From Capsulimonas corticalis (GTDB taxonomy: Bacteria > Armatimonadota > Armatimonadia > Armatimonadales > Capsulimonadaceae), in the NCBI RefSeq assembly GCF_003574315.2, contig NZ_AP025739.1, positions 1,798,001 through 1,862,000 of the forward strand: a DNA stretch of 64,000 bases, read 5' to 3'. Shown here piece by piece: positions 1 through 64,000 of this stretch (its first letter is position 1; each line of letters opens with the position of its first letter). The notes below the pieces were generated by a model. It was not told the origin of the DNA, searched no databases, and saw nothing but the letters and a program-made list of their open reading frames with translations. The position numbers and the translations under genes were made by a program.

Positions 1-215
1 AGCTCCTGCTCGTTCTTCTGCTCGATCTCGAAGAGGCTCTTTGCCTCCACGTACTTCTCCTGAAGTCCCTTCAGCTCGGTCTCGCGCTGATTGACCTCGA
101 CGATCTGTTCGGTCGTCAGTTTCAGCTCGCCGTCGACTTTGTTTTTGCTGAAGAAGTCCTTCATCTCTTCGCGCTTCGCGTGAAGGTCGCGCGCCAGCGC
201 TTTCATATCTGCCAT
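1..215 (-). CDS. Phage major capsid protein, N-terminal part (cut by window edge)
   Basis: The reading frame opens at an ATG at 215 and runs off the left edge, giving about 71 residues. The translation starts MADMKALARDLHAKREEM and is a charged helix rich in Glu, Lys and Gln. It resembles the scaffold-like delta domain that precedes the HK97-fold capsid domain in many tailed phages. A GGAG ribosome site lies about 9 bases upstream. Its position directly after portal and prohead protease is the standard place for the capsid gene. The capsid fold itself is outside the window, so the call rests on position and coiled-coil character. Confidence 0.6.
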   Translation of the reverse strand, partial: MADMKALARDLHAKREEMKDFFSKNKVDGELKLTTEQIVEVNQRETELKGLQEKYVEAKSLFEIEQKNEQE

Positions 216-252
216 TTGTGCTTGCTCCGTGGGGTGATTGGGGGGAGGGCGT

Positions 253-1662
253 CTATTCGACGTCCATAAGGTCCACTTCCAGTTCGAGGAAACGAGCGTA
301 CGCGCTGTTGGCGATATCCGCAGAGACAAGCTCTTTCCCGGATAAGGTCTCGTTATCAGAGACCTGAGCGCCAACGCCCAGTTCGTCCACAGTGGGGGCT
401 GGGGCCTTAGCTGCGACGAGCTCGGTCGTATCGTTCGTTTCCGCAGGGGAAGCGGGTGTGGCTCCCAGCAGCTCCTCGACAGTCTTGCAGGCAGACTTCA
501 TGGACTCCAGGTGGCCGGCGAGTCGACCTTTCGTCGCCTCGCTGAGGTCGCGATCATCCTGTACGCGTAGCGCCTTGATGGCGGCCGTACGATCAGTGAA
601 CTCCTTCACGGTAGCAAGCACGCGCTCGGAGTGGGTAGTGAGCTTCTCGCCGGCAGGCAGCGATTTGCTCGAAAGTTCAGGGTTGTTGAAATTCAGCTGG
701 AGGGACTTGGCCGCCGCGATCGCGCTCTCACCCGTCCCGGTCATCAGTGCGCGGTATGTCGCGACGACAAACGTCTTGAACTCATCACACGCCGCTTCCA
801 GGGTGGAAACTGCATCCTCCACCGGAAGGAGAGTGCGGGTGTATCCGTCCTCATCGTCATAGTCCCAGCTGCCGTAAACGCATCCATAGAAGACCCGGTA
901 GAACAGCGCGTTCACGAGCGTATCCAGCGCCTCGTAGGTCATGTCGCTTTCAATATACTGACCGAGATACTGCGCCTTGACCTCAATGTCTCCGGCCTTG
1001 ATCGTCTTGCTCTGAAGCTTGAACCATGCGTTGTCAAACTTGAGCGATGCGTTTTCCTGGGGCATATTGTTTTCCTTCAACGCCGGCTGGGACTGCGGCG
1101 CGGGCGTGACGCTCGCCGGCGCCGTCGCGGCGTCGGCAGGCGTGGACTGTGCGCCCGAAGGCGTCTGCTTGACGCCGATCAGCGCCGTTTGGGGATTGCA
1201 GCCGACCAGTACCGGCGACCACTCGTAAAGGTCGATCACGATCAAATCGCGGACCTGGGTTTTGCTGTCGATACTGTCCTTGCGCGTGACGTAGCCGATC
1301 GAGAACTCATCGACTGTCCCGAAGTCGAGATCGCTGAACGCCTCGCGGCCGCGCTGCGTGTTCAGATTGAACTGCCCCTTGACGTAGAGGCCGCCAAGCT
1401 CGGCGAGCTCCGCCGGGAGAAGCGGATCTCCCGGCAGCAGCTCCTTTGCTTCCAGTGTTTTGGCGACGGGGATCATCCAGTCGTGCATCCAGACGCCCTT
1501 GGGGTACTTGCGCTCCAGCGACTGCGTGAACGCGCCGGCCTTAATGCGCTCGCCGGCGGCGTCGACGTTGTCGAACACCGCCACGATCGCCTCCATAATG
1601 CCCTGAGCGCTGTCCAGGGTCTTCACGCCGTATGCCGGCAATGTCTTATAAAGGAGATCCAT
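253..1662 (-). CDS. HK97-family prohead protease with long C-terminal extension
   Basis: The first 165 residues match the phage prohead protease (S78/U35) pattern. VAVFDNVDAAGERIKAGAF comes first, then a catalytic His at about residue 60 in WMHDW and a catalytic Ser at about 121 in EFSIGY, followed by the typical WSPVLVGCNPQT segment. This enzyme matures the procapsid by cutting the capsid delta domain. At 469 residues it is much longer than the usual 170-220. After an Ala/Pro-rich linker (about 170-200), residues 205-400 form a separate, largely helical region with a Tyr/Asp-rich patch (YGSWDYDDEDGY), possibly scaffold-like. The ATG has only a weak ribosome site and overlaps the end of the 35-codon ORF upstream, so it is probably translated by coupling. 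Confidence 0.85.
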   Translation of the reverse strand: MDLLYKTLPAYGVKTLDSAQGIMEAIVAVFDNVDAAGERIKAGAFTQSLERKYPKGVWMHDWMIPVAKTLEAKELLPGDPLLPAELAELGGLYVKGQFNLNTQRGREAFSDLDFGTVDEFSIGYVTRKDSIDSKTQVRDLIVIDLYEWSPVLVGCNPQTALIGVKQTPSGAQSTPADAATAPASVTPAPQSQPALKENNMPQENASLKFDNAWFKLQSKTIKAGDIEVKAQYLGQYIESDMTYEALDTLVNALFYRVFYGCVYGSWDYDDEDGYTRTLLPVEDAVSTLEAACDEFKTFVVATYRALMTGTGESAIAAAKSLQLNFNNPELSSKSLPAGEKLTTHSERVLATVKEFTDRTAAIKALRVQDDRDLSEATKGRLAGHLESMKSACKTVEELLGATPASPAETNDTTELVAAKAPAPTVDELGVGAQVSDNETLSGKELVSADIANSAYARFLELEVDLMDVE

Positions 1663-1753
1663 GGGTTATCTTTCGAAAAGTGGGACTGCTCAGCTCGGGC
1701 ATGTCGTCGCCCTCGGCAACGGGCGTCAGCCCATCGCCTTTCACATAGCTCAT
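1646..1753 (-). CDS. 35-codon ORF bridging portal and protease genes
   Basis: This frame is too short for a usual ORF cut-off, but its placement is precise. Its ATG shares four bases (ATGA) with the stop of the portal gene, and its TAA stop lies 12 bases inside the protease gene. The product begins MSYVKGDGLTPVAEGDDMPE and is acidic with no recognised domain. The protease start has no strong Shine-Dalgarno, so this frame could carry ribosomes from portal to protease. It could be a tiny phage protein or only a coupling device. Confidence 0.45.
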   Translation of the reverse strand: MSYVKGDGLTPVAEGDDMPELSSPTFRKITHGSPL

Positions 1754-3057
1754 GCTGCGTTCTCCAAGGGGGGCTGTTTGGGCAAAGCCGGCGCGACGGG
1801 TTTGGGCGCGCGGATCTTTTGGTTCTCCGGATCGCCGGTCGCTTTGTAGCCCGCCGCCTCGCGCGCTTCGTCGGGAGTGATGAAGGGACCGCCGGCGGCG
1901 TTCTCCAGGCGCTCGAACAGAGCGTTGACGTCGTCCTGAAGCGCGCGAACCTCGCTCAGGTCGAATCCGCAGCGGTATCGTCGATCCGTCTCGAAGTCCG
2001 GGAGCAGCTGAACATCGAGCTGGAGAGCGATGCGCCGATACATGGGGATCAGGCAGTTCTCGTAAGCCGCCTTCCTGGCTTCCTTGTAATTGGCCATTGT
2101 CCCGTGTTCGAGGCCCGCCAGGAAGTTCACGACGATCGGGGAAAGGCCGAAGGCGGCGGCGATGCGCGTTTCAGGAATGCGGCGCATGAGGCCGACTTCA
2201 AGGTCGCGCGGCGAATGGCCCATCCCCTGGACATTGATCGGGGTGTTCCAGACGAACGGCTCGCCGCGCTTGTCCCCGCCGAACCGCTCTGACCAGTTGT
2301 CGACCAGCTTGCGGCGATCTTCCGGGGTAAGGGGCGTCGTGGCGGCCTGGGGAGCGATGATCAGGCCCGGGATGCCCATGTTGCGCAGGATCGCGGCGTT
2401 GAAGGTCGCCGCCTCGTTGTCCGTGCAGACTTCGCGCAGCTGCGCCTTGAGACGGGACAAACCTTTGCGCCCCCGGGCGTCCGGATCCGTTCCGTCTCGC
2501 AGGTGGACGATCTGAGACGGCTTGTAATAATACTTGCGCCCGTTGACGGTGTAGATGTACTGGGTGATGAACTCAGAGCCGTCACTGGGATAATCCGGCT
2601 CGATCATGGATGCCGGGATCCACCAGAGTTCGGCGACGCCGATGGCATTGGGAACCTTGATCCAGTAGGCGTTGCCGTCAGTCGCCAGATCCAGGATTGT
2701 CGCCGCCCAGAGCACGTCGCCGCCATAGAACGGATTGGGCTGAGCGAGCAGCAGGCTCAGCGGGTGGCCGTGATCGGCAACCGACTTCCCTGTCGACACC
2801 ACGGTCTTGCGAACGACGAACGGCGCCTCGGGAAAGTTGTCCTGCATCCAGGAAAGGACGATACTGACGAGGGAGTTCTTCCAGAGATCGCCGGCTTCGC
2901 GCTCGTAATTGTAATTTGAGCCTGGGAGCCAGTTCCAGAGACCGCCGCGCCCCCGGCCCGCGCTCGAAAAGACGGGCCGCCCTTTGATGAAGTCACCGGC
3001 GGCCTTGAATGACGCCGAGATCTTGCCCGCGATTGCGCCGGCGGCTTTGAAAAACAT
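1750..3057 (-). CDS. Phage portal protein (HK97 type)
   Basis: This 435-residue product has the Phage_portal layout. The N-terminal half has hallmark segments such as HPLSLLLAQPNPFYGG, TDGNAYWIK and IVHLRDGTDPDARGRKGLSRL. The centre has ERFGGDKRGEPFVW, and a later block contains PETRIAAAFGLSPIVVNFLAG. Portal rings form the DNA entry channel at one capsid vertex and dock the terminase and then the tail. Length is normal for the family. The gene lies 52 bases after the large terminase and overlaps the small bridging ORF by four bases. Confidence 0.93.
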   Translation of the reverse strand: MFFKAAGAIAGKISASFKAAGDFIKGRPVFSSAGRGRGGLWNWLPGSNYNYEREAGDLWKNSLVSIVLSWMQDNFPEAPFVVRKTVVSTGKSVADHGHPLSLLLAQPNPFYGGDVLWAATILDLATDGNAYWIKVPNAIGVAELWWIPASMIEPDYPSDGSEFITQYIYTVNGRKYYYKPSQIVHLRDGTDPDARGRKGLSRLKAQLREVCTDNEAATFNAAILRNMGIPGLIIAPQAATTPLTPEDRRKLVDNWSERFGGDKRGEPFVWNTPINVQGMGHSPRDLEVGLMRRIPETRIAAAFGLSPIVVNFLAGLEHGTMANYKEARKAAYENCLIPMYRRIALQLDVQLLPDFETDRRYRCGFDLSEVRALQDDVNALFERLENAAGGPFITPDEAREAAGYKATGDPENQKIRAPKPVAPALPKQPPLENAA

Positions 3058-3109
3058 GTGAACTCCATGGCCGTGGGGACCAAGCCGGCTCGATCATCTG
3101 CGGATGAAG

Positions 3110-4837
3110 TTATGTCCACTCCATCTTCACGGTGCGCGGCCGCAGCCGGAGCATGGCGTTGCCGAGCGCGCAGGAGATCACGGCATCGTCGTGCGCTTTA
3201 CCGTCGCCGCCGGACTTGCCGCCTGGCTTGTGAACGTAGCTGAGCAGTTGCGCCACCGTGCGCCGGCTGTGGAGCTTGAGATCCTTCTCCAGAATGCTCG
3301 TCGCGAGCTCGCTCAGGATAAACGTCTTGGATTTGTGCGTTGTCGGCCAGCCGGCGCGCCGGGATCCCGGGTTCTTCGTCTCGTCGAACTCCTGGTGCAT
3401 GTAGATGCCGGCGGGATTGCCCTCGTTGGCCTCAGGATAGTGCGCCGTGTAGAGGATCGCGTTGATGACGGCGTGGCCGTGGTTGTTGCGCTCGACGCCC
3501 AGAAGCGCGGTGTTGTACCAGAATCCAAGCTCCGCGAGCATCAGGCCGTAGGTGTGCGTGTCCCATCGGCCGTGCAGCTGCGCGACCTGCTCCCAGGTCT
3601 CGGCGTCGAACACATCGGCGCTGTCGTAGTCGTGATCGCCCGATTCCGTGAGACCTTCCGCCGTATCCGCGCCAATGACATAGCTGCGGCCGGCAACAGG
3701 CGGCTTCCAGACGAAGAAGACATTCTTCGCCCAGTCGTCGTCGCTGGTGAAGTTCTGGGAGATGCGCGATTTGGCCGACTCCGTGCGCAGCAGCGGAAAC
3801 GTACCCGGGATGACGACATCGGTCAGCGGCTCGTGCTCGGGAAGCTTGAGGGCCTTGGACAGATCCGAGAGGAACTCGCGGTCGAAGTAGGGATTGCCTG
3901 AGGTCAGGAACGCCTCTTCCGGGCAGGCGGGATATTCCTGGGCAAATTTGGCTCCGAGAGATTTGATCTTCCGGCGCCGCCACATGAGTTGCTCGTTCGT
4001 TACGGCGTAATCCAGAACGAGCTTGTTCTCTTCTTCCGTGCGAACAAAGCCTTTTGGGATCTCGCCGATCTGATAGAGAGGGTGCTGCCACCAGCCAAAG
4101 AAGCGGGGATGAAAAACGGAGTCGCCTTGTTCGGCTTTACTGTATTCGGTCTGGTAGTAATTTCCAAAGCCGTTGGCGGTCGTTTCCAAGACGATGTTTC
4201 CGTCATCTGGCACCGATTCCATAAGACCAAGCACGATGTCTTCCGCATTCGGCCAGAACGCCACCTCGGAGCCGTGGACGTTGTTCACGGTGCCGCCACG
4301 CCCGGTTTGGCCGGCTCCGGCGGTTCCGACAAAGAAATACGAATCCAGCTCGGGCCAGAGGTACTCACGGCGGTTTGCGTACTTCGTTTTGGGCTGGAGC
4401 TCACCAGGAAGCTGCTTGTAATAGCGCTTGACGATCTCGAACATCTTTTCCGTCGACCGCGCATCGTGCGCAATGACGACGGTCTGTGTGTTAGGATTAG
4501 CAATCGTATCCAGGAACATGAGCGCGAGGATCAGCGTGGTAAAACCAAACTGGCGCGCCTTTAGCAGGATTTCTCTCAGACCGCGCAGGGAAACGGGACT
4601 CCAGCGCCATCCTGGACATAGGACGTCCAGATAGAAGCATTGGACTTCGTTCGGCGCGAAGACGATTGTCCGGCGATCCTTTGTGCGGATCTTCAGCAGC
4701 CCGAATGAGAGAAGCAGGGACTGGCGGTGGAAGACTTCCTGGGAGTAGCTGTCGTCGTCATCGATAATCGCAAAGCGACGGACCAATCCAAGCTCCGCAG
4801 CCGCCTGGTCAAGTATCCGTTTCCTCGTCGCTCGCAT
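3110..4837 (-). CDS. Phage terminase large subunit
   Basis: This 575-residue protein is the ATP-driven DNA packaging motor and headful or site-specific nuclease. The ATPase half shows a variant Walker A segment KARQFGFTT at about 93-101, a VVIAHD strand, a GSEVAFWP Walker-B-like segment and TTANGFGNYY (coupling motif). The C-terminal half has the RNase H-like nuclease: IGADTAEG with the first acidic residue, a middle GVERNNHGHAV strand and the closing HDDAVISCALGNAM with paired Asp. Length is normal for the family. The start overlaps the small terminase gene by 29 bases, as in many phages. Confidence 0.93.
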   Translation of the reverse strand: MRATRKRILDQAAAELGLVRRFAIIDDDDSYSQEVFHRQSLLLSFGLLKIRTKDRRTIVFAPNEVQCFYLDVLCPGWRWSPVSLRGLREILLKARQFGFTTLILALMFLDTIANPNTQTVVIAHDARSTEKMFEIVKRYYKQLPGELQPKTKYANRREYLWPELDSYFFVGTAGAGQTGRGGTVNNVHGSEVAFWPNAEDIVLGLMESVPDDGNIVLETTANGFGNYYQTEYSKAEQGDSVFHPRFFGWWQHPLYQIGEIPKGFVRTEEENKLVLDYAVTNEQLMWRRRKIKSLGAKFAQEYPACPEEAFLTSGNPYFDREFLSDLSKALKLPEHEPLTDVVIPGTFPLLRTESAKSRISQNFTSDDDWAKNVFFVWKPPVAGRSYVIGADTAEGLTESGDHDYDSADVFDAETWEQVAQLHGRWDTHTYGLMLAELGFWYNTALLGVERNNHGHAVINAILYTAHYPEANEGNPAGIYMHQEFDETKNPGSRRAGWPTTHKSKTFILSELATSILEKDLKLHSRRTVAQLLSYVHKPGGKSGGDGKAHDDAVISCALGNAMLRLRPRTVKMEWT

Positions 4838-5375
4838 CGCCCATACCTTTCGCCAATCGCTCCAGTTGCCGGACGCCGACGACTTCGGCCTTGAGGTCGA
4901 AGGCGGCGGCGCCGATTGTGGCGGCGTAACGCATAAACTGGCAGGCGGTGTTTACGGTAATTTTTTCCGCTGGCGCTTTGTCTTTTTGAGGAGCGACTTC
5001 CGCAAGGCGGCTGATCGCAATCGCCGTCATGAGCTCTTGCCCTTTGATCAGCTTTGAGGCGAATGCGTGCGCGCTTTCCCGGTACTCACGAAGCTCGGCG
5101 GCTTGCGCTTCCTGGGCCGCGGTCCTCGCCTCGTGAGCTTTGTCGACATCAAAGGCTTCGCAACGCTCGACCCAGCGGAATAAAACTGACCAAGGCTCGA
5201 AATTCGCCTTAGTTTTGCCTAAGTTTCGCCCTAGTTTTGAGAGTGAACGGCGAGGTCCCATATCCCGGTAATCACAGAATGCAGCAAACGCTTTAGGCGT
5301 TTCTCCGGGCATTTTCAGCCAGTAATTAACTTCGTCTTCTGGCTCTGGGAGGCTTTGCGCTGAGGATGGATTCAT
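4809..5375 (-). CDS. Phage terminase small subunit-like DNA-binding protein
   Basis: This 188-residue protein begins with a segment typical of small terminases: GETPKAFAAFCDYRDMG, RSLSKLGRNLGKT and a W-containing stretch ending RWVERCEAFD. That pattern is a helix-turn-helix that recognises the packaging site. The middle is a Glu/Ala-rich helix likely to drive oligomerisation. It sits directly upstream of the large terminase and overlaps it. The ATG at 5375 overlaps the ParB-like gene by 50 bases. A later Met (about 5309) would remove the overlap but would cut into the conserved N-terminal segment, so the long form is preferred. Confidence 0.75.
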   Translation of the reverse strand: MNPSSAQSLPEPEDEVNYWLKMPGETPKAFAAFCDYRDMGPRRSLSKLGRNLGKTKANFEPWSVLFRWVERCEAFDVDKAHEARTAAQEAQAAELREYRESAHAFASKLIKGQELMTAIAISRLAEVAPQKDKAPAEKITVNTACQFMRYAATIGAAAFDLKAEVVGVRQLERLAKGMGDASDEETDT

Positions 5376-5952
5376 CGACGGTTATTCTCTGGCTATTCCA
5401 GCCGATATCGGTGATCTTTGCGGAGACATGCTCCTGTTCGTCCTCATCGCTGCAAAGCACGAAGACGCCCAGTTGCTTACGCTTCGGCGATTCTTCGTCT
5501 GGCTCCGGCGCTCCGGGAGGGCTGTCCAGGCCTGCAAGGCGGTTGATTAGATCGTCGAGAAAGTCGCCGTCATATCCTGTCCCCTCCAGGCCTTCATCCG
5601 TCTCCTGCGCGAGCTCGGACAACAATTCCGCCAGGGCCGCTTCATTATCGGTGCCCAGGCGAGAGGTGCGGTTGTCAGCCAGCAAGATGCGGAGCGCCGC
5701 CTCATCATCCACATCCACCCACATGACCGGCAGGCGATCGTATCCGAGGCCCTTCGCCACCTTGTAGCGGTGATTGCCTGCGAGGATAAAGCGCGTGCTG
5801 CGCTGCACGACGAGGGCGCCGAAAAAGCCATTGGCTTTCATGCTGCTCTCGATCGCGCCGTAGTCGCCCTGGTTGACGTTGCGGGGATGCTCGATCAGCC
5901 GGCCGATCTCGACCATGTCGAAGTCGCCGGCGTCGCTGAGATGTCTGGGCAT
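5326..5952 (-). CDS. ParB/sulfiredoxin-fold nuclease-like protein
   Basis: Residues 10-110 form a ParB-like N-terminal domain: IGRLIEHPRNVNQGDY, ANGFFGALVVQ, then FILAGNHRYKVAKGLGY, whose GNHR is the GxxR motif of the fold, and DEAALRILLADNRTSRLG. Phage genomes often place such proteins next to the terminase, where they may nick DNA or pair with a methylase. No DNA methylase is visible here. Residues 110-208 are acidic and end in a short basic tail (PPRARRRS). The start follows the same ACAACGCC leader seen before the neighbouring small ORF. Confidence 0.8.
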   Translation of the reverse strand: MPRHLSDAGDFDMVEIGRLIEHPRNVNQGDYGAIESSMKANGFFGALVVQRSTRFILAGNHRYKVAKGLGYDRLPVMWVDVDDEAALRILLADNRTSRLGTDNEAALAELLSELAQETDEGLEGTGYDGDFLDDLINRLAGLDSPPGAPEPDEESPKRKQLGVFVLCSDEDEQEHVSAKITDIGWNSQRITVDESILSAKPPRARRRS

Positions 5953-6036
5953 GGCGTTGTGTCCGGAGGGGAGTGTTTGCCGGCCGCATCAGTCGATGCT
6001 CCATTGGCCTGTGCGCGGCCGGCAAAGCGTGAAAAG

Positions 6037-6102
6037 TCAGCGATCCAAGGATTTAAGTGGCTCGGCTTCGAGGGCGTGGCGGGCGTTCAGAGTTCGTGTC
6101 AT
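6037..6102 (-). CDS. 21-residue micro-ORF in phage operon
   Basis: The ATG overlaps the stop of the upstream 108-residue gene by four bases (ATGA) and is preceded by CGGAGACAACGCC, a good ribosome site. The peptide starts MTRTLNARHALEAEP and has no known domain. Overlap and ribosome site favour translation, but the short length leaves it uncertain. The 84 bases between its stop and the ParB-like gene contain nothing else I can name. Confidence 0.3.
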   Translation of the reverse strand: MTRTLNARHALEAEPLKSLDR

Positions 6103-6425
6103 GGCGTTGTCTCCGTAGGGGGCGAGTGAGTTTCGGGAACGCCGATGGTGCGCGCCGTCTGGCGGATCCGCACGACGGCGGCCGCGTCCTGCTCCTCGAT
6201 CTCGCCGAGGATCTCCGACATGTCCGCTAGGCACTGGCCGAAGTCGAGCATCTTGAGCAGGACTTCGAGAGGCTCCGTCAAAAACTTCCACTTGAGCAGG
6301 GCGCGATCTTTGGGAGTGATATGCTTGGAGATATCGACGGTATGGGCCGGGAAACTGCTGCGCAGGGCGTTCGCGGACGGGGGACGAACCGGACGCACCG
6401 GGTCCCCTTTGGCGGTTCTGAACAT
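6099..6425 (-). CDS. Phage protein of unknown function (108 aa)
   Basis: The product starts with a Pro/Arg-rich segment and continues with predicted helices (ITPKDRALLKWKFLTEPLEV, then MLDFGQCLADMSEILGEIEE). I recognise no family. It lies between another unknown phage gene and the micro-ORF with ATGA overlap at its end, so it belongs to the same transcript. The helical acidic middle could mediate protein contacts. Confidence 0.6.
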   Translation of the reverse strand: MFRTAKGDPVRPVRPPSANALRSSFPAHTVDISKHITPKDRALLKWKFLTEPLEVLLKMLDFGQCLADMSEILGEIEEQDAAAVVRIRQTARTIGVPETHSPPTETTP

Positions 6426-6437
6426 GGTCAGCGCCTC

Positions 6438-6791
6438 CTACGCGGCCAGGGAGAGCTGCTCGCGGCGCTTGCTGCCGGCATACTCAATATATGGCACGCC
6501 AGAGAGGCCGTAGAGCCGGAAGGAGTCGAGCGGGTATGAACTGCCCAGACGCTTCGACTCTTCCTTCGCGTCCTCGTAGGCTTCCAGAGCAAGGCTTGCC
6601 TCCGTCATCGAGCAGCGCTTGATGATCGTGATGCGGCGCAGCGACATGCCGAGCGAGAAGAGATAGGCAAAGGAATATTCGTCTCCCGGATGGGCGCTGA
6701 TCGTATGGGAAGTGTCGGATCCAATCGTTGCCGGGGCGGCGTCACACGAAGTCGATTTGGGGGCGGCGTGAGCCGCAGACATTGCGAGCAT
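6438..6791 (-). CDS. Phage protein of unknown function (117 aa)
   Basis: The product has a low-complexity N-terminal third and a better-structured remainder (DEYSFAYLFSLGMSLRRITI, then ALEAYEDAKEESKRLGSSYP). No known domain is recognised. It is followed after 12 bases by the next small phage gene and is the first gene downstream of the terminator at about 6.85 kb, so it probably opens this late block. GAGG lies just before the first ATG; a second Met three codons on is equally possible. Confidence 0.55.
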   Translation of the reverse strand: MLAMSAAHAAPKSTSCDAAPATIGSDTSHTISAHPGDEYSFAYLFSLGMSLRRITIIKRCSMTEASLALEAYEDAKEESKRLGSSYPLDSFRLYGLSGVPYIEYAGSKRREQLSLAA

Positions 6792-6832
6792 AAAACCTCA
6801 CTACACGGGGAGACGAACGAAAAAGAAGGCAA

Positions 6833-6868
6833 CAAAAAAACCGCCTCCATCCGGAGAGCGGTTTTTTT
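6833..6868. terminator. Bidirectional rho-independent terminator
   Basis: CCGCCTCC and GGAG-A-GCGG form a GC stem with an ATCC loop, flanked by seven A on one side and seven T on the other. It would stop transcription on either strand. It separates the small HTH genes from the terminase-side block and implies a separate promoter for the latter. Confidence 0.85.
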
Positions 6869-7013
6869 ACGATTTGAGCTTTCAGACCTAGCATGAGCTA
6901 AGTGGTTGCAGAGGCATCCTGCTGTGCCGGAAAGTTGTATGACATCATTATTGCACGGCTTTTTGCAGGCGTCTAGGGGTCAAGGGCTGTATTTTTTCAG
7001 CCCTGAAATCTTT

Positions 7014-7250
7014 TTAGTGTCCATCCGCTTTCTCGATGAACCTTTTCGCCTCGACCAGCGCGCGCGACGCCGTCCCCGCGCTCACCTGGGCGCCGTATTT
7101 GATCTGCTCGATGGACGGCCATTCCCGTTTCACATCGTGCTGTTCGATGCACCAGGCGCGCGCCGTCTCCCAGCGATGCCAGCGTCGAAGGGTTCTGGCG
7201 TCGCGCAGTACGGTCTCGGATAATTGGACAGTCCCAGGAGGAGTCAGCAT
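7014..7250 (-). CDS. Small HTH-like phage protein, paralogue 1
   Basis: This 78-residue protein shares a clear pattern with the 72-residue product at 7416-7634: a Trp-rich basic N-terminal helix, then EWPSIEQIKYGAQVSAGTAS and ALVEAKRFIEK. The segment from IEQI to AGTASRAL looks like a helix-turn-helix (GntR/MarR-like geometry), so DNA binding is likely. The ATG at 7250 lies at the end of an 18-base block that is duplicated just upstream, and AGGTGA within that block serves as the ribosome site. Function is unknown; a small phage regulator is the best guess. Confidence 0.65.
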   Translation of the reverse strand: MLTPPGTVQLSETVLRDARTLRRWHRWETARAWCIEQHDVKREWPSIEQIKYGAQVSAGTASRALVEAKRFIEKADGH

Positions 7251-7295
7251 CGTTCACTGTCACCTATGAAGATCATTATCGTTCACCGTCACCTA
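7249..7295 (-). repeat. Duplicated 18-base ribosome-site block before small HTH gene
   Basis: ATCGTTCACTGTCACCTA (7249-7266) and ATCGTTCACCGTCACCTA (7278-7295) match at 17 of 18 positions. On the minus strand each gives TAGGTGACNGTGAACGAT, containing AGGTGA plus the first bases of a start codon. The distal copy precedes an ATG that opens a 10-codon frame ending in TGA just past the real start. It may be a binding site for the HTH protein or a translational duplication. Confidence 0.55.
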
Positions 7296-7415
7296 AAGAT
7301 TACTCGAAGGCTTGGCGCCCAGCGGGAATGCAAGAGCGCCTTCATCGAACCGGGGGGGTACAAGTCCCCGTATGCGAGATGATTATTGCGCAGATGGATT
7401 TTGTTGTCTAGGGAG

Positions 7416-7634
7416 TTAGCGCACTCTTTTTTCACTATTGAAAAGTTGCCTCCTTGCCGCCTTGAGCGCGTTACACGCCGTACCGGCGCTCACTTCCGTC
7501 TGCCCCGCGATCTGCTTAATCGCGGGCCATTCTCCTTTATCCTGAAAGTAGATCCATGCCCAGTTCGCCGCCTTCAGCGTGCGCTTCCAGCGGCGAGACG
7601 GGCGCGTAGGTTGTGAATTCGGTTCTGCTTTCAT
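7416..7634 (-). CDS. Small HTH-like phage protein, paralogue 2
   Basis: This 72-residue protein is a paralogue of the one at 7014-7250. The shared features are RRWKRTLKAANWAW, GEWPAIKQIAGQTEVSAGTA and ALKAARRQLF. AAAGGAACC lies at good distance before the ATG. The two genes lie head to tail, so they may have arisen by tandem duplication. A role as a DNA-binding regulator is inferred from the helix-turn-helix-like middle and the basic character. Confidence 0.65.
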   Translation of the reverse strand: MKAEPNSQPTRPSRRWKRTLKAANWAWIYFQDKGEWPAIKQIAGQTEVSAGTACNALKAARRQLFNSEKRVR

Positions 7635-7742
7635 AATTGGTTCCTTTCGTGAGCAATTGATTGTCAGTTTGGCAACACTCTTGCAGTGATCAAATATAGC
7701 GGAAAGATTCTACTGCATCCGTCCAATTTGAAGGAAATCACC

Positions 7743-8468
7743 ATGGCGAAATTCTTACCCGTTGCTGCCGTCGCGTTGTCCCTAGCTGCATTCTCCGTCG
7801 CGGCCTATGCCGACCAGACGATCACCTTCACCGGTGTGGTTTATGCCACATTCAACGCACCGCTCGGCGCGAGCCTCGGCGACACGTTTACCGAGTCCTA
7901 CACGATCAAAAACGGCGCAACCAATGCTGGCAACTCGCAGCATGCATCTTACTACAGCCAAGCATCTCACAACCCTAGTGATGTCAGCGTCATCATTCAG
8001 TTCAACAACCATACGATTACAAGCGCCACTCCCGTGTTAAACGACCCAATCACGCAAAACGACGATATCGCCGTGAGTGCGGATAACGTGGATGATCCCA
8101 GTTCCCATGACCATCTCCAAGGCAGTGTAACAATAAAGTCGGGCGGCGTTTTTACGAATATTTCCTCGTACGTCTATCTAAGTGGTCCGAGCAATACCGT
8201 TCCAGGCCCTTTGACATCTATTGCCCCAACCATTACTGGCTCTGGGCTTACGGATATCTCGCAATGGGAATTCACTGATTTCGATTTCGCGGCAACAAAC
8301 GCAAATGGTGGCTCGGGTCAGTTCGGCGGAAAAATCACGAGCATCTCGTCGACCATTACCGGTAGCGCCACCGTCCCGGAGCCCGCTCCCATCGCCGCCT
8401 TCGGAATGGGCCTTCTGGGCGTCTTCGGTCTCGCCCTGCGCAAGCGCAAAACCGTGTCCATGTCCTAA
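7743..8468 (+). CDS. Secreted PEP-CTERM protein inside the prophage
   Basis: The chosen ATG has AAGGA upstream and gives a clean signal peptide (MAKFLPVAAVALSLAAFSVA, cleavage near AYA-DQ). The mature part is rich in Thr, Ser, Asn and Asp with beta-strand character (TITFTGVVYATFNAP). The C-terminus is a full PEP-CTERM sorting signal: VPEPAP, a hydrophobic stretch (MGLLGVFGLAL) and a basic RKRK tail, the target of exosortase. A paralogue with the same ADQTITFTG start lies at 30109-30843. It is on the strand opposite to all neighbouring phage genes, so it has its own promoter and looks like inserted cargo. Confidence 0.85.
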   Translation: MAKFLPVAAVALSLAAFSVAAYADQTITFTGVVYATFNAPLGASLGDTFTESYTIKNGATNAGNSQHASYYSQASHNPSDVSVIIQFNNHTITSATPVLNDPITQNDDIAVSADNVDDPSSHDHLQGSVTIKSGGVFTNISSYVYLSGPSNTVPGPLTSIAPTITGSGLTDISQWEFTDFDFAATNANGGSGQFGGKITSISSTITGSATVPEPAPIAAFGMGLLGVFGLALRKRKTVSMS

Positions 8469-8520
8469 TCCTCTCCTGGCGCTTACCTCAGCGGCTTCGA
8501 TGGAAGCCGCTGAGAAGTTG

Positions 8521-9042
8521 TTAAGCCGCCTTCCTCAACGCAAAGCTCAGCGCGTCTTCCCAGCCAAGAACGGTTCTCGGCACGGCGGAGCCAAGGTTGT
8601 AGTCGATCCCTGGAGTTGGCGCGAGCGGGAAGGTCTCACGAAGATCCGGCCACCGCCGCGCCGCCATCACCGTGGCGATGTACCCAGCAGTGGCCATGCA
8701 GTGATTGATACGTTCGACTACATCTTCCACGCCAAGCTCTAAGAGATGGATCTCAGCCTTCGCATATCCTCCCTTCCCCACACTCTGAACGATCACCGCG
8801 CGGCCTTTACCAAGGTCGGCCATATAGGCGCGGCTGTCTTTGTCGTGTATCCACGGCAAGGCGGGCGGCGGAGGCTCCAGCAATCCGCGGCGACCTGCGA
8901 ACGACGCCAGCGCCAGGCGCAATACGGCGGTTCGGCTCAAGTTGTTACGCGTCGCGTACTCGTCTATTGCGAACACGACGCCGTAGGATACCGGGCCGCC
9001 TACAACTTGGTCGGGAGCACTTCCAAAAGGAATATCGGCCAT
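8521..9042 (-). CDS. Phage protein with possible ribbon-helix-helix segment
   Basis: The N-terminal 50 residues read like a ribbon-helix-helix: a short strand VSYGVVFAIDEYA followed by helices TRNNLSRTAVLRLALASFA. The rest (PWIHDKDSRAYMADLGKGRA and later) has no family I know. The ATG overlaps the stop of the upstream gene (TGATG) behind a GGAGGTGGAG ribosome site. A DNA-binding regulatory role is possible for the first part; the C-terminal two thirds are unassigned. Confidence 0.6.
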   Translation of the reverse strand: MADIPFGSAPDQVVGGPVSYGVVFAIDEYATRNNLSRTAVLRLALASFAGRRGLLEPPPPALPWIHDKDSRAYMADLGKGRAVIVQSVGKGGYAKAEIHLLELGVEDVVERINHCMATAGYIATVMAARRWPDLRETFPLAPTPGIDYNLGSAVPRTVLGWEDALSFALRKAA

Positions 9043-10007
9043 CACTCCACCTCCGCATTGGTGTCGATTTCCCCGATGACGGCAATGGCGCGTAGTTGCC
9101 TCACGGAAAGAAAAGGCAGTCCCAGGTATTGGCGAAGCAACTTCGCGAGCCGGATCTGCTCGCGAATCTCAGGAGTCGGTTTGGTGATGCTGTACAGCTC
9201 ACCGCATTCCGTGCAGCCCTTGGGACACGGTTCGGGGTTGAGATTGCAGAGTAGACGCCCCGTCTCAATCGAGTAGCGGAACGCAAGCCAGGGATCGACG
9301 CTGTCACAGATCGTTTCGGAGGTCACGGAGTAGATCGTATCGATCTTATACGATTTGTCGCCGTCCTCATGATGCACGACAGCGATCTCGTCTCCAGCCT
9401 TGAGCGAACGCCGCCAGGTCAGTTCCTCTTCGGCCCTCGGCGCGGGCTCGGACTTGACCAGGCCGCAAAGGTGCGCGATCGCGTGAAGCTCGTCATCATC
9501 CAGCTTCTCCATATCGACCTTGCGGATGGCGCTGATCATCTCATGGCGGCGCAGCAGACGCTTCCCCTCGGCGGTGGGGCGCACGAGGCGGAAGGCGGCC
9601 TTTCCGCGCCGGCGCTCAATGCCCGTCTCGATATCGAATGCGAAGCCGCCGGCGTAGATGCGGCCGCGCTCAATCCGGTCGATGGAGCGGAAGGATTGCC
9701 ACCACTCGTTGATGTCCATGATCTCGAAGGCGATCTCGTCGCCCTTGCGCAGGGAGCGCCGCCACGTCAGGTCTGGGTCGGAGGGCGCGGGCGGGGCTCC
9801 CAACAGGGCAGGGGAGCCGGCGGTCACGATCTGCTCTTCTACAGCCCCAGCGACCACCAGGGACGGCCTGTATAGGGGTTTGGCGGCGGCCGGAGCTTCC
9901 GTGGGGCTATCGAGGCTCACGCGCGTATGGGAGAGAACACACGTCGTGCGCAGCGTCTTGGTTGGCTGGTATTGGTTCGGCGTGGTTGTTAGGTTCATCA
10001 TATTCAT
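9042..10007 (-). CDS. Phage protein with two tandem homologous domains
   Basis: This 321-residue protein contains an internal duplication. Each unit starts (D/E)LTWRRSL(R/K)xGDEIA, continues with a short beta region ending in FxxDIETG or FRYSIETG, and closes with a helix carrying RR or RQ and an IAHLCGL or IAVIGEI end. The units cover roughly residues 80-190 and 193-321. The second unit has four Cys (PCPKGCTECGE) that could bind zinc. No known family is recognised. Its ATG overlaps the preceding stop by four bases, so it is co-translated with the gene at 10004-10369. Confidence 0.65.
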   Translation of the reverse strand: MNMMNLTTTPNQYQPTKTLRTTCVLSHTRVSLDSPTEAPAAAKPLYRPSLVVAGAVEEQIVTAGSPALLGAPPAPSDPDLTWRRSLRKGDEIAFEIMDINEWWQSFRSIDRIERGRIYAGGFAFDIETGIERRRGKAAFRLVRPTAEGKRLLRRHEMISAIRKVDMEKLDDDELHAIAHLCGLVKSEPAPRAEEELTWRRSLKAGDEIAVVHHEDGDKSYKIDTIYSVTSETICDSVDPWLAFRYSIETGRLLCNLNPEPCPKGCTECGELYSITKPTPEIREQIRLAKLLRQYLGLPFLSVRQLRAIAVIGEIDTNAEVE

Positions 10008-10369
10008 CCCATCGCTCCTAATTCGTATTTCCAGGTGTCGACGCAGTGGTCGGCAAACTCATCGTCGGGGTCTTCGTAGCCGCTGAGCGTCACGGGACTG
10101 AGGTTCAGGCAGACCGCTTCCAACTGGGCGAGCGTCTGCCGGCACTTCTGCGTCATCTGTGCTCTCGTCAGTTTGGCGTGGACTTCTCCGGTGCGCAGGA
10201 AGTCGACCTGGCGTCCGCAGGAGCGGTTCAGACGTCTCGCTTCTCCCAGGAGATCGGCGCCCGGTAATTGTGTTGGGTTTGTTGGGCCATTTCCCGTATA
10301 AACAGGTGGCTGGTAAGTGTTGGTGCGCATGGCTTCCAGAACTTTTAAAGGTGTCATAATAGTAGACAT
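10004..10369 (-). CDS. Phage protein of unknown function (121 aa)
   Basis: The product starts MSTIMTPLKVLEAMRTN and has a helical, Arg/Cys-containing middle (EARRLNRSCGRQVDFLRTGE) and an acidic C-terminus (GYEDPDDEFADHCVDTWKYE). No domain is recognised. It is the first gene after the non-coding gap with three copies of a 12-base box, so it may be the promoter-proximal member of a three-gene set with 9042-10007 and 8521-9042. Confidence 0.6.
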   Translation of the reverse strand: MSTIMTPLKVLEAMRTNTYQPPVYTGNGPTNPTQLPGADLLGEARRLNRSCGRQVDFLRTGEVHAKLTRAQMTQKCRQTLAQLEAVCLNLSPVTLSGYEDPDDEFADHCVDTWKYELGAMG

Positions 10370-10415
10370 AAGAAATAAATAGTTTAAAATACGTATCTAG
10401 AGAATCGTCAAACAT

Positions 10416-10524
10416 CCCAACATAATTCGGCAAACGGGAATAATCTGGGGCTTCCCTTCTTATTTTTTCGTTGAATTATGTTGGGTGCGTTTTCCAACAA
10501 TCTCCAACGTATCCCAACATAATT
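10416..10524. promoter_or_regulatory. Three copies of box CCCAACATAATT upstream of small phage operon
   Basis: Identical 12-base boxes lie at 10416-10427 (direct), 10474-10485 (inverted) and 10513-10524 (direct). The last two can pair as a hairpin. They sit in the AT-rich gap between the primase stop and the start at 10369, so operator, silencer or replication iterons are all possible. The pattern is seen directly; the role is inferred. Confidence 0.55.
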
Positions 10525-10535
10525 GACCGGCTTCT

Positions 10536-13199
10536 CTATGCGGCCTGAAGGTGTGGGCGTCCCGCCGAGACCACACACGGGTTGACCGCGTAGTGGGCTT
10601 TCGGGCGAGCGCCGGGGCCTTCTCTTTTTGGCGGCATTTCGAGGCGGATGTACGCGTCCTCCATCAGGCGTGTGAGCGCGAGTTCGATCCGCTCCTTGGA
10701 CTCGGGGCTCAGCGCCTGCCGGATCTGGCGCATGGTGAAGAAGCGCAGATCCTTGCGCTTGATCCATTCGATGATGCGCTTGGCGAGCGCGACGATCGTG
10801 TCGGAGCGCATCAGACCGAAGGCGGCGACGGCGTGCGGGATGCAGTAGGTTCCGATCTCCCAAGCCTCGGCCATGGTGTCGCCGCTGATCGGGGTTTCCC
10901 AGGGCAGGCGGTTGTCGGCGCCGCCGACGTGCTTGACCATATGTAGGTTGGCGGCGATCCGTGCGACGTTACCGGCGAGCTTGGAAGACCACGCGAGCAT
11001 GGCGGCGAGATCCTGGCCGGGACGCTGCCGGTCGTTGATGTCGTTGTAGTAGTGCTTATGGACGGCGATCGCTTCGTCGTCCATGGTGAGCAGGAAGCGC
11101 TTGTGGGGCGCGTCCTCGGTAACCGCCTTGGGAAGATCGTGGAGCGCCAGGATCGTCTGCGTGTAGGCGTACTCGCCGGCGTTCGTTCCGCCTTCGTCCC
11201 GGTATGGCCGCTCTCCCGCGAGGTTCGGAGCGACGGCGTAGAGGAAGCGCGCGAGGAAGCCGTTGTGGTGCAGCCGCTCGTCTTCGGCGAGGGACTGCAT
11301 GATCTCCGGCTGGACGGTCAGACCGATGGTCAGCGTCGGCGCCAGGATATAACTATTGCCTTTGCCGACGCGGTCGTTGGTGGCGTAGTCGCCGCTCCAC
11401 GCCTTGAGGTAGATATCCATGTTGGGGCTGCTGTTCTTGCTCGCGTAGAGTCCCTTGATGATGCTGAAGAGGCCGCCTTCGGTATCCAGGTTGGCGATGC
11501 AGTTATCTTCCTGCTCGGCGAGCTTCGTGAACAGCGCCTCCATGGTGATATCCTGCACCAGCATGCGCGGCAGCGCCTTCGGCTCCTTCATGTCTTCGAT
11601 CAACCCGAGGATCTCGTCGTCGATTATTCGCCGGCCGGACGCCTGGGCGTTGGCGGACTTGGTTTGCAGGGCGGTCAGCCGCTTCTTGTCGGTCTCGTAC
11701 TTGGTGACGGCGGATGTGTGCGCTCCCTCGAAACGCTGACGCAGCTCCCGCTCGATCTGAACGATCGGCGCGGCCATACGCTTCATGGCGGGGCTTTTGC
11801 CAGATCCTGCCACGGAGGCGACGACCATGTACAAGTTGACGGTCTCGATGTGCCTCTTGGACCGGGCGCCGATCTGGACCTGAACGCGGCGCGAGTTCAG
11901 GGCTGATAGAACACACAGCGCCAGCATGCCCGTGATGTCAAGCGGAACCTGGACATCGTCGGCGACTTCCTTCGCATAGCGCGCCAATACCGGCGGCAAG
12001 GCGTGCAGCGGGAAGGGGGGGAGTTTGTCCTCGCCGAGCGGCAAGGGACATTCCCATTCTTCTTCCGAAGCCACCGGCTCGGGGACGATTCCGGAGCGGC
12101 GGCGGCTTTCGAACGCGCCTGCGCCGGAGATCAGCTGGTCCACCCGGCGCGACACAGGTCCGTTGCCTGTGGGATTATTCGGCGCGCCTGGATGCGGGGC
12201 CGGCGCGTCATAGGCGTCCGGCTCGTACATCAGCCGCAGATCCTGCCATGTTCGGCCGTGGCAGCCGTTGTGTCGGCAGCCGGCGGCAACGGCGCCGCTG
12301 GCGAACTGGATGATGAAGGCGGCGTCATTGGTGTGATCGCCGTTCCATGGGCATGGGTTCAGGATCCACTTACGGCCGCCGCCGGAGTACGGCCCCGTCT
12401 TCTCCACAGGGAGGTTGTGATCCGCAATCCATTGCTCCAGATCGAATGCGGCCGAATTGCGCGGTGGCGCGGCGGGCGTGGCGGGAAGCGTCGCCGCGAG
12501 CTGTTGCAGCAGTTCCCTCGAAACCGGCGCCAGCGTTTCGGGAACGCGATGGATGCGCGCCCGCCGGTGAGGCCGGTCGGGGGTGCTGTCGCCTTTGGTG
12601 GAGACCGTGCCGTACAGTTTGCAGATGCGCGAGCTGTTGAACGTGGTGTTGTCGACTCCCACGACGTCGTCGCCGAACAGCAGATCCAGAGCTTCCAGGC
12701 ACTGGGAGAGCAGATCGCGCGTCTCGTTGTCGTTGGGCAAGTCGAGGCGGTACAGCAGATGCCAGCCGTTGCCGCTGTCGGCGATGACGGGCTCGGTAAA
12801 GCCCTTCCTGTGAAGGTAATCGCGCACAATCTTGGCGCGGTCCCGCGCGGCGTCGTGCTCGGCATTCGTGGAGGAGATCCCCTTGGGCCGGACCGGGTCG
12901 AAATCGACCATAAGCCAGCGCCGACGGACGATGTCCTTGTCGGACGTCGTCGCCTCCGGACACGCCTCCAGGCGGTTGCAGATGCGCCCAAGCACGCTCG
13001 GGTTGACGGTGTTCAGCACGGAGTACACCGCGCATTTTCCGTCGAACCGGCGCACGTCGTCGGCGGCCTTGGCGAAGTCGTCGTAGTATCCGGCCGTCGT
13101 CTTCTTTGAAGACTCCAGCACACGAATCTCGATGACTTCGCCCGGCTTGTGCAGGACCGAGAGCCATTGTGAGATTGACGCGGGGTCAAACTCAGACAT
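10536..13199 (-). CDS. Phage primase with DUF3987 helicase-like domain
   Basis: An ATG preceded by GGAGGAG is chosen at 13199, giving 887 residues; an upstream Met would add 24 unconvincing residues. The N-terminal 260 residues look like a primase-polymerase fold: DFDPVRP at about 99-105 with metal-binding Asp, DSGNGWHLLY at 141-150 and ICKLYGT. Next is a Cys/His segment (CRHNGCHG), then a DUF3987 (YfjI-type) domain with a P-loop-like VASVAGSGKSP at about residue 460. The C-terminal part has a winged-helix look (MRQIRQALSPESKERIELAL). It probably primes and unwinds phage DNA. It overlaps the gene upstream by eight bases. Confidence 0.85.
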   Translation of the reverse strand: MSEFDPASISQWLSVLHKPGEVIEIRVLESSKKTTAGYYDDFAKAADDVRRFDGKCAVYSVLNTVNPSVLGRICNRLEACPEATTSDKDIVRRRWLMVDFDPVRPKGISSTNAEHDAARDRAKIVRDYLHRKGFTEPVIADSGNGWHLLYRLDLPNDNETRDLLSQCLEALDLLFGDDVVGVDNTTFNSSRICKLYGTVSTKGDSTPDRPHRRARIHRVPETLAPVSRELLQQLAATLPATPAAPPRNSAAFDLEQWIADHNLPVEKTGPYSGGGRKWILNPCPWNGDHTNDAAFIIQFASGAVAAGCRHNGCHGRTWQDLRLMYEPDAYDAPAPHPGAPNNPTGNGPVSRRVDQLISGAGAFESRRRSGIVPEPVASEEEWECPLPLGEDKLPPFPLHALPPVLARYAKEVADDVQVPLDITGMLALCVLSALNSRRVQVQIGARSKRHIETVNLYMVVASVAGSGKSPAMKRMAAPIVQIERELRQRFEGAHTSAVTKYETDKKRLTALQTKSANAQASGRRIIDDEILGLIEDMKEPKALPRMLVQDITMEALFTKLAEQEDNCIANLDTEGGLFSIIKGLYASKNSSPNMDIYLKAWSGDYATNDRVGKGNSYILAPTLTIGLTVQPEIMQSLAEDERLHHNGFLARFLYAVAPNLAGERPYRDEGGTNAGEYAYTQTILALHDLPKAVTEDAPHKRFLLTMDDEAIAVHKHYYNDINDRQRPGQDLAAMLAWSSKLAGNVARIAANLHMVKHVGGADNRLPWETPISGDTMAEAWEIGTYCIPHAVAAFGLMRSDTIVALAKRIIEWIKRKDLRFFTMRQIRQALSPESKERIELALTRLMEDAYIRLEMPPKREGPGARPKAHYAVNPCVVSAGRPHLQAA

Positions 13200-13902
13200 T
13201 AGCTCCTCCTGTTGCTGCTTTCCAGGAGCGATTGCGGATGATTTGGAAGAAGTCGCTGGCGTTGCCGACACAGGTGTTATAGTATTTGTTAACCCCAGGC
13301 AGGTTCAAGACGAACCACAAATCCGAGCGTCCGGCGCCGTGGCTGGAATATGCCTCGGTCTTCGTTTCGGCCTGATCATCAACTTCAAATGAAACGATGA
13401 TCACGATCGGCTTACCAATCGCGGACGCGTAGCCGATCTCGGCGAGCGTTCCGTAGCAACTCAGATCGTCGATGTAGGCGAAGACGAAATCGGCCTTTTT
13501 GATCTGCTCCAGGCAGCGGTGAACGACAACGCCCTCCTCGATATAAACGCCGTTGCGCCCCTTGATGCCGCAGCCGTGCGTAGCGGGAGCCGATTCGCGC
13601 TGAAAGTAGGAATCGCCGTAAATGGACTGGTCATCGTGCGTTCCGTCGATGCATGTCGGCCCCGCATAGAAGACTCGCGTCCCCGCAAGGTCCAGGACCA
13701 TTCGCCCGTCGTTGTTCGCCTCCATCACATCCTTGTGAAAGAGCTTGCATCGATAATCGTCGCCAGGCCAGCGGACCTTGCCGGCGAAGTATACGAACAC
13801 GTTCTCGGCGGAAGGATAGACGAGCCAGTCTTTCATGGCCTCGCGGAGTGTTTGCGGCTTATCCAGCAGTTCGTCAATTGAGAGTTTCTTGGCTTCAGAC
13901 AT
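13192..13902 (-). CDS. Nucleoside 2-deoxyribosyltransferase-like protein
   Basis: The ATG at 13902 has CGGAGAAC upstream and gives 236 residues. VFVYFAGKVRWPGDDYR resembles the first strand and turn of the deoxyribosyltransferase fold. Later, KKADFVFAYIDDLSCYGTLAEIGYASAIGKPIVIIV (given here as the region 150-190) contains the family's acidic residue and the GTLAEIGYA helix. Such phage proteins trim or swap nucleobases, or act on NAD-like signals. The gene ends eight bases inside the primase gene, so the two are coupled. The exact substrate cannot be read from sequence. Confidence 0.7.
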   Translation of the reverse strand: MSEAKKLSIDELLDKPQTLREAMKDWLVYPSAENVFVYFAGKVRWPGDDYRCKLFHKDVMEANNDGRMVLDLAGTRVFYAGPTCIDGTHDDQSIYGDSYFQRESAPATHGCGIKGRNGVYIEEGVVVHRCLEQIKKADFVFAYIDDLSCYGTLAEIGYASAIGKPIVIIVSFEVDDQAETKTEAYSSHGAGRSDLWFVLNLPGVNKYYNTCVGNASDFFQIIRNRSWKAATGGANV

Positions 13903-13979
13903 AATGTTCTCCGCGAAAAAGTGGCCGGGGGCGAGGTGGCGCGCCCCGGCGGACAGAAGGATGTCTTTGGAGCGGACGC

Positions 13980-14810
13980 CTACCGGGGGTCCGCCATCTC
14001 CATGCCGATCTGGACGGCGCGGCGGCCTTGGTCGGTGCGCGGGCGGCGCCGGGCGATGTTGGGGACGTCCTGGAGCGCGGCCTCGGCGGCGGAGCGGCCT
14101 TCTTGATCCTCCAGCAGCGCAAGGCACAGGCCCATGCGCAGCGCCCACTGTCGGCCGTTGACCGTCTCGGCGTCGGTCTGGCCGATGGCCGAGGTCGCCT
14201 TGATGGGAGCGCTCTGCATGGAGCGCTGGATGAGCGCGCCCCAGTAGCCCATGCGCTTCCAATGCTGGGGCTGGCCCCAGGCGGCGGCGAAGCGCTGAAG
14301 CTCGACGGAGTACTGCATCAGGCGGTCGAGAAGGGGCAGGGCGCGCTCTAGGTGCGCCTCACGCATTGCATCGCTCATCGGTGTCTCCGCTGGGGGATCG
14401 GTTTTGAGAATAGGCTGACCGTATGACGCTTGGATGCACAGCATGGAGCACATGACGAGCATGCTCTGAGCCATGCCGTAGCGCCGGCGTCCGGTGAACT
14501 CGGAATAGAGCCGTTCCAGCTTGGGCCGGAATTCCAGGTCGTAGCGCGCCATCTGGCGATCTACGAGGGCGTTACTGTGGCGCACCATCAGCTCCAGGCC
14601 GGGGACGCACTCCGGTGACCGATCGGCGAAGCCGTCGAGGTCGCTGTACTTCAGCGCAAAGGGCGGCAGGGCGGGCAGGAGCGGCATGTCCGACGCGGTG
14701 CCCGAAGGAAGGGCAATCGATGGAAGCCGGACAGCGCGGGCCAGGGCGCGCGATGGGCGGACATTGTGGTTATCGGGGCGGACATCGTGCTGCAAGGTTG
14801 TGGCGTACAT
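13980..14810 (-). CDS. Phage protein of unknown function (276 aa)
   Basis: This is a helical protein with many Met and Arg, including SRALARAVRLPSIALP, ARYDLEFRPKLERLYSEF and QSMLVMCSMLCIQASYG. I recognise no domain. The start overlaps the preceding stop (TAATG), so it is translated with the 158-residue protein upstream. It lies just before the deoxyribosyltransferase-like gene, in the early replication block. Confidence 0.6.
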   Translation of the reverse strand: MYATTLQHDVRPDNHNVRPSRALARAVRLPSIALPSGTASDMPLLPALPPFALKYSDLDGFADRSPECVPGLELMVRHSNALVDRQMARYDLEFRPKLERLYSEFTGRRRYGMAQSMLVMCSMLCIQASYGQPILKTDPPAETPMSDAMREAHLERALPLLDRLMQYSVELQRFAAAWGQPQHWKRMGYWGALIQRSMQSAPIKATSAIGQTDAETVNGRQWALRMGLCLALLEDQEGRSAAEAALQDVPNIARRRPRTDQGRRAVQIGMEMADPR

Positions 14811-15286
14811 TATCGGGCCTCTTGTTTCTGGCGGATAAGGCGCGCCTGGGCGAGTCCCAGGTCACGCAAAGGGAAGAAGATGTCATCGGGCATTTCGGCG
14901 GCCTGCCACCATTCGGAGGCGCGCGGCTCGGTGCTCTGGATCTGCTGGAGCGCCGCTTCTCGGCTGCGGCATGTCCAGGGCCAATCGGCGCCGGTCTCCG
15001 CGTCCGGGTAGGCGAGCCACCCATGATTTTCGATGTGCTGAACACCCCAGCGCGCGGGCTTCATGGCCGCCTTCGCGGCCCGAGCGGCTTCCGCCCCCAG
15101 TCCGTCGAAGGCGCGGCCGATCGCCAGGCGGTACGCCCGCTCGTGATCCACGACCGCAAGCAGCGCGCGAACTGTGTCGCCGTCCGAGCCGGTGCGCTCG
15201 ACGCTGGCCTCGATACATTCCTCCAGGATCGACCGCGCCGCTTTGACGTGGGCGTAAGCTTGAGCGGGACTAAGCATCGGCTCCAT
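14810..15286 (-). CDS. Phage protein of unknown function (158 aa)
   Basis: The ATG at 15286 is preceded by GGGAGGGTGGACACC and is preferred over a Met nine codons earlier. The protein is mostly helical (SPAQAYAHVKAARSILEECI, then DHERAYRLAIGRAFDGLGAE). Its C-terminal part has several Trp (WPWTCRSREAALQQI, SEWWQAAEMPDD). No family is recognised. It overlaps the genes on both sides, which supports its reality. Confidence 0.6.
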   Translation of the reverse strand: MEPMLSPAQAYAHVKAARSILEECIEASVERTGSDGDTVRALLAVVDHERAYRLAIGRAFDGLGAEAARAAKAAMKPARWGVQHIENHGWLAYPDAETGADWPWTCRSREAALQQIQSTEPRASEWWQAAEMPDDIFFPLRDLGLAQARLIRQKQEAR

Positions 15287-15572
15287 GGTGTCCACCCTCC
15301 CATCCCATCGCAATCAGGTAGCCGCGCCGGCCGATGGCGGGCATTTCGCCATCATCGGTCGCCATTTGCTCGCGCAGGAAGGCGTCGCGGCGCTGGGTAA
15401 GGGCGGCAAGCTCCGCGCGGCGCTCGGCGGCGGTGAGAACACCGTGCGCAAGGAGGAGCCCCACGCCGCAAAGGTCGGCGTCAAGTTCGGTGACGTTGCC
15501 GGGAAGCGAGAGCCCCAGCCGGGCGGCGGTCGCGGCGGCGAAGAGGCGGGTGCTGTTAGACGGAGTTGGCAT
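15270..15572 (-). CDS. Phage protein of unknown function (100 aa)
   Basis: Translation from the ATG at 15572 (GGAGGCGC upstream) gives MPTPSNSTRLFAAATAARLG and a helical, Leu/Ala/Arg-rich protein. TAAERRAELAALTQRRDAFL suggests a coiled coil. A longer frame upstream is low-complexity and unlikely. The gene overlaps its neighbours at both ends. Confidence 0.55.
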   Translation of the reverse strand: MPTPSNSTRLFAAATAARLGLSLPGNVTELDADLCGVGLLLAHGVLTAAERRAELAALTQRRDAFLREQMATDDGEMPAIGRRGYLIAMGWEGGHHGADA

Positions 15573-15807
15573 GGAGCGCCTCCTTCGCCTCGGCCGCGCG
15601 CTGGCAGTGGATCCGGTAAGCGGCTCTGCACATGCTTTCGTAGGCGGCGTAAGAGCGCTCGTAATAAGGAGAAGGCACTCCTTGAGTTTTTGCAAGACGC
15701 GCCCGGCATGCGTCGGCAAACTCCCGGTAGGACATTGTGGGAGCGGCTTCCGCAAATGTATGGATTGCCATGCTTGCAAATGAATGAAGCGTTTTCTTAT
15801 GCATCAT
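15556..15807 (-). CDS. Phage protein of unknown function (83 aa)
   Basis: The ATG at 15807 overlaps the upstream stop (ATGA) and follows GCAGGAGGCGGC, an excellent ribosome site. The product has one helical region with aromatic residues (MSYREFADACRARLAKTQ, YYERSYAAYESMCRAAYRI). No domain is known. It is one link in a chain of overlapping small phage genes. Confidence 0.55.
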   Translation of the reverse strand: MMHKKTLHSFASMAIHTFAEAAPTMSYREFADACRARLAKTQGVPSPYYERSYAAYESMCRAAYRIHCQRAAEAKEALHANSV

Positions 15808-16484
15808 GCCGCCTCCTGCAACTGGGCAGCGTTCGCCAGATCGGCGGCGGCGCCGACTTCGGCGAAGACGATATTGTCGGCGGCGAGATCAATGGAAGCC
15901 TGGAACGCGCAGAGTTCGTAGATCAGTTCCAGACGGGCGATGTCCAGCATCCGCGACCGGCTCTCGTGCGTGTTGACGCCGCCCGTCGCCTCACTCATCC
16001 ATTCCTCATCCCGCTCCGTCGCTCGCGCCACTACGATGGCCGGGCAGACGCCGCAGTAGGTTCCGAGGATTGGGAACGTGCATTTCGGGCAAAACGCGCC
16101 TGCCCCTTTGATCACTTCCCCGCGAAACCACCGGACGGCGGCCGCGCGGTAGGCGTCGGGCTTGTTCTCCATCTCCGCCAGCAATCGGTCGCAGACCGCC
16201 AGCGCGGCGGCGACAGTCAGCACGGTAGGCGTTTCGGTCAGCGTGGGTTCCATAGCAAGGTTCTCCTTGGCGACGGGGCGGTAAGCATCGGCGTCGAAGA
16301 CATCGCAAGTAGGACACTCGCCGATGGCGTTCCAGCAGTTTTTGATGGTTTTGTAGTCCGAACCGCCGACACGGTACTCGTTCTCGACAGTCGGCCCGCC
16401 GCATGCAGGACACGCGCCGACGATCCATGCCGCGTCGGGTGCGGGAGAAGCGACCGCGAGGGGCGCTGTCAGAAGACTATGCAT
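15804..16484 (-). CDS. Phage zinc-ribbon protein of unknown function
   Basis: The 226-residue product has two or three CxxC clusters: GACPACGGP, GECPTCDVFD, and FCPKCTFPILGTYCGVCP. These look like zinc ribbons that could bind nucleic acid or hold the fold. The rest is helical (VAAALAVCDRLLAEMENKPD; DIARLELIYELCAFQASIDL). An ATG at 16484 overlapping the end of the upstream gene is chosen; a longer frame adds a basic stretch of doubtful reality. No enzymatic motif is seen. Confidence 0.6.
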   Translation of the reverse strand: MHSLLTAPLAVASPAPDAAWIVGACPACGGPTVENEYRVGGSDYKTIKNCWNAIGECPTCDVFDADAYRPVAKENLAMEPTLTETPTVLTVAAALAVCDRLLAEMENKPDAYRAAAVRWFRGEVIKGAGAFCPKCTFPILGTYCGVCPAIVVARATERDEEWMSEATGGVNTHESRSRMLDIARLELIYELCAFQASIDLAADNIVFAEVGAAADLANAAQLQEAA

Positions 16485-16782
16485 GCTTTTCTGCCCCCTC
16501 TTCCGTGCGGTGATCGGCGAGGATCTTGTCAATCATCTTCTTCACTTCGGGCGAATTGTTGTATCTTTGCTGATAGAAACGCTTGTAAGCGGCCAGAAAA
16601 GCGGCGGGGTCGTCGCACTTCGGGGTCACTATTTCACCATCGATCCACAGAGGGATCTTGCAGACTGCACGCGGCGTTCGCGTAACCTTGAAGACGACGA
16701 TCTGGATCTCCGGCTCCTCGGGAGGCGTGGGGGCGACCGGCTGGTTGACAGCGGCCGCTTGATTGGTGTAAGATGTGGTCAT
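16477..16782 (-). CDS. Phage protein of unknown function (101 aa)
   Basis: The ATG at 16782 has AAAAGGTAAATTCA before it. The N-terminus is a Pro/Ala/Gln-rich tail (QAAAVNQPVAPTPPEEPE), followed by a compact basic domain (IVVFKVTRTPRAVCKIPLWI) and a helical end (AAFLAAYKRFYQQRY; VKKMIDKILADHRT). The domain may bind nucleic acid or protein, but no family is recognised. It lies five bases after the regulator upstream. Confidence 0.55.
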   Translation of the reverse strand: MTTSYTNQAAAVNQPVAPTPPEEPEIQIVVFKVTRTPRAVCKIPLWIDGEIVTPKCDDPAAFLAAYKRFYQQRYNNSPEVKKMIDKILADHRTEEGAEKHA

Positions 16783-16787
16783 TGAAT

Positions 16788-17054
16788 TTACCTTTTGAGT
16801 TCGGCCCCTACGGTCGGGCTCTTTTTTTGTCTGTCTCGTTGCTCGGCGAGGCGGCCCAAAGCCACCCCAATTCTCAGGAGCGTGCGATCTTTTATAGGTT
16901 TGCTCCCGGAATAGAATCTTGATATAGTTGACGGATGAACACCTGACTTCGCCGCCAACTCCTTGGCGGGGATGCCGAAAGTGTCCGCCACACTCTCTGT
17001 GTAAGCCCCCTCCAGGCTCCACTGGTGGGATAGTTCATCCTCCTGCTGGCTCAC
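16788..17054 (-). CDS. Small XRE-type HTH regulator of the phage early operon
   Basis: An HTH of the Cro/C1 class covers residues 24-70: FGIPAKELAAKSGVHPSTIS, FYSGSKPIKDRTLL and RIGVALGRL. The start is a GTG that shares one base with the TAG stop of the gene upstream and follows GGAGGGAAATAGTTA. At 88 residues it is about Cro-sized and has no dimerisation extension. As the second gene of the leftward operon, it may be the early Cro-like switch against the divergent regulator at 17401. Confidence 0.8.
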   Translation of the reverse strand: MSQQEDELSHQWSLEGAYTESVADTFGIPAKELAAKSGVHPSTISRFYSGSKPIKDRTLLRIGVALGRLAEQRDRQKKSPTVGAELKR

Positions 17055-17263
17055 TAACTATTTCCCTCCATTGATACCATCGGGACTTCTACGGATGGAA
17101 CGCTTGAAATCCATCTCGAAATAGAAATCTGCTTGCCAGCTCTCAGCAACTGGTAAGAGAATTGGGATCTAGAGACAAATCCCAATTCTCTAGCTACTTG
17201 ATCAGGACTCAATCCGTCTCGAAGTAGTGAATCCGCTTTCAAAAGCTGTTCAGTAGTAAGCAT
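17054..17263 (-). CDS. Small helix-turn-helix protein, first gene of leftward phage operon
   Basis: The 69-residue product carries a homeodomain-like HTH: LLKADSLLRDGLSPDQVARE followed by LGFVSRSQFSYQLLRAGKQI, close to the second HTH of AraC proteins. It is the first gene after the leftward promoter, and its stop is fused to the GTG of the XRE gene. The frame extends upstream without a credible start, so the ATG at 17263 is used; AGAGGGAA sits immediately before it, closer than usual. It may be an excisionase- or Cro-like regulator. Confidence 0.65.
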   Translation of the reverse strand: MLTTEQLLKADSLLRDGLSPDQVARELGFVSRSQFSYQLLRAGKQISISRWISSVPSVEVPMVSMEGNS

Positions 17264-17277
17264 TTCCCTCTCATTTC

Positions 17278-17332
17278 GGTGATAATAATTTATTACCACT
17301 CCAAGAATACCATCATTTTCAAATTTAGTCAA
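17278..17332 (-). promoter_or_regulatory. Leftward phage promoter with operator-like quasi-palindrome
   Basis: On the minus strand, TTGACT (17327-17332) and TATTCT (17304-17309) are 17 bases apart, a good sigma-70-type promoter. Between the -10 box and the start is GGTGATAATAATTTATTACC (17278-17297), an imperfect inverted repeat with 8-base arms. Its position suits a repressor site controlling the leftward operon, likely bound by one of the two adjacent HTH proteins. Confidence 0.6.
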
Positions 17333-17400
17333 TAGTTTTTCAATGATTTTGCGCCCACCGTGCCCCAGCAGTGCTACAATCGAGGTGAGGTAATGAAAAG

Positions 17401-18828
17401 TTGTCATCAATGCGAGAAGTAATTGACGATCTGAATATATTGCTTGATCGCCACAAAGGCCCGGTACGCCTAATCGACGGCCAATACCCAAGATTTGCCA
17501 ATGAAGTTCGCCGTCTACTTGGTTGGTTCCAGCCTGAGACCGAACTATTGACATCAAGGATGGCTGCGCGGAAAACCGGAGTAAATTACACAACCATTAA
17601 TCAGATGTTACGAGGAGACCGACCAAAATCCCAAACCATCGAACGGTTTGGGGAGAAACTTGGCGCGGATATCCCTCGCTTGCTTCAGCTTGCCGGATAT
17701 TTACCTGAGGGGATCGAGTCAATTCTGTGCGACGGGTTGATAGATCCTGCTAGGTATTTTCATAGACTTGGAGCATTACCAAATTTCTCCAACACACATA
17801 TCGATAATATAGAGGATTTCAATCAACTTACATTCGAGCAAAAGGGGAGAATTATTGAGATATTACAGCGCCGCCCAGCGAATATTTTTCTTCCGCCAGG
17901 ATATATCTATAAAAATCCACCAGATAATATCGAAGACTTAGATTTTGATCATGCGGTTTATGAAGATTGGTTCAATGCTCATTTAAAATTCGCGGAAGCG
18001 CTTTTACGCCGAGATGAAAATCCAGTACGAATTGATAATGCATTTTATGTTGCAACGAATGCAGCTATATCGTATTCGGCTAGATCCGCTTTATTACGAG
18101 AGCAATATACGGGAGAGGGTTCTCCACCACGAGAGTATTTGGATGGTGACGCCAAGTACAACAGTTTATTGTTGCGATATATAAAATTGTCTGCGGCAGC
18201 TGCTGAAGATTTGATGGAGTGGTTTTTTAGGTCAGTGCCCGGAGTTAAGGCATCCGAGAAATTTAATCCAATATTTAAAGTTCATATTTCTAGTTTTGAT
18301 GACTATAGTCGATTCAATTTAGAAGATAACTTTTGTGAAAGTGTTGGAGTTGGAGCGACAGAATTACTTTTTCACGACCTTGTTGGCATTGATCGTGACG
18401 AGATGTACAATGCTATGGAAGACATGCGAGAAGGGAATCCTGAAACACTTCCTAAAGTTATACAAAAATGGGGTGCCATTCAAGCACTATATGTTCAAAA
18501 GTATAACGAGGGCGATATGGAAGTATTAGCCCTTGATGGGGAGATGGAAGTACTTTTCAAAAAAATTTGCGGTTACTTCGTTGAGCTAGACAGCAGACCT
18601 TTTCAGCAGGCCGATGGAGATGGCTTCGTCTCTGTCGTTGATCAAGACGGTAATCATTCGAAACAACACTTCTCGATTGATATAGCAGAGCGGACATATG
18701 CATCGCGGCAAGTTCTCACTGAGTGCTACGCTACAGCCAACGCACTAAACCAGAAATTGTTGATTTGGTATCTAAAAACCAAGGCTGAGGCAATGAACGC
18801 GTCTGTCGCCGCGCCCAGCGAGAATTAG
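17401..18828 (+). CDS. Large XRE-type regulator divergent from the phage early operon
   Basis: Residues 45-100 form an HTH: SRMAARKTGVNYTTINQMLR, GDRPKSQTIERFGEKLGADI, PRLLQLAGY. The rest (about 370 residues) is acidic and helical with no family I know. It holds FEQKGRIIEILQRRPANIFL and FNPIFKVHISSFDDYSRFNL. The start is TTG at 17401 (GAGGTAATGAAAAG before it) or ATG at 17410. The second half of the gene is AT-rich by eye, unlike the phage genes to the left, which suggests a different origin. Opposite orientation to the early genes suits a repressor role, but the large unknown part could be a sensor or effector. Confidence 0.65.
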   Translation: MSSMREVIDDLNILLDRHKGPVRLIDGQYPRFANEVRRLLGWFQPETELLTSRMAARKTGVNYTTINQMLRGDRPKSQTIERFGEKLGADIPRLLQLAGYLPEGIESILCDGLIDPARYFHRLGALPNFSNTHIDNIEDFNQLTFEQKGRIIEILQRRPANIFLPPGYIYKNPPDNIEDLDFDHAVYEDWFNAHLKFAEALLRRDENPVRIDNAFYVATNAAISYSARSALLREQYTGEGSPPREYLDGDAKYNSLLLRYIKLSAAAAEDLMEWFFRSVPGVKASEKFNPIFKVHISSFDDYSRFNLEDNFCESVGVGATELLFHDLVGIDRDEMYNAMEDMREGNPETLPKVIQKWGAIQALYVQKYNEGDMEVLALDGEMEVLFKKICGYFVELDSRPFQQADGDGFVSVVDQDGNHSKQHFSIDIAERTYASRQVLTECYATANALNQKLLIWYLKTKAEAMNASVAAPSEN

Positions 18829-18943
18829 TGGGCGGGGTGGTGAGGTGAGTGGCAAGAGTTGCGCACGATGATAGTGGGACAAAATAGTTGAGTTTCAATC
18901 TGAAGGTTATTGGTAGGCGTGATATCGCGGATAGGACCTTTTA

Positions 18944-20764
18944 GTGAACCATTCATTTCCTCCTATCGAGGATCTACTCGGTGGTGAGACGCTTGAAATT
19001 GAATACAAGGAAGATAAAGAAGAACGCTTCAAAGCTCAGCCGTTACCAGACGATAAGATAGCAGAAGCCTTAATGGGATTGAGCAACGCCAACGGAGGTT
19101 ATCTGTTACTGGGCGTTACAGATCCAAAGAAAGGCCGTGTGACGATCACTGGCCTTTCTTCCGCTCGTACAGGTTCTGTAGCACAAGTAGGAACCCGTCT
19201 GCTAAACAAATTCGTTCGCACACCGCACCTTGCAACTTGTGAATATCTAACTGCGGCTGGGCGCGTGTTCGCCTTTTATATTGAACCGGCTGAACCTCCT
19301 CCGCACCAGTTAACCAGCGGTGGATTTAAGATTCGAAAAGATCTGGGTGGCAAACAAGGTCCTGAGAATTTTCCTTTTCTATTAAGTGAAATGCCACAAT
19401 GGGAAGCTCAACGTGGGATACATTCTGACTTCTCATCAAGGGCTCACGCTGATTTGCCTATTTCGCGTTGGGGGGAGATGTTTAACCCTTTAGCTGTCAG
19501 TTTATTCCAATCTAGGATCCGCGAAGGACGGATTAACAACTCTAGTTTAGCGGCAATATCCAACTTCGAACAGCAATTAGAGGCTCTGGGAATTGTGAGT
19601 ACTGTTGATGGCCGTAAGGTTATGTCGAACGCTGCCCTGATTTTGTTTGGCTCAAACGATATTATTAGAGAACGTATTCCTAACCATCGCGCTCAGTTCC
19701 AGGTTATTCGAGATGAGGCTGTCGTCCACAACCTATTTACAGATAAGCCTGGTCTAGAACATAGGAGTCTCCTGCTACTTGCGGACAGGCTTGGGGAGCT
19801 TTTCCGAAGTGTCATTGAGCGGAAGGAGTTAATGGATGGGCTATTCCGTATAGATATTCCTGACTATGGCGATGATGCTGTACGTGAAGCAGCTATGAAT
19901 GCCTTTATACACCGAGACTACACCCAGACGGTGGAAGTGATCATTCAGATCACGTCAAGGGAGTTTCGCGTTACGAGCCCTGGAGGGTTCTATAGGGACG
20001 TAACGCCACAGAATATCCTCTTTCACGAGCCTTGTCCTCGTAATCGGTGTCTAGCTCAGGCGTGTGCAGACCTCGGTCTCGTCGAGAAATCAGGACGCGG
20101 GGTTGATAGAATTTTTTGGGATCAGATCCGTTTCATGCGGCCCCTACCATCGTATGCTGATTCGACCACGAACAGCGTTCGGCTCTCCCTGCTGGGTGGA
20201 CGCGGCTCTCTCGAAGCGATAAAATGGATGTTCGAACGGATGAAAGATGTTGACGATCTTACTTTCCGTGTAGTTCATGGTGGGCTTGTTCATGTCCTTC
20301 TTATGGATGGGCAGACTACTCGGGAGGAGATGATTGCTTCGCTGCCTGGACTTTCTGAATCCGACGGTCGGAGAGCCATTACAGAGCTTGTGGACGCAGG
20401 AATTATCTCTCGAATAGGCGCGGGGCGAGGGCAACGTCTTGTATTATCGGAAATGCTTCAGACCTCGTTAGGTAAACCTGATGCCTATCGCAATCAAGTA
20501 GGGCCAACTGATGAGTACCGTCGAAAATCGATTCTTGAGTTTATCCATCAACATCAACAGATTTCTCGTGGTGAAGCTGCCAAGCTACTTAATATGCCGT
20601 CAGACGTGAACCTGTTTCGGAGGATTATCAAGCCTTTGGTTGATACAGGAGAGCTTATAGCTGTAGGCTCTGGTAGTGGAACGAAATATAGAAGACCTAA
20701 TGAACAAGTTTTTGAACGAATTGATGAAGAAACGGAGTTCCCGAATGGTAATACAGACACTTAA
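18944..20764 (+). CDS. AlbA_2 (Schlafen-type) domain ATP-binding regulator
   Basis: The 606-residue product matches the COG2865-type layout. Residues 8-130 form an AlbA_2 domain (EIEYKEDKEERFKAQPLPDD, then GLSNANGGYLLLGVTD). Residues 300-400 have a GHKL-like fragment (VREAAMNAFIHRDYTQTVEV, VTSPGGFY, CADLGLVEKSGRGVDRIFWD). The C-terminus holds winged helices (TREEMIASLPGLSESDGRRA; RGEAAKLLNMPSDVNLFRRI). Such proteins act as transcription regulators or in anti-phage defence by RNA or DNA binding. The start is GTG with AGGA upstream. It follows the phage regulator by 115 bases, so it could be prophage cargo. Confidence 0.8.
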   Translation: MNHSFPPIEDLLGGETLEIEYKEDKEERFKAQPLPDDKIAEALMGLSNANGGYLLLGVTDPKKGRVTITGLSSARTGSVAQVGTRLLNKFVRTPHLATCEYLTAAGRVFAFYIEPAEPPPHQLTSGGFKIRKDLGGKQGPENFPFLLSEMPQWEAQRGIHSDFSSRAHADLPISRWGEMFNPLAVSLFQSRIREGRINNSSLAAISNFEQQLEALGIVSTVDGRKVMSNAALILFGSNDIIRERIPNHRAQFQVIRDEAVVHNLFTDKPGLEHRSLLLLADRLGELFRSVIERKELMDGLFRIDIPDYGDDAVREAAMNAFIHRDYTQTVEVIIQITSREFRVTSPGGFYRDVTPQNILFHEPCPRNRCLAQACADLGLVEKSGRGVDRIFWDQIRFMRPLPSYADSTTNSVRLSLLGGRGSLEAIKWMFERMKDVDDLTFRVVHGGLVHVLLMDGQTTREEMIASLPGLSESDGRRAITELVDAGIISRIGAGRGQRLVLSEMLQTSLGKPDAYRNQVGPTDEYRRKSILEFIHQHQQISRGEAAKLLNMPSDVNLFRRIIKPLVDTGELIAVGSGSGTKYRRPNEQVFERIDEETEFPNGNTDT

Positions 20765-20902
20765 TGACAGCAATTGCAAGCATTTGCTTGATTAGAGTCT
20801 AAGGTGATTGCACAAGTGTTTGAACAAGTTTGCAGATGCAACCAAGAGATAGACTCTTCTAGAAGCCAATTCTAACGCAAGTCTTGCGATCGTTTAGAGA
20901 GT

Positions 20903-20946
20903 TGGCCGCCTTCCTGCCGATAGTACTATCGGCAGGAAGGCGGCCA
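20903..20946. repeat. 44-base perfect palindrome without loop
   Basis: Two 22-base arms (left starts TGGCCGCCTTCCTGCCGATA, right begins ACTATCGGCAGGAAGGCGGC) meet at a TAGT/ACTA centre with no spacer. There is no T-run, so it is not a normal terminator. It lies in a gap of about 500 bases (20765-21271) with no credible gene. Confidence 0.9.
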
Positions 20947-21239
20947 TGGACACTCTCGGCAGATGCAAAGGCTAAGGATACAGCTTGAATGAAGCGGCAG
21001 AGACGTCTAGTTGTTTTACGGCGGCGATAAACAATGCATATGGCTGGGATGAGTAGCACAAGATAAGGCTTTATTGAGAGGCATCCATTCCTGTCAACAG
21101 GATACGGACGCCGATGTGGATACCTCCGGTCGACCGGAAAACCTCTATTGGCGAACGCTTTGCACGTGTGTGTCAAATAACACGGCGGAGTACCACACGC
21201 TGCGACTGCTGGCGGCGATCAAAAAGTGACTGTATGCGT

Positions 21240-21262
21240 CTAACGCTCATTCTGAGCGTTAG
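21240..21262. terminator. Hairpin downstream of small minus-strand gene
   Basis: CTAACGCTCA and TGAGCGTTAG pair perfectly around TTC, ten bases past the stop of the gene ending at 21272. There is no T-run, so termination is possible but not certain. Confidence 0.4.
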
Positions 21263-21271
21263 GCTAGTCTT

Positions 21272-21601
21272 TCAACCCATGTTTTCGACGATCCGTTTAA
21301 CGGATCTCAGTAGCGGCAGCGGAGTCGCCCCGCCGAAGCTGATTTCAAGATCATGCCAGGGTGGTTCTATGTGTGGCTCGACTTCATCGAAGGATGCGCT
21401 CTCCATGACAACCTCATAAACAGATTGACCTGGCGGATGACTGCGAATATAGTAGATCTGCGCATCCTCTGGCAAGGGATTGCCTATAGTGAATAGTTCG
21501 TCATGGTGGGATGGTGCGAGCAACATCTTGGAGATTGGCACGACTCTCAAGTGACGGGCCACTTCCACATTATCTGTCATCCAATTAATATTATCAGTCA
21601 T
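21272..21601 (-). CDS. Unknown protein, copy 1 of a duplicated divergent module
   Basis: This 109-residue frame has a paralogue at 39669-39893. Shared segments include DELFTIGNPLPEDAQ versus NELYTVENPLPDDAN, then VYEVVMESASF versus VYNVVVESSAF. The shared part looks like a small alpha/beta domain of about 60 residues. The N-terminal 25 residues are copy-specific. No known domain is recognised. In both copies the gene is transcribed away from a gene driven by the repeated promoter block. Confidence 0.65.
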   Translation of the reverse strand: MTDNINWMTDNVEVARHLRVVPISKMLLAPSHHDELFTIGNPLPEDAQIYYIRSHPPGQSVYEVVMESASFDEVEPHIEPPWHDLEISFGGATPLPLLRSVKRIVENMG

Positions 21602-21700
21602 CCGTTCAGTTGCTTTCTTGTTTTGGTCGTTTCTTCAACCGACGCATTAATCATTAGTGTTCCCGCGTGCAGAAAAAGCGTCGCGCATTTGGGGCAATTG

Positions 21701-21740
21701 GAAAATATTTCTGTGCACGGTTGCGGATTTGCTGTAAAAT
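21701..21740 (+). promoter_or_regulatory. Repeated promoter block, copy A
   Basis: GAAAATATTTC is followed by TGTGCA (21712-21717), a 17-base spacer and TAAAAT (21735-21740). The block is shared with 39981-40021 (B), 33944-33983 (C) and 32484-32522 (D), with the -35-like and -10-like hexamers at identical spacing. It precedes the gene at 21792. Flanking similarity with copy B extends about 50 bases upstream. Confidence 0.65.
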
Positions 21741-21791
21741 GGGTGAAAGCGGGAGGAGCTTCTAAGGGAAGCTGACGGTTACGGAGGCGAT

Positions 21792-22643
21792 ATGGGATAC
21801 CGACCAGATCGGCGTCGCTTGCTCCGACGCGCAATCCGAGAGACATACAAGCAGGCGCGTAAAGATGGGCAAAGTGATGAGGAGACTAGCCAGAAGTTTG
21901 CTGTAGCCTCGGTGATCGGCGGCGGCATCATTTTAACGATTGGTTTGGCGTCTGTGGGAGGCCCGGTATGTATGATTGTGGTAGCGGTCGCAGCCGGTAT
22001 TGGCATTGTAGTATATGCATTAACTGCCGATGCGTCAGCAAAAGCGAAAACCAAGATCGCTCGTCAAGCGGCGGTCGAGCGTCAAGCGGCTGCGACACGC
22101 CAGAAAAGCCAAAGTACGGTGCGCCCCGCTCCAACGCCTCCCGGTTCTGCCCCGTCCCCTCCTGCCTCACAGACAAAACATCCACGCATTGCGGCCCCCA
22201 ATCCATCCTCCCAAGAAAACGACAAAAGGCAGGCCGCGATCATGTTTCGCGGCTTCCAGCGGATCGGCCTGTCTCCCTTACGCAAACTGAAGAACGGCCA
22301 TATCCTGTACTTCAAGGAGCCAGCGGATCGTTATCGCATGCGCGCCGACGGTTCAATGGAGTTTATCGAGCACGGCTTGTTCCTCCTCACCCAATACGAA
22401 GTCATATTCCAGGTACAGAGTGACTATGCGAGGCGGCTCGCGAAGCTTACTGGAATCTCTTATTCCCTGGTTGATGTTACGATCACTGAGGGGGCAATCC
22501 GAGATTATTATCGAATGGCGAACCCCATCACGGCGTTCGTGTGCTTGATCTGCCTGTTTAAGATCGCGAAAGTGGCGCCGCCAGTAGAAGAACAGAAAGT
22601 CAGGGAATTGTTGGCCGGTTTGATGTCATTAACAGGTAAATAG
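21792..22643 (+). CDS. Membrane protein of unknown function
   Basis: An ATG with GGAGGCGAT upstream gives 283 residues. Residues 38-78 are hydrophobic (VASVIGGGIILTIGLASVGG; CMIVVAVAAGIGIVVYALT) and form two membrane spans or a hairpin. A Pro/Ser/Thr-rich linker (about 105-150) leads to a globular C-terminal domain (HILYFKEPADRYRMRADGSM; LTQYEVIFQVQSDYARRLAK) with a last hydrophobic stretch near 250. It is driven by promoter block A. The function is unknown; a tethered soluble domain on the inner membrane is the simplest view. Confidence 0.6.
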   Translation: MGYRPDRRRLLRRAIRETYKQARKDGQSDEETSQKFAVASVIGGGIILTIGLASVGGPVCMIVVAVAAGIGIVVYALTADASAKAKTKIARQAAVERQAAATRQKSQSTVRPAPTPPGSAPSPPASQTKHPRIAAPNPSSQENDKRQAAIMFRGFQRIGLSPLRKLKNGHILYFKEPADRYRMRADGSMEFIEHGLFLLTQYEVIFQVQSDYARRLAKLTGISYSLVDVTITEGAIRDYYRMANPITAFVCLICLFKIAKVAPPVEEQKVRELLAGLMSLTGK

Positions 22644-22687
22644 CGGAGGATTTTCTGTTTCCAAGATGAAATCTCCATAAAGTTGGG

Positions 22688-22693
22688 TATAAT
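22688..22693 (+). promoter_or_regulatory. -10 box before the antitoxin gene
   Basis: TATAAT within GGGTATAATGTAGACC lies 68 bases before the Panacea gene. No clear -35 element is seen at 17 bases. Confidence 0.45.
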
Positions 22694-22760
22694 GTAGACC
22701 GGAACACTTGTTCGGTTTTGAGTTAACTAAGCGGAAGCATGTTCTACAGAATTGACTTAT

Positions 22761-23279
22761 ATGGCATACGAGACAGAAGCAGTCGCGAACTACATATTGG
22801 AATTGGCCAACATTGAAAACAAGCCTATCTCGCCGATGAAGCTGCATAAGCTTTTATACTTTGCTCATGGCTGGCATCTGGCTATTACTGGACAGCCGCT
22901 TTTGGATGAATCAATTGAAGCCTGGAACTACGGTCCTGTGGTCCACACGATCTACCAAGAGTTCAAGGAGTTTGGCAACTCACCTATCACGACATTCGCG
23001 ACCGTGTTTAAAAAAGGTAGTCGAACAGGTTTTGAAGTTGCTAAACTTCCAGAGGGAGCTGAATATGAGCTGGCGCGCAAAATACTAAAACGTGTTTGGG
23101 ACGTTTACAAAGATTATACTGCCTTACAGTTATCGAGTATGACTCATGAAAAAGGGACTCCATGGTCCCAAGTGGTTGGGAAATTTAAAGGACGCGTCCC
23201 GCTTCGTACTGAAATTGATGACACCCTTATAAAGGAGTACTTCAAGACCATTGCCTCTAAACCAGCAGCCACCGAATGA
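22761..23279 (+). CDS. panA: Panacea-domain (DUF4065, SocA/GepA-like) antitoxin
   Basis: The 172-residue product has the Panacea pattern: VANYILELANIENKPISPMK, LHKLLYFAHGWHLAITGQPL, EAWNYGPVVHTIYQEFKEFG and a late VYKDYTALQLSSMTHEKGTP. Panacea proteins are antitoxins that neutralise many unrelated toxins, including membrane toxins. The downstream gene overlaps by 29 bases and encodes a two-span membrane protein, fitting a PanAT pair. The ATG at 22761 aligns with family starts; its ribosome site is weak. Confidence 0.85.
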   Translation: MAYETEAVANYILELANIENKPISPMKLHKLLYFAHGWHLAITGQPLLDESIEAWNYGPVVHTIYQEFKEFGNSPITTFATVFKKGSRTGFEVAKLPEGAEYELARKILKRVWDVYKDYTALQLSSMTHEKGTPWSQVVGKFKGRVPLRTEIDDTLIKEYFKTIASKPAATE

Positions 23280-23697
23280 GGACGAACGTTTAAATCAGAT
23301 TGTACCCCCATTAACTCCCGCTCCAGAAGGAGACGAAACGGCACGTCAAGAGCATGATGAATTCGATCAGATAGGGCTTCAAAGTAGGATTGAAGAAGTC
23401 GTCACCAAGCATCTTGCAAATCTCTCCGAAACCGAGAGCATAGAATCGCGCCGAGAGTTCAAGAAAAAGCTATATAAGATTACGAAATGGTGGTTAGCAG
23501 GAGTAATTGGGGTATTAGTAGCATCCGGGTTCAAGCAATGGACGCACTTTTCTCTGAGTGACAATGTTTTAATTGCTTTAATCACTACTACTACTATAAG
23601 TGTTATTGCGCTTTTTAAGACCGTCATGGAATACATTTTCCCAACAGGATCTCTTCATATTAACACGCCCCAAGATGCTGATGAAACGAAAAAATAG
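23251..23697 (+). CDS. panT: Putative Panacea-associated membrane toxin
   Basis: The start is TTG at 23251 with AAAGGAG 13 bases earlier, inside the antitoxin gene; no ATG fits. The 148-residue product has an acidic soluble N-terminus (about 1-70) and two hydrophobic spans: KWWLAGVIGVLVASGFKQW and NVLIALITTTTISVIALF. Known PanT toxins include double-span proteins that depolarise the membrane, and the gene order here is the same. The toxin activity is inferred from context; the sequence shows only topology. Confidence 0.6.
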   Translation: MPLNQQPPNEDERLNQIVPPLTPAPEGDETARQEHDEFDQIGLQSRIEEVVTKHLANLSETESIESRREFKKKLYKITKWWLAGVIGVLVASGFKQWTHFSLSDNVLIALITTTTISVIALFKTVMEYIFPTGSLHINTPQDADETKK

Positions 23698-23799
23698 GTT
23701 TTCATCACTCCTTTAAATGTGACTTAGTGTTTTTGGTTAATTGACTTCATCTTATAGAATTCCATATCAATCCATTAAGAATCACCAGTGGTTGGATAT

Positions 23800-23965
23800 A
23801 GAGGCGGCGACCGCCAGGACGAGCCCCAGCTAGGACGCGGAGAAGAACGTGGCGCTGGCGATGCGGGCCGGGTTTGAGGCGTGGCGGAGGTATGTCGCGG
23901 CGGCCGGCGGCAAGCCTGATCCCGATGTGCGGGATCGGACGCCGGCGATATTCTTTGGAGCGTAG
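23800..23965 (+). pseudogene. Decayed copy of the AWGRYV small gene
   Basis: The frame reads KNVALAMRAGFEAWRRYVAA, then GGKPDPDVRDRTPAIFFGA and a stop. It matches the intact gene at 40409-40627 nearly to the end. The N-terminal half is missing or broken by an in-frame stop (CCCAGCTAGGAC). No start or ribosome site is left, so it is a relic. It is one of four copies in the accessory region. Confidence 0.7.
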
Positions 23966-24038
23966 AGGAGGCTTTCGTAAGTCCAAAACGATTTTACGAA
24001 AGCCATTTTCTATTTATTATCTTCTGGCACCCACTCTG

Positions 24039-24233
24039 TCACTCCGCTGTGATTTTTCTCTCCAGCAACGCGAGATAGATCCCGCTGAGGTCGCCAAACG
24101 CTTGGACGACGCGCCACCCTTCAGAAGCAAATCGGTTGAACTGCTCGTCCGTGATCGGAAGTGATCGTGCTCCTACCGGTTGGTTGATGCCGGTATTGCG
24201 CAGGGAACGATATTCGTAAATCTGTTCGGCTAT
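24039..24233 (-). CDS. Small DUF4177-like protein with apparent ATA start
   Basis: The frame encodes 64 residues: (I)AEQIYEYRSLRNTGINQPVG, then TDEQFNRFASEGWRVVQAFG and SGIYLALLERK. The order (aromatic first strand, LN/FN-x-GWxVV, final Y-LLER) fits the DUF4177 pattern. AAGGAG sits seven bases before ATA at the place where a start codon is expected. No ATG, GTG or TTG lies in frame. Either ATA is used as a start or the start codon mutated and the gene is dying. The neighbours give no functional hint. Confidence 0.55.
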   Translation of the reverse strand: MAEQIYEYRSLRNTGINQPVGARSLPITDEQFNRFASEGWRVVQAFGDLSGIYLALLERKITAE

Positions 24234-24271
24234 ACAAATTCTCCTTAGCTGTAGCCTTAAATAAGCAGCAA

Positions 24272-24856
24272 TTAGAAGCCAATACGCTTCAAAAAATGAT
24301 CAGCCAGAGTCCGCAAAACGATTGGCAGTACTGTCTTTGCGATCCATCGGAAGCAGGAATACACCTTCTGTTGTAAAAGAGGCTTCAACGAATTCCAAAT
24401 TTGGTCCCGCCGCCATTTCTGGGCCGCCGCATATCCAGTCGTCACGACCTGGATGAAGTAACGTTCTTCCAGGGCGTCAAGCATATCTTCGTGACTGGCT
24501 TTACTTTGAAGTATCGACAGCAGACGAAGCCAACACTTTGTTATCCTGCTATCTTTCGGCGTAGCATAGCCTTTGCTCGCCAGGAAAATATTAAACAAGA
24601 GGAAGAGAAAGGCAAATACCGGATGTTGCTCCATCGCTTCTCTGAGACGTCTCTCCCGTTGGGCATCCATCGCGATGGAAGCTGGGATCCAGAAGATTAC
24701 AGCTAGGACAAATGTCGTGATGATTGTCACAATGACCGGAGAGTTTTCCCTCTCAATCGCTCGGTAGACGATTTCAACTCCGCTCGCGCATGCGACAGCG
24801 TAACAAACCAATAGAGCGTTTAAATGAACATTGATGTTAGCAGTTCTTACCCTCAC
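24272..24856 (-). CDS. Membrane protein in PadR operon
   Basis: The 194-residue protein has hydrophobic segments at about 12-32 (LNALLVCYAVACASGVEIVY), 43-65 (IVTIITTFVLAVIFWIPASI) and 80-95 (VFAFLFLLFNIFLAS), then a soluble helical half with DALEERYFIQVVTTGYAAAQ. Its ATG overlaps the PadR stop by four bases, so both proteins come from one message. PadR regulators commonly sit next to the membrane protein they control. Function is unknown. Confidence 0.65.
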   Translation of the reverse strand: MRVRTANINVHLNALLVCYAVACASGVEIVYRAIERENSPVIVTIITTFVLAVIFWIPASIAMDAQRERRLREAMEQHPVFAFLFLLFNIFLASKGYATPKDSRITKCWLRLLSILQSKASHEDMLDALEERYFIQVVTTGYAAAQKWRRDQIWNSLKPLLQQKVYSCFRWIAKTVLPIVLRTLADHFLKRIGF

Positions 24857-25218
24857 GAACGACCTCCCATAATTGAAACTCCATTAGCTATAGCGCTTGA
24901 GTGAGCAGGTGCTCCAGCAGATAGCCTCTGCCGAATAGCTTGAGCTTCGTTGAGCGCCTGTTCTCCTGTGGCCTCGATCTGGAAATATCGTTTGGCGCGA
25001 CCTCCGCGCTCAGGAGTAGCTTCCCCCTGCCGCGAACTGATGAACCCCTTTTGTTCCAAGCGCTCTAGCGTAGCGTAGATCGACCCGACCGACACGCCAC
25101 GTTGGGCATGCTCTTCCACAGTCTGCCAGATGGATACGCCGTAGGCGCTCGTTTCAAGGCGCGCCACCGCCAAGAGTACAATCTCCTCGAATTCGCCCAG
25201 AAATGTTCTCTGTGTCAT
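24853..25218 (-). CDS. PadR-family transcription regulator
   Basis: The ATG at 25218 follows GGAGGTTGCCAAT and is preferred over a Met five codons earlier. Residues 1-90 form the PadR winged helix: FLGEFEEIVLLAVARL, SAYGVSIWQTVEEHA, VSVGSIYATLERLEQKGF and the wing SSRQGEATPERGGRAKRYF. The protein ends with a short Ala/Ser-rich tail rather than the usual long dimerisation helix. It probably represses its own two-gene operon through the boxes just upstream. Confidence 0.9.
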   Translation of the reverse strand: MTQRTFLGEFEEIVLLAVARLETSAYGVSIWQTVEEHAQRGVSVGSIYATLERLEQKGFISSRQGEATPERGGRAKRYFQIEATGEQALNEAQAIRQRLSAGAPAHSSAIANGVSIMGGRS

Positions 25219-25231
25219 ATTGGCAACCTCC

Positions 25232-25286
25232 ATATCTTCGCGTTATTAGAGTATATACCCGATATCTTCGCAAAAAGCGAAGATAT
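25232..25286. promoter_or_regulatory. Likely PadR operator: three ATATCTTCGC boxes
   Basis: ATATCTTCGC occurs at 25232-25241 and 25262-25271 (direct, 30 bases apart) and as its complement GCGAAGATAT at 25277-25286. The last two form a perfect 25-base inverted repeat with AAAAA in the middle. The group lies directly upstream of the PadR start, the usual place for an autoregulatory operator. Confidence 0.65.
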
Positions 25287-25496
25287 GGGAGTGCGTCGAT
25301 CATTTTTTTTGCTCCAACTCGTAGTGACTTCGTTGAAAGCGGCACCGTCGCATAGAAACGGTATCCGGAAGTTGCCGGTGGCATGCCCGATCGATGTTCG
25401 GTCCCGCCACATCGGGGTTAAGCTCGCCGGCGGCGTTCTTTGGGCGTGATCTTCCCAAGGCCCAACTCGAAACGGTCTAACGAACTAAGTCTCGTT

Positions 25497-26390
25497 GTAA
25501 CGCACGAACGTTACAGCGGGGCTTTTCTGTCTCTGCCCACGGTGCCCGATGACGGTCCAAAATAAGCGTTTCCTTAAACACGGGTTTAAGGAAACGCTTA
25601 TTTACAGGAATACGGGAATACAGGTTCCTATAAATACAGTCTGACACCCATACAGGCCGTACATGCATCCATACGGAAAAATATACAGAAAATTTTAAAG
25701 AAAATGGCCCCGGAATTTATTACCAGAAATATTACCGCGAATATGACAAGTCATATGACTAGCTGACTTTCTTACCAGTGCGCTGGTGCACTCTGCGCCT
25801 TTGCTCCTTCCTGCCATCACCGCCAAACAAACAAGCTTTAAAGTTTGTTTGTTTGTTAATCCGTTAATTTGTTTACAAACTGACACGTCAGCAAGCCCGC
25901 AAGTCAGCAGGCCCGCTGGCTGATCAGCAGACAACGCCTCTCCACTGCACGCACGCGAATATGCGAGTATTATTGCGCATATGCGAATATTCGCACGTTC
26001 GGCGGCGCGCGGCGAGTAGTATATACTACCTACCTATCCTACTACCTACGCTGCAAACTTGTAGCGAGGCTTGCTAGATAGCAAGATAGATAGATAGGAA
26101 ACTATTTTCGGATTTTCCATCGGAGTTTCCGAAGCTTGCTCACTTGCAGCATCCATCACTCCATCATTTGAGTAAATGAGTACGCAAGTGCGTACGCACT
26201 TACGCACGCACGCGCTTGCGGGAGTGCTCCTGCGGATGCGGGAGGGAGTGCGGGATTTTTTGCGCATTTATACGCTATTAGCATAGGATTTCGCGTTCTG
26301 AGAACTCGGCATCCTATCGTCTATCGCGTAAGCTACTTACACTAAGTAGCTTACGTTAAGTAGCTTCGACAATATTGCTAATTAGCAATA
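25497..26390. repeat. Dense array of different palindromes and hairpins, non-coding
   Basis: About 18 distinct inverted repeats follow one another with few bases between. Perfect loop-free ones lie at 25749-25760, 25919-25928, 25976-25985, 25983-25994, 26016-26029, 26186-26201 (16 bases) and 26373-26390 (18 bases). Hairpins lie at 25497-25514, 25560-25603 (20-base arms, ACGG loop), 25741-25756, 25824-25851, 25868-25879, 25880-25891, 26070-26085, 26120-26132, 26165-26178, 26180-26195, 26295-26305 and 26327-26355 (13-base arms). Arm words often recur as partial direct copies next to the hairpin (for example TAAGTAGCTT at 26357). The hairpins do not share a consensus. Short minus-strand frames across it are low-complexity and not believed. 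It lies between divergent genes. Confidence 0.85.
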
Positions 26391-26482
26391 AATAGATTCA
26401 AAAATCGCGCAGGATTCGACTATGGGGTATCGCGAATTGCTAAAGACAAACCGCTAAGACAATCCGTTTGCGCGGTAATTCG

Positions 26483-26974
26483 ATGCCAAAGGTAAGCTCT
26501 CCGAACATGAGAATCAGCGTTACAATCGACGAGACACACTACACGCCCAAATCCTATCGAGACTGGCTGAACGTACACGCTGTTGCGGAAAAGGGATTCG
26601 CCTTCGACGAGGAGGTGAAGAAGATAAGATCGATCGCTGATAGAATTCCCAGATCGGAAACGTCGCCCGACAGTAGGCAAGACGGTGATTCGCCCCAACT
26701 TGCGATGTTGATGGAAAAGACTGCACGCGCCATTCCGATGCCCGCCGATGGTGAGAAGGCGTTCCAGTACATAGAGCGCGCGTTGACAGCCAGCCGCCGG
26801 GCCATGACTCTGAACGAGATCATGACAGAGATCATCCGAGCCGGTTGGAAGTCCAACGCCGTGAAGCCCCAAGGAACGGTCAAAACCGCGCTAAAGGGCT
26901 ACCCACACTTATTCGTTCAGATCAGTGGTAAGTGGCATCTGGTGGAATGGAACGGGACGCCGCCGAAGGGGTAA
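26483..26974 (+). CDS. Protein with C-terminal HARE-HTH-like winged helix
   Basis: The 163-residue product ends with AMTLNEIMTEIIRAGWKS, then VKPQGTVKTALKGYPHLFVQ and ISGKWHLVEW. This order fits the HARE-HTH fold (helix, helix, winged strand pair), which is often joined to restriction or DNA-modification proteins and is thought to read chromatin or modified DNA. The N-terminal part has a YRDWLNVHAVAEKGFAFDEE segment and a disordered middle. Start choice is uncertain (TTG 26468, ATG 26483 or ATG 26507). It is the first gene after the palindrome array. Confidence 0.6.
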   Translation: MPKVSSPNMRISVTIDETHYTPKSYRDWLNVHAVAEKGFAFDEEVKKIRSIADRIPRSETSPDSRQDGDSPQLAMLMEKTARAIPMPADGEKAFQYIERALTASRRAMTLNEIMTEIIRAGWKSNAVKPQGTVKTALKGYPHLFVQISGKWHLVEWNGTPPKG

Positions 26975-27157
26975 GGCGACACTGGCTCTTCACGACCTTC
27001 ATGGTCCTCTCAAGGTTAACAGACACCTACATTGCAAATAGCTTGATTGAGTAAAGAGAGTAGGCGAACAAGAGGTTGGGTTTGAGGGAGCGTGAGGCGG
27101 GGAAAATGCAACCGCGCATTGCATATTTTGGATGCGCGTTTGATAGAGGAGAACAAA

Positions 27158-27769
27158 ATGAACGATTTTGATGAGCCGACGAACATCCTCCCTCGCCGCG
27201 AGTTCTTAACACGCATGGGCGCCGCCGGATTGGGTGTGGCCGCCGTTGGGCTCGCTGGAGCTGTCCATGCGGCCGTCGCGCCACACCAGCCCGCCGCCGA
27301 CACCGGCCACGACTATCCTATGCCCGCGCCCCACGCCACGACGGAAAAGCAGTTTCGTATGGGAGTGATCGGACCGGCGACCCTCTCTCACATCACCAGC
27401 GAGATCGCCGTGGATAGGGCTACCAACCCTGGAGCGAAGGAGTTCGCCAATTTCGAACTACGGGAAGCGATTGGCGTGTTGTCCGTGCTCAAGAGTCTGG
27501 GAACGCCTACGCCGCCTATGGACGCCAAGTCGAAGGCGACCCTCGCCAAAATCCAATCTTCTCAAGGAGAAGCGTTCGACAAGGCTTATATTACTGCACA
27601 GCTCGCCAATCATGAATTCCTGCGCGATCTTGCGGAGACCTATTTGCAGAACTCCGCTGGGCATAAGAGCATGGCGGAGATGCACGGTCGGCATCTGGCA
27701 ACATTGGCGCTGGCGACATTCAAAGAACATGTTGTTCATACGAAAAACATTTTGGCTGAACTCTCATAA
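27158..27769 (+). CDS. Secreted DUF4142 protein with twin-arginine signal
   Basis: An ATG behind GAGGAGAACAAA gives 203 residues. The N-terminus has a twin-arginine signal (RREFLTRMGAAGLGVAAVGL, then AGAVHAA), so export is by the Tat route. The mature part has the DUF4142 four-helix pattern: KEFANFELREAIGVLSVLKS, AYITAQLANHEFLRDLAETY and a final FKEHVVHTKNILAEL. Members are ferritin-like in fold, are exported and have no known activity. It is alone on its strand, with an imperfect hairpin (27779-27813) after the stop. Confidence 0.8.
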   Translation: MNDFDEPTNILPRREFLTRMGAAGLGVAAVGLAGAVHAAVAPHQPAADTGHDYPMPAPHATTEKQFRMGVIGPATLSHITSEIAVDRATNPGAKEFANFELREAIGVLSVLKSLGTPTPPMDAKSKATLAKIQSSQGEAFDKAYITAQLANHEFLRDLAETYLQNSAGHKSMAEMHGRHLATLALATFKEHVVHTKNILAELS

Positions 27770-28023
27770 ATTTAATATGGTGGGCTGTTGGCTAAATGAC
27801 CAGCAGTCCCACCCATCGAGATCGCAAATACTTCCACTCCCCTTTCAATCCGCGCCTCCAGGCGCGTCAAGCACTCTTCCTAGCTTACGGATAATTACGG
27901 TAGAACGCTCGTTAGGCTCTCCCGTGCCCCAGAGAGGCGCTTCCGGCGGCGTGGGCGGTGAGCATCAACAGGGCGCGGACTGAGACGAGGTTGATGTGAT
28001 GAGTGGGAATAGAGGAGCAGAAC

Positions 28024-28728
28024 ATGACCACGGCATTGGATGAGAAGCGCAAAGCGCGGCTATTGCTCCTCCATAAAGCGTACGAGGCAACAAATGGTGG
28101 CGCTGCTGGATATTTTTGCGATGTAGAAGCGTTGGGTAATGCGGTCGGCCTAGACCGAGATACCGCTTGGGCGACATACGACTATCTTCGAGGAGAAGGT
28201 TTGATGGAGCCGATGGGCGCTCAGGCGGCTGTCATCACTCATCCTGGAGTGGTCGAGGTTGAAGCTGCGTTGGATAACAAGCCAACCCCACACTTCTCCA
28301 TGCCGGTCGTACTCGCCCTCCACAGCCAGAACACTCAAATCATTTCCGGCGAGGGCCACCACGTCAGTCAGGCGGCGCCCATCTTCGATCAGCGCGATCA
28401 GACCGTCACCACCCAGTACAACGCCGCCGGCGACATCAATGTCGGGGCGATGAAGACTGTGGATGAGCTGGTGACGGCGCTCGACGCTCTCAAACTGGAT
28501 TTACGCGCGGCTCACGACGACGGCGCCATCAGCGAGCTGGTAGAAGCCAAGACCAAGACACCGTTGCTCGAAGCCATCGAAGAGGCGAAGAAGCCGGAAC
28601 CGGACAAGAACAAGGTGCTTGCGTTCCTAGATTCGGCTAAGCTTGCTTTGGGAGGAGTGGCGGCCGTGGGCGCAATAGTGGACTCCATCGGGAAGATTTA
28701 CGAATGGGTCAAGCAGCATACACTGTAG
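28024..28728 (+). CDS. Winged-helix protein with QYNAAGDINVG module and hydrophobic C-terminus
   Basis: An ATG preceded by AGAGGAGCAGAAC gives 234 residues. Residues 5-75 resemble a winged helix (ARLLLLHKAYEATNGG, DVEALGNAVGLDRDTAWATY). After a linker comes QTVTTQYNAAGDINVGAM, then a helical region (LVTALDALKLDLRAAHDDGA; LLEAIEEAKKPEPDKNKV) and an end rich in Gly, Ala and Val (LALGGVAAVGAIVDSIGKIY). That C-terminal module is widespread in bacterial proteins and in some is linked to NTPase- or effector-type immunity proteins. Here it stands alone with a putative sensor domain. The hydrophobic end could associate with a membrane. Confidence 0.6.
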   Translation: MTTALDEKRKARLLLLHKAYEATNGGAAGYFCDVEALGNAVGLDRDTAWATYDYLRGEGLMEPMGAQAAVITHPGVVEVEAALDNKPTPHFSMPVVLALHSQNTQIISGEGHHVSQAAPIFDQRDQTVTTQYNAAGDINVGAMKTVDELVTALDALKLDLRAAHDDGAISELVEAKTKTPLLEAIEEAKKPEPDKNKVLAFLDSAKLALGGVAAVGAIVDSIGKIYEWVKQHTL

Positions 28729-28820
28729 CGCCAGCAACGCGTCTTGACGTAGGTGCGGGAGCGGGAGTGGTGGGATGATGGAGGCGGGCGTCTAACTGAT
28801 GCCTCCCCCTTGTGGTGGGG

Positions 28821-28864
28821 TTGGCAAAAATATTTCCGCCTCCTTGGGCATTCACCTGTATAAT
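28821..28864 (+). promoter_or_regulatory. Repeated promoter block, divergent copy E
   Basis: TTGGCAAAAATATTTCC is followed at the family spacing by TATAAT (28859-28864). The AT-rich part and -10 fit blocks A-D, but the -35-like hexamer (CCGCCT) does not. It precedes the gene at 28893. Upstream lies a GGAGGC/GCCTCC hairpin. Confidence 0.5.
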
Positions 28865-28892
28865 GTAGGATCAACCACTGTAGAGGAAAAGC

Positions 28893-29639
28893 ATGGACTG
28901 CCCTGACTGCGGATATATCATGACGGCGTTCGACCTCGAATGCGCGAGGTGTAAGAGATTTGGCAAGCCGCAGCTCGTGAAGAACCCCGCACAGCTGCGT
29001 GTGAAGCCGCTCCCCGTCGCGCCTGACGTTGCGACTCAGGCGCCGGCTGTCCAGCCACCCGCCCCGAGCGGCCTCGCTATCCCAGAGGCTGAAAAGAGCC
29101 AACATCCACTCGCCTGTGCCTTCTGCAATAATCTCGACGTTCAGAAATTGAGTGTCATCGTCAAAAGCGGCATCACCCGATCTTCAACCTCAGGGACGAC
29201 ATACGGAGCCATTTACACCGGTGACGGCGTGATGCCGGTTACCAGCGTGTCGAGCGGATCCAACACTGCGGTTACTCAACTGGCCTCTGCTCTTTCGCCG
29301 CCTCCTAGACCCATTTTGAATGTGTTTAACTCCTGCCTTACTGCGTTTTTTATAGTAATTGGCTTCGTAATTTTGCTAATTGGCCTGGCAATCGTTTCTA
29401 GTAACACTGTTGGCGGATTGCTCACGCTTCTGATTGGAGCCTGCGTCATCATCGGTATGCCATATTCCGAAGCCATTGCCGCGCAAAAACGCAAAGAAGT
29501 GCATGCAGTCCAAGAGGCAACCTGGCAGAGGAACATTGAGAATTGGGACTGCCTGTTCTACTGCCCGCGTTGCGATCATGTTTACGATCCGCGCTATAAG
29601 CGCTACGTACCATCACATTTGATGTATCAACTATTGTAA
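28893..29639 (+). CDS. Zinc-ribbon membrane protein
   Basis: The 248-residue protein begins with a CxxC-x-CxxC zinc ribbon (MDCPDCGYIMTAFDLECARC), has a Pro/Ala-rich linker, another CxxC at about 75 (CAFCNNLD), a hydrophobic pair at about 145-190 (CLTAFFIVIGFVILLIGLAI; GGLLTLLIGACVIIGMPYS) and a last CPRCDHVYDPRYKRY near the C-terminus. The two hydrophobic segments would place both zinc modules on the same side of the membrane. The function is unknown. It is driven by promoter block E. Confidence 0.65.
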   Translation: MDCPDCGYIMTAFDLECARCKRFGKPQLVKNPAQLRVKPLPVAPDVATQAPAVQPPAPSGLAIPEAEKSQHPLACAFCNNLDVQKLSVIVKSGITRSSTSGTTYGAIYTGDGVMPVTSVSSGSNTAVTQLASALSPPPRPILNVFNSCLTAFFIVIGFVILLIGLAIVSSNTVGGLLTLLIGACVIIGMPYSEAIAAQKRKEVHAVQEATWQRNIENWDCLFYCPRCDHVYDPRYKRYVPSHLMYQLL

Positions 29640-29693
29640 GCGCAGCCGGGCCGCCGATAGCCTTCAAGATGAGTCATCGTCTGAGGAGAAGTC

Positions 29694-29909
29694 ATGACTG
29701 AACTGAAAACCGCGCTCGCGAGCCTGGACCACCGGACACGGACCTTCGAGGAAGCGACGGCCGACGCCAGGATCAGCGAGGAGGAGGAGCACGACGCAAC
29801 GCTCGCGGTAAAGGCCGGGCGGGAAGCCTGGGGGCGATACGTGGGGGCGGCTGATGTAAGCAAGCGCGGCAGTGCCTGGAGAAGTTGGGGAAGCGCTCAG
29901 ACATGCTGA
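29694..29909 (+). CDS. AWGRYV small protein, copy with altered C-terminus
   Basis: The 71-residue product shares with the copy at 40409 the segments TALASLDHRTRTFEEATADA, RISEEEEHDATLAVKAGREA and WGRYVGAA, then diverges after residue 53. The intact copy continues with PDPDVRDRTPAAFFGA, which is lost here. GAGGAGAAGTC lies before the ATG. The charged helical body suggests a coiled coil. The function is unknown. Confidence 0.6.
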   Translation: MTELKTALASLDHRTRTFEEATADARISEEEEHDATLAVKAGREAWGRYVGAADVSKRGSAWRSWGSAQTC

Positions 29910-30108
29910 GAATAGTCTTTACAGACCACCGCATCTTACGCAAGGCGGCCACGAGGAAACTCCGGAATCGGGATAAAGAAGTCGCCAAATAATTGTATGC
30001 GCCGTTTGAGAATTAAGGCAATGGCATCTTGGGTTACTTGGCGCCTTTTTTGCTGTGAGGAGCAGAATGGGAAGATTCTATTACCCCGACCTGCTACAGG
30101 AAATCATC

Positions 30109-30843
30109 ATGGCGAAGCTTTCGACCACTGCCGCAATTGCGCTCACCATAGCCTCATTCTCAGTCGCAGCCCACGCCGATCAAACGATCACGTTCACCGG
30201 TTTGATCACCGGTGGGAATATTGAGCCTTTGGGTGTAAACATCGGCGATACAGTTACAGAATCCTATACGGTAAAATCCGGTGCGACCGATATTTACGGC
30301 GCCAATCCTACGAGCGTAGAATATCTAAATCTTGCGGGCAATAGTGTCACTGCAAGCGTTCAGTTCGATGGATACACGATTACGAATGACACTCTTGTAC
30401 CTGGATCCCACGAATATACCGATGTCTTTGCGCAAAACGGATACCCTGCTCTTAACAGTGGGGATATTCTGAGTGTACAACTAGGCAAGCAATCATGCGG
30501 AGATTTGACAGATATTAATTCCAACGTCAAAGTCCTTACGTACGACGATCCCGCCAAAAACCCCCTGACGTCTCTCAATCCAGTTATCAAAGGCCCTGGA
30601 TTAACGGACTTTTCGCAATGGCAGTACGGGTACTTTTATTTCGAGGCAATAACTTCAAATGGTGATTTCGCTTACTTCAACGCGCATTTAACGAATATTT
30701 CCTCAAGCATATCCAGAGGAACTGGGGGATCGACCGGAGGCTCAACAGTTCCCGAACCCTCGCCCATTGCCTTCCTTAGCCTGGGCGTCATGGGAGTTTT
30801 CGCACTCGCCGCCCGCAAGCGCAAATCGACGCTGACAGCTTAA
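30109..30843 (+). CDS. Secreted PEP-CTERM protein, paralogue of 7743-8468
   Basis: The ATG preceded by ACAGGAAATCATC gives 244 residues. The signal peptide (MAKLSTTAAIALTIASFSVA) is followed by ADQTITFTGLITGG and TESYTVKSGATD, all shared with the prophage copy. The C-terminus has VPEPSPIAFLSLGVMGVFAL and RKRK, the PEP-CTERM signal read by exosortase. Identity is highest in signal, first strands and sorting tail; the middle has diverged. It has a Gly/Ser linker (GTGGSTGGST) before the tail. A perfect hairpin lies 60 bases downstream. Confidence 0.85.
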   Translation: MAKLSTTAAIALTIASFSVAAHADQTITFTGLITGGNIEPLGVNIGDTVTESYTVKSGATDIYGANPTSVEYLNLAGNSVTASVQFDGYTITNDTLVPGSHEYTDVFAQNGYPALNSGDILSVQLGKQSCGDLTDINSNVKVLTYDDPAKNPLTSLNPVIKGPGLTDFSQWQYGYFYFEAITSNGDFAYFNAHLTNISSSISRGTGGSTGGSTVPEPSPIAFLSLGVMGVFALAARKRKSTLTA

Positions 30844-30904
30844 GCTACCACTTCCGGTCATCTATTCGTGTCCTCCCTAGTTTCTCTGCCTATAACTGGC
30901 AATC

Positions 30905-30944
30905 CAACAGTGACCGTCGGTCATGCGACCGACGGTCACTGTTG
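30905..30944. terminator. Perfect hairpin after PEP-CTERM gene
   Basis: Two 18-base arms (30905-30922 starting CAACAGTGACCG; 30927-30944) flank an ATGC loop. No T-run follows. It is one of several long perfect hairpins placed between accessory genes. Confidence 0.55.
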
Positions 30945-30971
30945 AAGCACCCTGCGTCTCACGCGCGTGTG

Positions 30972-31060
30972 CGGGGGGGGAGCCTGGGGGCAGTACGTGG
31001 CGGCGTTCTTCGGGGAGTGAGCTTCCTGGGCGCTCCAGCGGGACGCCTGGGCGGCGCGGA
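30972..31060 (+). pseudogene. Relic of the AWGRYV small gene
   Basis: GGGGGCAGTACGTGGCGGCG and TTCTTCGGGGAGTGA match the 3' end of the 40409 gene, and similarity continues past the stop (TTCCTGGGCGCTCCAGC versus TTCCCAGGCGGTCCAGC). Only the last fragment of the coding part remains. It has no start. Confidence 0.55.
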
Positions 31061-31123
31061 GACAGTATTCGGTCATCGTACAGAAACAGCAGAAATACGA
31101 GATTTTAGGGAGAGGTTAGGGAA

Positions 31124-31570
31124 ATGCCACAAGACGACAGCATCAAGTCCGCAGAAGACGAACTCAAGGCCGCAGACGACGGTTCGAAAATCATCCATGC
31201 TTATGTGGACGCATTCAACCGGGGGGATATAGACGCTCTGCGGCAAATCTTCACGGAGGACGGCCAGGTCTATGGTGTCCTCGGCTGGGGTGGACTGGAT
31301 GAGGTCGCTCCCATTTGGCGGCAGCTTCATGAAGCCTTCGCCATGCAGCTCCAGATCGAAGATATTATCGTCCAGGACGATCGTATTGTGGCCCGCTTTA
31401 CCGAACGCGGGACATCGCAAGCGCCATTCCGTGGACAGGGGCCGACCGGGAAATCTTCGGAGGTCGTCGCGATCGAATGGTTTATCATTCGGGATCAGCG
31501 TATCTATCAACGATGGGGCGTGCGTGACTCCGCCTCGCATTTCCGGCAAATGGGACTGTCCTTAGGCTGA
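31124..31570 (+). CDS. SnoaL/NTF2-like protein
   Basis: The 148-residue protein has the NTF2-like order: HAYVDAFNRGDIDALRQIF, then TEDGQVYGVLGWGGLDEV, a strand pair ending RIVARFTERGTSQAPFRGQG and VVAIEWFIIRDQRIYQRWGV. The SnoaL-type ester cyclase subfamily is the closest pattern. Members include enzymes and small ligand binders, so the activity is open. A first Lys/Asp-rich helix of 20 residues precedes the fold. A terminator lies about 65 bases downstream. Confidence 0.75.
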   Translation: MPQDDSIKSAEDELKAADDGSKIIHAYVDAFNRGDIDALRQIFTEDGQVYGVLGWGGLDEVAPIWRQLHEAFAMQLQIEDIIVQDDRIVARFTERGTSQAPFRGQGPTGKSSEVVAIEWFIIRDQRIYQRWGVRDSASHFRQMGLSLG

Positions 31571-31635
31571 TGGCCGAGAACGCCGCCGGCGTTTGTTGGC
31601 GGCTGATCTCTGCCTCGCCCACCCTATCACGTTCT

Positions 31636-31676
31636 AAGCTTCGTCGTCACGCCGTGCGGTACGACGAAGCTTTTTT
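31636..31676 (+). terminator. Rho-independent terminator
   Basis: AAGCTTCGTCGT and ACGACGAAGCTT form a 12-base stem (31636-31647 with 31661-31672), followed by TTTTTT. It ends the transcript of the SnoaL-like gene. Confidence 0.85.
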
Positions 31677-31677
31677 C

Positions 31678-32028
31678 TTGTCCACAGACAGGTATCTAAA
31701 AGTATGGCAGGAAACTACCTGGGCGCCGGTGGAACTCTTAGACACACGAGGCGCAAGCTACGGCCTCCCAGGGGAGAAGCGATTGGTCAGTGATCTCGAT
31801 ATGCACATGTTCGTCAACGGCTTTGAACGGGAAATGCACACGGACGACAAGATCCGGCAGGTGATCAAGTTCCTGGAGACGGTTTTGGAGCGAGCACCCA
31901 AGCGCAAAGCTCCCGCCAGCCGGAAGCGGACATCTCCCCCAGCGCAACCTGCACTCCCGCTGACGTCCTGCGACGCGGATGACGATCCATATCCACCGAC
32001 GCCGGTAACACCGTGCGCACGACGCTGA
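31678..32028 (+). CDS. Unknown protein or gene remnant (116 aa)
   Basis: The frame from TTG at 31678 gives a plausible folded part (YLKVWQETTWAPVELLDTRG; LDMHMFVNGFEREMHTDDKI; IKFLETVLERAPKRK), then a Pro/Ser-rich tail. The longer frame reaches into the SnoaL-like gene through a terminator, so the start must lie after it. No ribosome site is seen. It may be a remnant of a larger gene. Confidence 0.35.
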   Translation: MSTDRYLKVWQETTWAPVELLDTRGASYGLPGEKRLVSDLDMHMFVNGFEREMHTDDKIRQVIKFLETVLERAPKRKAPASRKRTSPPAQPALPLTSCDADDDPYPPTPVTPCARR

Positions 32029-32058
32029 GGACCGCTGAGGCAATTGATACAGTCCGGC

Positions 32059-32092
32059 GTGGTGGACGCGTTCCGTTGCGCCGGCGACCTTC
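32059..32092 (+). repeat. Repeated gene fragment FRCAG, copy 1
   Basis: CGGCGTGGTGGACGCGTTCC and TTGCGCCGGCG recur with few changes at about 33213-33245. In one frame both give GVVxxFRCAG. The copies are probably fragments of one lost gene. Confidence 0.45.
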
Positions 32093-32159
32093 GGCCAATA
32101 TGCGGTGCGGCTGAGCTCGGAGCCGAAGCTGGTAAGGTGAGTGAGACTGGAAAAACATA

Positions 32160-32417
32160 ATGAACACGAATGAAGTCCTTATTTATAAGGTTGTAGCAAT
32201 TTACCGTCTTGTCAAATATAATATCTGGTATCGTATGGAAATTTTAGAGAATATACAAGCAAATGGTGCGAAACCTTTCACCGTGCGCGTGGACATTCTC
32301 GATATCATACAGGATATCTATAAACTGTTTCCGATAGAAGAGCAGGCGTTTGACGATGAAGCTGGGGCCTACTCGTGGGGAGTTAGTGAAATCATGTCAC
32401 GGCCACCTCGCTTCTAG
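32160..32417 (+). CDS. Small protein of unknown function (85 aa)
   Basis: An ATG with GGAAAAACATA before it opens a frame with mixed Ile, Tyr, Val and Asp: EVLIYKVVAIYRLVKYNIWY, then FTVRVDILDIIQDIYKLFPI and an acidic end. The composition is credible for a small folded protein. No family is recognised. Confidence 0.45.
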   Translation: MNTNEVLIYKVVAIYRLVKYNIWYRMEILENIQANGAKPFTVRVDILDIIQDIYKLFPIEEQAFDDEAGAYSWGVSEIMSRPPRF

Positions 32418-32483
32418 GCCGTCCTGGCGGAAAGGAAAAGGGGCGGCGTCAGCCAGGCCCATGCCCTCTTTCGCCGACCGGTG

Positions 32484-32522
32484 AAAATATTTCTGTACAC
32501 GCCAGTATTTTTGCCGTCGAAT
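32484..32522 (+). promoter_or_regulatory. Repeated promoter block, copy D
   Basis: GAAAATATTTC, TGTACA (32494-32499), a 17-base spacer and TCGAAT (32517-32522). The -10 is weaker than in the other copies. It lies 56 bases before the small gene at 32578. Confidence 0.5.
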
Positions 32523-32577
32523 TCCCTCAAAAGCACGTGTTATTTATAAGCTTGCTGGACGATTTAAAAAAGGCATT

Positions 32578-32781
32578 ATGGGAATAAATCAGTTAGAGAC
32601 TACCCGCCCCGCGCTTTGGATCTGCAAGTTGATGGCGGTCCTTGGTCTAGCGGTGTACAGCGTTGTATGGCTGATCGGGCGACTGCGGCATTTCCCGCCG
32701 GCAAACTTTGCGGCGCGGTCAGAGCGATCCCCTAGCAACAAGAAGCGGACGGAAACGCGTGCTTCAAAGCGCATGGCATGA
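32578..32781 (+). CDS. Small single-span membrane protein
   Basis: The 67-residue product has one hydrophobic span (LWICKLMAVLGLAVYSVVWL) at about 13-32, followed by a basic Ser/Lys/Arg-rich tail (RSPSNKKRTETRASKR). No domain is recognised. It follows promoter block D; the ribosome site is weak. Confidence 0.4.
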   Translation: MGINQLETTRPALWICKLMAVLGLAVYSVVWLIGRLRHFPPANFAARSERSPSNKKRTETRASKRMA

Positions 32782-32913
32782 TGCACTGGGGGGCTTTGGG
32801 GCATGCGCCCGGGCAATTTGCCCGGACATTGGGAGGGTCGGCAGGCGGGGGATTGAGTGGCCATTGGAAAAGTGAGACTGGCGCAGTAGCCGTACCTGTG
32901 CTACAGTGACGAC

Positions 32914-33129
32914 ATGAATGAGAAAATCACCAATGTTCTGCTCGCCATCTTGTGCCTGGGAGTACTCAGCGTCTCCGTGCGCCTTTGGACGACCAATATC
33001 TCGCCGCCGCGCTACCAGCTCGGGGACAAGGGCGTCACGGTTCTGGACACCCAGACCGGTGAGATCCACGCATTCAACAGCGTCCCGAGTTCAGGGACCT
33101 GGGCAAACGATTACTCAGAACTCAGATAG
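32914..33129 (+). CDS. Small membrane-anchored protein
   Basis: MNEKITNVLLAILCLGVLSV is a signal anchor or uncleaved signal peptide, and residues 25-71 form a small soluble part (PRYQLGDKGVTVLDTQTGEI). The soluble part would lie outside the cytoplasm. TACAGT (-10-like) lies about 15 bases before the ATG. No family is recognised. Confidence 0.55.
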   Translation: MNEKITNVLLAILCLGVLSVSVRLWTTNISPPRYQLGDKGVTVLDTQTGEIHAFNSVPSSGTWANDYSELR

Positions 33130-33182
33130 GTTGCGAGCATCACTTGCAGCGCCAGCCGGCGAGCGATGGTGATTGGCGGACG

Positions 33183-33414
33183 GTGAGGGTGAGGCGAAAG
33201 CAGACAGAGCTCGGCGTGGTGGTCGTGTTCCGCTGCGCCGGCGGCCGTCACTACTCGAATTTGAAGATGGTGGCTACCGGTCAATGACGACGAGTTCGAG
33301 GACGCGTTTGCGGATGACGACACCGAAATACTAGAAGTTATCTGGTGTTCGATGAGCAATGACTTCCATGATCGAGGCGGAAGCAAAGAGAAAATAATAT
33401 GCTGGCAAGTGATG
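33183..33414 (+). pseudogene. Frameshifted remnant carrying the FRCAG fragment
   Basis: One frame reads KQTELGVVVVFRCAGGRHYS and NLKMVATGQ, then stops. A second frame continues with NDDEFEDAFADDDTEILEVI and WCSMSNDFHDRGG. Together they look like one small protein broken by a frameshift near 33285. The first segment is the second copy of the FRCAG fragment at 32059. Confidence 0.4.
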
Positions 33415-33716
33415 TAATCAATTTCAAGCAGGAAATCGAAGGGATACTGAAACTCAACGGACAAGCCTTGTTGGGTACGGATTCCATCGAGAAGTATAAT
33501 TCGTTGTTGGCGCAGACCCATGCAGACATGCCTCAAGCGCCGACGTTGCCTACCGAAATTACCGCGAATACGATCCTTGTGGCGGAGCTGCTCCTGCGTC
33601 TGAACGATCTCTGGCTTGCCGTCAAGCCACCGGATCAATATGTCTCAGGGCAGTCTCGTCCTCAGTTCCCAGGAAATCCTCTCGATCCATCTCGTAACCC
33701 TTTCGGCCAAAGATGA
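33399..33716 (+). CDS. Protein of unknown function (105 aa)
   Basis: The product is helical: ASDVINFKQEIEGILKLNGQ, then TILVAELLLRLNDLWLAVKP, and a Pro/Asn-rich end. It has no signal and no known domain. A GAGAAAATA site precedes the ATG. Amphipathic helices suggest a small helical bundle or coiled coil. Confidence 0.45.
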   Translation: MLASDVINFKQEIEGILKLNGQALLGTDSIEKYNSLLAQTHADMPQAPTLPTEITANTILVAELLLRLNDLWLAVKPPDQYVSGQSRPQFPGNPLDPSRNPFGQR

Positions 33717-33943
33717 ACGACGCAATCTGATTGAATGTCCTTCGCAATAGGCGCGCATTCGAGCACAACGCTTGGGGAAATGGTGAGTTGATGTCGCAAA
33801 AGCCGTGCGAGACACAAAAGCCGTGTGAGATAAGATTTTACACCAACGGTCGTGCAAGTCTTTGATATGGCGGCTGGAGATGTGAAGCGGCTGTTGGAGG
33901 AGGGGTCTAGCTAGACGTCTCCCTTTTTTTGCCTTGGGCAGGT

Positions 33944-33983
33944 GAAAATTTTTCTATACACGGCAGTGAATTTACTATATAAT
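33944..33983 (+). promoter_or_regulatory. Repeated promoter block, copy C
   Basis: GAAAATTTTTC, TATACA (33955-33960), a 17-base spacer and a consensus TATAAT (33978-33983). This is the strongest -10 of the set. The first credible gene downstream starts at 34151. Confidence 0.6.
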
Positions 33984-34150
33984 GGATATGCTCCCGACCA
34001 CCTGGCAACTCAGCGCCGCACACCGGAGCGCTAGCGAGACCGTTTCCTCACCAGCGTTTCTCTACAATAACGCCGAGGGAGCGCCTGGCGAAAGCGTCAG
34101 ATGTTTTCATGCGAAAACACTCTACCGGCATTCAAATTGGAGACTTTCGA

Positions 34151-34339
34151 ATGGCATACGAGCCGGATCTTAGGCAACAAATTGCCGAGTTGAAAATAAT
34201 GGTAGAGCAGCACCAGGAGGGCCTCAAGCTAATTACCAAGGCTTTGGCGTACATTTCCTTAAAACTCAATATCGATGGCGATCCTGAAGACGAGGCTCGG
34301 ATCCGCCAAATTATTTCTGAGGCGAAGAGTCAGCTTTAA
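34151..34339 (+). CDS. Small coiled-coil protein (62 aa)
   Basis: An ATG with GGAGACTTTCGA before it gives a short helical protein: DLRQQIAELKIMVEQHQEGL, then LITKALAYISLKLNI and DEARIRQIISEAKSQL. The heptad-like spacing suggests a coiled coil. The frame opens earlier but without a ribosome site. Function is unknown. Confidence 0.45.
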   Translation: MAYEPDLRQQIAELKIMVEQHQEGLKLITKALAYISLKLNIDGDPEDEARIRQIISEAKSQL

Positions 34340-34497
34340 CCATACCATCGGATATAGGGTGGCGCCCCGCGCCGCCGCTTCGACTCTTCACCCTGTTGAA
34401 ATTGATATTCATTTGCCTGCATGCTCAGTGTGCGCCATAACTGCGGCAATAAAGAGCTGAAAAGAACGGATAGGTTTTACGGTTAAAGGAGTCTCTG

Positions 34498-34860
34498 TTG
34501 GAACTGACTATCGACAATGATTTTCTAAGCGCGAACGCTCGCCTCCTGATAATTGAAGGCGAAATCGATGTCTACACATCCCCGAGCCTCAGGGAGCAAG
34601 TGAGCTCATTGGCCTTGACCGGCATTAATGATCTCGTGATTGATCTTGCCAAAGTGAAATTTCTCGACAGCACCGGGCTCGGCGTCTTGATTGGCGCCTT
34701 GAAGCGTATGCGCGAAGCGGGAGGCAATCTGTATTTGATCGCTCCTGCTGCGCGCATTCTGCGAATTTTCGAGATCACAGGACTCGATAAGAGCTTTGAC
34801 ATCTGCACTACTCTGGAAGAGGCCAAGACCAAAGTCAGTCCCGCCGTGGAAAACGCGTAA
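34498..34860 (+). CDS. STAS-domain anti-sigma factor antagonist
   Basis: The 120-residue protein is a complete STAS domain: LLIIEGEIDVYTSPSLREQV, DLVIDLAKVKFLDSTGLGVL and IFEITGLDKSFDI. Ser58 in DSTGLG is the residue that partner kinases phosphorylate in SpoIIAA/RsbV proteins. The start is TTG with AAAGGAGTCTCTG upstream. No anti-sigma factor kinase is next to it, so its partner must be elsewhere. The C-terminal tail (AKTKVSPAVENA) is short. Confidence 0.9.
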   Translation: MELTIDNDFLSANARLLIIEGEIDVYTSPSLREQVSSLALTGINDLVIDLAKVKFLDSTGLGVLIGALKRMREAGGNLYLIAPAARILRIFEITGLDKSFDICTTLEEAKTKVSPAVENA

Positions 34861-34964
34861 ATTCTCCCCTGCTTTCTGGACAGCCGCACGCCGCTCGAAA
34901 TACACCGCTACGCTGTAATCGACGTAATCAGCGTCAGACGTAGTAAACCTCACAGGAAACGCCG

Positions 34965-35417
34965 ATGAGTTCCACCCCGCCTAACGTTCCGCCAGGCGCC
35001 GTCAGGTTCCGCGCCTGCACCGAGGACGAGATCGCACTTATGGCTCGGCGCGCGGTGCGCCGAGGCGGCCGGCGGGGCGACGCCAAATCCCATACTGCGA
35101 TCGCCGTTCTGTTGATGGTTGGCAGCCTATGCCTGTTTCTCGGGCCTCAGAAGCAGGCGGTGGGGATCGGTCTGCTCGTCGTTGCGGCGACGCTTCTCCT
35201 GGTCACGATTGCCATCACGATACGCGATTTCACCGCTCCCGTCAATGGGGAGCTGCTCGCGGTCGAGAAAGAAAGACTGCGCCGTCTCCATCAGGGGAAT
35301 TGCCCGTTTTGCCAAACAGCGATATTCGTCAATGCCAATGACAATCCTAAGTATTTGGACTGCCCCAACTGCCGAGGCGCACTGATCTTTAACGGCGGCT
35401 ATGTCTCGCGCGGGTGA
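34965..35417 (+). CDS. Membrane protein with C-terminal zinc ribbon
   Basis: The 150-residue protein has two hydrophobic segments (TAIAVLLMVGSLCLFL; VGIGLLVVAATLLLVTIAIT) at about 43-90 and a C-terminal CxxC pair (NCPFCQTAIF and LDCPNCRGALI). The zinc ribbon sits after a charged helix. A similar layout occurs in the 248-residue protein at 28893, but without clear sequence identity. The function is unknown. Confidence 0.6.
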   Translation: MSSTPPNVPPGAVRFRACTEDEIALMARRAVRRGGRRGDAKSHTAIAVLLMVGSLCLFLGPQKQAVGIGLLVVAATLLLVTIAITIRDFTAPVNGELLAVEKERLRRLHQGNCPFCQTAIFVNANDNPKYLDCPNCRGALIFNGGYVSRG

Positions 35418-36101
35418 ACAATGGGAAGAGCAGCCCCGTTGCGTAAGGACTGTTCACTCCCCTCATCTGCGTTGAATGGCCGTCATCATCGCTCCAATGA
35501 TGATGCTAATGAAGAAAAGGCAAATGAATTCATTGATTGGCATGAGAAGCCCTACGCGCAGTTCGACTAGTTAGAACGAACCAGCCCATTGACTGATCAG
35601 CCAACGCACCGGCGTTTTCGTACCCGGCTGAAGCCACTGTACCATGAATACTGGTAGTTGTTAACATGAATGCTAACAATTGGTAAGAGGTAAGCCATTG
35701 AGGGACTGTTACACGAATGACTATTATGATAATAAAGAGCGTGACGTTGTCACGTTCAAGCTGTCGCTCGGCGACACAGACATAGTCAACGCAACGATAT
35801 CACTGGGGGCGCTGCAAAACAACTTTAGGGGGAAGCAGATCTGATCGCTCCGTTTCCGGCAAATCGCGCACATATCGAGCGCAATTTTCCCTTTCCCGAA
35901 CAGGAAGCGCAGCAACTCGCCTACGCGGCAGCCGCCAGCGGCGAACCATCTTCCAATGTGCGGCGCTAGGCTCGCCGCCGAAGGAATGAGATCGAGGGCC
36001 GAAGGGGCGAGACCGAGCGCCGACATAACTTTGCCCAGCGATCCATTATTGATAGATTGCTGGGCAAAGCTGTTTCTATTATGAGCACCTTATGTGAAGA
36101 G
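35418..36101. other. Gap without credible gene; one hairpin
   Basis: Frames here are short and low in credible composition. CTTTGCCCAGC (36029-36039) and GCTGGGCAAAG (36059-36069) form an 11-base stem with a 19-base loop, close to the end of the minus-strand gene at 36102. A direct repeat of short words (CCGAAGG, GAGATCGAG) occurs near 35975. Nothing else is recognised. Confidence 0.5.
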
Positions 36102-36347
36102 TTATTTCTTGGACTTCGCTTGCGAAAGGGCGCTGCCCGCCGCCGACTTCGAATCCTCCGCCGTGCGTCCATCGGTCAGCGTCTTGCTTGCCGCCGTGGC
36201 CGCCTTCGGATGCGTGCTTTTCTCGGGCGCGTCCACCTGGGAGAGCGCGCTGCCAGCCGCTGTTTTGGACTTATCACCCGTATCTTTGGAGTCGAGTGTT
36301 TCCGCTGCCGCCTTCGCCGCCTTGGAGCCTGTAGTTTTGCCTGCCAT
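36102..36347 (-). CDS. Small protein with two AAGSALSQ repeats
   Basis: An ATG behind CAGGAGGCGCAA gives 81 residues with two units of about 37. Each has an Ala/Lys-rich helix (KAAKAAAETL; KAATAASKTL), a charged turn with Asp/Gly/Thr, and SKxAAGSALSQ. Proteins with the TSxxSKxAAGSALSQ pattern are common in bacteria and have no known function. A single such unit is usual; two in tandem make this a doubled form. Confidence 0.75.
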   Translation of the reverse strand: MAGKTTGSKAAKAAAETLDSKDTGDKSKTAAGSALSQVDAPEKSTHPKAATAASKTLTDGRTAEDSKSAAGSALSQAKSKK

Positions 36348-36405
36348 TTGCGCCTCCTGGTAATCGGGAACGAACGAGCTAACTGTCTCGATACCTATAC
36401 CCGTA

Positions 36406-37260
36406 TTGCTTCCTCGCCACACTTGCGAATTTAGGCAGGGCGCAGTCAGTGTTTGTCAGCGGCTTGATGGTACTGGCAATGTGCTGTCAACGCAGACTTT
36501 TGATGCTTACGGAAGTCGTTTGAGCACGGATAGTAATACTGATCCATATTCGGGGTATGGCGGGCAGAATGGTTATTATACTGACTGGGAAGCAGGTACG
36601 GCATCGGCGGCGCTTGCCTTGCTAACTTATCGTTACTATGACCCGGCTGTAGGACGCTTCCTTACCCGAGATCCCATGGGTTATAAAGGCGGTGCTAATG
36701 CATATGAATACGTTGGCGACGGTCCTACAAACAGCGATGATTCTATGGGAACCTCTGAATTCCCCATAATTTTGGGTGGGCCGGCCGGTGGATGTTTAGG
36801 AGCAATATTGGGTCTATCGGGCCTTAACAACGATCCTTGCAACGATGACTATAATCGTTGTATACGTGAATTAGACTGCTTGTCCGAAGTACTTGCGGCT
36901 ACAGCAGCGGCAAGTGCAGTGGCATTTTGTGATGGATTGACAGATGGAGCGTGTACACTCGCGTCGCGAGTGATTTTGGCTGCGTAGAAGGGATCGTATC
37001 AGGCGCGTTGCATTGGGCTGCTGGACGGATTTGTTCTAAATTGAAGAAATGTCCTGACGATTCAGAAAAAAGAAGATGCCTGTGCATTTATCGGGGGATT
37101 GGCCGATACTGCACTTGGCTGCATAGATGGCTTCTTAGGAGCGCAACTGGACAATATGAAGGGATTGAATGAGCAAATAAAGAATGGACTAGAAGGGCTA
37201 TTTGAATCCGCCTTTGCTTCTCTGGGATTATCTGGCGAAACGGCCTGTGATCAATCTTAG
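36406..37260 (+). pseudogene. Decayed Rhs-family gene, C-terminal remnant
   Basis: The frame to 36987 holds RHS repeats (FDAYGSRLSTDSNTDPYSGY) and the Rhs core end LTYRYYDPAVGRFLTRDPMG, then YKGGANAYEYVGDGPTNSDD, normally found just before a variable toxin tip. There is no N-terminal half. After the core, coding potential jumps frame near 36955 (DFGCVEGIVSGALHWAAGRI) and again near 37066 (EDACAFIGGLADTALGCIDG), ending at TAG 37258-37260. So this is the tail of a Rhs protein broken by truncation and at least two frameshifts. The tip has no toxin motif I know. Confidence 0.7.
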
Positions 37261-37264
37261 TACT

Positions 37265-37297
37265 ATCGAGCTCACTCAGTAACTGAGTGAGCTCGAT
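37265..37297. terminator. Perfect hairpin after the Rhs remnant
   Basis: ATCGAGCTCACTCAG and CTGAGTGAGCTCGAT (15 bases each) flank TAA, followed by TTTA. It starts five bases after the stop of the Rhs frame. Confidence 0.65.
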
Positions 37298-37388
37298 TTA
37301 TTAATCGGAATGAGCATCTAGCGCCTTTCCTGACAATGCTTAGCTTCCGATTTATCTCATCAATAATTGGGCTCATCGTAATAAAACT

Positions 37389-38033
37389 ATGTACGATATT
37401 TTTACAATTGCATCAGTGGCCGTTGTATTAGGTTATCCGCTTGTCGTAGTGTTGCTTGTATTGCCGAGTGTTAAATCGGGCAGTTGGCAAAGGAAGGCTA
37501 CGGATAACTTTGCTTTTCGGCCTCCTTTAGCTATGAGACTTTTCCCAATATTCTGTAGTATATATTGCACTTTCCTTTCCGTTTTTGTGTATGGTGGCGC
37601 GCTCGTAGAGCGCCTTCTACAAAATCCTAATGCGGTTACTACTATCAGCTACATATTAGTCGGTCTCAATATATTGGCAGCTATCGTATTAAGCGTGGCG
37701 ATGATGTGGTATCTCCCTGGCGTAAAGGAAATTTATCTAGATCCAGTCACGCGTAACTATAGATACATATGTGGCTCTGTTCTTCGTCCAAGTATGAGTT
37801 CTGGTGATTGGGACGATATTGAGGGAGTATTTATAAGACCATTCTCTAGCAGAAGATTCTATGGCGTTATAGTTGGAATATCGTTAAAATCCAAAGTGAA
37901 TTCTCTTCCCACACTAGGAATATTCAGTTCACAAGAGTTAGCCAAGGCTTTTGCGGAAAATATGTGTAAAAATCTCAATTTACCATTAATTAATGGAGAT
38001 ACACACACTGTTAAGATTAGGCGAGTATCATAA
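37389..38033 (+). CDS. Membrane protein of unknown function
   Basis: The 214-residue protein has hydrophobic segments at about 7-28, 52-70 and 85-108 (TIASVAVVLGYPLVVVLLVL; LFPIFCSIYCTFLSVFVYGG; ISYILVGLNILAAIVLSVAM). A soluble C-terminal part follows with IYLDPVTRNYRYICGSVLRP and SQELAKAFAENM. The coding sequence is AT-rich by eye. As the gene after the Rhs remnant it could be the matching immunity gene, but only position supports that. Confidence 0.55.
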   Translation: MYDIFTIASVAVVLGYPLVVVLLVLPSVKSGSWQRKATDNFAFRPPLAMRLFPIFCSIYCTFLSVFVYGGALVERLLQNPNAVTTISYILVGLNILAAIVLSVAMMWYLPGVKEIYLDPVTRNYRYICGSVLRPSMSSGDWDDIEGVFIRPFSSRRFYGVIVGISLKSKVNSLPTLGIFSSQELAKAFAENMCKNLNLPLINGDTHTVKIRRVS

Positions 38034-38260
38034 ATATTCTGATTTTCAGAATGCCTTTCTGAAAATCTTAGCAGCTATAATCTGCTTAATGGGGAATTTC
38101 GTTTCCGATCCTGAGCTTGCATTTTCTACGAAGGCGAGACATGCGCGCCAGACCCGAGTCACCCACAAGCGGGTGACTGTTCGGTGGGATGTATTTTAAT
38201 CGGCGGTATCTCAATCTAAATTTGGATTGTTCGTGTTCAATAATGCATGATAAAGTAGGG

Positions 38261-38331
38261 GCGAAGCACGAATTCTGAATGCTGCCCCTCTTCAATTGAG
38301 CTACCTACGCTTTACTATAATCGTGCTTCGC
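38261..38331 (-). other. 11-base inverted repeat enclosing a tRNA-like D-arm
   Basis: GCGAAGCACGA (38261-38271) and TCGTGCTTCGC (38321-38331) frame 49 bases. On the minus strand this interior contains TAGGTAGCTCAATTGAAGAG, close to a tRNA D-arm. No complete cloverleaf can be drawn. It may be a degraded tRNA or chance. Confidence 0.3.
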
Positions 38332-38495
38332 AGTATAGCGCACCGTTCAGCGTCACACCAATCGGCCGGCAAACAGGATGTTCACTTAGGCGCCTCCTTT
38401 AACATGCAATTTTCCCCGCCGGAAAATCATGCAGGATACGCCCACGTCAGAACCGAACTCTAAGCGCACTGTCCCAAGGAACGCTTTTTCACACG

Positions 38496-38837
38496 ATGTC
38501 CAATCCGTCCGTTACCAGCGCCGACATCGGCCGCCGCATCAAAGAGCGTCGCGAATACCTCGGGGTGACACAATCCGATATCGCTCAGGTGCTCGATGTC
38601 AGCCGGGTCAATGTGTCGAAGATCGAATCGGGACAGCCGATCAGCGCGGAGAGCTTGGGATCGGTCGCGAAGCTGCTGCGTGTGTCCGTCGGATACTTTT
38701 ACGGTGAAGGTGAAGATACGGATGCCGGCGAAGCGGAAATCATTCAGCAGTATCGCGCTATGCCCAAATCGCTGAGGCCGATTGCGGTCGCCGTGGTCAA
38801 AGCCGTCCATGACGCCGGAGCGGACCCGGCAAAATAG
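38496..38837 (+). CDS. XRE-family transcription regulator
   Basis: The 113-residue protein is a Cro/C1-type HTH: IGRRIKERREYLGVTQSDIA, QVLDVSRVNVSKIESGQPIS and SLGSVAKLLRVSVGYFYG. After it comes a short acidic stretch and a helix (IIQQYRAMPKSLRPIAVAVV) typical of small dimeric XRE repressors. A terminator lies 53 bases downstream. No obvious target operon adjoins; it could control itself. Confidence 0.88.
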   Translation: MSNPSVTSADIGRRIKERREYLGVTQSDIAQVLDVSRVNVSKIESGQPISAESLGSVAKLLRVSVGYFYGEGEDTDAGEAEIIQQYRAMPKSLRPIAVAVVKAVHDAGADPAK

Positions 38838-38889
38838 TTTTGTTACGCGACGCGTAGCTCTGAGTGACGGCTTATCACAAGCGGTCATA

Positions 38890-38916
38890 GTTTTTCCCAT
38901 TTTAGATGGGAAAAAC
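38890..38916. terminator. Hairpin after XRE gene
   Basis: GTTTTTCCCAT and ATGGGAAAAAC pair perfectly around TTTAG. A GCGGTCATAG word is repeated on either side (38881 and 38941), and a second small hairpin (CATAGG/CCTATG) follows at 38947-38969. Confidence 0.6.
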
Positions 38917-39010
38917 GGAAAACCTTGAAAAGATGCTCAGGCGGTCATAGGGTGTTTATCAACCTATGGACGAGCCGCATTGAGATGAGAAGAACGCCAA
39001 AGCTATGTCT

Positions 39011-39061
39011 GCCTGTCTCTGAAACAAGAGGTCCTAGGTTCGAATCCTAGTCCGGCAGCCA
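39011..39061 (+). tRNA. 3' half of a tRNA-Gln(CUG) gene (fragment)
   Basis: The anticodon arm reads CCTGT-CTCTGAA-ACAAG with anticodon CTG and one mismatched stem pair. The T-arm is CTAGG-TTCGAAT-CCTAG. The 3' acceptor strand is TCCGGCA, then discriminator G and CCA, as in tRNA-Gln, whose first base is U. The matching 5' acceptor TGCCGGA and a D-arm are absent upstream. So only the 3' half remains, the usual scar when an element integrates in a tRNA gene. Confidence 0.7.
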
Positions 39062-39075
39062 ATTACGATGAATGT

Positions 39076-39113
39076 AACCCGTCTTTCTATTATTGAAGGA
39101 CGGGTTTCTTTTG
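39076..39113 (+). terminator. Terminator downstream of the tRNA fragment
   Basis: AACCCGTC (39076-39083) and GACGGGTT (39099-39106) pair around a 15-base loop and are followed by a T-rich run. It is probably the original terminator of the tRNA-Gln gene. Confidence 0.7.
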
Positions 39114-39668
39114 TTATAAGCCGGCGAATGTATTGATCTACAGCGCCAACAGCATTATGGAACGCCTCGCTGTAGAAGTAAAACAGCCCGCCACGACAAT
39201 GCCGGTAACGCGAACCGCTACCGAGACCGCCGACCGCGATGACCGATGTGAGCGAAGGTGATGGGAACGAGAGAGCCGGATTGCCACCACACTCAGTAGC
39301 GTCGGTGGAACGCGATACTTGTATGTTGCCGCCGTCGTCGCTGCGGAAGAAGCCCCGCGATGGTTAAAGCTTGAGACCACCTACATCGAGATTGCAGGCA
39401 TCGCAGTTCAAGTCCGTGGTGGGCGCGATCAAAGAGGCGGAGCGCACTCCTTATAACTGAGAGTGATGAGGGGGGCTCGGTCAAGGCGTGGCGGCGGCAT
39501 TGGCGAGGATTGGATGGCGAATGGACACTTACGGCGTCTGCAATGGTATATAGTCATCTAAAGTTCATCTTGAGCTTTAGATGGCTCCATCATTAATCAG
39601 CAGCAATCATCCTCTTCACCTGATGCAAAATCGGGATACGAGAATTGCCAGGGCCCAGCACGATCAGG
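39114..39668. other. Gap without credible gene
   Basis: A frame near 39290-39460 reads GTRYLYVAAVVAAEEAPRWL and KLETTYIEIAGIAVQVRGG, which could be a gene fragment, but it has no start and no known domain. Nothing else is recognised. Confidence 0.4.
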
Positions 39669-39893
39669 TTATGCTCGGGTATTTTCTCCCCCTCCCCCCT
39701 CAAAAGCACTGCTTTCCACGACTACATTGTAAACAGGATCCCCTTCGTAGTGCATGCGAATTATGACTGCATTGGCGTCGTCAGGAAGTGGATTTTCTAC
39801 AGTGTACAATTCATTCACCATTATATCTGAAAGCAAGCATTTGTCGATTCGAACCACTCGTTGCCCGCAACGGCCTTTCGACGTTTCTGTCAA
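39669..39893 (-). CDS. Unknown protein, copy 2 of the duplicated divergent module
   Basis: Translation from TTG at 39893 (GGGAGGG at good distance) gives 74 residues that align with 21272-21601: KCLLSDIMVNELYTVENPLP, IIRMHYEGDPVYNVVVESSA, F. A longer frame reaches into the promoter block and is not believed. The C-terminal tail is Gly-rich (FEGGGGENTRA) and shorter than in copy 1. No domain is known. Confidence 0.55.
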   Translation of the reverse strand: MTETSKGRCGQRVVRIDKCLLSDIMVNELYTVENPLPDDANAVIIRMHYEGDPVYNVVVESSAFEGGGGENTRA

Positions 39894-39980
39894 AGTAACC
39901 ACCCTCCCACGTTGAAGTGTCGTCTCTGACTCATTAGTGTCTCGTCGTGCGGGAAAAGCGTCGCGCGTTTGGGGCAATTG

Positions 39981-40021
39981 GAAAAATATTTCTGTGCAGG
40001 GCTGTGGATTTGCTGTAGAAT
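39981..40021 (+). promoter_or_regulatory. Repeated promoter block, copy B
   Basis: GAAAAATATTTC, TGTGCA (39993-39998), 17 bases and TAGAAT (40016-40021). It and copy A share the surrounding words TCATTAGTGT and GCGTCGCGC...TTTGGGGCAATTG, so about 100 bases were duplicated together. Confidence 0.65.
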
Positions 40022-40051
40022 GGCGGAAAAGATGCAAAGGATCGGGTAACC

Positions 40052-40372
40052 ATGGAGATGAGTAATTCGGGAACAGTCACCGTACAAATCGATTGTGAGG
40101 TATGCGGCGGCGTCGGCGGGCGCACGCTCCACACGACGGGAGACTTTATCCCCTGCGGAGCGTGTCGAGGAACCAAGTTTCGTCCTGAAGAGATCAACTT
40201 AGGAAACTATCTCGCCGACATGTCTGCGAAAATCAGCATCCTCACCGCAAGGGTTATATCTCTTGAGACGGATTTAGCTTCCACGCGGCAAGAACTTGCG
40301 GGCCTGGATGCCACTCTTGTCAGATCATGGAGAGAAGTTGATCACTTAGAGGACGAAATGTCTACCACCTAA
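40052..40372 (+). CDS. DnaJ-type zinc-motif protein with coiled coil
   Basis: The 106-residue protein has one CxxCxG pair unit, CEVCGGVGGRT and CGACRGTKF, as in one DnaJ zinc centre or the small ribosomal-like zinc knuckles. Residues 55-100 form a coiled coil (ISILTARVISLETDLASTRQ, ELAGLDATLVRSWREVDHLE). It may be a scaffold or chaperone partner. Driven by promoter block B. Confidence 0.55.
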   Translation: MEMSNSGTVTVQIDCEVCGGVGGRTLHTTGDFIPCGACRGTKFRPEEINLGNYLADMSAKISILTARVISLETDLASTRQELAGLDATLVRSWREVDHLEDEMSTT

Positions 40373-40408
40373 AGCTCAATTTGATCGGTAGGTCGGAATG
40401 GAGAAATC

Positions 40409-40627
40409 ATGGCCGAAGCACAAACCGCGCTCGCGAACCTGGATCACTGGACACAGACCTTCGAGAACGTGACGGCCGACGCCCGGATCAGCGAGAAGGC
40501 GGAGCACGACGTAGCGCTCGTGGTGAAGGCCGGACGGGAAGCATGGGGGCGGTACGTGGCGGCGACCGGCGGCGAGCCTGACCCCGATGTGCGCGACCGG
40601 ACGCCGGCGGCGTTCTTTGGGGCGTGA
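40409..40627 (+). CDS. AWGRYV small protein, intact copy
   Basis: The 72-residue product reads AEAQTALANLDHWTQTFENV, TADARISEKAEHDVALVVKA, GREAWGRYVAATGGEPDP and DVRDRTPAAFFGA. The first 50 residues are a charged helix; the end is Pro/Asp-rich. GGAGAAATC lies before the ATG. Three other copies (29694 altered, 23800 and 30972 decayed) lie in the accessory region. No known family is recognised. Confidence 0.65.
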   Translation: MAEAQTALANLDHWTQTFENVTADARISEKAEHDVALVVKAGREAWGRYVAATGGEPDPDVRDRTPAAFFGA

Positions 40628-40756
40628 GCCTTCCCAGGCGGTCCAGCAGAACGCCTGCGCCAGCGGAGAGGATGTTTTGGCGGTGGGCGGGATAGAGTCA
40701 AGGCAGCAACGCTCGCCAGGCGCTTCTCGCGCTGTCAATCAAGGGCATCCAATATC

Positions 40757-41323
40757 ATGATAACACTTTACACCTGGTTACCCACCCCTGTCACCGTTGT
40801 TCTGGAAGCGCATATACCACCGGACATCGGGCATTCCGCCCTGGATATTACGCACGAAGATGGCAGTAGCACTTATGTCAGCTTCTGGCCGGAAGTCGAT
40901 GGTTTGATCGGACGCTTGACCTATCCGGTGAAGCCCAGGACGATCCGCAATCCCGTCAGCTACGAAATCGAGAGTGATCGGACACAGCCTTATATGCAGC
41001 GAAAAGCGGACTTCGAGGATACGGTCGTTGGGCTCGATAAGTTGCGCATCGCCGCTGGGTGGCAAAGCGTTCAGGATTTGCCATACGATTTGAAGCGCTG
41101 GAATTGCAGCAACGTCGTCCGATTGTTAATCCTCACATCGATGGACCCAGGGCAACTGGGACTGGTCTTGAAGGCTTCCGACTTCAAACTCGAAGATATG
41201 GAAGGCGGACGTTCGATAGATCTCCTGCGCGCGACCCTTTTGGAAGTCGCGGCGTCAAACTTGTTCGACTGCAAGCCCAACGACGTCCGACGTTTGGCGA
41301 AGGCGTTAGCAGCCGTCAATTGA
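40757..41323 (+). CDS. Possible papain-like (permuted) hydrolase
   Basis: The 188-residue protein has a His-containing strand, PDIGHSALDITHEDGSSTYV, near residue 25 and a Cys in RWNCSNVVRLL near 116. The order His first, then Cys at a helix start is that of permuted papain-like folds (PPPDE and relatives), so a peptidase or amidase is possible. No further catalytic residue can be fixed. There is no signal peptide. The start is the ATG at 40757. Confidence 0.4.
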   Translation: MITLYTWLPTPVTVVLEAHIPPDIGHSALDITHEDGSSTYVSFWPEVDGLIGRLTYPVKPRTIRNPVSYEIESDRTQPYMQRKADFEDTVVGLDKLRIAAGWQSVQDLPYDLKRWNCSNVVRLLILTSMDPGQLGLVLKASDFKLEDMEGGRSIDLLRATLLEVAASNLFDCKPNDVRRLAKALAAVN

Positions 41324-41637
41324 GATCTTTCTTGGCGCCGCCGGAGCGGATGGCTTCCCTGAGGCTCCCGCGCGCGGGAGGGCAATTAACGCCCCAGACA
41401 TGTCGAAGAAATCGACATGTCCCTAAAATGTGTCGACATTTTGCCGGTTTTTCGACAGATCGCTCCCCAAACCATATCTATCCGTCAATGGTTTCGTAAA
41501 ATCTATACAATATATACATATCGTGTACAATTCTTACGGTGTAATCACACCATGAGCCACCAAGCGCGACGATGTGATTCAGTATATGCGATCCGTCCAC
41601 GTCAGCAAAGGATCCAATCTGAGCGAGGGGCACCCAC

Positions 41638-42159
41638 GTGTACCGCTCCTATCTGGACAATCTGGTGGCGACGGGCGATCTCAGCAAAGTCGGTAAGGGC
41701 ATGTACGTGTTGCCCGGCGCCGAGCCCTCCCTCTACCGCAGCTTCGTCGAAGTGGCGGCGGCGATTCCTGGCTCCGTAATTGCCCTGACCAGCGCCCTGA
41801 GCTTCCACGACATCGGCGCACAGCTTCCCCGGGCCGTTTGGGTCGCATTCCCCCGGCAATCCCGGTCTTATGTGCCGGCCGGCGTTGAGACGTCGGTGGA
41901 AAGCGTCCGTATGGATCGCAAGGTTCTCAGCGATGGTGTGGAGGAGCATACGATCGAGGGGGTGACCGTTCGGATCCATTCGGCGGAGAAGACCCTGGCG
42001 GATTGCTTCAAGTACCTGGGGCGCGTCGGCCTGGACGAGACGCTGGAGGCGCTGAAAGACGCATGGAACAAAGACAAGCTCGACATGGACATGCTGTTTG
42101 AGTACGCCAGCCGTGATCGCGTTTGGAATAAGATGAAACCCTATATTGAGATGGCGTAG
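41638..42159 (+). CDS. abiEi: AbiEi-like antitoxin, partner not found
   Basis: The product matches AbiEi antitoxins: a winged-helix end (SYLDNLVATGDLSKVGKGMY), VLPGAEPSLYRSFVEVAAAI, then ALTSALSFHDIGAQLPRAVW and a middle VTVRIHSAEKTLADCFKYLG, with a helical C-terminus. The GTG start has GAGGGG before it. The 5' part of the HTH seems to lie in a different frame upstream (DVIQYMRSVHVSKGSNLSEG), so the gene is truncated or frameshifted at its start. The AbiEii toxin that should follow is absent; the ATG after the stop opens only 19 codons. Confidence 0.75.
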   Translation: MYRSYLDNLVATGDLSKVGKGMYVLPGAEPSLYRSFVEVAAAIPGSVIALTSALSFHDIGAQLPRAVWVAFPRQSRSYVPAGVETSVESVRMDRKVLSDGVEEHTIEGVTVRIHSAEKTLADCFKYLGRVGLDETLEALKDAWNKDKLDMDMLFEYASRDRVWNKMKPYIEMA

Positions 42160-42237
42160 AAGCAATGACGCAGAATGTGGACTTCATGATGTGCGGCCAT
42201 TACAGCCCAGATATCATCCAGTAGTGGACCCGGCAAA

Positions 42238-42273
42238 AAGAAGCCCCGTCTCCATTGGAGACGGGGGCTTCTT
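42238..42273. terminator. Terminator after AbiEi gene
   Basis: AAGAAGCCCCGTCTCC and GGAGACGGGGGCTTCTT pair around ATT with one bulged G. Its A-rich left flank and T-run right flank allow termination from either side. Confidence 0.8.
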
Positions 42274-42515
42274 TGGTGTTATGATATTGACATCGGAGGA
42301 AGAGAACTTATTCCGCGTTGATCTGCTTCCGCCGCGCCGGAATCAATTTCCTGTAAAGATCACATACCGACATTGCGAATTACTGTGAAGGGCGATCAGC
42401 TCATGTGGGTCATTACTCTTGACGTCGGCGCGCTCAAGTGTGGATCGATAGAAAACGATCGGCGATCTCCTGGGGATGCGTTCGGAGCTTACAGTATAAT
42501 TCACTTGGGCAAAAC

Positions 42516-42812
42516 ATGAAGATTATCGTTACGCTGCTGATTTTTCTGCTATTGCTCGCGCCCGTGAAATTTTTGAGTCTCTATTCTCAGCAGCATGTCA
42601 AAGTTCCGCCTTCGTCCGCGTCCACGGACGACCGATTTGAATACTACGTCCAGCATTTTCGATGCTCGTACCTGGACGCGAGCCAGGAAATGGTGGACTA
42701 TAAGGCTTTGCTCCCGGAGGTTCGGTCCCAGCAGGATCGCGATGAACTGAACGCGTTGCATCGGAGTCATCTTCGTTACCTCAAAATGCTTGCCTCCCAC
42801 TCTCGTCACTAA
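42516..42812 (+). CDS. Small exported or anchored protein (98 aa)
   Basis: From ATG 42516 the product starts with a hydrophobic signal (MKIIVTLLIFLLLLAPVKFL), then a small soluble part (DDRFEYYVQHFRCSYLDASQ; EVRSQQDRDELNALHRSHLR). TATAAT lies at 42494-42499, 16 bases before the start. The ribosome site is weak. No domain is recognised. Confidence 0.55.
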   Translation: MKIIVTLLIFLLLLAPVKFLSLYSQQHVKVPPSSASTDDRFEYYVQHFRCSYLDASQEMVDYKALLPEVRSQQDRDELNALHRSHLRYLKMLASHSRH

Positions 42813-42916
42813 CACTCACGTCAAAATGCAGGAGGTCGCGGGGACTGCGTTTACGGCAATGGCGCGCGACCAGCGCGGCCTCCCTGGCGGGAGGATTTTG
42901 ATCGGCTTCTGGAGGA

Positions 42917-45283
42917 TCACCGCTCGGGGATGACTGGCCTTGTCGTAAAATCCGGCGTGACGATGTCTTTCCGGCGAGAATGCGGTGACACTGACAGGCG
43001 CTCGATCCGGCCGGATCGATAAACGCACTCCACGAGGGTTCGCTGCGGGGCGTGCAGTTTGAAGTGGACATCCCACGCTTCGGGCCAGGCGGGCAGCAGA
43101 AGGATCTTGTTTCCGACAGGCTGGAGGAGCATGAGCTGAGTGGTCTCCAAAAGGTTGCCGCCGTGATTCTGGTCGGGCAGCCAATCGAAGTTCGGGCCCC
43201 AAGTGGCCGGCCAGCGGTGGGCCGGGTTTGAGTTGGCGCATTTGACCCGCAGGATGCGCGCGGCTTCGTCGGAAAGGCCCAGGATCGCTGCGCAGTTACC
43301 GTCGTATCCCCACCCGACGTCCAGATGGTTTACCCGCCGTGCGTAAGAGGCGCGGGCGATCTCCAGGTCGGGGCGGCCCACTCCATAGAGCCGGAAGGGC
43401 CATACCGCGTACATCTCCGGATTCTCAACGTTGGAGCGTTCCGGGCCGTATGTCTGCGCGGGGGCCAGGACGCGCCGTTTCGCTCCGTCCGCTTCGACTT
43501 CTTCGAGAGGGACGACCGGGGCGGCGGTTTTCATGTGGGCGAAGAACTTCCGCTGCGCCAGTGTGGTCAGGGAGTCGGGGAGGGCGCAGAGCCGGGCCGT
43601 AATCTCGTTCAGTCCCGCCGTGGTCGGCATGTCGTTGACGACGCCGGTTCGGAACGTCTCGATCGACTGCGCCGGATCCAGCCGCACTCGCCCCTGGGCG
43701 TCCTTGGCAAAGCGGGTGTCGAAGTAGGTCAATACCGAGACGGCCATGGGCAGCACGCGGTCCTTCAGGAAACGCTTGTCCTGGGTGTAGTCCCAGCGGT
43801 CCAGGAGGAGCGCGACCAGCTCCGGCCCTTGATTCCAGGCGTACCGCCACCAGGGGCTATCCACGTCTTGGGGATGCTTGCCTTTGCGATCCCAGCCATA
43901 GTCCGAGTTCGCGTATGTGCCCCACACCGTCATCGTCTCCGGAAAGTAACTGCCTTCCGCCCCGTGATAGAGGCGTGTCCGGGCTTCGGCGAGCGGGCGC
44001 GCCCGCTCGTAGAGCTGGAAGAACGGATCCATCATCTCGGCGTCGCCAGACGCGGGCATCGGGTGATACATGTGCCGGATGTTCTGATACCAGTGCGGGT
44101 CGCCCCATTGACGCCAGTCCGCGTTAAGCTCCTTGCCTTCCTTCTTCGGCTCGACGGTGAAGACGCCGCCATTGAACTTGATTGGGTAGACGCCTCGCCC
44201 CTGGCACGCCTGCATGTAACGCTGGAGCGTATATGCGCGCGTCACCGGGGAGCGTACCTCCGCGCCGGGGGAATCCGCGCCCCGATCGCCTCCCGCCACC
44301 ACCCAGGAGCGGTCCCAATAGGCGCGCCACCAGGCTGACGTGCGCCGGAGCGCCGCTTCCCAATCGGCGGAGCGGCTGGCGGCTCCGCGCGCCGCCGCGA
44401 TCCACTCCGCTGCGGTCTCGGTTTGCAGGCACGGGGCCGCCGCCCGCAGAGCGAAGGACCGGACGGGAGAGGGCGTGGCGAGGACATCGTCCCCGGTCGC
44501 CGTGAAGCCCGAGCCGGTCAGCCAGCCGCCGAATGTGCGGCGCCGGAGCGGGTCGGCGATCGCGTCGGACGCCGACTCCAGCGACTGCGTCCGCAGCGTC
44601 TCGCGGAATGCGGGGGATGTCTCGTTGCGGTGAAGCCAGGTCACGGCGTCGCGGGCGGCGGGCGGGAAGAGATCCGCGGATTCGACCAGCGGGAAAGGCG
44701 CTCCCAGCATCGTCCAGGCGGAATTCTTCTCCTCGTCGGTGGAGAGCGTCCGCACCTCCCGCCGCCAGCTCTCCACGCGCGCCTGCACTCGCACGGGCCC
44801 AGCCGCTTCCCCGACACAGTGAATCACCGGCTGCTCCGAATCGACAAACACCCGCAGAACGACCCGCCCCTCATTTTCCCCCGCCGAGATCTCACAGACT
44901 CCGTCGCGCAGACGCAGCGCTTGATGGAACGGAGCGCCGGCGGCGAATGGGCTGGGCGTGAGCGAGACGCGCACCTGGCCCACCTTGAGCAGGCGGGCGA
45001 TCTCGCTGAAGGCGTCGCTGCGGCTAATGAGGAAGAGAAGATCGCCGCCTTCCTCCACCCAGAGGTTGATTCCCACCTCCCCATTCCCCAGCGGCATGGA
45101 GCCGGCCGAGTCTTTGCTGGGCGTCGTCCAGACGACATCGCTCTCCGCCGTCCAGTGCGTCGCCTCGGCGGTTTCGTTTGTGGCGCCCTGGGACATCAGC
45201 GCGGCTTCCGCGTCCTGGCCGAAGAGAAATGGGGCCGCCAGCATCGATCCAAGACTTGCCTTTAACAGATCTCGCCTGTTCAT
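42917..45283 (-). CDS. Secreted DUF5703-type glycoside hydrolase-like protein
   Basis: From the ATG with GGAGG seven bases upstream, the product is 788 residues with a twin-arginine signal (NRRDLLKASLGSMLAAPFLF). The first 270 residues are a beta-rich domain that begins WTTPSKDSAGSMPLGNGEVG and GINLWVEEGGDLLFLISRSD, as in DUF5703 and GH95-like enzymes. The rest is an (alpha/alpha)6-type region with WRQWGDPHWYQNIRHMYHPM, GAEGSYFPETMTVWGTY and GGNLLETTQLMLLQP. It likely acts on plant or microbial polysaccharide outside the cytoplasm. It stands downstream of the rhamnulose aldolase gene on the same strand. Confidence 0.75.
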   Translation of the reverse strand: MNRRDLLKASLGSMLAAPFLFGQDAEAALMSQGATNETAEATHWTAESDVVWTTPSKDSAGSMPLGNGEVGINLWVEEGGDLLFLISRSDAFSEIARLLKVGQVRVSLTPSPFAAGAPFHQALRLRDGVCEISAGENEGRVVLRVFVDSEQPVIHCVGEAAGPVRVQARVESWRREVRTLSTDEEKNSAWTMLGAPFPLVESADLFPPAARDAVTWLHRNETSPAFRETLRTQSLESASDAIADPLRRRTFGGWLTGSGFTATGDDVLATPSPVRSFALRAAAPCLQTETAAEWIAAARGAASRSADWEAALRRTSAWWRAYWDRSWVVAGGDRGADSPGAEVRSPVTRAYTLQRYMQACQGRGVYPIKFNGGVFTVEPKKEGKELNADWRQWGDPHWYQNIRHMYHPMPASGDAEMMDPFFQLYERARPLAEARTRLYHGAEGSYFPETMTVWGTYANSDYGWDRKGKHPQDVDSPWWRYAWNQGPELVALLLDRWDYTQDKRFLKDRVLPMAVSVLTYFDTRFAKDAQGRVRLDPAQSIETFRTGVVNDMPTTAGLNEITARLCALPDSLTTLAQRKFFAHMKTAAPVVPLEEVEADGAKRRVLAPAQTYGPERSNVENPEMYAVWPFRLYGVGRPDLEIARASYARRVNHLDVGWGYDGNCAAILGLSDEAARILRVKCANSNPAHRWPATWGPNFDWLPDQNHGGNLLETTQLMLLQPVGNKILLLPAWPEAWDVHFKLHAPQRTLVECVYRSGRIERLSVSPHSRRKDIVTPDFTTRPVIPER

Positions 45284-45383
45284 CATTGATCCTCCGGATT
45301 CCATTGTTCACATGCTCTCACTCGCGATTGTCGCTTTTGATTGTTGCTTTTCGTCTCTCGGGCGGGCTTGAAGAACGGCTGCG

Positions 45384-47573
45384 TTATCGTAGGAACGCCT
45401 CGTGAAGACCGCCGTCGATGGACAAGATCTGACCCGTGGTCTTGGCGAGTCGGCGCGACAGAAGCAAGAACACGGCCTCGGCCTGGTCGGCCGCCGTGAT
45501 GGGCTCCTTGAGCAGGGTGCGGTCGGCGTAGAACTGGGCAAGCCGGTCGCGCAGAGTTTCGTCCGCTTCCTCCTCCGAATAGCCGACGCCGTATTTGATC
45601 AGGCTGGCGATCACCCGGTCGCGCGGGAACATCGCACTGCCCTGCACCACGGTGGCGGGGGCGACGCCGTTTACCCGAATGCGCGGCGCGAGCTCCATGG
45701 CCAGTTCGCGCACCAGATGGTTCGCAGCGGCCTTGCTGGCGTCGTAAGCAAAACTGCCTCGCTTCGCCACCACTCCATTCACCGATGTCATGAGCACCAG
45801 GCTGCCGCCGCTCAAATCCTGCGCGTCCCAGATGCGCCGCATCTCATCAGCGACAAGATAGCTTCCGGTGACATTCACCGCGAATGTCCGCGCCCACATC
45901 TCATCCGGAATATGCCCCGATGCATCCGGCGCGGCGACGATGCCGGCGGTGACCACCACCGAATCGACGCCGCCATAGGCAAGGATCGCCGTATCCAGAG
46001 CCGCGCGGATGCTGGCGCGGTCGGTAATATCGGCCCCAAGGCCAATCGCCGGGCCGCATCCCGAGATCCCGCTCCCCGCCACGCCGACGCCCATGCCGAC
46101 CTGGGCGACGATCGCTTCGGAGGTGGCCCTGGCGGCCTGCGCGTCCCGGTCAATGGCGACGATATGCGCGCCCTCCGACGCGAGCCGGTATGCGACCTCT
46201 CGCCCGATGCCGCTGCCCGCGCCGACAACCGCGATGACTTGCCGCGCCAGCTCCTTCTCCGGCGGCATGCGCCGCAGCTTGGCCTCTTCCATTAGCCAGT
46301 ATTCGATGTCGAAGGCTTCCTGAGCCGGCAGAGCTACATATTCGTCGATGGCTTCCGCGCCGCGCATCACCTCGACGGCGCAGTTGTAGAACTCGGCCGT
46401 GACGCGCGCCTCGCTCTTATCTTTCCCCCAGGCGATCATCCCCAGACCGGGTATGAGGATCACCGTTGGGTTCGGGTCGCGCATGGCGGGCGAATCGGGT
46501 CGCTTGCACGCCTGGTAGTAGGCCGAATAGTCTCGCCGGTACTGCGCCAGGCCCGCCGCCAGGCTCGCCTTCAGGGCCGCCGCGTCCTGCGTTTGGGGGT
46601 CCCAGGCGACGTACAGCGGCTTGATCTTGGTGCGCAGGAAATGGTCGGGACAGCTGGCGCCCAGAGCGGACAGGCGTGGCGCGTCGTGGCTGCTGATAAA
46701 GCGCAGGATCTGGTCGTCGTCCTGAACGGCGGCCACAAGGCGCTTGTTCTGGGATACTTGTCCGCGCAGCCACGGCAGGATCTGGGCGAACACCGCTGCG
46801 CGCCGTTCGGCGTCCAGGCTCTCGTATTTGGCCCCTCCAAATGTCCGCTCACCGCGATCGCGCGCCTCAATGTACCACGCGGCCTTTTCAATGATATCGA
46901 GCGTAAGGTGGTAACACTCCTTGTCATCATCCGCCCAATTGATCAGCCCGTGCTGGCCGAGGAGGACGCCTTTCGCGTCCGGGCGCTCGCGATGGATCTC
47001 CCGCAGCTTCAGGCCCAATTCCAGCCCAGGGCGCCGCCAGGGCGTGTGGAGGATATCATCGCCGTAAATCTCGCGGGTGAGCTGATCCGCATTACGGCTC
47101 GCCGCCACGGCGATCACGGCGTTCGGATGCATATGATCGATAAACTTTTTCGGGACGAACGCATGCAGCGGGGTGTCGATCGAGGCGGCTCGCGGGTTGA
47201 GATTGAAGGCGCAATGGGCGTACATCGCCGCCATTTGGTCCTCCGCGTCCGTTTCCGGACCGCGCGGCTCGATGGCTTCATACACCTGTTTCAAGGCGAG
47301 AACCTTGCTTTCATACAGCGATGCGAAGTTCTCACGCGTGCTGGTGCGCAGGTCGCCGCCAGACCCTTTCACCCAGAGCGTCTCCACGGCGTCCCCGGTG
47401 ACCGGGTCCCGCTCCATGATCTTCGACGACGTGTTGCCGCCGCCTGTGTTGGTGATCCGCCCGTCGGCGCCCAGAAGATTCGAGCGGTAGACCAGGCGGT
47501 CCACCGGAGAAAGGAGGTCGGCCTGGGCGTCGTCCCAGAGATCCTGGACAAATTGAAAAGAACGTTCGGACAT
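45384..47573 (-). CDS. rhaEW: Bifunctional rhamnulose-1-phosphate aldolase / lactaldehyde dehydrogenase
   Basis: This 729-residue fusion has a class II aldolase domain first (about 25-330: VYRSNLLGADGRITNTGGGN, then HALFAFVPKK-type segment HAFVPKKFIDHMHPNAVIAV with metal-binding His, and VLLGQHGLINWA). Then a short-chain dehydrogenase domain starts at about 440 (VAVVGAGSGIGREVAYRLAS) with catalytic SVNGVV...YDASKAA. Together they split L-rhamnulose-1-phosphate into DHAP and lactaldehyde and oxidise the latter. Such fusions are known from Bacillus and relatives. The gene is divergent from the DeoR regulator, which is its likely controller. Confidence 0.9.
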   Translation of the reverse strand: MSERSFQFVQDLWDDAQADLLSPVDRLVYRSNLLGADGRITNTGGGNTSSKIMERDPVTGDAVETLWVKGSGGDLRTSTRENFASLYESKVLALKQVYEAIEPRGPETDAEDQMAAMYAHCAFNLNPRAASIDTPLHAFVPKKFIDHMHPNAVIAVAASRNADQLTREIYGDDILHTPWRRPGLELGLKLREIHRERPDAKGVLLGQHGLINWADDDKECYHLTLDIIEKAAWYIEARDRGERTFGGAKYESLDAERRAAVFAQILPWLRGQVSQNKRLVAAVQDDDQILRFISSHDAPRLSALGASCPDHFLRTKIKPLYVAWDPQTQDAAALKASLAAGLAQYRRDYSAYYQACKRPDSPAMRDPNPTVILIPGLGMIAWGKDKSEARVTAEFYNCAVEVMRGAEAIDEYVALPAQEAFDIEYWLMEEAKLRRMPPEKELARQVIAVVGAGSGIGREVAYRLASEGAHIVAIDRDAQAARATSEAIVAQVGMGVGVAGSGISGCGPAIGLGADITDRASIRAALDTAILAYGGVDSVVVTAGIVAAPDASGHIPDEMWARTFAVNVTGSYLVADEMRRIWDAQDLSGGSLVLMTSVNGVVAKRGSFAYDASKAAANHLVRELAMELAPRIRVNGVAPATVVQGSAMFPRDRVIASLIKYGVGYSEEEADETLRDRLAQFYADRTLLKEPITAADQAEAVFLLLSRRLAKTTGQILSIDGGLHEAFLR

Positions 47574-47664
47574 AGTGGCTAAGATGCTCCTTCGCGCTGG
47601 CAGTGCATGAATATGTTGTTAATTGTGGTTTAATGTGGATTATACACCAGGAATACAAAGATTG

Positions 47665-47681
47665 AGACTCGAAACGAGTCT
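47665..47681. promoter_or_regulatory. Inverted repeat between aldolase and DeoR genes
   Basis: AGACTCG and CGAGTCT flank AAA in the divergent gap, with CAAAGA/TCTTTG words outside. An operator for the DeoR protein is the obvious guess. Confidence 0.45.
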
Positions 47682-47836
47682 TTGTTTTGAGAAAACCCAA
47701 TATTTGCGAATTGATATGTGAGATATTCTTGACAGCGATGTGGGAATCTGTTATAGTGACAGCGTGCGAACCGCGGGATACGCCGGAGGGTTGCGCAGAA
47801 ATCCGCGCTGGCGGCGCCGACGGGAGTAAGAGTGAT

Positions 47837-48604
47837 ATGTTAGCAGCAGAGCGTCAGCGAGAGATCGCGATCATCGTGGACCGGGAACGCGGTGTGCGCG
47901 TCTCGCAATTGGCGCAGCAGTTTCAGGTCGCCGACGAGACCATTCGACGGGACCTGGAGAAATTGGAGGCCGAAGGCAAGCTGGTGCGCAGCCACGGCGG
48001 CGCGATGGCGGCGCAGCATGGCGGGCGCGAGGCGACCAGCACCGAGCGCGCGGTGAGCTTCGTGCCGGAGAAAGCCGCCATCGCGCGCCGGGCCGTGGAG
48101 TGGATCGAGGAAGGGGACACCGTGATGGTGGACGCGAGCTCGACCGCGCTGCATCTCGTGCAGCTTATTCCCGATATTCCGCTCACCCTCTTGACCAACA
48201 GTCTTCAGGTTTGCAACGTGCTGGCCGAACGACGGCATATCCGTGTTGTGTGCACCGGCGGCACGCTCGCCCCCGCATCGCTCTCATTCCTTGGATCGCG
48301 CGCCGAGCAGATGCTGTCGGATTACCATGTCAACCATCTGTTCTTCTCATGCACCGGAATCGACTTTGAATTCGGCCTGAGCGACGTGAACGAGGCGCAG
48401 GCGACCATGAAACAGCGCATGCTGGCGATCTCGGATCACAACTATCTGCTGGTGAACAAAAGCAAATTTGGCGTCCGCTCCCTCCGGCGGTTCGGCAGCC
48501 TGAGCGACATCAAAACGGTGGTCACCGTGGAAGACCTCGATCCGGCGATTATCGCGGGACTGGCGAACTTCGGCATTGATGTCGCCATCGCCGCCAACAA
48601 TTAG
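47837..48604 (+). CDS. DeoR-family sugar regulator
   Basis: The 255-residue product starts with the DeoR HTH (ERQREIAIIVDRERGVRVSQ, LAQQFQVADETIRRDLEKLE, GKLVRSHGGAM) and continues with the sugar-phosphate-sensing domain (EGDTVMVDASSTALHLVQLI; TLLTNSLQVCNVLAERRHIR; VVCTGGTL). Residues near DASST and TNS bind the phospho-sugar in this family. It lies between divergent aldolase genes, so it probably represses the rhamnose/fucose catabolic genes until a sugar phosphate appears. The longer frame upstream is non-coding leader. Confidence 0.9.
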   Translation: MLAAERQREIAIIVDRERGVRVSQLAQQFQVADETIRRDLEKLEAEGKLVRSHGGAMAAQHGGREATSTERAVSFVPEKAAIARRAVEWIEEGDTVMVDASSTALHLVQLIPDIPLTLLTNSLQVCNVLAERRHIRVVCTGGTLAPASLSFLGSRAEQMLSDYHVNHLFFSCTGIDFEFGLSDVNEAQATMKQRMLAISDHNYLLVNKSKFGVRSLRRFGSLSDIKTVVTVEDLDPAIIAGLANFGIDVAIAANN

Positions 48605-48704
48605 CGGAGACGCCATAACGCCGCCTGCCGTTTCATCGCGCGACAAGCGGCGTCCAGTCTCAACGAAGCACATGAATTTATTAGATTCTTTGGAGATTAT
48701 CGCT

Positions 48705-49490
48705 ATGCAAGACATTGTCCTCACTGACCTCCTGCAAACACTGCTGACGCTGTCCCACGATCTGGGAAACAGTGCGCACGAATGGTCGATCCTTGGCGAA
48801 GGCAACACCTCCGCGTGCGTCGACGCCGAGACATTCTTCGTGAAGGCCAGCGGCTCACAGCTCGCCGATCTTACCGCCGACCAGTTGGTCCGCGTGCGGC
48901 TGGAGCCGTTCCTGACAGCCATCACGTCGGGCGTCGCCTACAGCGACGAGGATACCGAAGCCATGCTTCAGGACGCCCGCGTGGATTCCGGCGCGCGCAT
49001 GCCCAGCGTGGAGACGATGTTTCACGCCGACCTGCTCGGCTCGTTCGGCGCGCGGTTTGTCGGGCACACGCATGTCGCCAGCATCAATAGTCTGCTCTGC
49101 TCCGATGCCGGCTGGAGCGCCGTTCAGCAGGGCTATCTTTTTCCCGATGCGATCGTCGTCTGCGGGGTCGCCCCTTGTTTTGTGCCGTATGTCGATCCCG
49201 GCCTTGCTCTGGCGCGCGCCATTCATCAGGCCGTGGAATCCTATCGAAGCGACTACGGGGTCACTCCGAAAACGATCTATCTGCGCAGCCACGGATTGAT
49301 CGCGCTCGGCGGCTCCGCGGCTGAAGTGCTGGCGATCACCCGAATGGCGGACAAGGCGGCGAAGATTATGATCGGCGCGCTCGCCTGCGGCGCTCCGCGA
49401 TTTCTCGGCGCCGACGTCGTCGCGCGAATCTCCGGCCGCAAAGACGAGCACCTGCGCCAGCGCGCTCTTGGTCTGACCGTAACGGCGTAA
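48705..49490 (+). CDS. Class II aldolase/adducin-family sugar-phosphate aldolase
   Basis: From ATG 48705 (GGAG nine bases before) the product is 261 residues: WSILGEGNTSACVDAETFFV, KASGSQLADLTADQLVRVRL, then HADLLGSFGARFVGHTHVAS with metal-binding His (HTH), and YLRSHGLIALGGSAAEVLAI with the third His. The pattern is that of fuculose- or rhamnulose-phosphate aldolases. It follows the DeoR regulator by 100 bases, so it is likely part of the same regulon. Substrate cannot be fixed. Confidence 0.85.
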   Translation: MQDIVLTDLLQTLLTLSHDLGNSAHEWSILGEGNTSACVDAETFFVKASGSQLADLTADQLVRVRLEPFLTAITSGVAYSDEDTEAMLQDARVDSGARMPSVETMFHADLLGSFGARFVGHTHVASINSLLCSDAGWSAVQQGYLFPDAIVVCGVAPCFVPYVDPGLALARAIHQAVESYRSDYGVTPKTIYLRSHGLIALGGSAAEVLAITRMADKAAKIMIGALACGAPRFLGADVVARISGRKDEHLRQRALGLTVTA

Positions 49491-49511
49491 CGGAATCGAC
49501 TCGAAAATACC

Positions 49512-51815
49512 ATGGCTTACACAAATAGAACGATGACTAACACAACTCGAAACCCTATCTTCCAGGTCCGGCTCTCTGGATTTCTTCTCAAGGCGCTCTT
49601 CGCTATGCTGGCCCTGTGCCTCCCATGGACGGCGCGCGCCGTCGCGCCGCAGGGCGACGCCCCGTCTCCGCTGACGCTCTGGTATCTCCAGCCCGCCGCC
49701 GGGGGCATGAACGAGGCGCTGCCGATCGGCAACGGCCGGATGGGCGCATTGCTCTACGGCGGCGCCGCCGACGAAAGGATCGTCTTCAACGAAAGCAGCC
49801 TCTGGACCGGCGACAAAAATCCGGGCGGAGATTACGGCAAGATGGGGAGTTACCAGAAGTTCGGCGAGATCGATTTCGATCAGCCGGCGATCTACTCCGC
49901 GACCCACTATCGCCGCGATCTGGATCTCGCCAGCAGCACGGCGCATGTTCGCTACGACGCCAACGGCGTGACCTACCACCGCGAGTACTTCGCCAGCAAC
50001 CCCGCCCAGGTGATCGTGGCCCGCTACACCGCCGATCGTCCGGGAGCGTATACGGGCGCCCTCTCGCTGGCGGGAGCGCATGACGAGAAGATCGCCGTGT
50101 CCGGCGCGCACCGGATGACGTTCTCCGGCAAGCTGTCCAATGGGATGGCGTACGAGGCGCAGCTCCAGGTCATCGTGGACGGCGGGACATCCAAGATCGA
50201 CGGCTCCACGATCTCGATCGATCGCGCCAGCAGCGTCACCCTGATTCTGGGGGCCGCGACGAACTATGTCATGGACTACGCCCGGAATTACCAGGGCGGC
50301 GATCCGCACCCGGCCCTGACCCAGCAGGTCGACGCCGCGTCACAGTCGCCTTACGACACACTCCGGCGGCGGCACATCGCCGATTATGGAACCCTGTTTC
50401 AGCGGGTGAGCCTCGATTTGGGAAAGACCTCCTCGGATCGGCGCGCGCTGCCAACCGACGCCCGGAAAATTCTGGCGGGGCAGGGCGACGACCCGGAGCT
50501 GGAGCAGCTGCTGTATCAGTATGGGCGCTATCTGCTCCTTTCCTGCTCCCGGCCCGGCAGCCTGCCCTCCAATCTCCAGGGGATCTGGAACGACAGCAAT
50601 ACGCCGCCTTGGTCCAGCGACTACCACACCGACCTGAATATTGAGATGGATTACTGGCCCGTCGAAGTCGCCAACCTGCCGGAGTGCGCGGAGCCTCTCT
50701 TCGACCTCGTCGACAGCCAGATTCCCTCTTGGCGCGTACTGACGCAAGCCGATCCGGAGTACAAGCTGGCGTCCGGAGCGCAGCCGACGATGGGATGGGA
50801 CACGCGTGCGTCGTTCAACGTCACCGGGGGCATGGGATGGCTGTGGATCAAAACGACCAACGCCTGGCTCCTTCAAAGCTACTGGGAGCATTACGCATTT
50901 ACAGGGGATAAAGAATTTCTGAGGAAGCGGGCCTACCCGCTGATGAAAGAGATCTGTCAGTTTTGGGGGGCGGAGCTCAAGACGCTGCCCGATGGCCGCC
51001 TGGTCGTCCCGAACGGCTGGTCACCGGAGCACGGCTCGTTCGAGGACGGCGTCAGTTTCAATCAGGAGCTGGTCTGGGACCTCTTTACCAACGACATCGC
51101 CGCCAGCAAAGCGCTGGATATCGACGCCGACGATCGCGCCCGAATTGCCGCGCTGCGCGATAAGCTGCTCACTCCCAAGATCGGCCACTGGGGCCAGCTG
51201 CAAGAGTGGGTAGAGGATAAAGATGATCCCAACGACCATCACCGGCATACGTCGCACCTGATCGGCGTCTACCCCGGCCACGAATTCAGCGTGCAAGAAA
51301 CCCCCGCGATCATGGACGCCGCGAAGGTCTCGCTGCTCCATCGCGGCAACATCGGCGATGTCACCGAGTGGGTCTACCCATGGCGCGCCGCGCAGTTCGC
51401 TCGGATGCGCGACGGCGATGGCGCCGATCGCCAATTGACGCAGTTCTTCGCCGCGCGCAATTCCTGTGTGAACCTGTTCGGCTTATTGGGCGACGTCACT
51501 CCGCCGGTCATGCAGATCGATGGCAACTTCGGCGTCACGGCCGCCATGTCCGAAATGCTCCTGCAAAGCCAGAACGACGGAATTGACCTGCTGCCGGCGC
51601 TCCCCATGTCCTGGCGGACCGGCTCCATCACTGGCCTGCGCGCACGCGGAGGCTTCGTCGTTGACGAATCCTGGCGCAGCGGCGCCCTGAAAAGCGTGAC
51701 CGTACATAGCGCCGCGAGCGCCGCGCTCACACTGCGCTACAAGAGAAAATCCGTCGCGCTTACCTTCAAGCCCGGTCAAACGATCCGACTCGATGGAAGC
51801 CTGACACGTCAATGA
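49512..51815 (+). CDS. Secreted GH95 glycoside hydrolase (alpha-L-fucosidase type)
   Basis: This 767-residue enzyme has a signal peptide (LLKALFAMLALCLPWTARAV) and the GH95 order: EALPIGNGRMGALLYGGAAD, ERIVFNESSLWTG, SNLQGIWNDSNTPPWSSDYH, DLNIEMDYWPVEVANLPECA, WSPEHGSFEDGVSFNQELVW, HHRHTSHLIGVYPGHE and PPVMQIDGNFGVTAAMSEML. GH95 enzymes remove L-fucose or L-galactose from polysaccharide side chains with inversion. It lies next to the aldolase and DeoR genes, fitting a deoxysugar release-and-catabolism cluster. The exact sugar is not decided by sequence. Confidence 0.9.
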   Translation: MAYTNRTMTNTTRNPIFQVRLSGFLLKALFAMLALCLPWTARAVAPQGDAPSPLTLWYLQPAAGGMNEALPIGNGRMGALLYGGAADERIVFNESSLWTGDKNPGGDYGKMGSYQKFGEIDFDQPAIYSATHYRRDLDLASSTAHVRYDANGVTYHREYFASNPAQVIVARYTADRPGAYTGALSLAGAHDEKIAVSGAHRMTFSGKLSNGMAYEAQLQVIVDGGTSKIDGSTISIDRASSVTLILGAATNYVMDYARNYQGGDPHPALTQQVDAASQSPYDTLRRRHIADYGTLFQRVSLDLGKTSSDRRALPTDARKILAGQGDDPELEQLLYQYGRYLLLSCSRPGSLPSNLQGIWNDSNTPPWSSDYHTDLNIEMDYWPVEVANLPECAEPLFDLVDSQIPSWRVLTQADPEYKLASGAQPTMGWDTRASFNVTGGMGWLWIKTTNAWLLQSYWEHYAFTGDKEFLRKRAYPLMKEICQFWGAELKTLPDGRLVVPNGWSPEHGSFEDGVSFNQELVWDLFTNDIAASKALDIDADDRARIAALRDKLLTPKIGHWGQLQEWVEDKDDPNDHHRHTSHLIGVYPGHEFSVQETPAIMDAAKVSLLHRGNIGDVTEWVYPWRAAQFARMRDGDGADRQLTQFFAARNSCVNLFGLLGDVTPPVMQIDGNFGVTAAMSEMLLQSQNDGIDLLPALPMSWRTGSITGLRARGGFVVDESWRSGALKSVTVHSAASAALTLRYKRKSVALTFKPGQTIRLDGSLTRQ

Positions 51816-51866
51816 GCCCGCAGCACAGCGGTTAAGACGCCGTGTTCAAATGAGAAGCGCCGCTTC

Positions 51867-53564
51867 TTAGCGCTTCGCGGCCTGATAGATTTCCTGTACT
51901 GGCTTCATTTCCGGAGTCTCATACCATGCCCGGAATAAGAGGATGTCGCCGTGGCGTACGGAATCGATCAGCTCGGCGCGGCGGGTGTCGAGCGGGCCGC
52001 CGGAGGTGTCGGTAGCGACGGAGATGACGGTGAAGGAGTCGGGGTAGATGCGGCGCACGGCGGCCGGAGTGGCCGCGATGTCTTGTTTGAGCTCGTCGTA
52101 GGGGGCGCCGTAGGCGTAGTAACGCGTTGTCTGCTGCTCCGGGATGAGCAGCACGTCCGGGTTGGCCGTGGCGGCGTCCTGAAAGAGCCGCGCGGGGAGC
52201 AGTTCGTAGGCCTTTTCATCGCTCGGGCTGGATCCAAGGTCGAAGTGGACGTTCGAATCGACGTAGAACAGCGTGCATCCCCAGCGCTTTTTGGCGTAGG
52301 CGATCTTGTCGTTCAGGTTGTAGAGGTGATCGGCCACCTGGACCTGCTCCGCGATATCGCCATAGAGAGTCTTCATGGGTTTCTGGGGCCGCAGGCAGAC
52401 GCCGACGCGCAGGCCGGCGTCCCGGAACTTCTGGAAGAAGCGGTCCGCGACCGGATCCACCTCCGCCGGCAGATGGCGCGGATCGCCCACATAGCTCATC
52501 GCGTGCGGATACTCCTGTCCCTCAATATCCCAGATGATCACGCCCTGGGCGTCGGTCGCCTTCAGCAGTGGAATACAATGGTCCGCCAGATCGAGCAGGC
52601 GGGTTTGCAGCGCCTGCCGGCCTTCCGGCGTCGTAACATCCACCGCCGGGTCGTTGTTGAACCACCCGCGCGGGTTCTTGCCATTGCCGGGATGCGGTAC
52701 GGTCACGCTCAGGTTGAGATAACCGATCGGGCGCCGATCCTTCCAGGTCAAATGGGACGGGTACGCGGCGGCGTACTTTCGGTAAACATCGGTCGCGAGG
52801 GTGTCCGGAGCGGCTCCCGCCGGCCCGGTCCGCAGCGACAGATGCAGATGCGCGGACTCACCGGGGTAGATCGGACGGTCGATGCGCGGCGACGCCATCC
52901 AGGCGCTGGGAAAGACCGCATCGCGATACGTCGCCGCCAGCAATGGGAACACGGAATCCGGCTTCTTCGGGTCTCCGGTCGGCAGGCCAAAGTACAGTGG
53001 CTGCGTCACATCGTCGTTCGCCGCCGCCAGCGCGCCGCTTCCGTACTCAACCCCCACCACGGTCGGCTTGTCTACATTCGAGCCGGTGCGCAGGCCATCC
53101 TCGAAACTCTTCACCCCGCCGGGAAACTTGAGCGTGAGAAGCTGAATCAGAACGCCGCTCAGGACATCCCCCGAATGGTTGCTGATGGCGATGTCGAAAT
53201 TCACCCGCCCCGCCGCCGGCGTGGCCGTACAGCTGACGGCGCCCCAGTCATAGGCGCGGGTGACGCGTCGGGCTTTGGGATCGATGGTCTGTTTCCCGGT
53301 TCCCAGGGGCCGATTGACCGCCGTCCCGTCCGGCCGCGTGAAGAGGACGGTCTTGACATCGAAGCGTCCATCGCTCAGAAGCTCATCGCTCCCAGACTTC
53401 AGCGAGGCCAGCCCGTCATGACCGAACGCCGCCTGTACGGAGCGCGCGTTCCGCGCGGGCGGCTGCGCTCCCAAGCAGCGATGCGGCGCGCCGCTCAGCA
53501 TCGTCGCGCCGGCAAACAATGTGCATAAGATCTGGGGAGACAGTTTCTGAAACAAATGGCCCAT
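51867..53564 (-). CDS. Secreted protein of unknown function, probably carbohydrate-active
   Basis: The 565-residue product starts with a signal-like segment (LFAGATMLSGAPHRCLGAQP). Residues 60-260 look like a beta-sandwich (FDIAISNHSGDVLSGVLIQL). Residues 280-560 read like an (alpha/beta) barrel: IGYLNLSVTVP, GVIIWDIEGQEYPHAM, DAGLRVGVCLRPQKPM, WGCTLFYVDSNVHFDL, PDVLLIPEQQTTRYY, with acidic residues at strand ends (D in IWDIEG; D in FYVDSN; E in LIPEQQ). That layout is common in glycosidases. No family name can be given. It faces the GH95 gene tail to tail. Confidence 0.6.
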   Translation of the reverse strand: MGHLFQKLSPQILCTLFAGATMLSGAPHRCLGAQPPARNARSVQAAFGHDGLASLKSGSDELLSDGRFDVKTVLFTRPDGTAVNRPLGTGKQTIDPKARRVTRAYDWGAVSCTATPAAGRVNFDIAISNHSGDVLSGVLIQLLTLKFPGGVKSFEDGLRTGSNVDKPTVVGVEYGSGALAAANDDVTQPLYFGLPTGDPKKPDSVFPLLAATYRDAVFPSAWMASPRIDRPIYPGESAHLHLSLRTGPAGAAPDTLATDVYRKYAAAYPSHLTWKDRRPIGYLNLSVTVPHPGNGKNPRGWFNNDPAVDVTTPEGRQALQTRLLDLADHCIPLLKATDAQGVIIWDIEGQEYPHAMSYVGDPRHLPAEVDPVADRFFQKFRDAGLRVGVCLRPQKPMKTLYGDIAEQVQVADHLYNLNDKIAYAKKRWGCTLFYVDSNVHFDLGSSPSDEKAYELLPARLFQDAATANPDVLLIPEQQTTRYYAYGAPYDELKQDIAATPAAVRRIYPDSFTVISVATDTSGGPLDTRRAELIDSVRHGDILLFRAWYETPEMKPVQEIYQAAKR

Positions 53565-53738
53565 GGTTCGGTATTAGCCCTCGAATTGCTTCTCTGCTTG
53601 CAGTCTATGACTCTGACAGCAGAGTTCAATCATTATACTGTATCCACCGAATTAACACAAATGTCTTTTTGGATCTTGATTGCCCACTGCGTCGCGTGCG
53701 TTATCCTGGCGCGCGGCGGGTAGATTAAAGATACGAGT

Positions 53739-55070
53739 ATGAAAACAACATTGTCGGCTCCGCCAGGCGGGTGGCTCGGCCACCTTCCCGCATTGCAGCG
53801 CGATCCGCTGGTGTTTCTTGCGGAGTGCGCGCGCGATTATGGGCCGGTTGCGCCGCTGCGCTTTCCCGCCATGTCCGCCCTGCTTCTGCTGGACGCGGAC
53901 GATATCGAGCGGGTTCTGGTGACGGACCATCAGAACTTCGTGAAGCCGATTTGGCTGCGCACCGCCGCCGTCCGGCGTCTTCTTGGCGACGGCCTCGTCA
54001 CCACGGACGGCGATGACTGGCGCCGCCAGCGCCGGCAGTGCCAGCCGGCGTTTCTTCCGCATCAGATTCCGGCGTATGGAGATACGTTCGCCGCGCTCAC
54101 CGGCCGGATGCTGTCGCAGTGGCGGCGCGGACAAACTCGGGATGTGCAGAGCGATATGGCGCGCCTCACCCTGGAGATCGTTGCGCGGACGATGCTGGGC
54201 AGCGATATCGCGGCGCAGGCGGGAGAGATCGGGGAGGCCATGGATACCGTGATGGCCTGCTTCGGAGCGAAGCATCGCCTGTTCGGCCTCTTGCCGCTGC
54301 CGCCGTCCCGGCGTGAGGCCCGGGCGATCGGACGGCTGGACGCGCTTGTGGACGCGCTGATCGCGGAGTATCGAGCGGGAGGCGCTCACCAGAGCGATGC
54401 GCCATTGCTGGGCTCGCTGCTCAGCGATCCGGATCAGGACCCGGCGTACGTCCGCGAGCAAGTCAAGACATTTTTAGCCGCCGGCCATGAAAGCTCCGCC
54501 CTGGCGCTGACCTGGGCCTTCCTGCTGCTGGCGCGCCATCCCGGCGCCGACGCGCGTCTCGCGCGGGAGCTGGACAGCGTACTGGGAGGCCGAGCGCCTA
54601 CGCAGCGCGATCTGCCCGACCTCCCGTATACGCTGGCCGTGGTGAAGGAGACCCTGCGACTGTATCCGCCGCTCTGGATGGTTGGCCGCACCGCCGTAAA
54701 AGACGGTGTGATTGGCGGATTCCCCGCGCCGCGCGGGGCGCTGATTCTGACAAGTCCCTGGGCCGTCCAGCGCAGCGCCCAATACTTTGCCGATCCCGAT
54801 GCGTTTATTCCGGAGCGCTGGCTGGATGGGAGCCAGGCGCGCCTGCCCAAATACGCCTATTTCCCATTTGGCGGCGGCCCGCGCGTTTGTATCGGCCAGA
54901 ACTTCGCCGTGATGGAGACGACCCTTTTGCTCGCGACCATCGCCGCGCGCTTTCGGCTGGAGGGCTCTCCCGATCAAGACATCTCTCCCTGGGCCACGAT
55001 GACTCTGCGGCCGCCGCCGGGAATATTGATGCGTCTGGCGGAGCGTGGCGCGCCGCGTTCCGTGTCATAA
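53739..55070 (+). CDS. Cytochrome P450
   Basis: The 443-residue protein has all P450 hallmarks: helix-C WRRQRRQCQPAF, the I-helix oxygen-binding segment FLAAGHESSALALTWAF near residue 250, the ExxR motif in VVKETLRLYPPLW, the PERW segment and the haem loop FPFGGGPRVCIGQNFA with thiolate Cys at about 384. It is soluble and needs separate redox partners, which are not in the window. The substrate is unknown. Length and layout are close to the CYP102-like bacterial monooxygenases without reductase. Confidence 0.93.
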   Translation: MKTTLSAPPGGWLGHLPALQRDPLVFLAECARDYGPVAPLRFPAMSALLLLDADDIERVLVTDHQNFVKPIWLRTAAVRRLLGDGLVTTDGDDWRRQRRQCQPAFLPHQIPAYGDTFAALTGRMLSQWRRGQTRDVQSDMARLTLEIVARTMLGSDIAAQAGEIGEAMDTVMACFGAKHRLFGLLPLPPSRREARAIGRLDALVDALIAEYRAGGAHQSDAPLLGSLLSDPDQDPAYVREQVKTFLAAGHESSALALTWAFLLLARHPGADARLARELDSVLGGRAPTQRDLPDLPYTLAVVKETLRLYPPLWMVGRTAVKDGVIGGFPAPRGALILTSPWAVQRSAQYFADPDAFIPERWLDGSQARLPKYAYFPFGGGPRVCIGQNFAVMETTLLLATIAARFRLEGSPDQDISPWATMTLRPPPGILMRLAERGAPRSVS

Positions 55071-55120
55071 TGTGAGATCACACGATCGCCGACCGCAGAG
55101 CGTATTTCGGCCAACGACCC

Positions 55121-56383
55121 ATGAACCCACCACCCATCCCCATTGCCGCCTACAGCGCCGTTTCCGCCGCAATCGTCGCGTTCATCGCTCTCTGGGTGAA
55201 CTGCTTCGTCACGCTGAAGAACCAAAAGGACACGCACTTCTACGAAGCGCTCAAACGATTTGGCGACAAGGACAGCGAAGTGCTGCGCGCGAGCGCCGCC
55301 GGGCTGCTGGCGCAAATGGGGAGCGAGCGCGACTGGCTCCGCGCGCGCCGACCGTACTGGGAGATCGCCTTCAATCAGCTGCTGGTTGGGACACGGATCG
55401 AACGCAACGATGTCGTGCTCTCGTCGGTCATCTCCTCGCTCAAAGCGCTTGTCCGGTATCGGCGGCGCGTGGCGTTCGAGAATATCTTCAGCGTCCACAT
55501 CGATCTGCAAAAGGATCTGGTCGATAAGCTCGCCCGGCACTACGCCTCCATGACCTACGGCCTGGGCGACGAGACGCCTGGGGACAACCGCGAGGATGTT
55601 TGGAGCGACTGGCTGTCGGAAGCGGCGAGCGTCACGCATCTGAAGAGCCAGGAGCTGCCGCGCTTGACTCGGGCGTTTCCGGATGTGTTCAAACATTCGC
55701 ACCGGGACGCGACCCAGTTTTACCGGGCGATCCATGACGACCACCTGGCCTCGGCGAAGATCGACGCAATCAATGCGCTGGCGGACGCGGCGTGCCGGCT
55801 GCGCTGGAACCGTAATTTGCTGGAGGACACCATCAAGCACTTCGCCGGGAAGGATCTCGATCTGAAGTCCGCCTTTCTGCCGCGCGCCAACTTCGCCAAA
55901 CAGAATTTGCAGGGCGTGGACTTTTCCTGCGCCCTGGTGGACGGCTCCCGTTTTGACGGCGCCGATCTGAGCCGGGCGAAGTTTTCGAACGCCTCCCTCT
56001 CGGGCTGTTCGTTTCAGTCCGCCAACTTGCAGTCCACGGACCTGACGAGCGCGGTTTTGCAGGATGCGGATTTGCAGGCGGCGGACCTCTCCGGCGCGAA
56101 GATCGTGGACGCGACTTTGAAAAACGCGGATATGACGGACGCGCTGCTGGACCGGATCCACGTCGCGGGCACGCACTGGTGGGAAGCAACATGTTCGGAC
56201 GCGCCATCCCACGGAAAGCCCGGGAATGAGAAGCGCGTCTGGAGCGCCCTCTACCATGCTTCTGGAAAATGCCTGCCCCACGAAGCGGCGCGGCTCAATT
56301 CGTCCGTGAAAGCATTCGTGGAAACGATGCGATCGGAAGGATCGGTGAAGGCGGAAACGAAACCGGGAGTCAAAGAAGGGTAA
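55121..56383 (+). CDS. Membrane-anchored pentapeptide-repeat protein
   Basis: Residues 8-30 are a membrane span (AAYSAVSAAIVAFIALWVNC). The middle (35-250) is helical. Residues 255-345 are pentapeptide repeats in the A(D/N)Lxx style: AFLPRANFAKQNLQGVDFSC, GADLSRAKFSNASLSGCSF, SANLQSTDLTSAVLQDADLQ, AADLSGAKIVDATLKNADM. These build a right-handed beta helix. Function is unknown; a membrane-tethered scaffold is the simplest idea. It is 50 bases after the P450 gene on the same strand. Confidence 0.8.
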   Translation: MNPPPIPIAAYSAVSAAIVAFIALWVNCFVTLKNQKDTHFYEALKRFGDKDSEVLRASAAGLLAQMGSERDWLRARRPYWEIAFNQLLVGTRIERNDVVLSSVISSLKALVRYRRRVAFENIFSVHIDLQKDLVDKLARHYASMTYGLGDETPGDNREDVWSDWLSEAASVTHLKSQELPRLTRAFPDVFKHSHRDATQFYRAIHDDHLASAKIDAINALADAACRLRWNRNLLEDTIKHFAGKDLDLKSAFLPRANFAKQNLQGVDFSCALVDGSRFDGADLSRAKFSNASLSGCSFQSANLQSTDLTSAVLQDADLQAADLSGAKIVDATLKNADMTDALLDRIHVAGTHWWEATCSDAPSHGKPGNEKRVWSALYHASGKCLPHEAARLNSSVKAFVETMRSEGSVKAETKPGVKEG

Positions 56384-56483
56384 GCGGGGACATCAACAAT
56401 TATTGAAATGCTGTGTTTTGCCGGTGCAACTAAATTTGTTCCTGTGTGTCTGAGACAGTAAGAACCACAAGGGAGAAGACAAA

Positions 56484-56903
56484 TTGAAACCACGCAACGC
56501 CGCACTTCTGATCGCACTCGTTTGTCTGGTGCTGACGGCGGGAATAATTGTCCATGGATATCAAGAGCGCCGCGCATCCGTAACGCCGTCCGTGTCTTCA
56601 GCGAATCCGATGCGGCTGTATACCCGCCGATTCCTGAAGCCGTATAATGAAGTCGTGGTCCCGGACGATGGGGACAAGCGCGCTTTGGCGCATATCGCCG
56701 CAAAGCGTTTGGAGCGGGAGCAAAAGATGCGGGAAGCCGTGGGGATGCGCCGCCTGCGTTTGATGAAGCCGATGAAACGGATTTTTGCCGAGCAGATTCC
56801 CTCTGGCGATCCTGCGGCGCATTCGGGCGACGTTCTCCTGAAGAGCGTTGAGCTAGCGACAAACGCCAACAAGCTCCAGCTCGGCGTTTTGCCCGTGCGG
56901 TGA
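56484..56903 (+). CDS. Small membrane-anchored basic protein
   Basis: The start is TTG with GGGAGAAGACAAA upstream. MKPRNAALLIALVCLVLTAG is an N-terminal anchor, and the rest (about 110 residues) is basic and helical: HIAAKRLEREQKMREAVGMR, RLRLMKPMKRIFAEQIP. No domain is recognised. A periplasmic or cell-envelope location is likely. Confidence 0.55.
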   Translation: MKPRNAALLIALVCLVLTAGIIVHGYQERRASVTPSVSSANPMRLYTRRFLKPYNEVVVPDDGDKRALAHIAAKRLEREQKMREAVGMRRLRLMKPMKRIFAEQIPSGDPAAHSGDVLLKSVELATNANKLQLGVLPVR

Positions 56904-56951
56904 TGGTGTGTGAAGGCTTCCAAAGTCAGTGAAAGAGAGGGGTGTTCGGGA

Positions 56952-57206
56952 ATGACCGATGAACTGGAAATGGACCTGAAGGCGGAGAACGCGCGGATGG
57001 CGGCGATGCTGGAGCGATACGCGGCGGCGCTGGAGGCGATCTGCGAGGAAAACTCTCTGGAGACATGTCGTTTCCTCGCCTCGGAGGCGCTCAAGGCGAC
57101 CGCCCCGCACTCCCACGTCATCCCCGACGAAACTCATGCCCCGCACGCCGCCTATGTCGCGCAGGCGCTCAACGCGATCGACGCGCGGGTGGACGCCAGC
57201 GGTTAG
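56952..57206 (+). CDS. Small helical protein (84 aa)
   Basis: ATG 56952 is preferred (GAGAGAGGGGTGTTCGGGA before it). The product is a charged helix: MTDELEMDLKAENARMAAML, ERYAAALEAICEENSLETC, followed by AYVAQALNAIDARVDASG. No domain is recognised. A strong terminator follows 25 bases after the stop. Confidence 0.6.
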   Translation: MTDELEMDLKAENARMAAMLERYAAALEAICEENSLETCRFLASEALKATAPHSHVIPDETHAPHAAYVAQALNAIDARVDASG

Positions 57207-57231
57207 CGGCTCCCGAAAGTTCTGAACGGGA

Positions 57232-57268
57232 AAGCCCTCGACGCCTGCGCGGCGTCGAGGGCTTTTTT
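57232..57268 (+). terminator. Strong rho-independent terminator
   Basis: AAGCCCTCGACGCC and GGCGTCGAGGGCTT form a perfect 14-base stem around TGCGC, followed by TTTTTT. It ends the 56952 transcript. Confidence 0.9.
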
Positions 57269-57297
57269 GTCATGCGTTCGCGGGAGATCTCGATGGA

Positions 57298-59064
57298 CTA
57301 CGGGAGTCGTTCGAGGCGGAACTGCTGCTGCGCGTTTCCGTTGTCCGGGTACTGCTGGAGCGGGACATTGTTGCCCGTCTGGCCGCTCGGGATATCCCAG
57401 CTCATGCCGTCGTGCACGAAGTAGAACTTGTTGAGGCCGTTCGTCTTCGGAACGATGCGCACTTTCTGATCGCCGACGTTCGCGGTGTTGTAATCGTAGA
57501 GCTGAGTGTTGGCGGCGGCGGAGGTGGAGCCGTTCACCACGCAGAGCACGCGGCTGAGGGCGTTGAGGCTGGAGACCTTCAGATCGGCGCCGCCCACGCT
57601 TTCAAAGCGCCATTGGAACCAGGGGTTGCTTTCCCAGCTGTACTGGATGATCGGATTGCCGTTGGAGCTGCCGGAATTCTGGATGCAGACATACTTGCCG
57701 GCCGCCGTCCGGGCGTAGTAGTCGCCCCATGGCTGGAGCCGCCAGAGCTGGTTAGCCGTCGCGGTGTCCGCGTTCTGCTGCACCTTCGCGTCGTTGGTTG
57801 TCGCCGAGCCCGCCACTTCCAGGATCAGGCCGCTCTTCACGTTTTTGATCTTGAAGTATCCATTGCCGGCGTCGACCAGATCGAACTGCTGCGCCGGGTT
57901 GCCGCCGGTGTAGTCCCAGGCGTAAAGCTGCGCGCCCGGAGTCGTCAGATCCTGCTGGATGCAGGCGCACTTTCCGGTGACATAAGACGCGATGCGGAAG
58001 TGATCGCCATTTTCCGTGGGGGCGAGCGACCAGCGCTGGTTCGGGCCGTTCACATCGTAGGTCCACTGGTTGATGCGCGCGCCGTTGGTCGGATCGCCGC
58101 TGATCATGTCCAGCGGCATGCCGCTGTTTTTGTTGACGATCATGAAGAGGGGCGGGCTGGACGCCGGGCCGTCTGCGGGGAAGCTGGTGTTGTAGATCAT
58201 CGAGCACTTCGCGGCGTCGGCGAAGTCCATCAGCACGGCGCCGAACTTGCCGCTGGTGTTCGCGGCGAAGTAGCTGGTGAGACGAGGATTGATGTTGTTG
58301 GAGACGTTCGGGATATTCGGGATTCCGAACGCTCCGCTTTGAACGCCGCTGGCGAAGTTGACGTAGAGCGTGTTCGGGCCGCCGTAGTGCGCTTCGCCGA
58401 GCACTTGCGAGATCTGTCCCCACTTCGTGTCATTGTTCGAGACGTTGTAGTTATCTTGAACGCGCAGATATCCGCCGGTGCTGAACGACGTATTGTCCGG
58501 CCAGTTCGAGGCGTCGATGCCCTTCGGCGTATTGCTGGCGCCAAATCGGCGGAACAAAACGATCTTGCCGCGCGCCTGATCCAGAGTCGGGATGCTCGAC
58601 CCCAGGTACCATTTGCTCGGGTTCTTCGCGACATAAGAATCAAAGGTCTGTTCGAACGTGCGCGTGTCTCCGGAAGCCGTGTACTCCTCCTTAACGCTCA
58701 TAATGACGGTTTCGCTGGGGTTGCTGTTCAAGAAACCGATAACCGCGTTCAGTACATCGTCAAAGTTCGCATTTTCGTAAACTTGTCCGTGATGAATGGC
58801 GAAGGCGTCGTTGATATGCCGGCACCGGATATCCATAAACCGGACGCCCGCGTTCAACTGGTCGCCGAAGCTCAGATTTTGACACTTCGCGGTCCCCGAC
58901 ACCGGCTCGGAGAGCGCTCCCGAGTCGTGAGTGCCGGGAATGGAGAATTGGGATAGGGGTAATGAGCCGTTCAGGCTGCTCATCCAGTTGTTTCCCGCAG
59001 CGTTGACGCTCAGTGGCGACGCCGCCAGCAGCAGACCGAGAATTCCACGCGTAATGAGTTTCAT
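57298..59064 (-). CDS. Secreted PI-PLC-type phosphodiesterase with ricin-type lectin domains
   Basis: From ATG 59064 (CGGAGAGAC before it) the product is 588 residues with a signal peptide (ITRGILGLLLAASPLSVNAA). Residues 30-300 are a PI-PLC X domain: FSIPGTHDSGALSEPV with catalytic His at about 46, FMDIRCRHINDAFAIHHGQ with the second His near 91, and ETVIMSVKEEYT. The C-terminal 280 residues are beta-trefoil lectin repeats: NARINQW-type words ARINQWTYDVNGPNQRWSLA, GAQLYAWDYTGGNPAQQFDL and QQNADTATANQLWRLQPWG. It probably cleaves glycerophosphodiester or phosphoinositide heads while the lectin binds sugar. Confidence 0.88.
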   Translation of the reverse strand: MKLITRGILGLLLAASPLSVNAAGNNWMSSLNGSLPLSQFSIPGTHDSGALSEPVSGTAKCQNLSFGDQLNAGVRFMDIRCRHINDAFAIHHGQVYENANFDDVLNAVIGFLNSNPSETVIMSVKEEYTASGDTRTFEQTFDSYVAKNPSKWYLGSSIPTLDQARGKIVLFRRFGASNTPKGIDASNWPDNTSFSTGGYLRVQDNYNVSNNDTKWGQISQVLGEAHYGGPNTLYVNFASGVQSGAFGIPNIPNVSNNINPRLTSYFAANTSGKFGAVLMDFADAAKCSMIYNTSFPADGPASSPPLFMIVNKNSGMPLDMISGDPTNGARINQWTYDVNGPNQRWSLAPTENGDHFRIASYVTGKCACIQQDLTTPGAQLYAWDYTGGNPAQQFDLVDAGNGYFKIKNVKSGLILEVAGSATTNDAKVQQNADTATANQLWRLQPWGDYYARTAAGKYVCIQNSGSSNGNPIIQYSWESNPWFQWRFESVGGADLKVSSLNALSRVLCVVNGSTSAAANTQLYDYNTANVGDQKVRIVPKTNGLNKFYFVHDGMSWDIPSGQTGNNVPLQQYPDNGNAQQQFRLERLP

Positions 59065-59407
59065 GTCTCTCCGTTTTCTGTGTAACACACATCAATGTGA
59101 GCTGGTCTTAGCGCTCCTCATGGGAGGCGCTTCCGGATTTGATCGAGCGCCCGCGCTTCCAAACGACCTGTCCGCGCGAACATCACTACTATAAGGCCAT
59201 CGGACCAAACTGTCAAGCAAAAAATGCGCAATTCCTGGCGCCAAATTATGATCAATCGCCACGATGTTCGGATTGTCAAATCGATTGATCGGAAAGTTTG
59301 TCTGGCTGTTGTTCAAGGCCGCCTGTCTGGAATTATCGCAGGAAATTCCCGGCGCGATCCCGAAGTGAGCGGCGGCAAGTTCGACACGGAAGGGAAAACC
59401 TGCATCC

Positions 59408-60019
59408 ATGAGAATAATGAATCGAGCTGACGGGCGGCGCGCCTTCGCGGACCAGGGAGTCCGGCGCGGTTTCGCCGCCGCGACGGTCGCCGTTCTGGTC
59501 CTGGCGCCGTGCGTCCACTCCGCGCTGGCGGCGTCCGTGGACCACGGCCGCCATCGAGGGCGGATCTTGCGTGAGGCTATCCTCGGCGGTTACGCGCTGC
59601 GCCCGCCGCGCGGGTTCTCGCTGCGCCAGAGTCCGGGAGCGACCGCGAACTATCAATGGACGGGGCCGCAGTACAACCCCGGCGCGGCGCCGTCACTCAA
59701 CGCGCGCGTTTCGAGTCTCAGCAGTTCGCCGGGCGGCGCCGACGCGGTGCGCCAGCTAATCGCCTCCCTCCATCAGCGCCGGGCGTGGCGCAACTGGCGG
59801 CAATCCAACGGGGAAAATGTCGTGCTGGGCGGCGTGCGCTGCGCGCGGATGACGTGGTCGGGAACCGATCGGGGATATGATTTTGTCGGCGAGGTCGTCG
59901 CGCCGCTGGACGGCCGGGGCGGGCTCGTGCTCAATATCGAGGATCTGGCGGGGCATCCCACAACGTGGTCGCTTCTCCAGCGGTCGCTGCGTACGCTGCG
60001 AAGAAACGATCTGACATAA
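59408..60019 (+). CDS. Secreted protein of unknown function (203 aa)
   Basis: The N-terminus (GFAAATVAVLVLAPCVHSAL, AAS) is a signal peptide. The mature part has a basic stretch (HGRHRGRILREAILGGYALR), a region with Gly/Asn/Pro (YQWTGPQYNPGAAPSLNARV) and a final alpha/beta segment (DFVGEVVAPLDGRGGLVLNI). The overall shape resembles small envelope proteins. No family is recognised. The first ATG pair (59408 or 59417) is used. Confidence 0.6.
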   Translation: MRIMNRADGRRAFADQGVRRGFAAATVAVLVLAPCVHSALAASVDHGRHRGRILREAILGGYALRPPRGFSLRQSPGATANYQWTGPQYNPGAAPSLNARVSSLSSSPGGADAVRQLIASLHQRRAWRNWRQSNGENVVLGGVRCARMTWSGTDRGYDFVGEVVAPLDGRGGLVLNIEDLAGHPTTWSLLQRSLRTLRRNDLT

Positions 60020-60069
60020 TGTCGAGGGCGCGCCGGGGCAGAGAAACTGCTCCGGCGCATGAGTTATGA

Positions 60070-60423
60070 TTACAGCGGTTTTTTGTCCTGAACGGTGCGC
60101 AGGACCACGCGCGTTTCCCCGGTCGGCCAGTCGCCGGGAACGTTCTCGAAGGCCGGCAGGTCGTCCGACGCCTCCGACTTGGGGATCATCACCATTTCCT
60201 GAATGTAAACGCGTCCCTCATCCACCGGCTCCTCGCGCTGCGGGTAGAGCACAAGCACGTGGGTTTCCCGCAAGTGATAGTTGTCGTAAAGAAACATCTC
60301 GCGCTGTCGGCGCATCGACGCCATGAATTGCTGGGCGAGATCGTCCGCTGCGCCGGCCTCATTCTTCGGCTCGCGGGGCTGCTCGTACGACGAGCCCGTC
60401 GCGAATTCCAACTGTTCTTCCAT
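60070..60423 (-). CDS. Unknown cytoplasmic protein (117 aa)
   Basis: ATG 60423 has GAGGAGCGCAAAA before it. The product has an acidic N-terminus, a helix (LAQQFMASMRRQREMFLYDN) and a beta-rich end (THVLVLYPQREEPVDEGRVY, IQEMVMIPK, ETRVVLRTV). No domain is recognised. It lies alone between two plus-strand genes. Confidence 0.6.
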   Translation of the reverse strand: MEEQLEFATGSSYEQPREPKNEAGAADDLAQQFMASMRRQREMFLYDNYHLRETHVLVLYPQREEPVDEGRVYIQEMVMIPKSEASDDLPAFENVPGDWPTGETRVVLRTVQDKKPL

Positions 60424-60718
60424 TTTTGCGCTCCTCATCCGAATGCGGCGATCGCATCCGAATCCGCCTTCACAGCGATCAATTCTCAAAAACGCTTCGG
60501 CGTCACCCTTCTATTTTACCTGCTGCGGGGCGCGCTTCGCTCCCAGCCAATCCGAGTGAGGAAAACAGTGTGTAAAGGAATCGCCTGTCTGATGCTGGGA
60601 GAAGAGGGGTGAGTGCTTGGCGGGGCGGAGGTCAAGGAGGCGCGATTTGCTGGCGGCGATGCGAGGCGCTCGGGCGCTGAATTCGCGTCGCCGCCGGCGA
60701 GGTTATGATGGTCGCGGT

Positions 60719-60913
60719 TTAGGGTAGCAGCCCAAGCTTGTTTGCCTGGTGAAATGCCTGTACCCGGTTTTTGACATTTAATTTCGTATAGACATTGGAT
60801 AAGTGAAAATCGACCGTACGCTTGCTGAGAAACAGAGCTTCCGCGACTTCACGGCTCAATTTCCCCTGCATCACGTATTGTAAAATTTCTAGCTCACGTT
60901 TAGTTAAATCCAT
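60719..60913 (-). CDS. Stand-alone LuxR-type (GerE) HTH protein
   Basis: The 64-residue product is just the GerE DNA-binding domain: LTKRELEILQYVMQGKLSRE, VAEALFLSKRTVDFHLSNVY, TKLNVKNRVQAFHQANKL. All conserved positions for DNA contact are present, but no receiver or sensor part exists. Such short forms may act as dimers on their own or compete with full regulators. It is isolated in a non-coding gap. Confidence 0.85.
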   Translation of the reverse strand: MDLTKRELEILQYVMQGKLSREVAEALFLSKRTVDFHLSNVYTKLNVKNRVQAFHQANKLGLLP

Positions 60914-61125
60914 GGTTCCGTCTTAATCATCCTTAACTGGCGGTAGAATTAGGCCATGCCGGCCTTTCGGAATGTTATTTGGACGATGGAACTTCCTGTT
61001 ACTCATACAGTCCAATTTTAATTGTGGCTTTTAGCACTGTTTTCATTAGATCTCACTTATCTTCGGCTCTGGGCGTCCGGGTATCATAATGGGCAAGATG
61101 GGTTTGCGGGCGCGGGAGAAATGAG

Positions 61126-61524
61126 ATGAACGTCGCCGTGGTCGGCTCACGCGAGTTTGCGCCGATCGAGCTGGTATGGGAGTTTTTACGGGACTGGTCC
61201 GGGCCGGTCACACGGATCATCTCCGGCGGAGCGCGCGGGGTGGACACCGCGGCGGCGCGTTACGCGCGGGCGCATGGGATTCCGCTGACGGAGATCCGGG
61301 CGGATTGGAGTTTGGGACGGCGCGCGGGACCGCTGCGCAATCGCGAGATTGTCGCCGCCTGCGATCTCGTGCTGGCGTTCTGGGACGGATCGTCGCCGGG
61401 AACGCGCTCGACTCTGACCTTCGCCGAGGCGCAGGGCAAAGCCGCGTGGGTTATTCCCCAGAACGGCCTGGCTTACGAGTATCTGGGAGACGCTTCGCTC
61501 TTTTCCGCGCGGTTTCCAGGCTGA
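61126..61524 (+). CDS. SLOG-fold (YspA/LOG-like) nucleotide-binding protein
   Basis: The 132-residue product has the SLOG order: MNVAVVGSREFAPIELVWEF, ITRIISGGARGVDTAAARYA (SGGARGVD is the nucleotide-binding loop), RNREIVAACDLVLAFWDGSS and PGTRSTLTFAEAQGKAAWVI. Members bind nucleotides or nucleotide-derived signals; some sit in prokaryotic conflict systems. Here the gene stands alone, so a general housekeeping or signal-binding role is as likely. Confidence 0.8.
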   Translation: MNVAVVGSREFAPIELVWEFLRDWSGPVTRIISGGARGVDTAAARYARAHGIPLTEIRADWSLGRRAGPLRNREIVAACDLVLAFWDGSSPGTRSTLTFAEAQGKAAWVIPQNGLAYEYLGDASLFSARFPG

Positions 61525-61532
61525 TGGCGTGT

Positions 61533-61745
61533 TCAGCCCTTCTGCGCTTTGGCCTCCAGTTTTTCGATCCGCTTTTGCTGTTCCTGGAACGCATAGAGCA
61601 GAATCTCCACGGCTCGCTCACGCACGCGTTCGCGCGAGGGATAGCCCTCCAAGTTCAGGGCGGCGCGAGCCGCCTCCGTCAAGTTCCGAGGCTCCATCGT
61701 GCCGGCCACGATGGAGAGCGCCGTCGTCAGCGTCTCAGCTGTCAC
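61533..61745 (-). CDS. Small helical protein (70 aa)
   Basis: The start is GTG at 61745 (AGGGTGGATTTTT before it). The product is helical with an ARAALNLEGYPSRERVRERA segment and a coiled end (VEILLYAFQEQQKRIEKLEA). No domain is recognised. It ends nine bases after the stop of the convergent SLOG gene. Confidence 0.5.
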   Translation of the reverse strand: MTAETLTTALSIVAGTMEPRNLTEAARAALNLEGYPSRERVRERAVEILLYAFQEQQKRIEKLEAKAQKG

Positions 61746-61886
61746 AAAAATCCACCCTTACTGCGCCGGAAGTGCAGTGGCCGCGCATATCTATGATGAT
61801 CGGCGCAATAGCGCCGCTTAATTAGACCGTAAATTCTTTGTTTTTTCGAGGAACCAATTGGACGGAGCCGCCGTCAGAGCTGTACT

Positions 61887-62213
61887 ATGAATGAACCAAA
61901 TCCAGATGCGCAGCTTTGCGCCACACGAGAAGCGGTCGAAAAATGGCTGACGCTGCATGGTGAGTTTTGGGATGGAGATCAAAACCTGACCGCGAACAAC
62001 CTGACTCTCTGGGCGATCTCGTTCCTGCGAATCACCAAAGATGAGGCGCAGGCCGCCGAGGATCGTCTGAAGCGGGAGGGGGCCAGGGCGGCGTTTACGC
62101 GAATCCAGGATGTCGCGGAGCGCGCGGCGGCCCGAGCGCCCGAGATCGATTACGATCATTTGCTGGCGACTTCGTTTCAGATGGAAATGACACGGATGAA
62201 CGAGCAGGGCTAA
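61887..62213 (+). CDS. Unknown helical protein (108 aa)
   Basis: The product is helical and acidic: REAVEKWLTLHGEFWDGDQN, LTLWAISFLRITKDEAQAAE, DRLKREGARAAFTRIQDVA and a C-terminal DHLLATSFQMEMTRMNEQG. No signal or domain is recognised. It lies 28 bases before a GNAT gene and may be co-transcribed. Confidence 0.55.
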   Translation: MNEPNPDAQLCATREAVEKWLTLHGEFWDGDQNLTANNLTLWAISFLRITKDEAQAAEDRLKREGARAAFTRIQDVAERAAARAPEIDYDHLLATSFQMEMTRMNEQG

Positions 62214-62241
62214 CCCCTCAAGCGTCGTCTTCGGAGAATGG

Positions 62242-62778
62242 ATGATCGCCAAAATACGCCCCGCGCTATGGCCCGATGACCTTGCCGCGATTGGCGAGCT
62301 GGACCGTTCGTTTGTGACGGACCGCCTCTACCGTCCCCGGCGCGGCGAGCTGTCTTTTCAGCTTGTCGAAGAGACTGCGGCGTCGCCGATCCATAAAGTC
62401 TACGCGCTGGATCTGGAGGAGCGCGCGATGTGGGACTGCGCCCTTGTGGCGGAGGATCGCCAGGGCGTGATGGGGTTCGCGGCGGCCCAGGTCGCCGCCT
62501 GGAACCGGCGCGTCGTGATCCAGCATCTGTATGTCGCGTCCCGCGCCCGGGGCAAGGGCGCCGGAACTCAGCTTCTGGACGGCCTCGAATCCTTCGCTCG
62601 CGCTGTCTCCGCCCGCTGCTTGTGGCTGGAGACCCAGAATATCAATCACCCCGCCATTCAATTCTACCGCCGTGCAGGCTTTCAATTCTGCGGGTACGAC
62701 GACAGCCTTTATGATCCCGCCTCCTTGGAGCAAGAGGAGATTGCTTTGTACTTTCAGCGGCCGATCTCTCAAAAATAA
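62242..62778 (+). CDS. GNAT-family acetyltransferase
   Basis: The 178-residue protein has GNAT motifs: the entry helix around DDLAAIGELDRSFVTDRL, beta-4 VIQHLYVASRARGKGAGTQL with the acetyl-CoA loop RARGKGAG, and motif B LETQNINHPAIQFYRRAGFQ. The end FCGYDDSLYDP matches small-molecule or protein N-acetyltransferases. GGAGAATGG lies before the ATG. The substrate is unknown; gene position gives no hint. Confidence 0.88.
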   Translation: MIAKIRPALWPDDLAAIGELDRSFVTDRLYRPRRGELSFQLVEETAASPIHKVYALDLEERAMWDCALVAEDRQGVMGFAAAQVAAWNRRVVIQHLYVASRARGKGAGTQLLDGLESFARAVSARCLWLETQNINHPAIQFYRRAGFQFCGYDDSLYDPASLEQEEIALYFQRPISQK

Positions 62779-62867
62779 GTGAATCGTTACTCCGGCTCCC
62801 AGCGCCAAGTCATGGTATACTGACTGAGCTGGCGTGAATGCTTTCATAGGTTCCCGCCGCATGAGGT

Positions 62868-64000
62868 GTGAACTTGCAGGCGCCAAAACCCCCCACGGAA
62901 GCAGAACGGCTCGCCGCTCTCGCTCGATACGAGATTCTCGACTCCTCGCCCGAAGAAGAATTTGAAGAAGTGACCCGGCTGGCGGCGCGCCTGTGCAATG
63001 CGCCGATCGCCCTGATCAGTTTGGTCGATCACGCCCGGCAGTGGTTTCTGTCGGAAGTGGGCATGGGCGTGCGGGAAACGCCGCTCAATATGTCCATCTG
63101 CGCGCACGCCATTCTGGAGCCGGATGTCCTGGTGGTGCCCGACACCCGCGAGGATGCGCGTTTCGCCGACAACCCGCTGGTGACCGGAGACCCGCATCTG
63201 CGGTTTTACGCGGGCGCTCTGCTCGAAACCGACGATGGGCATGCGCTCGGAACGCTGTGCGTCTTAGACTACAAAACACGGGGGCTGACGGACGAGCAAA
63301 AAGATGTTCTGCGCCTGCTTTCAGGTCAGGTGATGAAGCAGCTGGAGCTGCGCCGTCTGGTGCGCCAGCAGGCGCAGGCCATCGCCGAGAAGGAAGAAGC
63401 GCGCGTGATGCTGGACGCCGCGTACGCGCACGAAAAGCAGATCGCCGTCACCCTCCAGCGTTCGCTTCTGATGGACGTGGCCGACCGGACATTTCCCGGC
63501 CTGGATGTCGCCGCGCTTTACGAGGCCGCGTGGAGCGAAGCGGATGTCGGCGGTGATTTCTACGATCTCTTCACGCTGAGCGCGGACGAAGTCGCGATGG
63601 TGGTGGGCGATGTGGCGGGCAAGGGCCTGGGCGCGGCGGCGCGGACGGCGGAGGTCAAATACGCGCTCCGCGCGTTCCATCAGGAGTATCCCGACCCCGC
63701 GCGGACGCTCACCCGTCTCAACAACTTCATCTGCCAGTTTCACGACTACTCGACGGAAGCCGAGCCCCGGTTCGTGGTCCTCTTGCTGGGCGTCATCAAT
63801 ATCCATACGGGAGTAACCACGCTGGCCTTCGCGGGCGCCGAACCGCCGATCCTGCTGCGTGAAGACGGCGCCGTCGAGATCATCACCGGCGTCGGCTACC
63901 CCCTCGGAATCTTCGCGGGAACCGACTACGAAACCACCGTGATTCACCTCGCTCCCGGCGACACCCTTCTCATGGCGACGGACGGTCTGACGGACGCTCG
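62868..64000 (+). CDS. GAF-PP2C (SpoIIE-type) phosphatase, cut by window edge
   Basis: The frame from GTG 62868 (or TTG 62874) runs to the window end, about 377 residues. Residues 10-165 form a GAF sensor (YEILDSSPEEEFEEVTRLAA, LVDHARQWFLSEVGMGV, ETPLNMSICAHAIL). Next is a coiled linker. The PP2C/SpoIIE domain follows: LDVAALYEAAWSEADVGGDF, YDLF, MVVGDVAGKGLGAAARTAEV, LAFAGAEPPIL and LLMATDGLTDA with metal-binding Asp. Such proteins dephosphorylate STAS-type anti-sigma antagonists. A STAS protein is at 34498, but no link between them is shown. The C-terminal end lies outside the window. Confidence 0.9.
   Translation, partial: MNLQAPKPPTEAERLAALARYEILDSSPEEEFEEVTRLAARLCNAPIALISLVDHARQWFLSEVGMGVRETPLNMSICAHAILEPDVLVVPDTREDARFADNPLVTGDPHLRFYAGALLETDDGHALGTLCVLDYKTRGLTDEQKDVLRLLSGQVMKQLELRRLVRQQAQAIAEKEEARVMLDAAYAHEKQIAVTLQRSLLMDVADRTFPGLDVAALYEAAWSEADVGGDFYDLFTLSADEVAMVVGDVAGKGLGAAARTAEVKYALRAFHQEYPDPARTLTRLNNFICQFHDYSTEAEPRFVVLLLGVINIHTGVTTLAFAGAEPPILLREDGAVEIITGVGYPLGIFAGTDYETTVIHLAPGDTLLMATDGLTDA

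Follow-up and report, generated by a model that had tools for sequence, protein, structure and literature searches.

The array studied here lies at positions 25497-26390 of a 64,000-nucleotide stretch of the Capsulimonas corticalis chromosome, hereafter the window, whose base 1 corresponds to base 1,798,001 of the single-contig genome (7,645,051 bp); the array is thus found at about 1.82 Mb. This tract of roughly 0.7-0.9 kb separates two divergent genes and forms their shared upstream region, with a PadR-family regulator gene on its left and, on its right, a gene with a weak HARE-HTH match (Table 1). No relatives of the right neighbour were found among 60 related genomes or in viral contigs. 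No open reading frame of 80 amino acids lies wholly inside the array, which bears out the non-coding setting given in an earlier reading made from the letters of the window (the sequence-only reading). The GC content is about 0.50 over 17-43 kb of the window compared to about 0.62 outside, which places the array within a low-GC island, where it is adjoined by prophage-type genes (terminase, ParB-like, primase-helicase). The terminator-like hairpin at its left edge matches a genus mate at 88% over 42 bp; terminator-like sites were no more frequent in the scan than in shuffled sequences.

Table 1. Features of the array and its surroundings, in window coordinates unless marked as genome coordinates.
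Feature	Position	Strand	Remarks
PadR-family regulator gene, left neighbour	24853-25233	-	PF03551, E 1.5e-12
3'-end remnant of a small gene	25396-25461		fuller relative at 40566-40639
Terminator-like hairpin, left edge, outside the lattice	25485-25526	+	terminator scan hit 25487-25524
Four-base-lattice mosaic, core of the array	25550-26250		identity at multiples of 4 versus other lags; along-sequence track
Perfect hairpin	25560-25603		20-nt arms, ACGG loop
Loop-free palindromes	25749-25760, 25982-25995, 26016-26029, 26186-26201, 26373-26390		12, 14, 14, 16 and 18 nt
CAAA / GTTT inverted pair	25824-25857		includes a 15-nt pure GTTT run, 25843-25857
GTCAGCA.. direct copies	25884-25930		spacings 16 and 20
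GCGAATAT / ATATGCGA direct and inverted copies	25955-26029		palindromes 25982-25995 and 26016-26029
CTAC run	26026-26049		11 nt pure, plus imperfect copies
TAGA/AGAT run and CTTGCTA hairpin	26070-26098		14 nt pure, 26084-26097
Strongest lattice	26164-26254		GTAC/GCAC/GTGC/GCAA/TTAC words; overlapping palindromes 26180-26207; ACGC run 26202-26213; GCGGGAG copies at spacings 12-32
Hairpin tail without four-base lattice	26251-26393		lattice -0.05; repeat spacing 14 (TRF period 14)
Stems of the tail	26283-26317, 26327-26355, 26330-26366, 26373-26390
Right neighbour gene, weak HARE-HTH match	26468-26974	+	20.5 bits, below the family cut-off of 25.9
Decayed copies of a small-gene module	21651-21742, 23827-23967, 29685-29849, 30999-31062, 39931-40639; genome 73038-73234

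The sequence-only reading had described about 18 different palindromes and hairpins, a fair estimate: we counted 13 perfect stems with arms of at least 6 nt, plus further imperfect ones. The five loop-free palindromes of at least 12 nt that it listed were all recovered with small coordinate shifts (0.34 ± 0.67 in dinucleotide shuffles). Its two hairpins, with 20-nt arms around an ACGG loop and 13-nt arms around a CAC loop (26327-26355), are exact, as are the partial direct copies it had noticed beside the hairpins: GCGAATAT (25955, 25983), TAAGTAGCTT (26343, 26357) and AGATAGATAGATAG (26084). Perfect stems with arms of at least 7 nt cover 20.0% of the array, compared to 0.9% (sd 1.4) in shuffles, so that by the control of shuffled sequences the array is real. 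It is also the densest 900-bp window for such arms in 1.66 Mb of its own genome; other palindrome-rich places in the genome are ordinary, being dispersed repeat families, terminators or operator pairs.

Copying in the array is strictly local and occurs in both orientations. Pairs of identical 7-mers at most 60 bp apart numbered 50 in direct and 77 in inverted orientation, against 4 and 9 in shuffles, and pairs more than 60 bp apart were at the shuffle level; both excesses end at about 60-80 bp. Among 3711 windows of 894 bp, the array alone combined the direct and the inverted excess. It is single-copy: the only further hits in the genome search were self-complementary hits of the array itself, blastn found no copy in phages or plasmids, and the exact 20-nt arm of the hairpin at 25560-25603 was not found in viral contigs. 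The locus is absent from 60 relatives, compared at one genome per species, where the matched sequence was limited to the 42-bp terminator-like hairpin, and no arrays were found beside PadR relatives in other genomes. The array differs from CRISPR, REP and dispersed repeats in that no shared repeat unit recurs within it or in the genome. The claim of the sequence-only reading that each hairpin has its own word is correct for the words themselves but not for their spacing, which is common to the region from 25550 to 26250.

This common spacing is a four-base lattice, the main feature missed by the sequence-only reading. Autocorrelation revealed an excess of base identity at lags 4, 8, 12 and so on up to 60 and at no other lags (z of 4.6, 8.2, 7.9 and 5.3 at lags 4, 8, 12 and 16), fading by about 80 bp. 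Base composition by phase does not account for the effect, the period of 4 is the best among periods 2-13, and 30 of the 33 spacings between short local direct repeats are multiples of four. The direct lattice, calculated over lags 4-24 as multiples of four minus the others, was 0.123 compared to 0.000 ± 0.008 in 500 shuffles (maximum 0.022). A lattice holds for inverted copies as well, where a single class of i+j modulo 4 reaches a z of 12.3 and two others are depleted, and the inverted lattice was 0.086 compared to 0.007 ± 0.0035 (n = 500). The observed values thus exceed those of the shuffles by 15 sd for the direct and 22 sd for the inverted lattice. Identity at lag 4 (0.34) was lower than at lags 8 and 12 (0.40 and 0.39). 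A token model, in which the array would consist of blocks of four with fixed borders, was discarded, as no phase is clearly favoured by the points where repeats start or end: this is a lattice without borders. Our literature search for four-base periodicity or palindrome clusters found nothing to the point.

The array was then placed against genomic background in a comparison that covered 2.46 of the 7.65 Mb, for the lattice as for tetranucleotide runs. With the lattice scored in 800-bp windows, the array reached z = 14.5 and the runner-up 4.5. After masking of pure runs it was still far outside the distribution of its own genome on both lattice measures (0.133 and 0.120, with sd of 0.011 and 0.005). 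In all the unselected sequence scored (2.46 Mb of the own genome, 0.13 Mb of the genus mate and the PadR loci), only the array attained such a score. The array also carries pure tetranucleotide runs of five words (CAAA, GTTT, CTAC, AGAT and ACGC), 11-15 nt in length. Five runs of at least 11 nt compare with 0.04 expected from the 114 present in the 2.46 Mb, and two of the six runs of at least 14 nt in that sequence, including the sole 15-nt run, are in the array. Tandem Repeats Finder (TRF) returned short rows only, with periods of 4, 8, 12 and 14 and scores of 30-48, where the usual threshold is 50.

Four mutational schemes were simulated: unrestricted local copying of random DNA, copying of random DNA in multiples of four only, substitution alone, and tetranucleotide repeats subjected to copying and substitution. 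Local copying on random DNA matched the observed 7-mer cover but gave a mean lattice of 0.00 direct and 0.01 inverted. Restricting the copies to multiples of four on random DNA raised the mean lattice to only 0.03-0.05, and substitution alone on tetranucleotide repeats left almost no local 7-mer copies; the former scheme was rejected. Tetranucleotide repeats modified by slippage, fold-back and substitution came near most of the observed statistics when strands paired through anchors of 4-6 nt and the tract underwent about 150 copy events together with 600 substitutions. With 5-nt anchors, the simulated lattice was 0.113 direct and 0.081 inverted (observed 0.123 and 0.086), the range 0.071 (0.061), the 7-mer cover 0.30 and 0.34 (0.34 and 0.33) and the diversity 0.77 (0.82). 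This agreement has to be read with the knowledge that the simulation has several free parameters and start words partly taken from the array, and that it depends on start words able to pair with each other, arbitrary words giving a poorer fit and a weaker inverted lattice. The simulations also placed lag 4 at or above lags 8 and 12, unlike the observed order.

On this basis, we propose, with a probability of about two in three, that the array derives from one or several tetranucleotide repeats, now worn, whose sequence has been reshaped by slippage, by template switching through fold-back and by point mutation. Two things are inferred here: a tetranucleotide repeat as the ancestor, and slippage and fold-back as the copying events. 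In a four-base repeat, slipped or folded-back strands would re-pair only in steps of four, so that later duplications, deletions and reverse-complement copies would all keep the grid. Replication slippage would produce the direct copies, and the hairpins would arise from fold-back or strand-switch copying, in which the polymerase briefly follows its own or the opposite strand. Point mutation would have altered the words until no pure run above 15 nt remained. The hairpins would then be by-products of a mutation process rather than a selected chain of structures, and the tail at 26251-26393, which has hairpins and no lattice, would require fold-back copying alone. Since lag 4 is weaker than lags 8 and 12, unlike in the simulations, the ancestral unit may have been of 8 or 12 nt, itself built of tetramers.

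The same discrepancy leaves room for an active four-base step, in which something copies or reads DNA four bases at a time in both orientations and so makes or keeps the lattice. Such a step could come from an element or enzyme writing direct and reverse-complement blocks on a grid, or from a structure selected for the step. We consider this reading very unlikely. Fold-back or template-switch copying was already among the ideas of the sequence-only reading, and the local excess of inverted and direct copies retains it as one ingredient; by itself it is insufficient, given that copying on random DNA gives no lattice. For the same reason we find it unlikely that repeated fold-back and slippage acted at a mutation hot spot in ordinary DNA, with no repeat ancestor. 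That process would explain the short-range excess of both kinds of copies and reproduces the 7-mer cover on random DNA, and the tail looks like its product, but it is contradicted over 25550-26250 by the near-zero simulated lattice and leaves the pure runs of five different words unexplained.

A selected element was also envisaged, namely hairpins in series that would be recognised as RNA or, at the DNA level, by proteins, and whose four-base step would be functional. Such an element could regulate the divergent PadR and HARE-like genes or be transcribed into a structured RNA. The position between divergent genes, operator-sized dimensions of several palindromes and a very strong predicted folding (z of -11.6 and -11.3 on the two strands) speak for such an element. 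The folding excess is, however, equal on the two strands, which points to copying at the DNA level; 8 of the 13 perfect stems have loops of 0 or 2 nt; no Rfam match, no promoter-like site and no conservation in 60 relatives were found; and the excess of direct copies is not predicted by selection for hairpins. Selection of this kind therefore appears improbable. In particular, the suggestion that the array encodes a product made of a chain of hairpins gained no support, as the folding is not strand-specific, the array belongs to no known RNA family and no promoter-like site was detected. The tract may nonetheless have a role as a spacer or switch upstream of the two genes. One such role would be that of a former phase-variation (contingency) tract, whose length changes once switched the PadR or the HARE-like gene and which has since decayed; this would add a role to the worn-repeat explanation and leave the proposed origin unchanged. 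In Haemophilus influenzae, variable genes are associated with tetranucleotide tracts (PMC4700210), the array is upstream of both genes and it holds the only 15-nt run in 2.46 Mb. Against this, no remaining run is longer than 15 nt, the tract is not inside a reading frame and switching was seen in none of the tests made, so that we give a contingency role little credence.

Streptomyces-type telomeres also carry tightly packed, different palindromes (PMC4513846), and the array could in principle be the captured end of a linear replicon. Measured in the same way, the SAP1 telomere has loops mostly of 3-8 nt and no loop-free hairpin, and its local excess over 894 bp is weak (z of 3.0 direct and 1.9 inverted, compared to 11.1 and 9.8 for the array). 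Moreover, telomeres are terminal, while the array is internal to a single-contig chromosome, and no terminal-protein genes or replicon remnant were seen among the island genes scanned. A telomeric origin is thus extremely improbable.

If the array is a worn repeat, its closest known counterparts are imperfect or compound tetranucleotide microsatellites and worn, 'cryptically simple' DNA, with which it shares the four-base step, the pure runs and a repetition that fades with distance. It differs from them in several ways: none of its words is predominant, neighbouring tetramers are mostly unlike, identity is higher at lags 8 and 12 than at lag 4, and copies in reverse complement also keep the lattice; furthermore, the lattice extends over about 700 bp in a genome otherwise almost devoid of tetranucleotide runs. 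Short-range template-switch or quasipalindrome mutations likewise create reverse-complement copies of nearby sequence (PMC8794818, PMC7954356, PMC7202029), and template switching is known to generate perfect hairpins (PMC8794818), as in the array; but these are single scattered events, whereas the array piles up many of them at one locus and on a four-base grid. Insertions templated by fold-back at DNA breaks resemble the array in their very short inverted copies (about 5-34 bp at yeast repair junctions, PMC11724301), and differ in occurring at single junctions and showing no four-base step. REP/BIME, MITE and other dispersed palindromic repeats are also non-coding palindromes between genes, but they recur genome-wide, and such families are present here, while the array is single-copy.

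Similarity searches cannot find relatives of such regions, because their words differ. We therefore scored the lattice in about 3.2 Mb of viral contigs chosen for their tetranucleotide runs, a selection that shows that mosaics exist and not how frequent they are. After masking of pure runs, both lattices were present in contigs L519, L462, L391, L413, L480 and L342. In L391 (4440-4670) and L519 (4300-4440), pure runs pass into lattice-keeping mosaics with palindromes, and in L342 (about 6000-6150) they stand beside one. These mosaics do not reach the length or the diversity of the array, but they show what an intermediate between it and a clean repeat would be expected to look like. The earlier statement that no described class fits is weakened accordingly, as worn (imperfect, compound) tetranucleotide repeats do fit and shorter mosaics occur in other contigs.

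The array is best read as an ordinary mutation process in an unusually long and visible form. Its components are already known; what is unusual is their combination, the length of the array and its rarity in this genome. A seemingly patternless, hairpin-dense region can thus hide a periodic order, and identity and complementarity by lag modulo 4 offer a simple test to tell a worn short repeat from a hairpin array under selection. Function need not follow when a bacterial intergenic region has many palindromes and a strong predicted fold. Should strain data agree, the array would visibly document the joint action of slippage and template switching in a bacterial chromosome.

Several other repeats and phage-related features were noted in the course of this work. 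Just upstream of padR, at window 25236-25288, ATATCTTCGC is repeated, one copy being an inverted repeat with an AAAAA loop; these repeats are likely a self-regulation operator of padR. The same island contains, at window 20903-20946, a perfect loop-free palindrome with 22-nt arms (GGCCGCCTTCCTGCCGATAG..). The prophage-type genes, on the minus strand at window 3110-13271, comprise the large and small terminase subunits, a ParB-like gene and a DUF3987 primase-helicase, and window 17054 is the exact start of the IMG/VR record UViG_2831870349_000004 of this genome, which extends leftward from there. The helicase has a second copy at genome 61819-64503, with 89% identity to the prophage-type one, and the iteron-like repeats beside this copy (several copies of TCCAACATAAT at genome 61651-61850) may represent a phage replication origin. 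Decayed partial copies of a small-gene module, consisting of a protein starting with MEMSNSGT followed by a small gene ending in TPAAFFGA, are strewn over the island (Table 1); the genus mate has a fuller copy, directly preceded by the terminator-like hairpin found at the left edge of the array. Among dispersed repeats, one element is about 130 bp long, has GCGAATGAATTCGC at its ends, contains nested palindromes and occurs at genome 5655626-5655764 and 1923402-1923541, and another family, CCCCCTCTCCCAATTTTGGGAGAGGGGG, at genome 3623990, 3725605 and 3915844.
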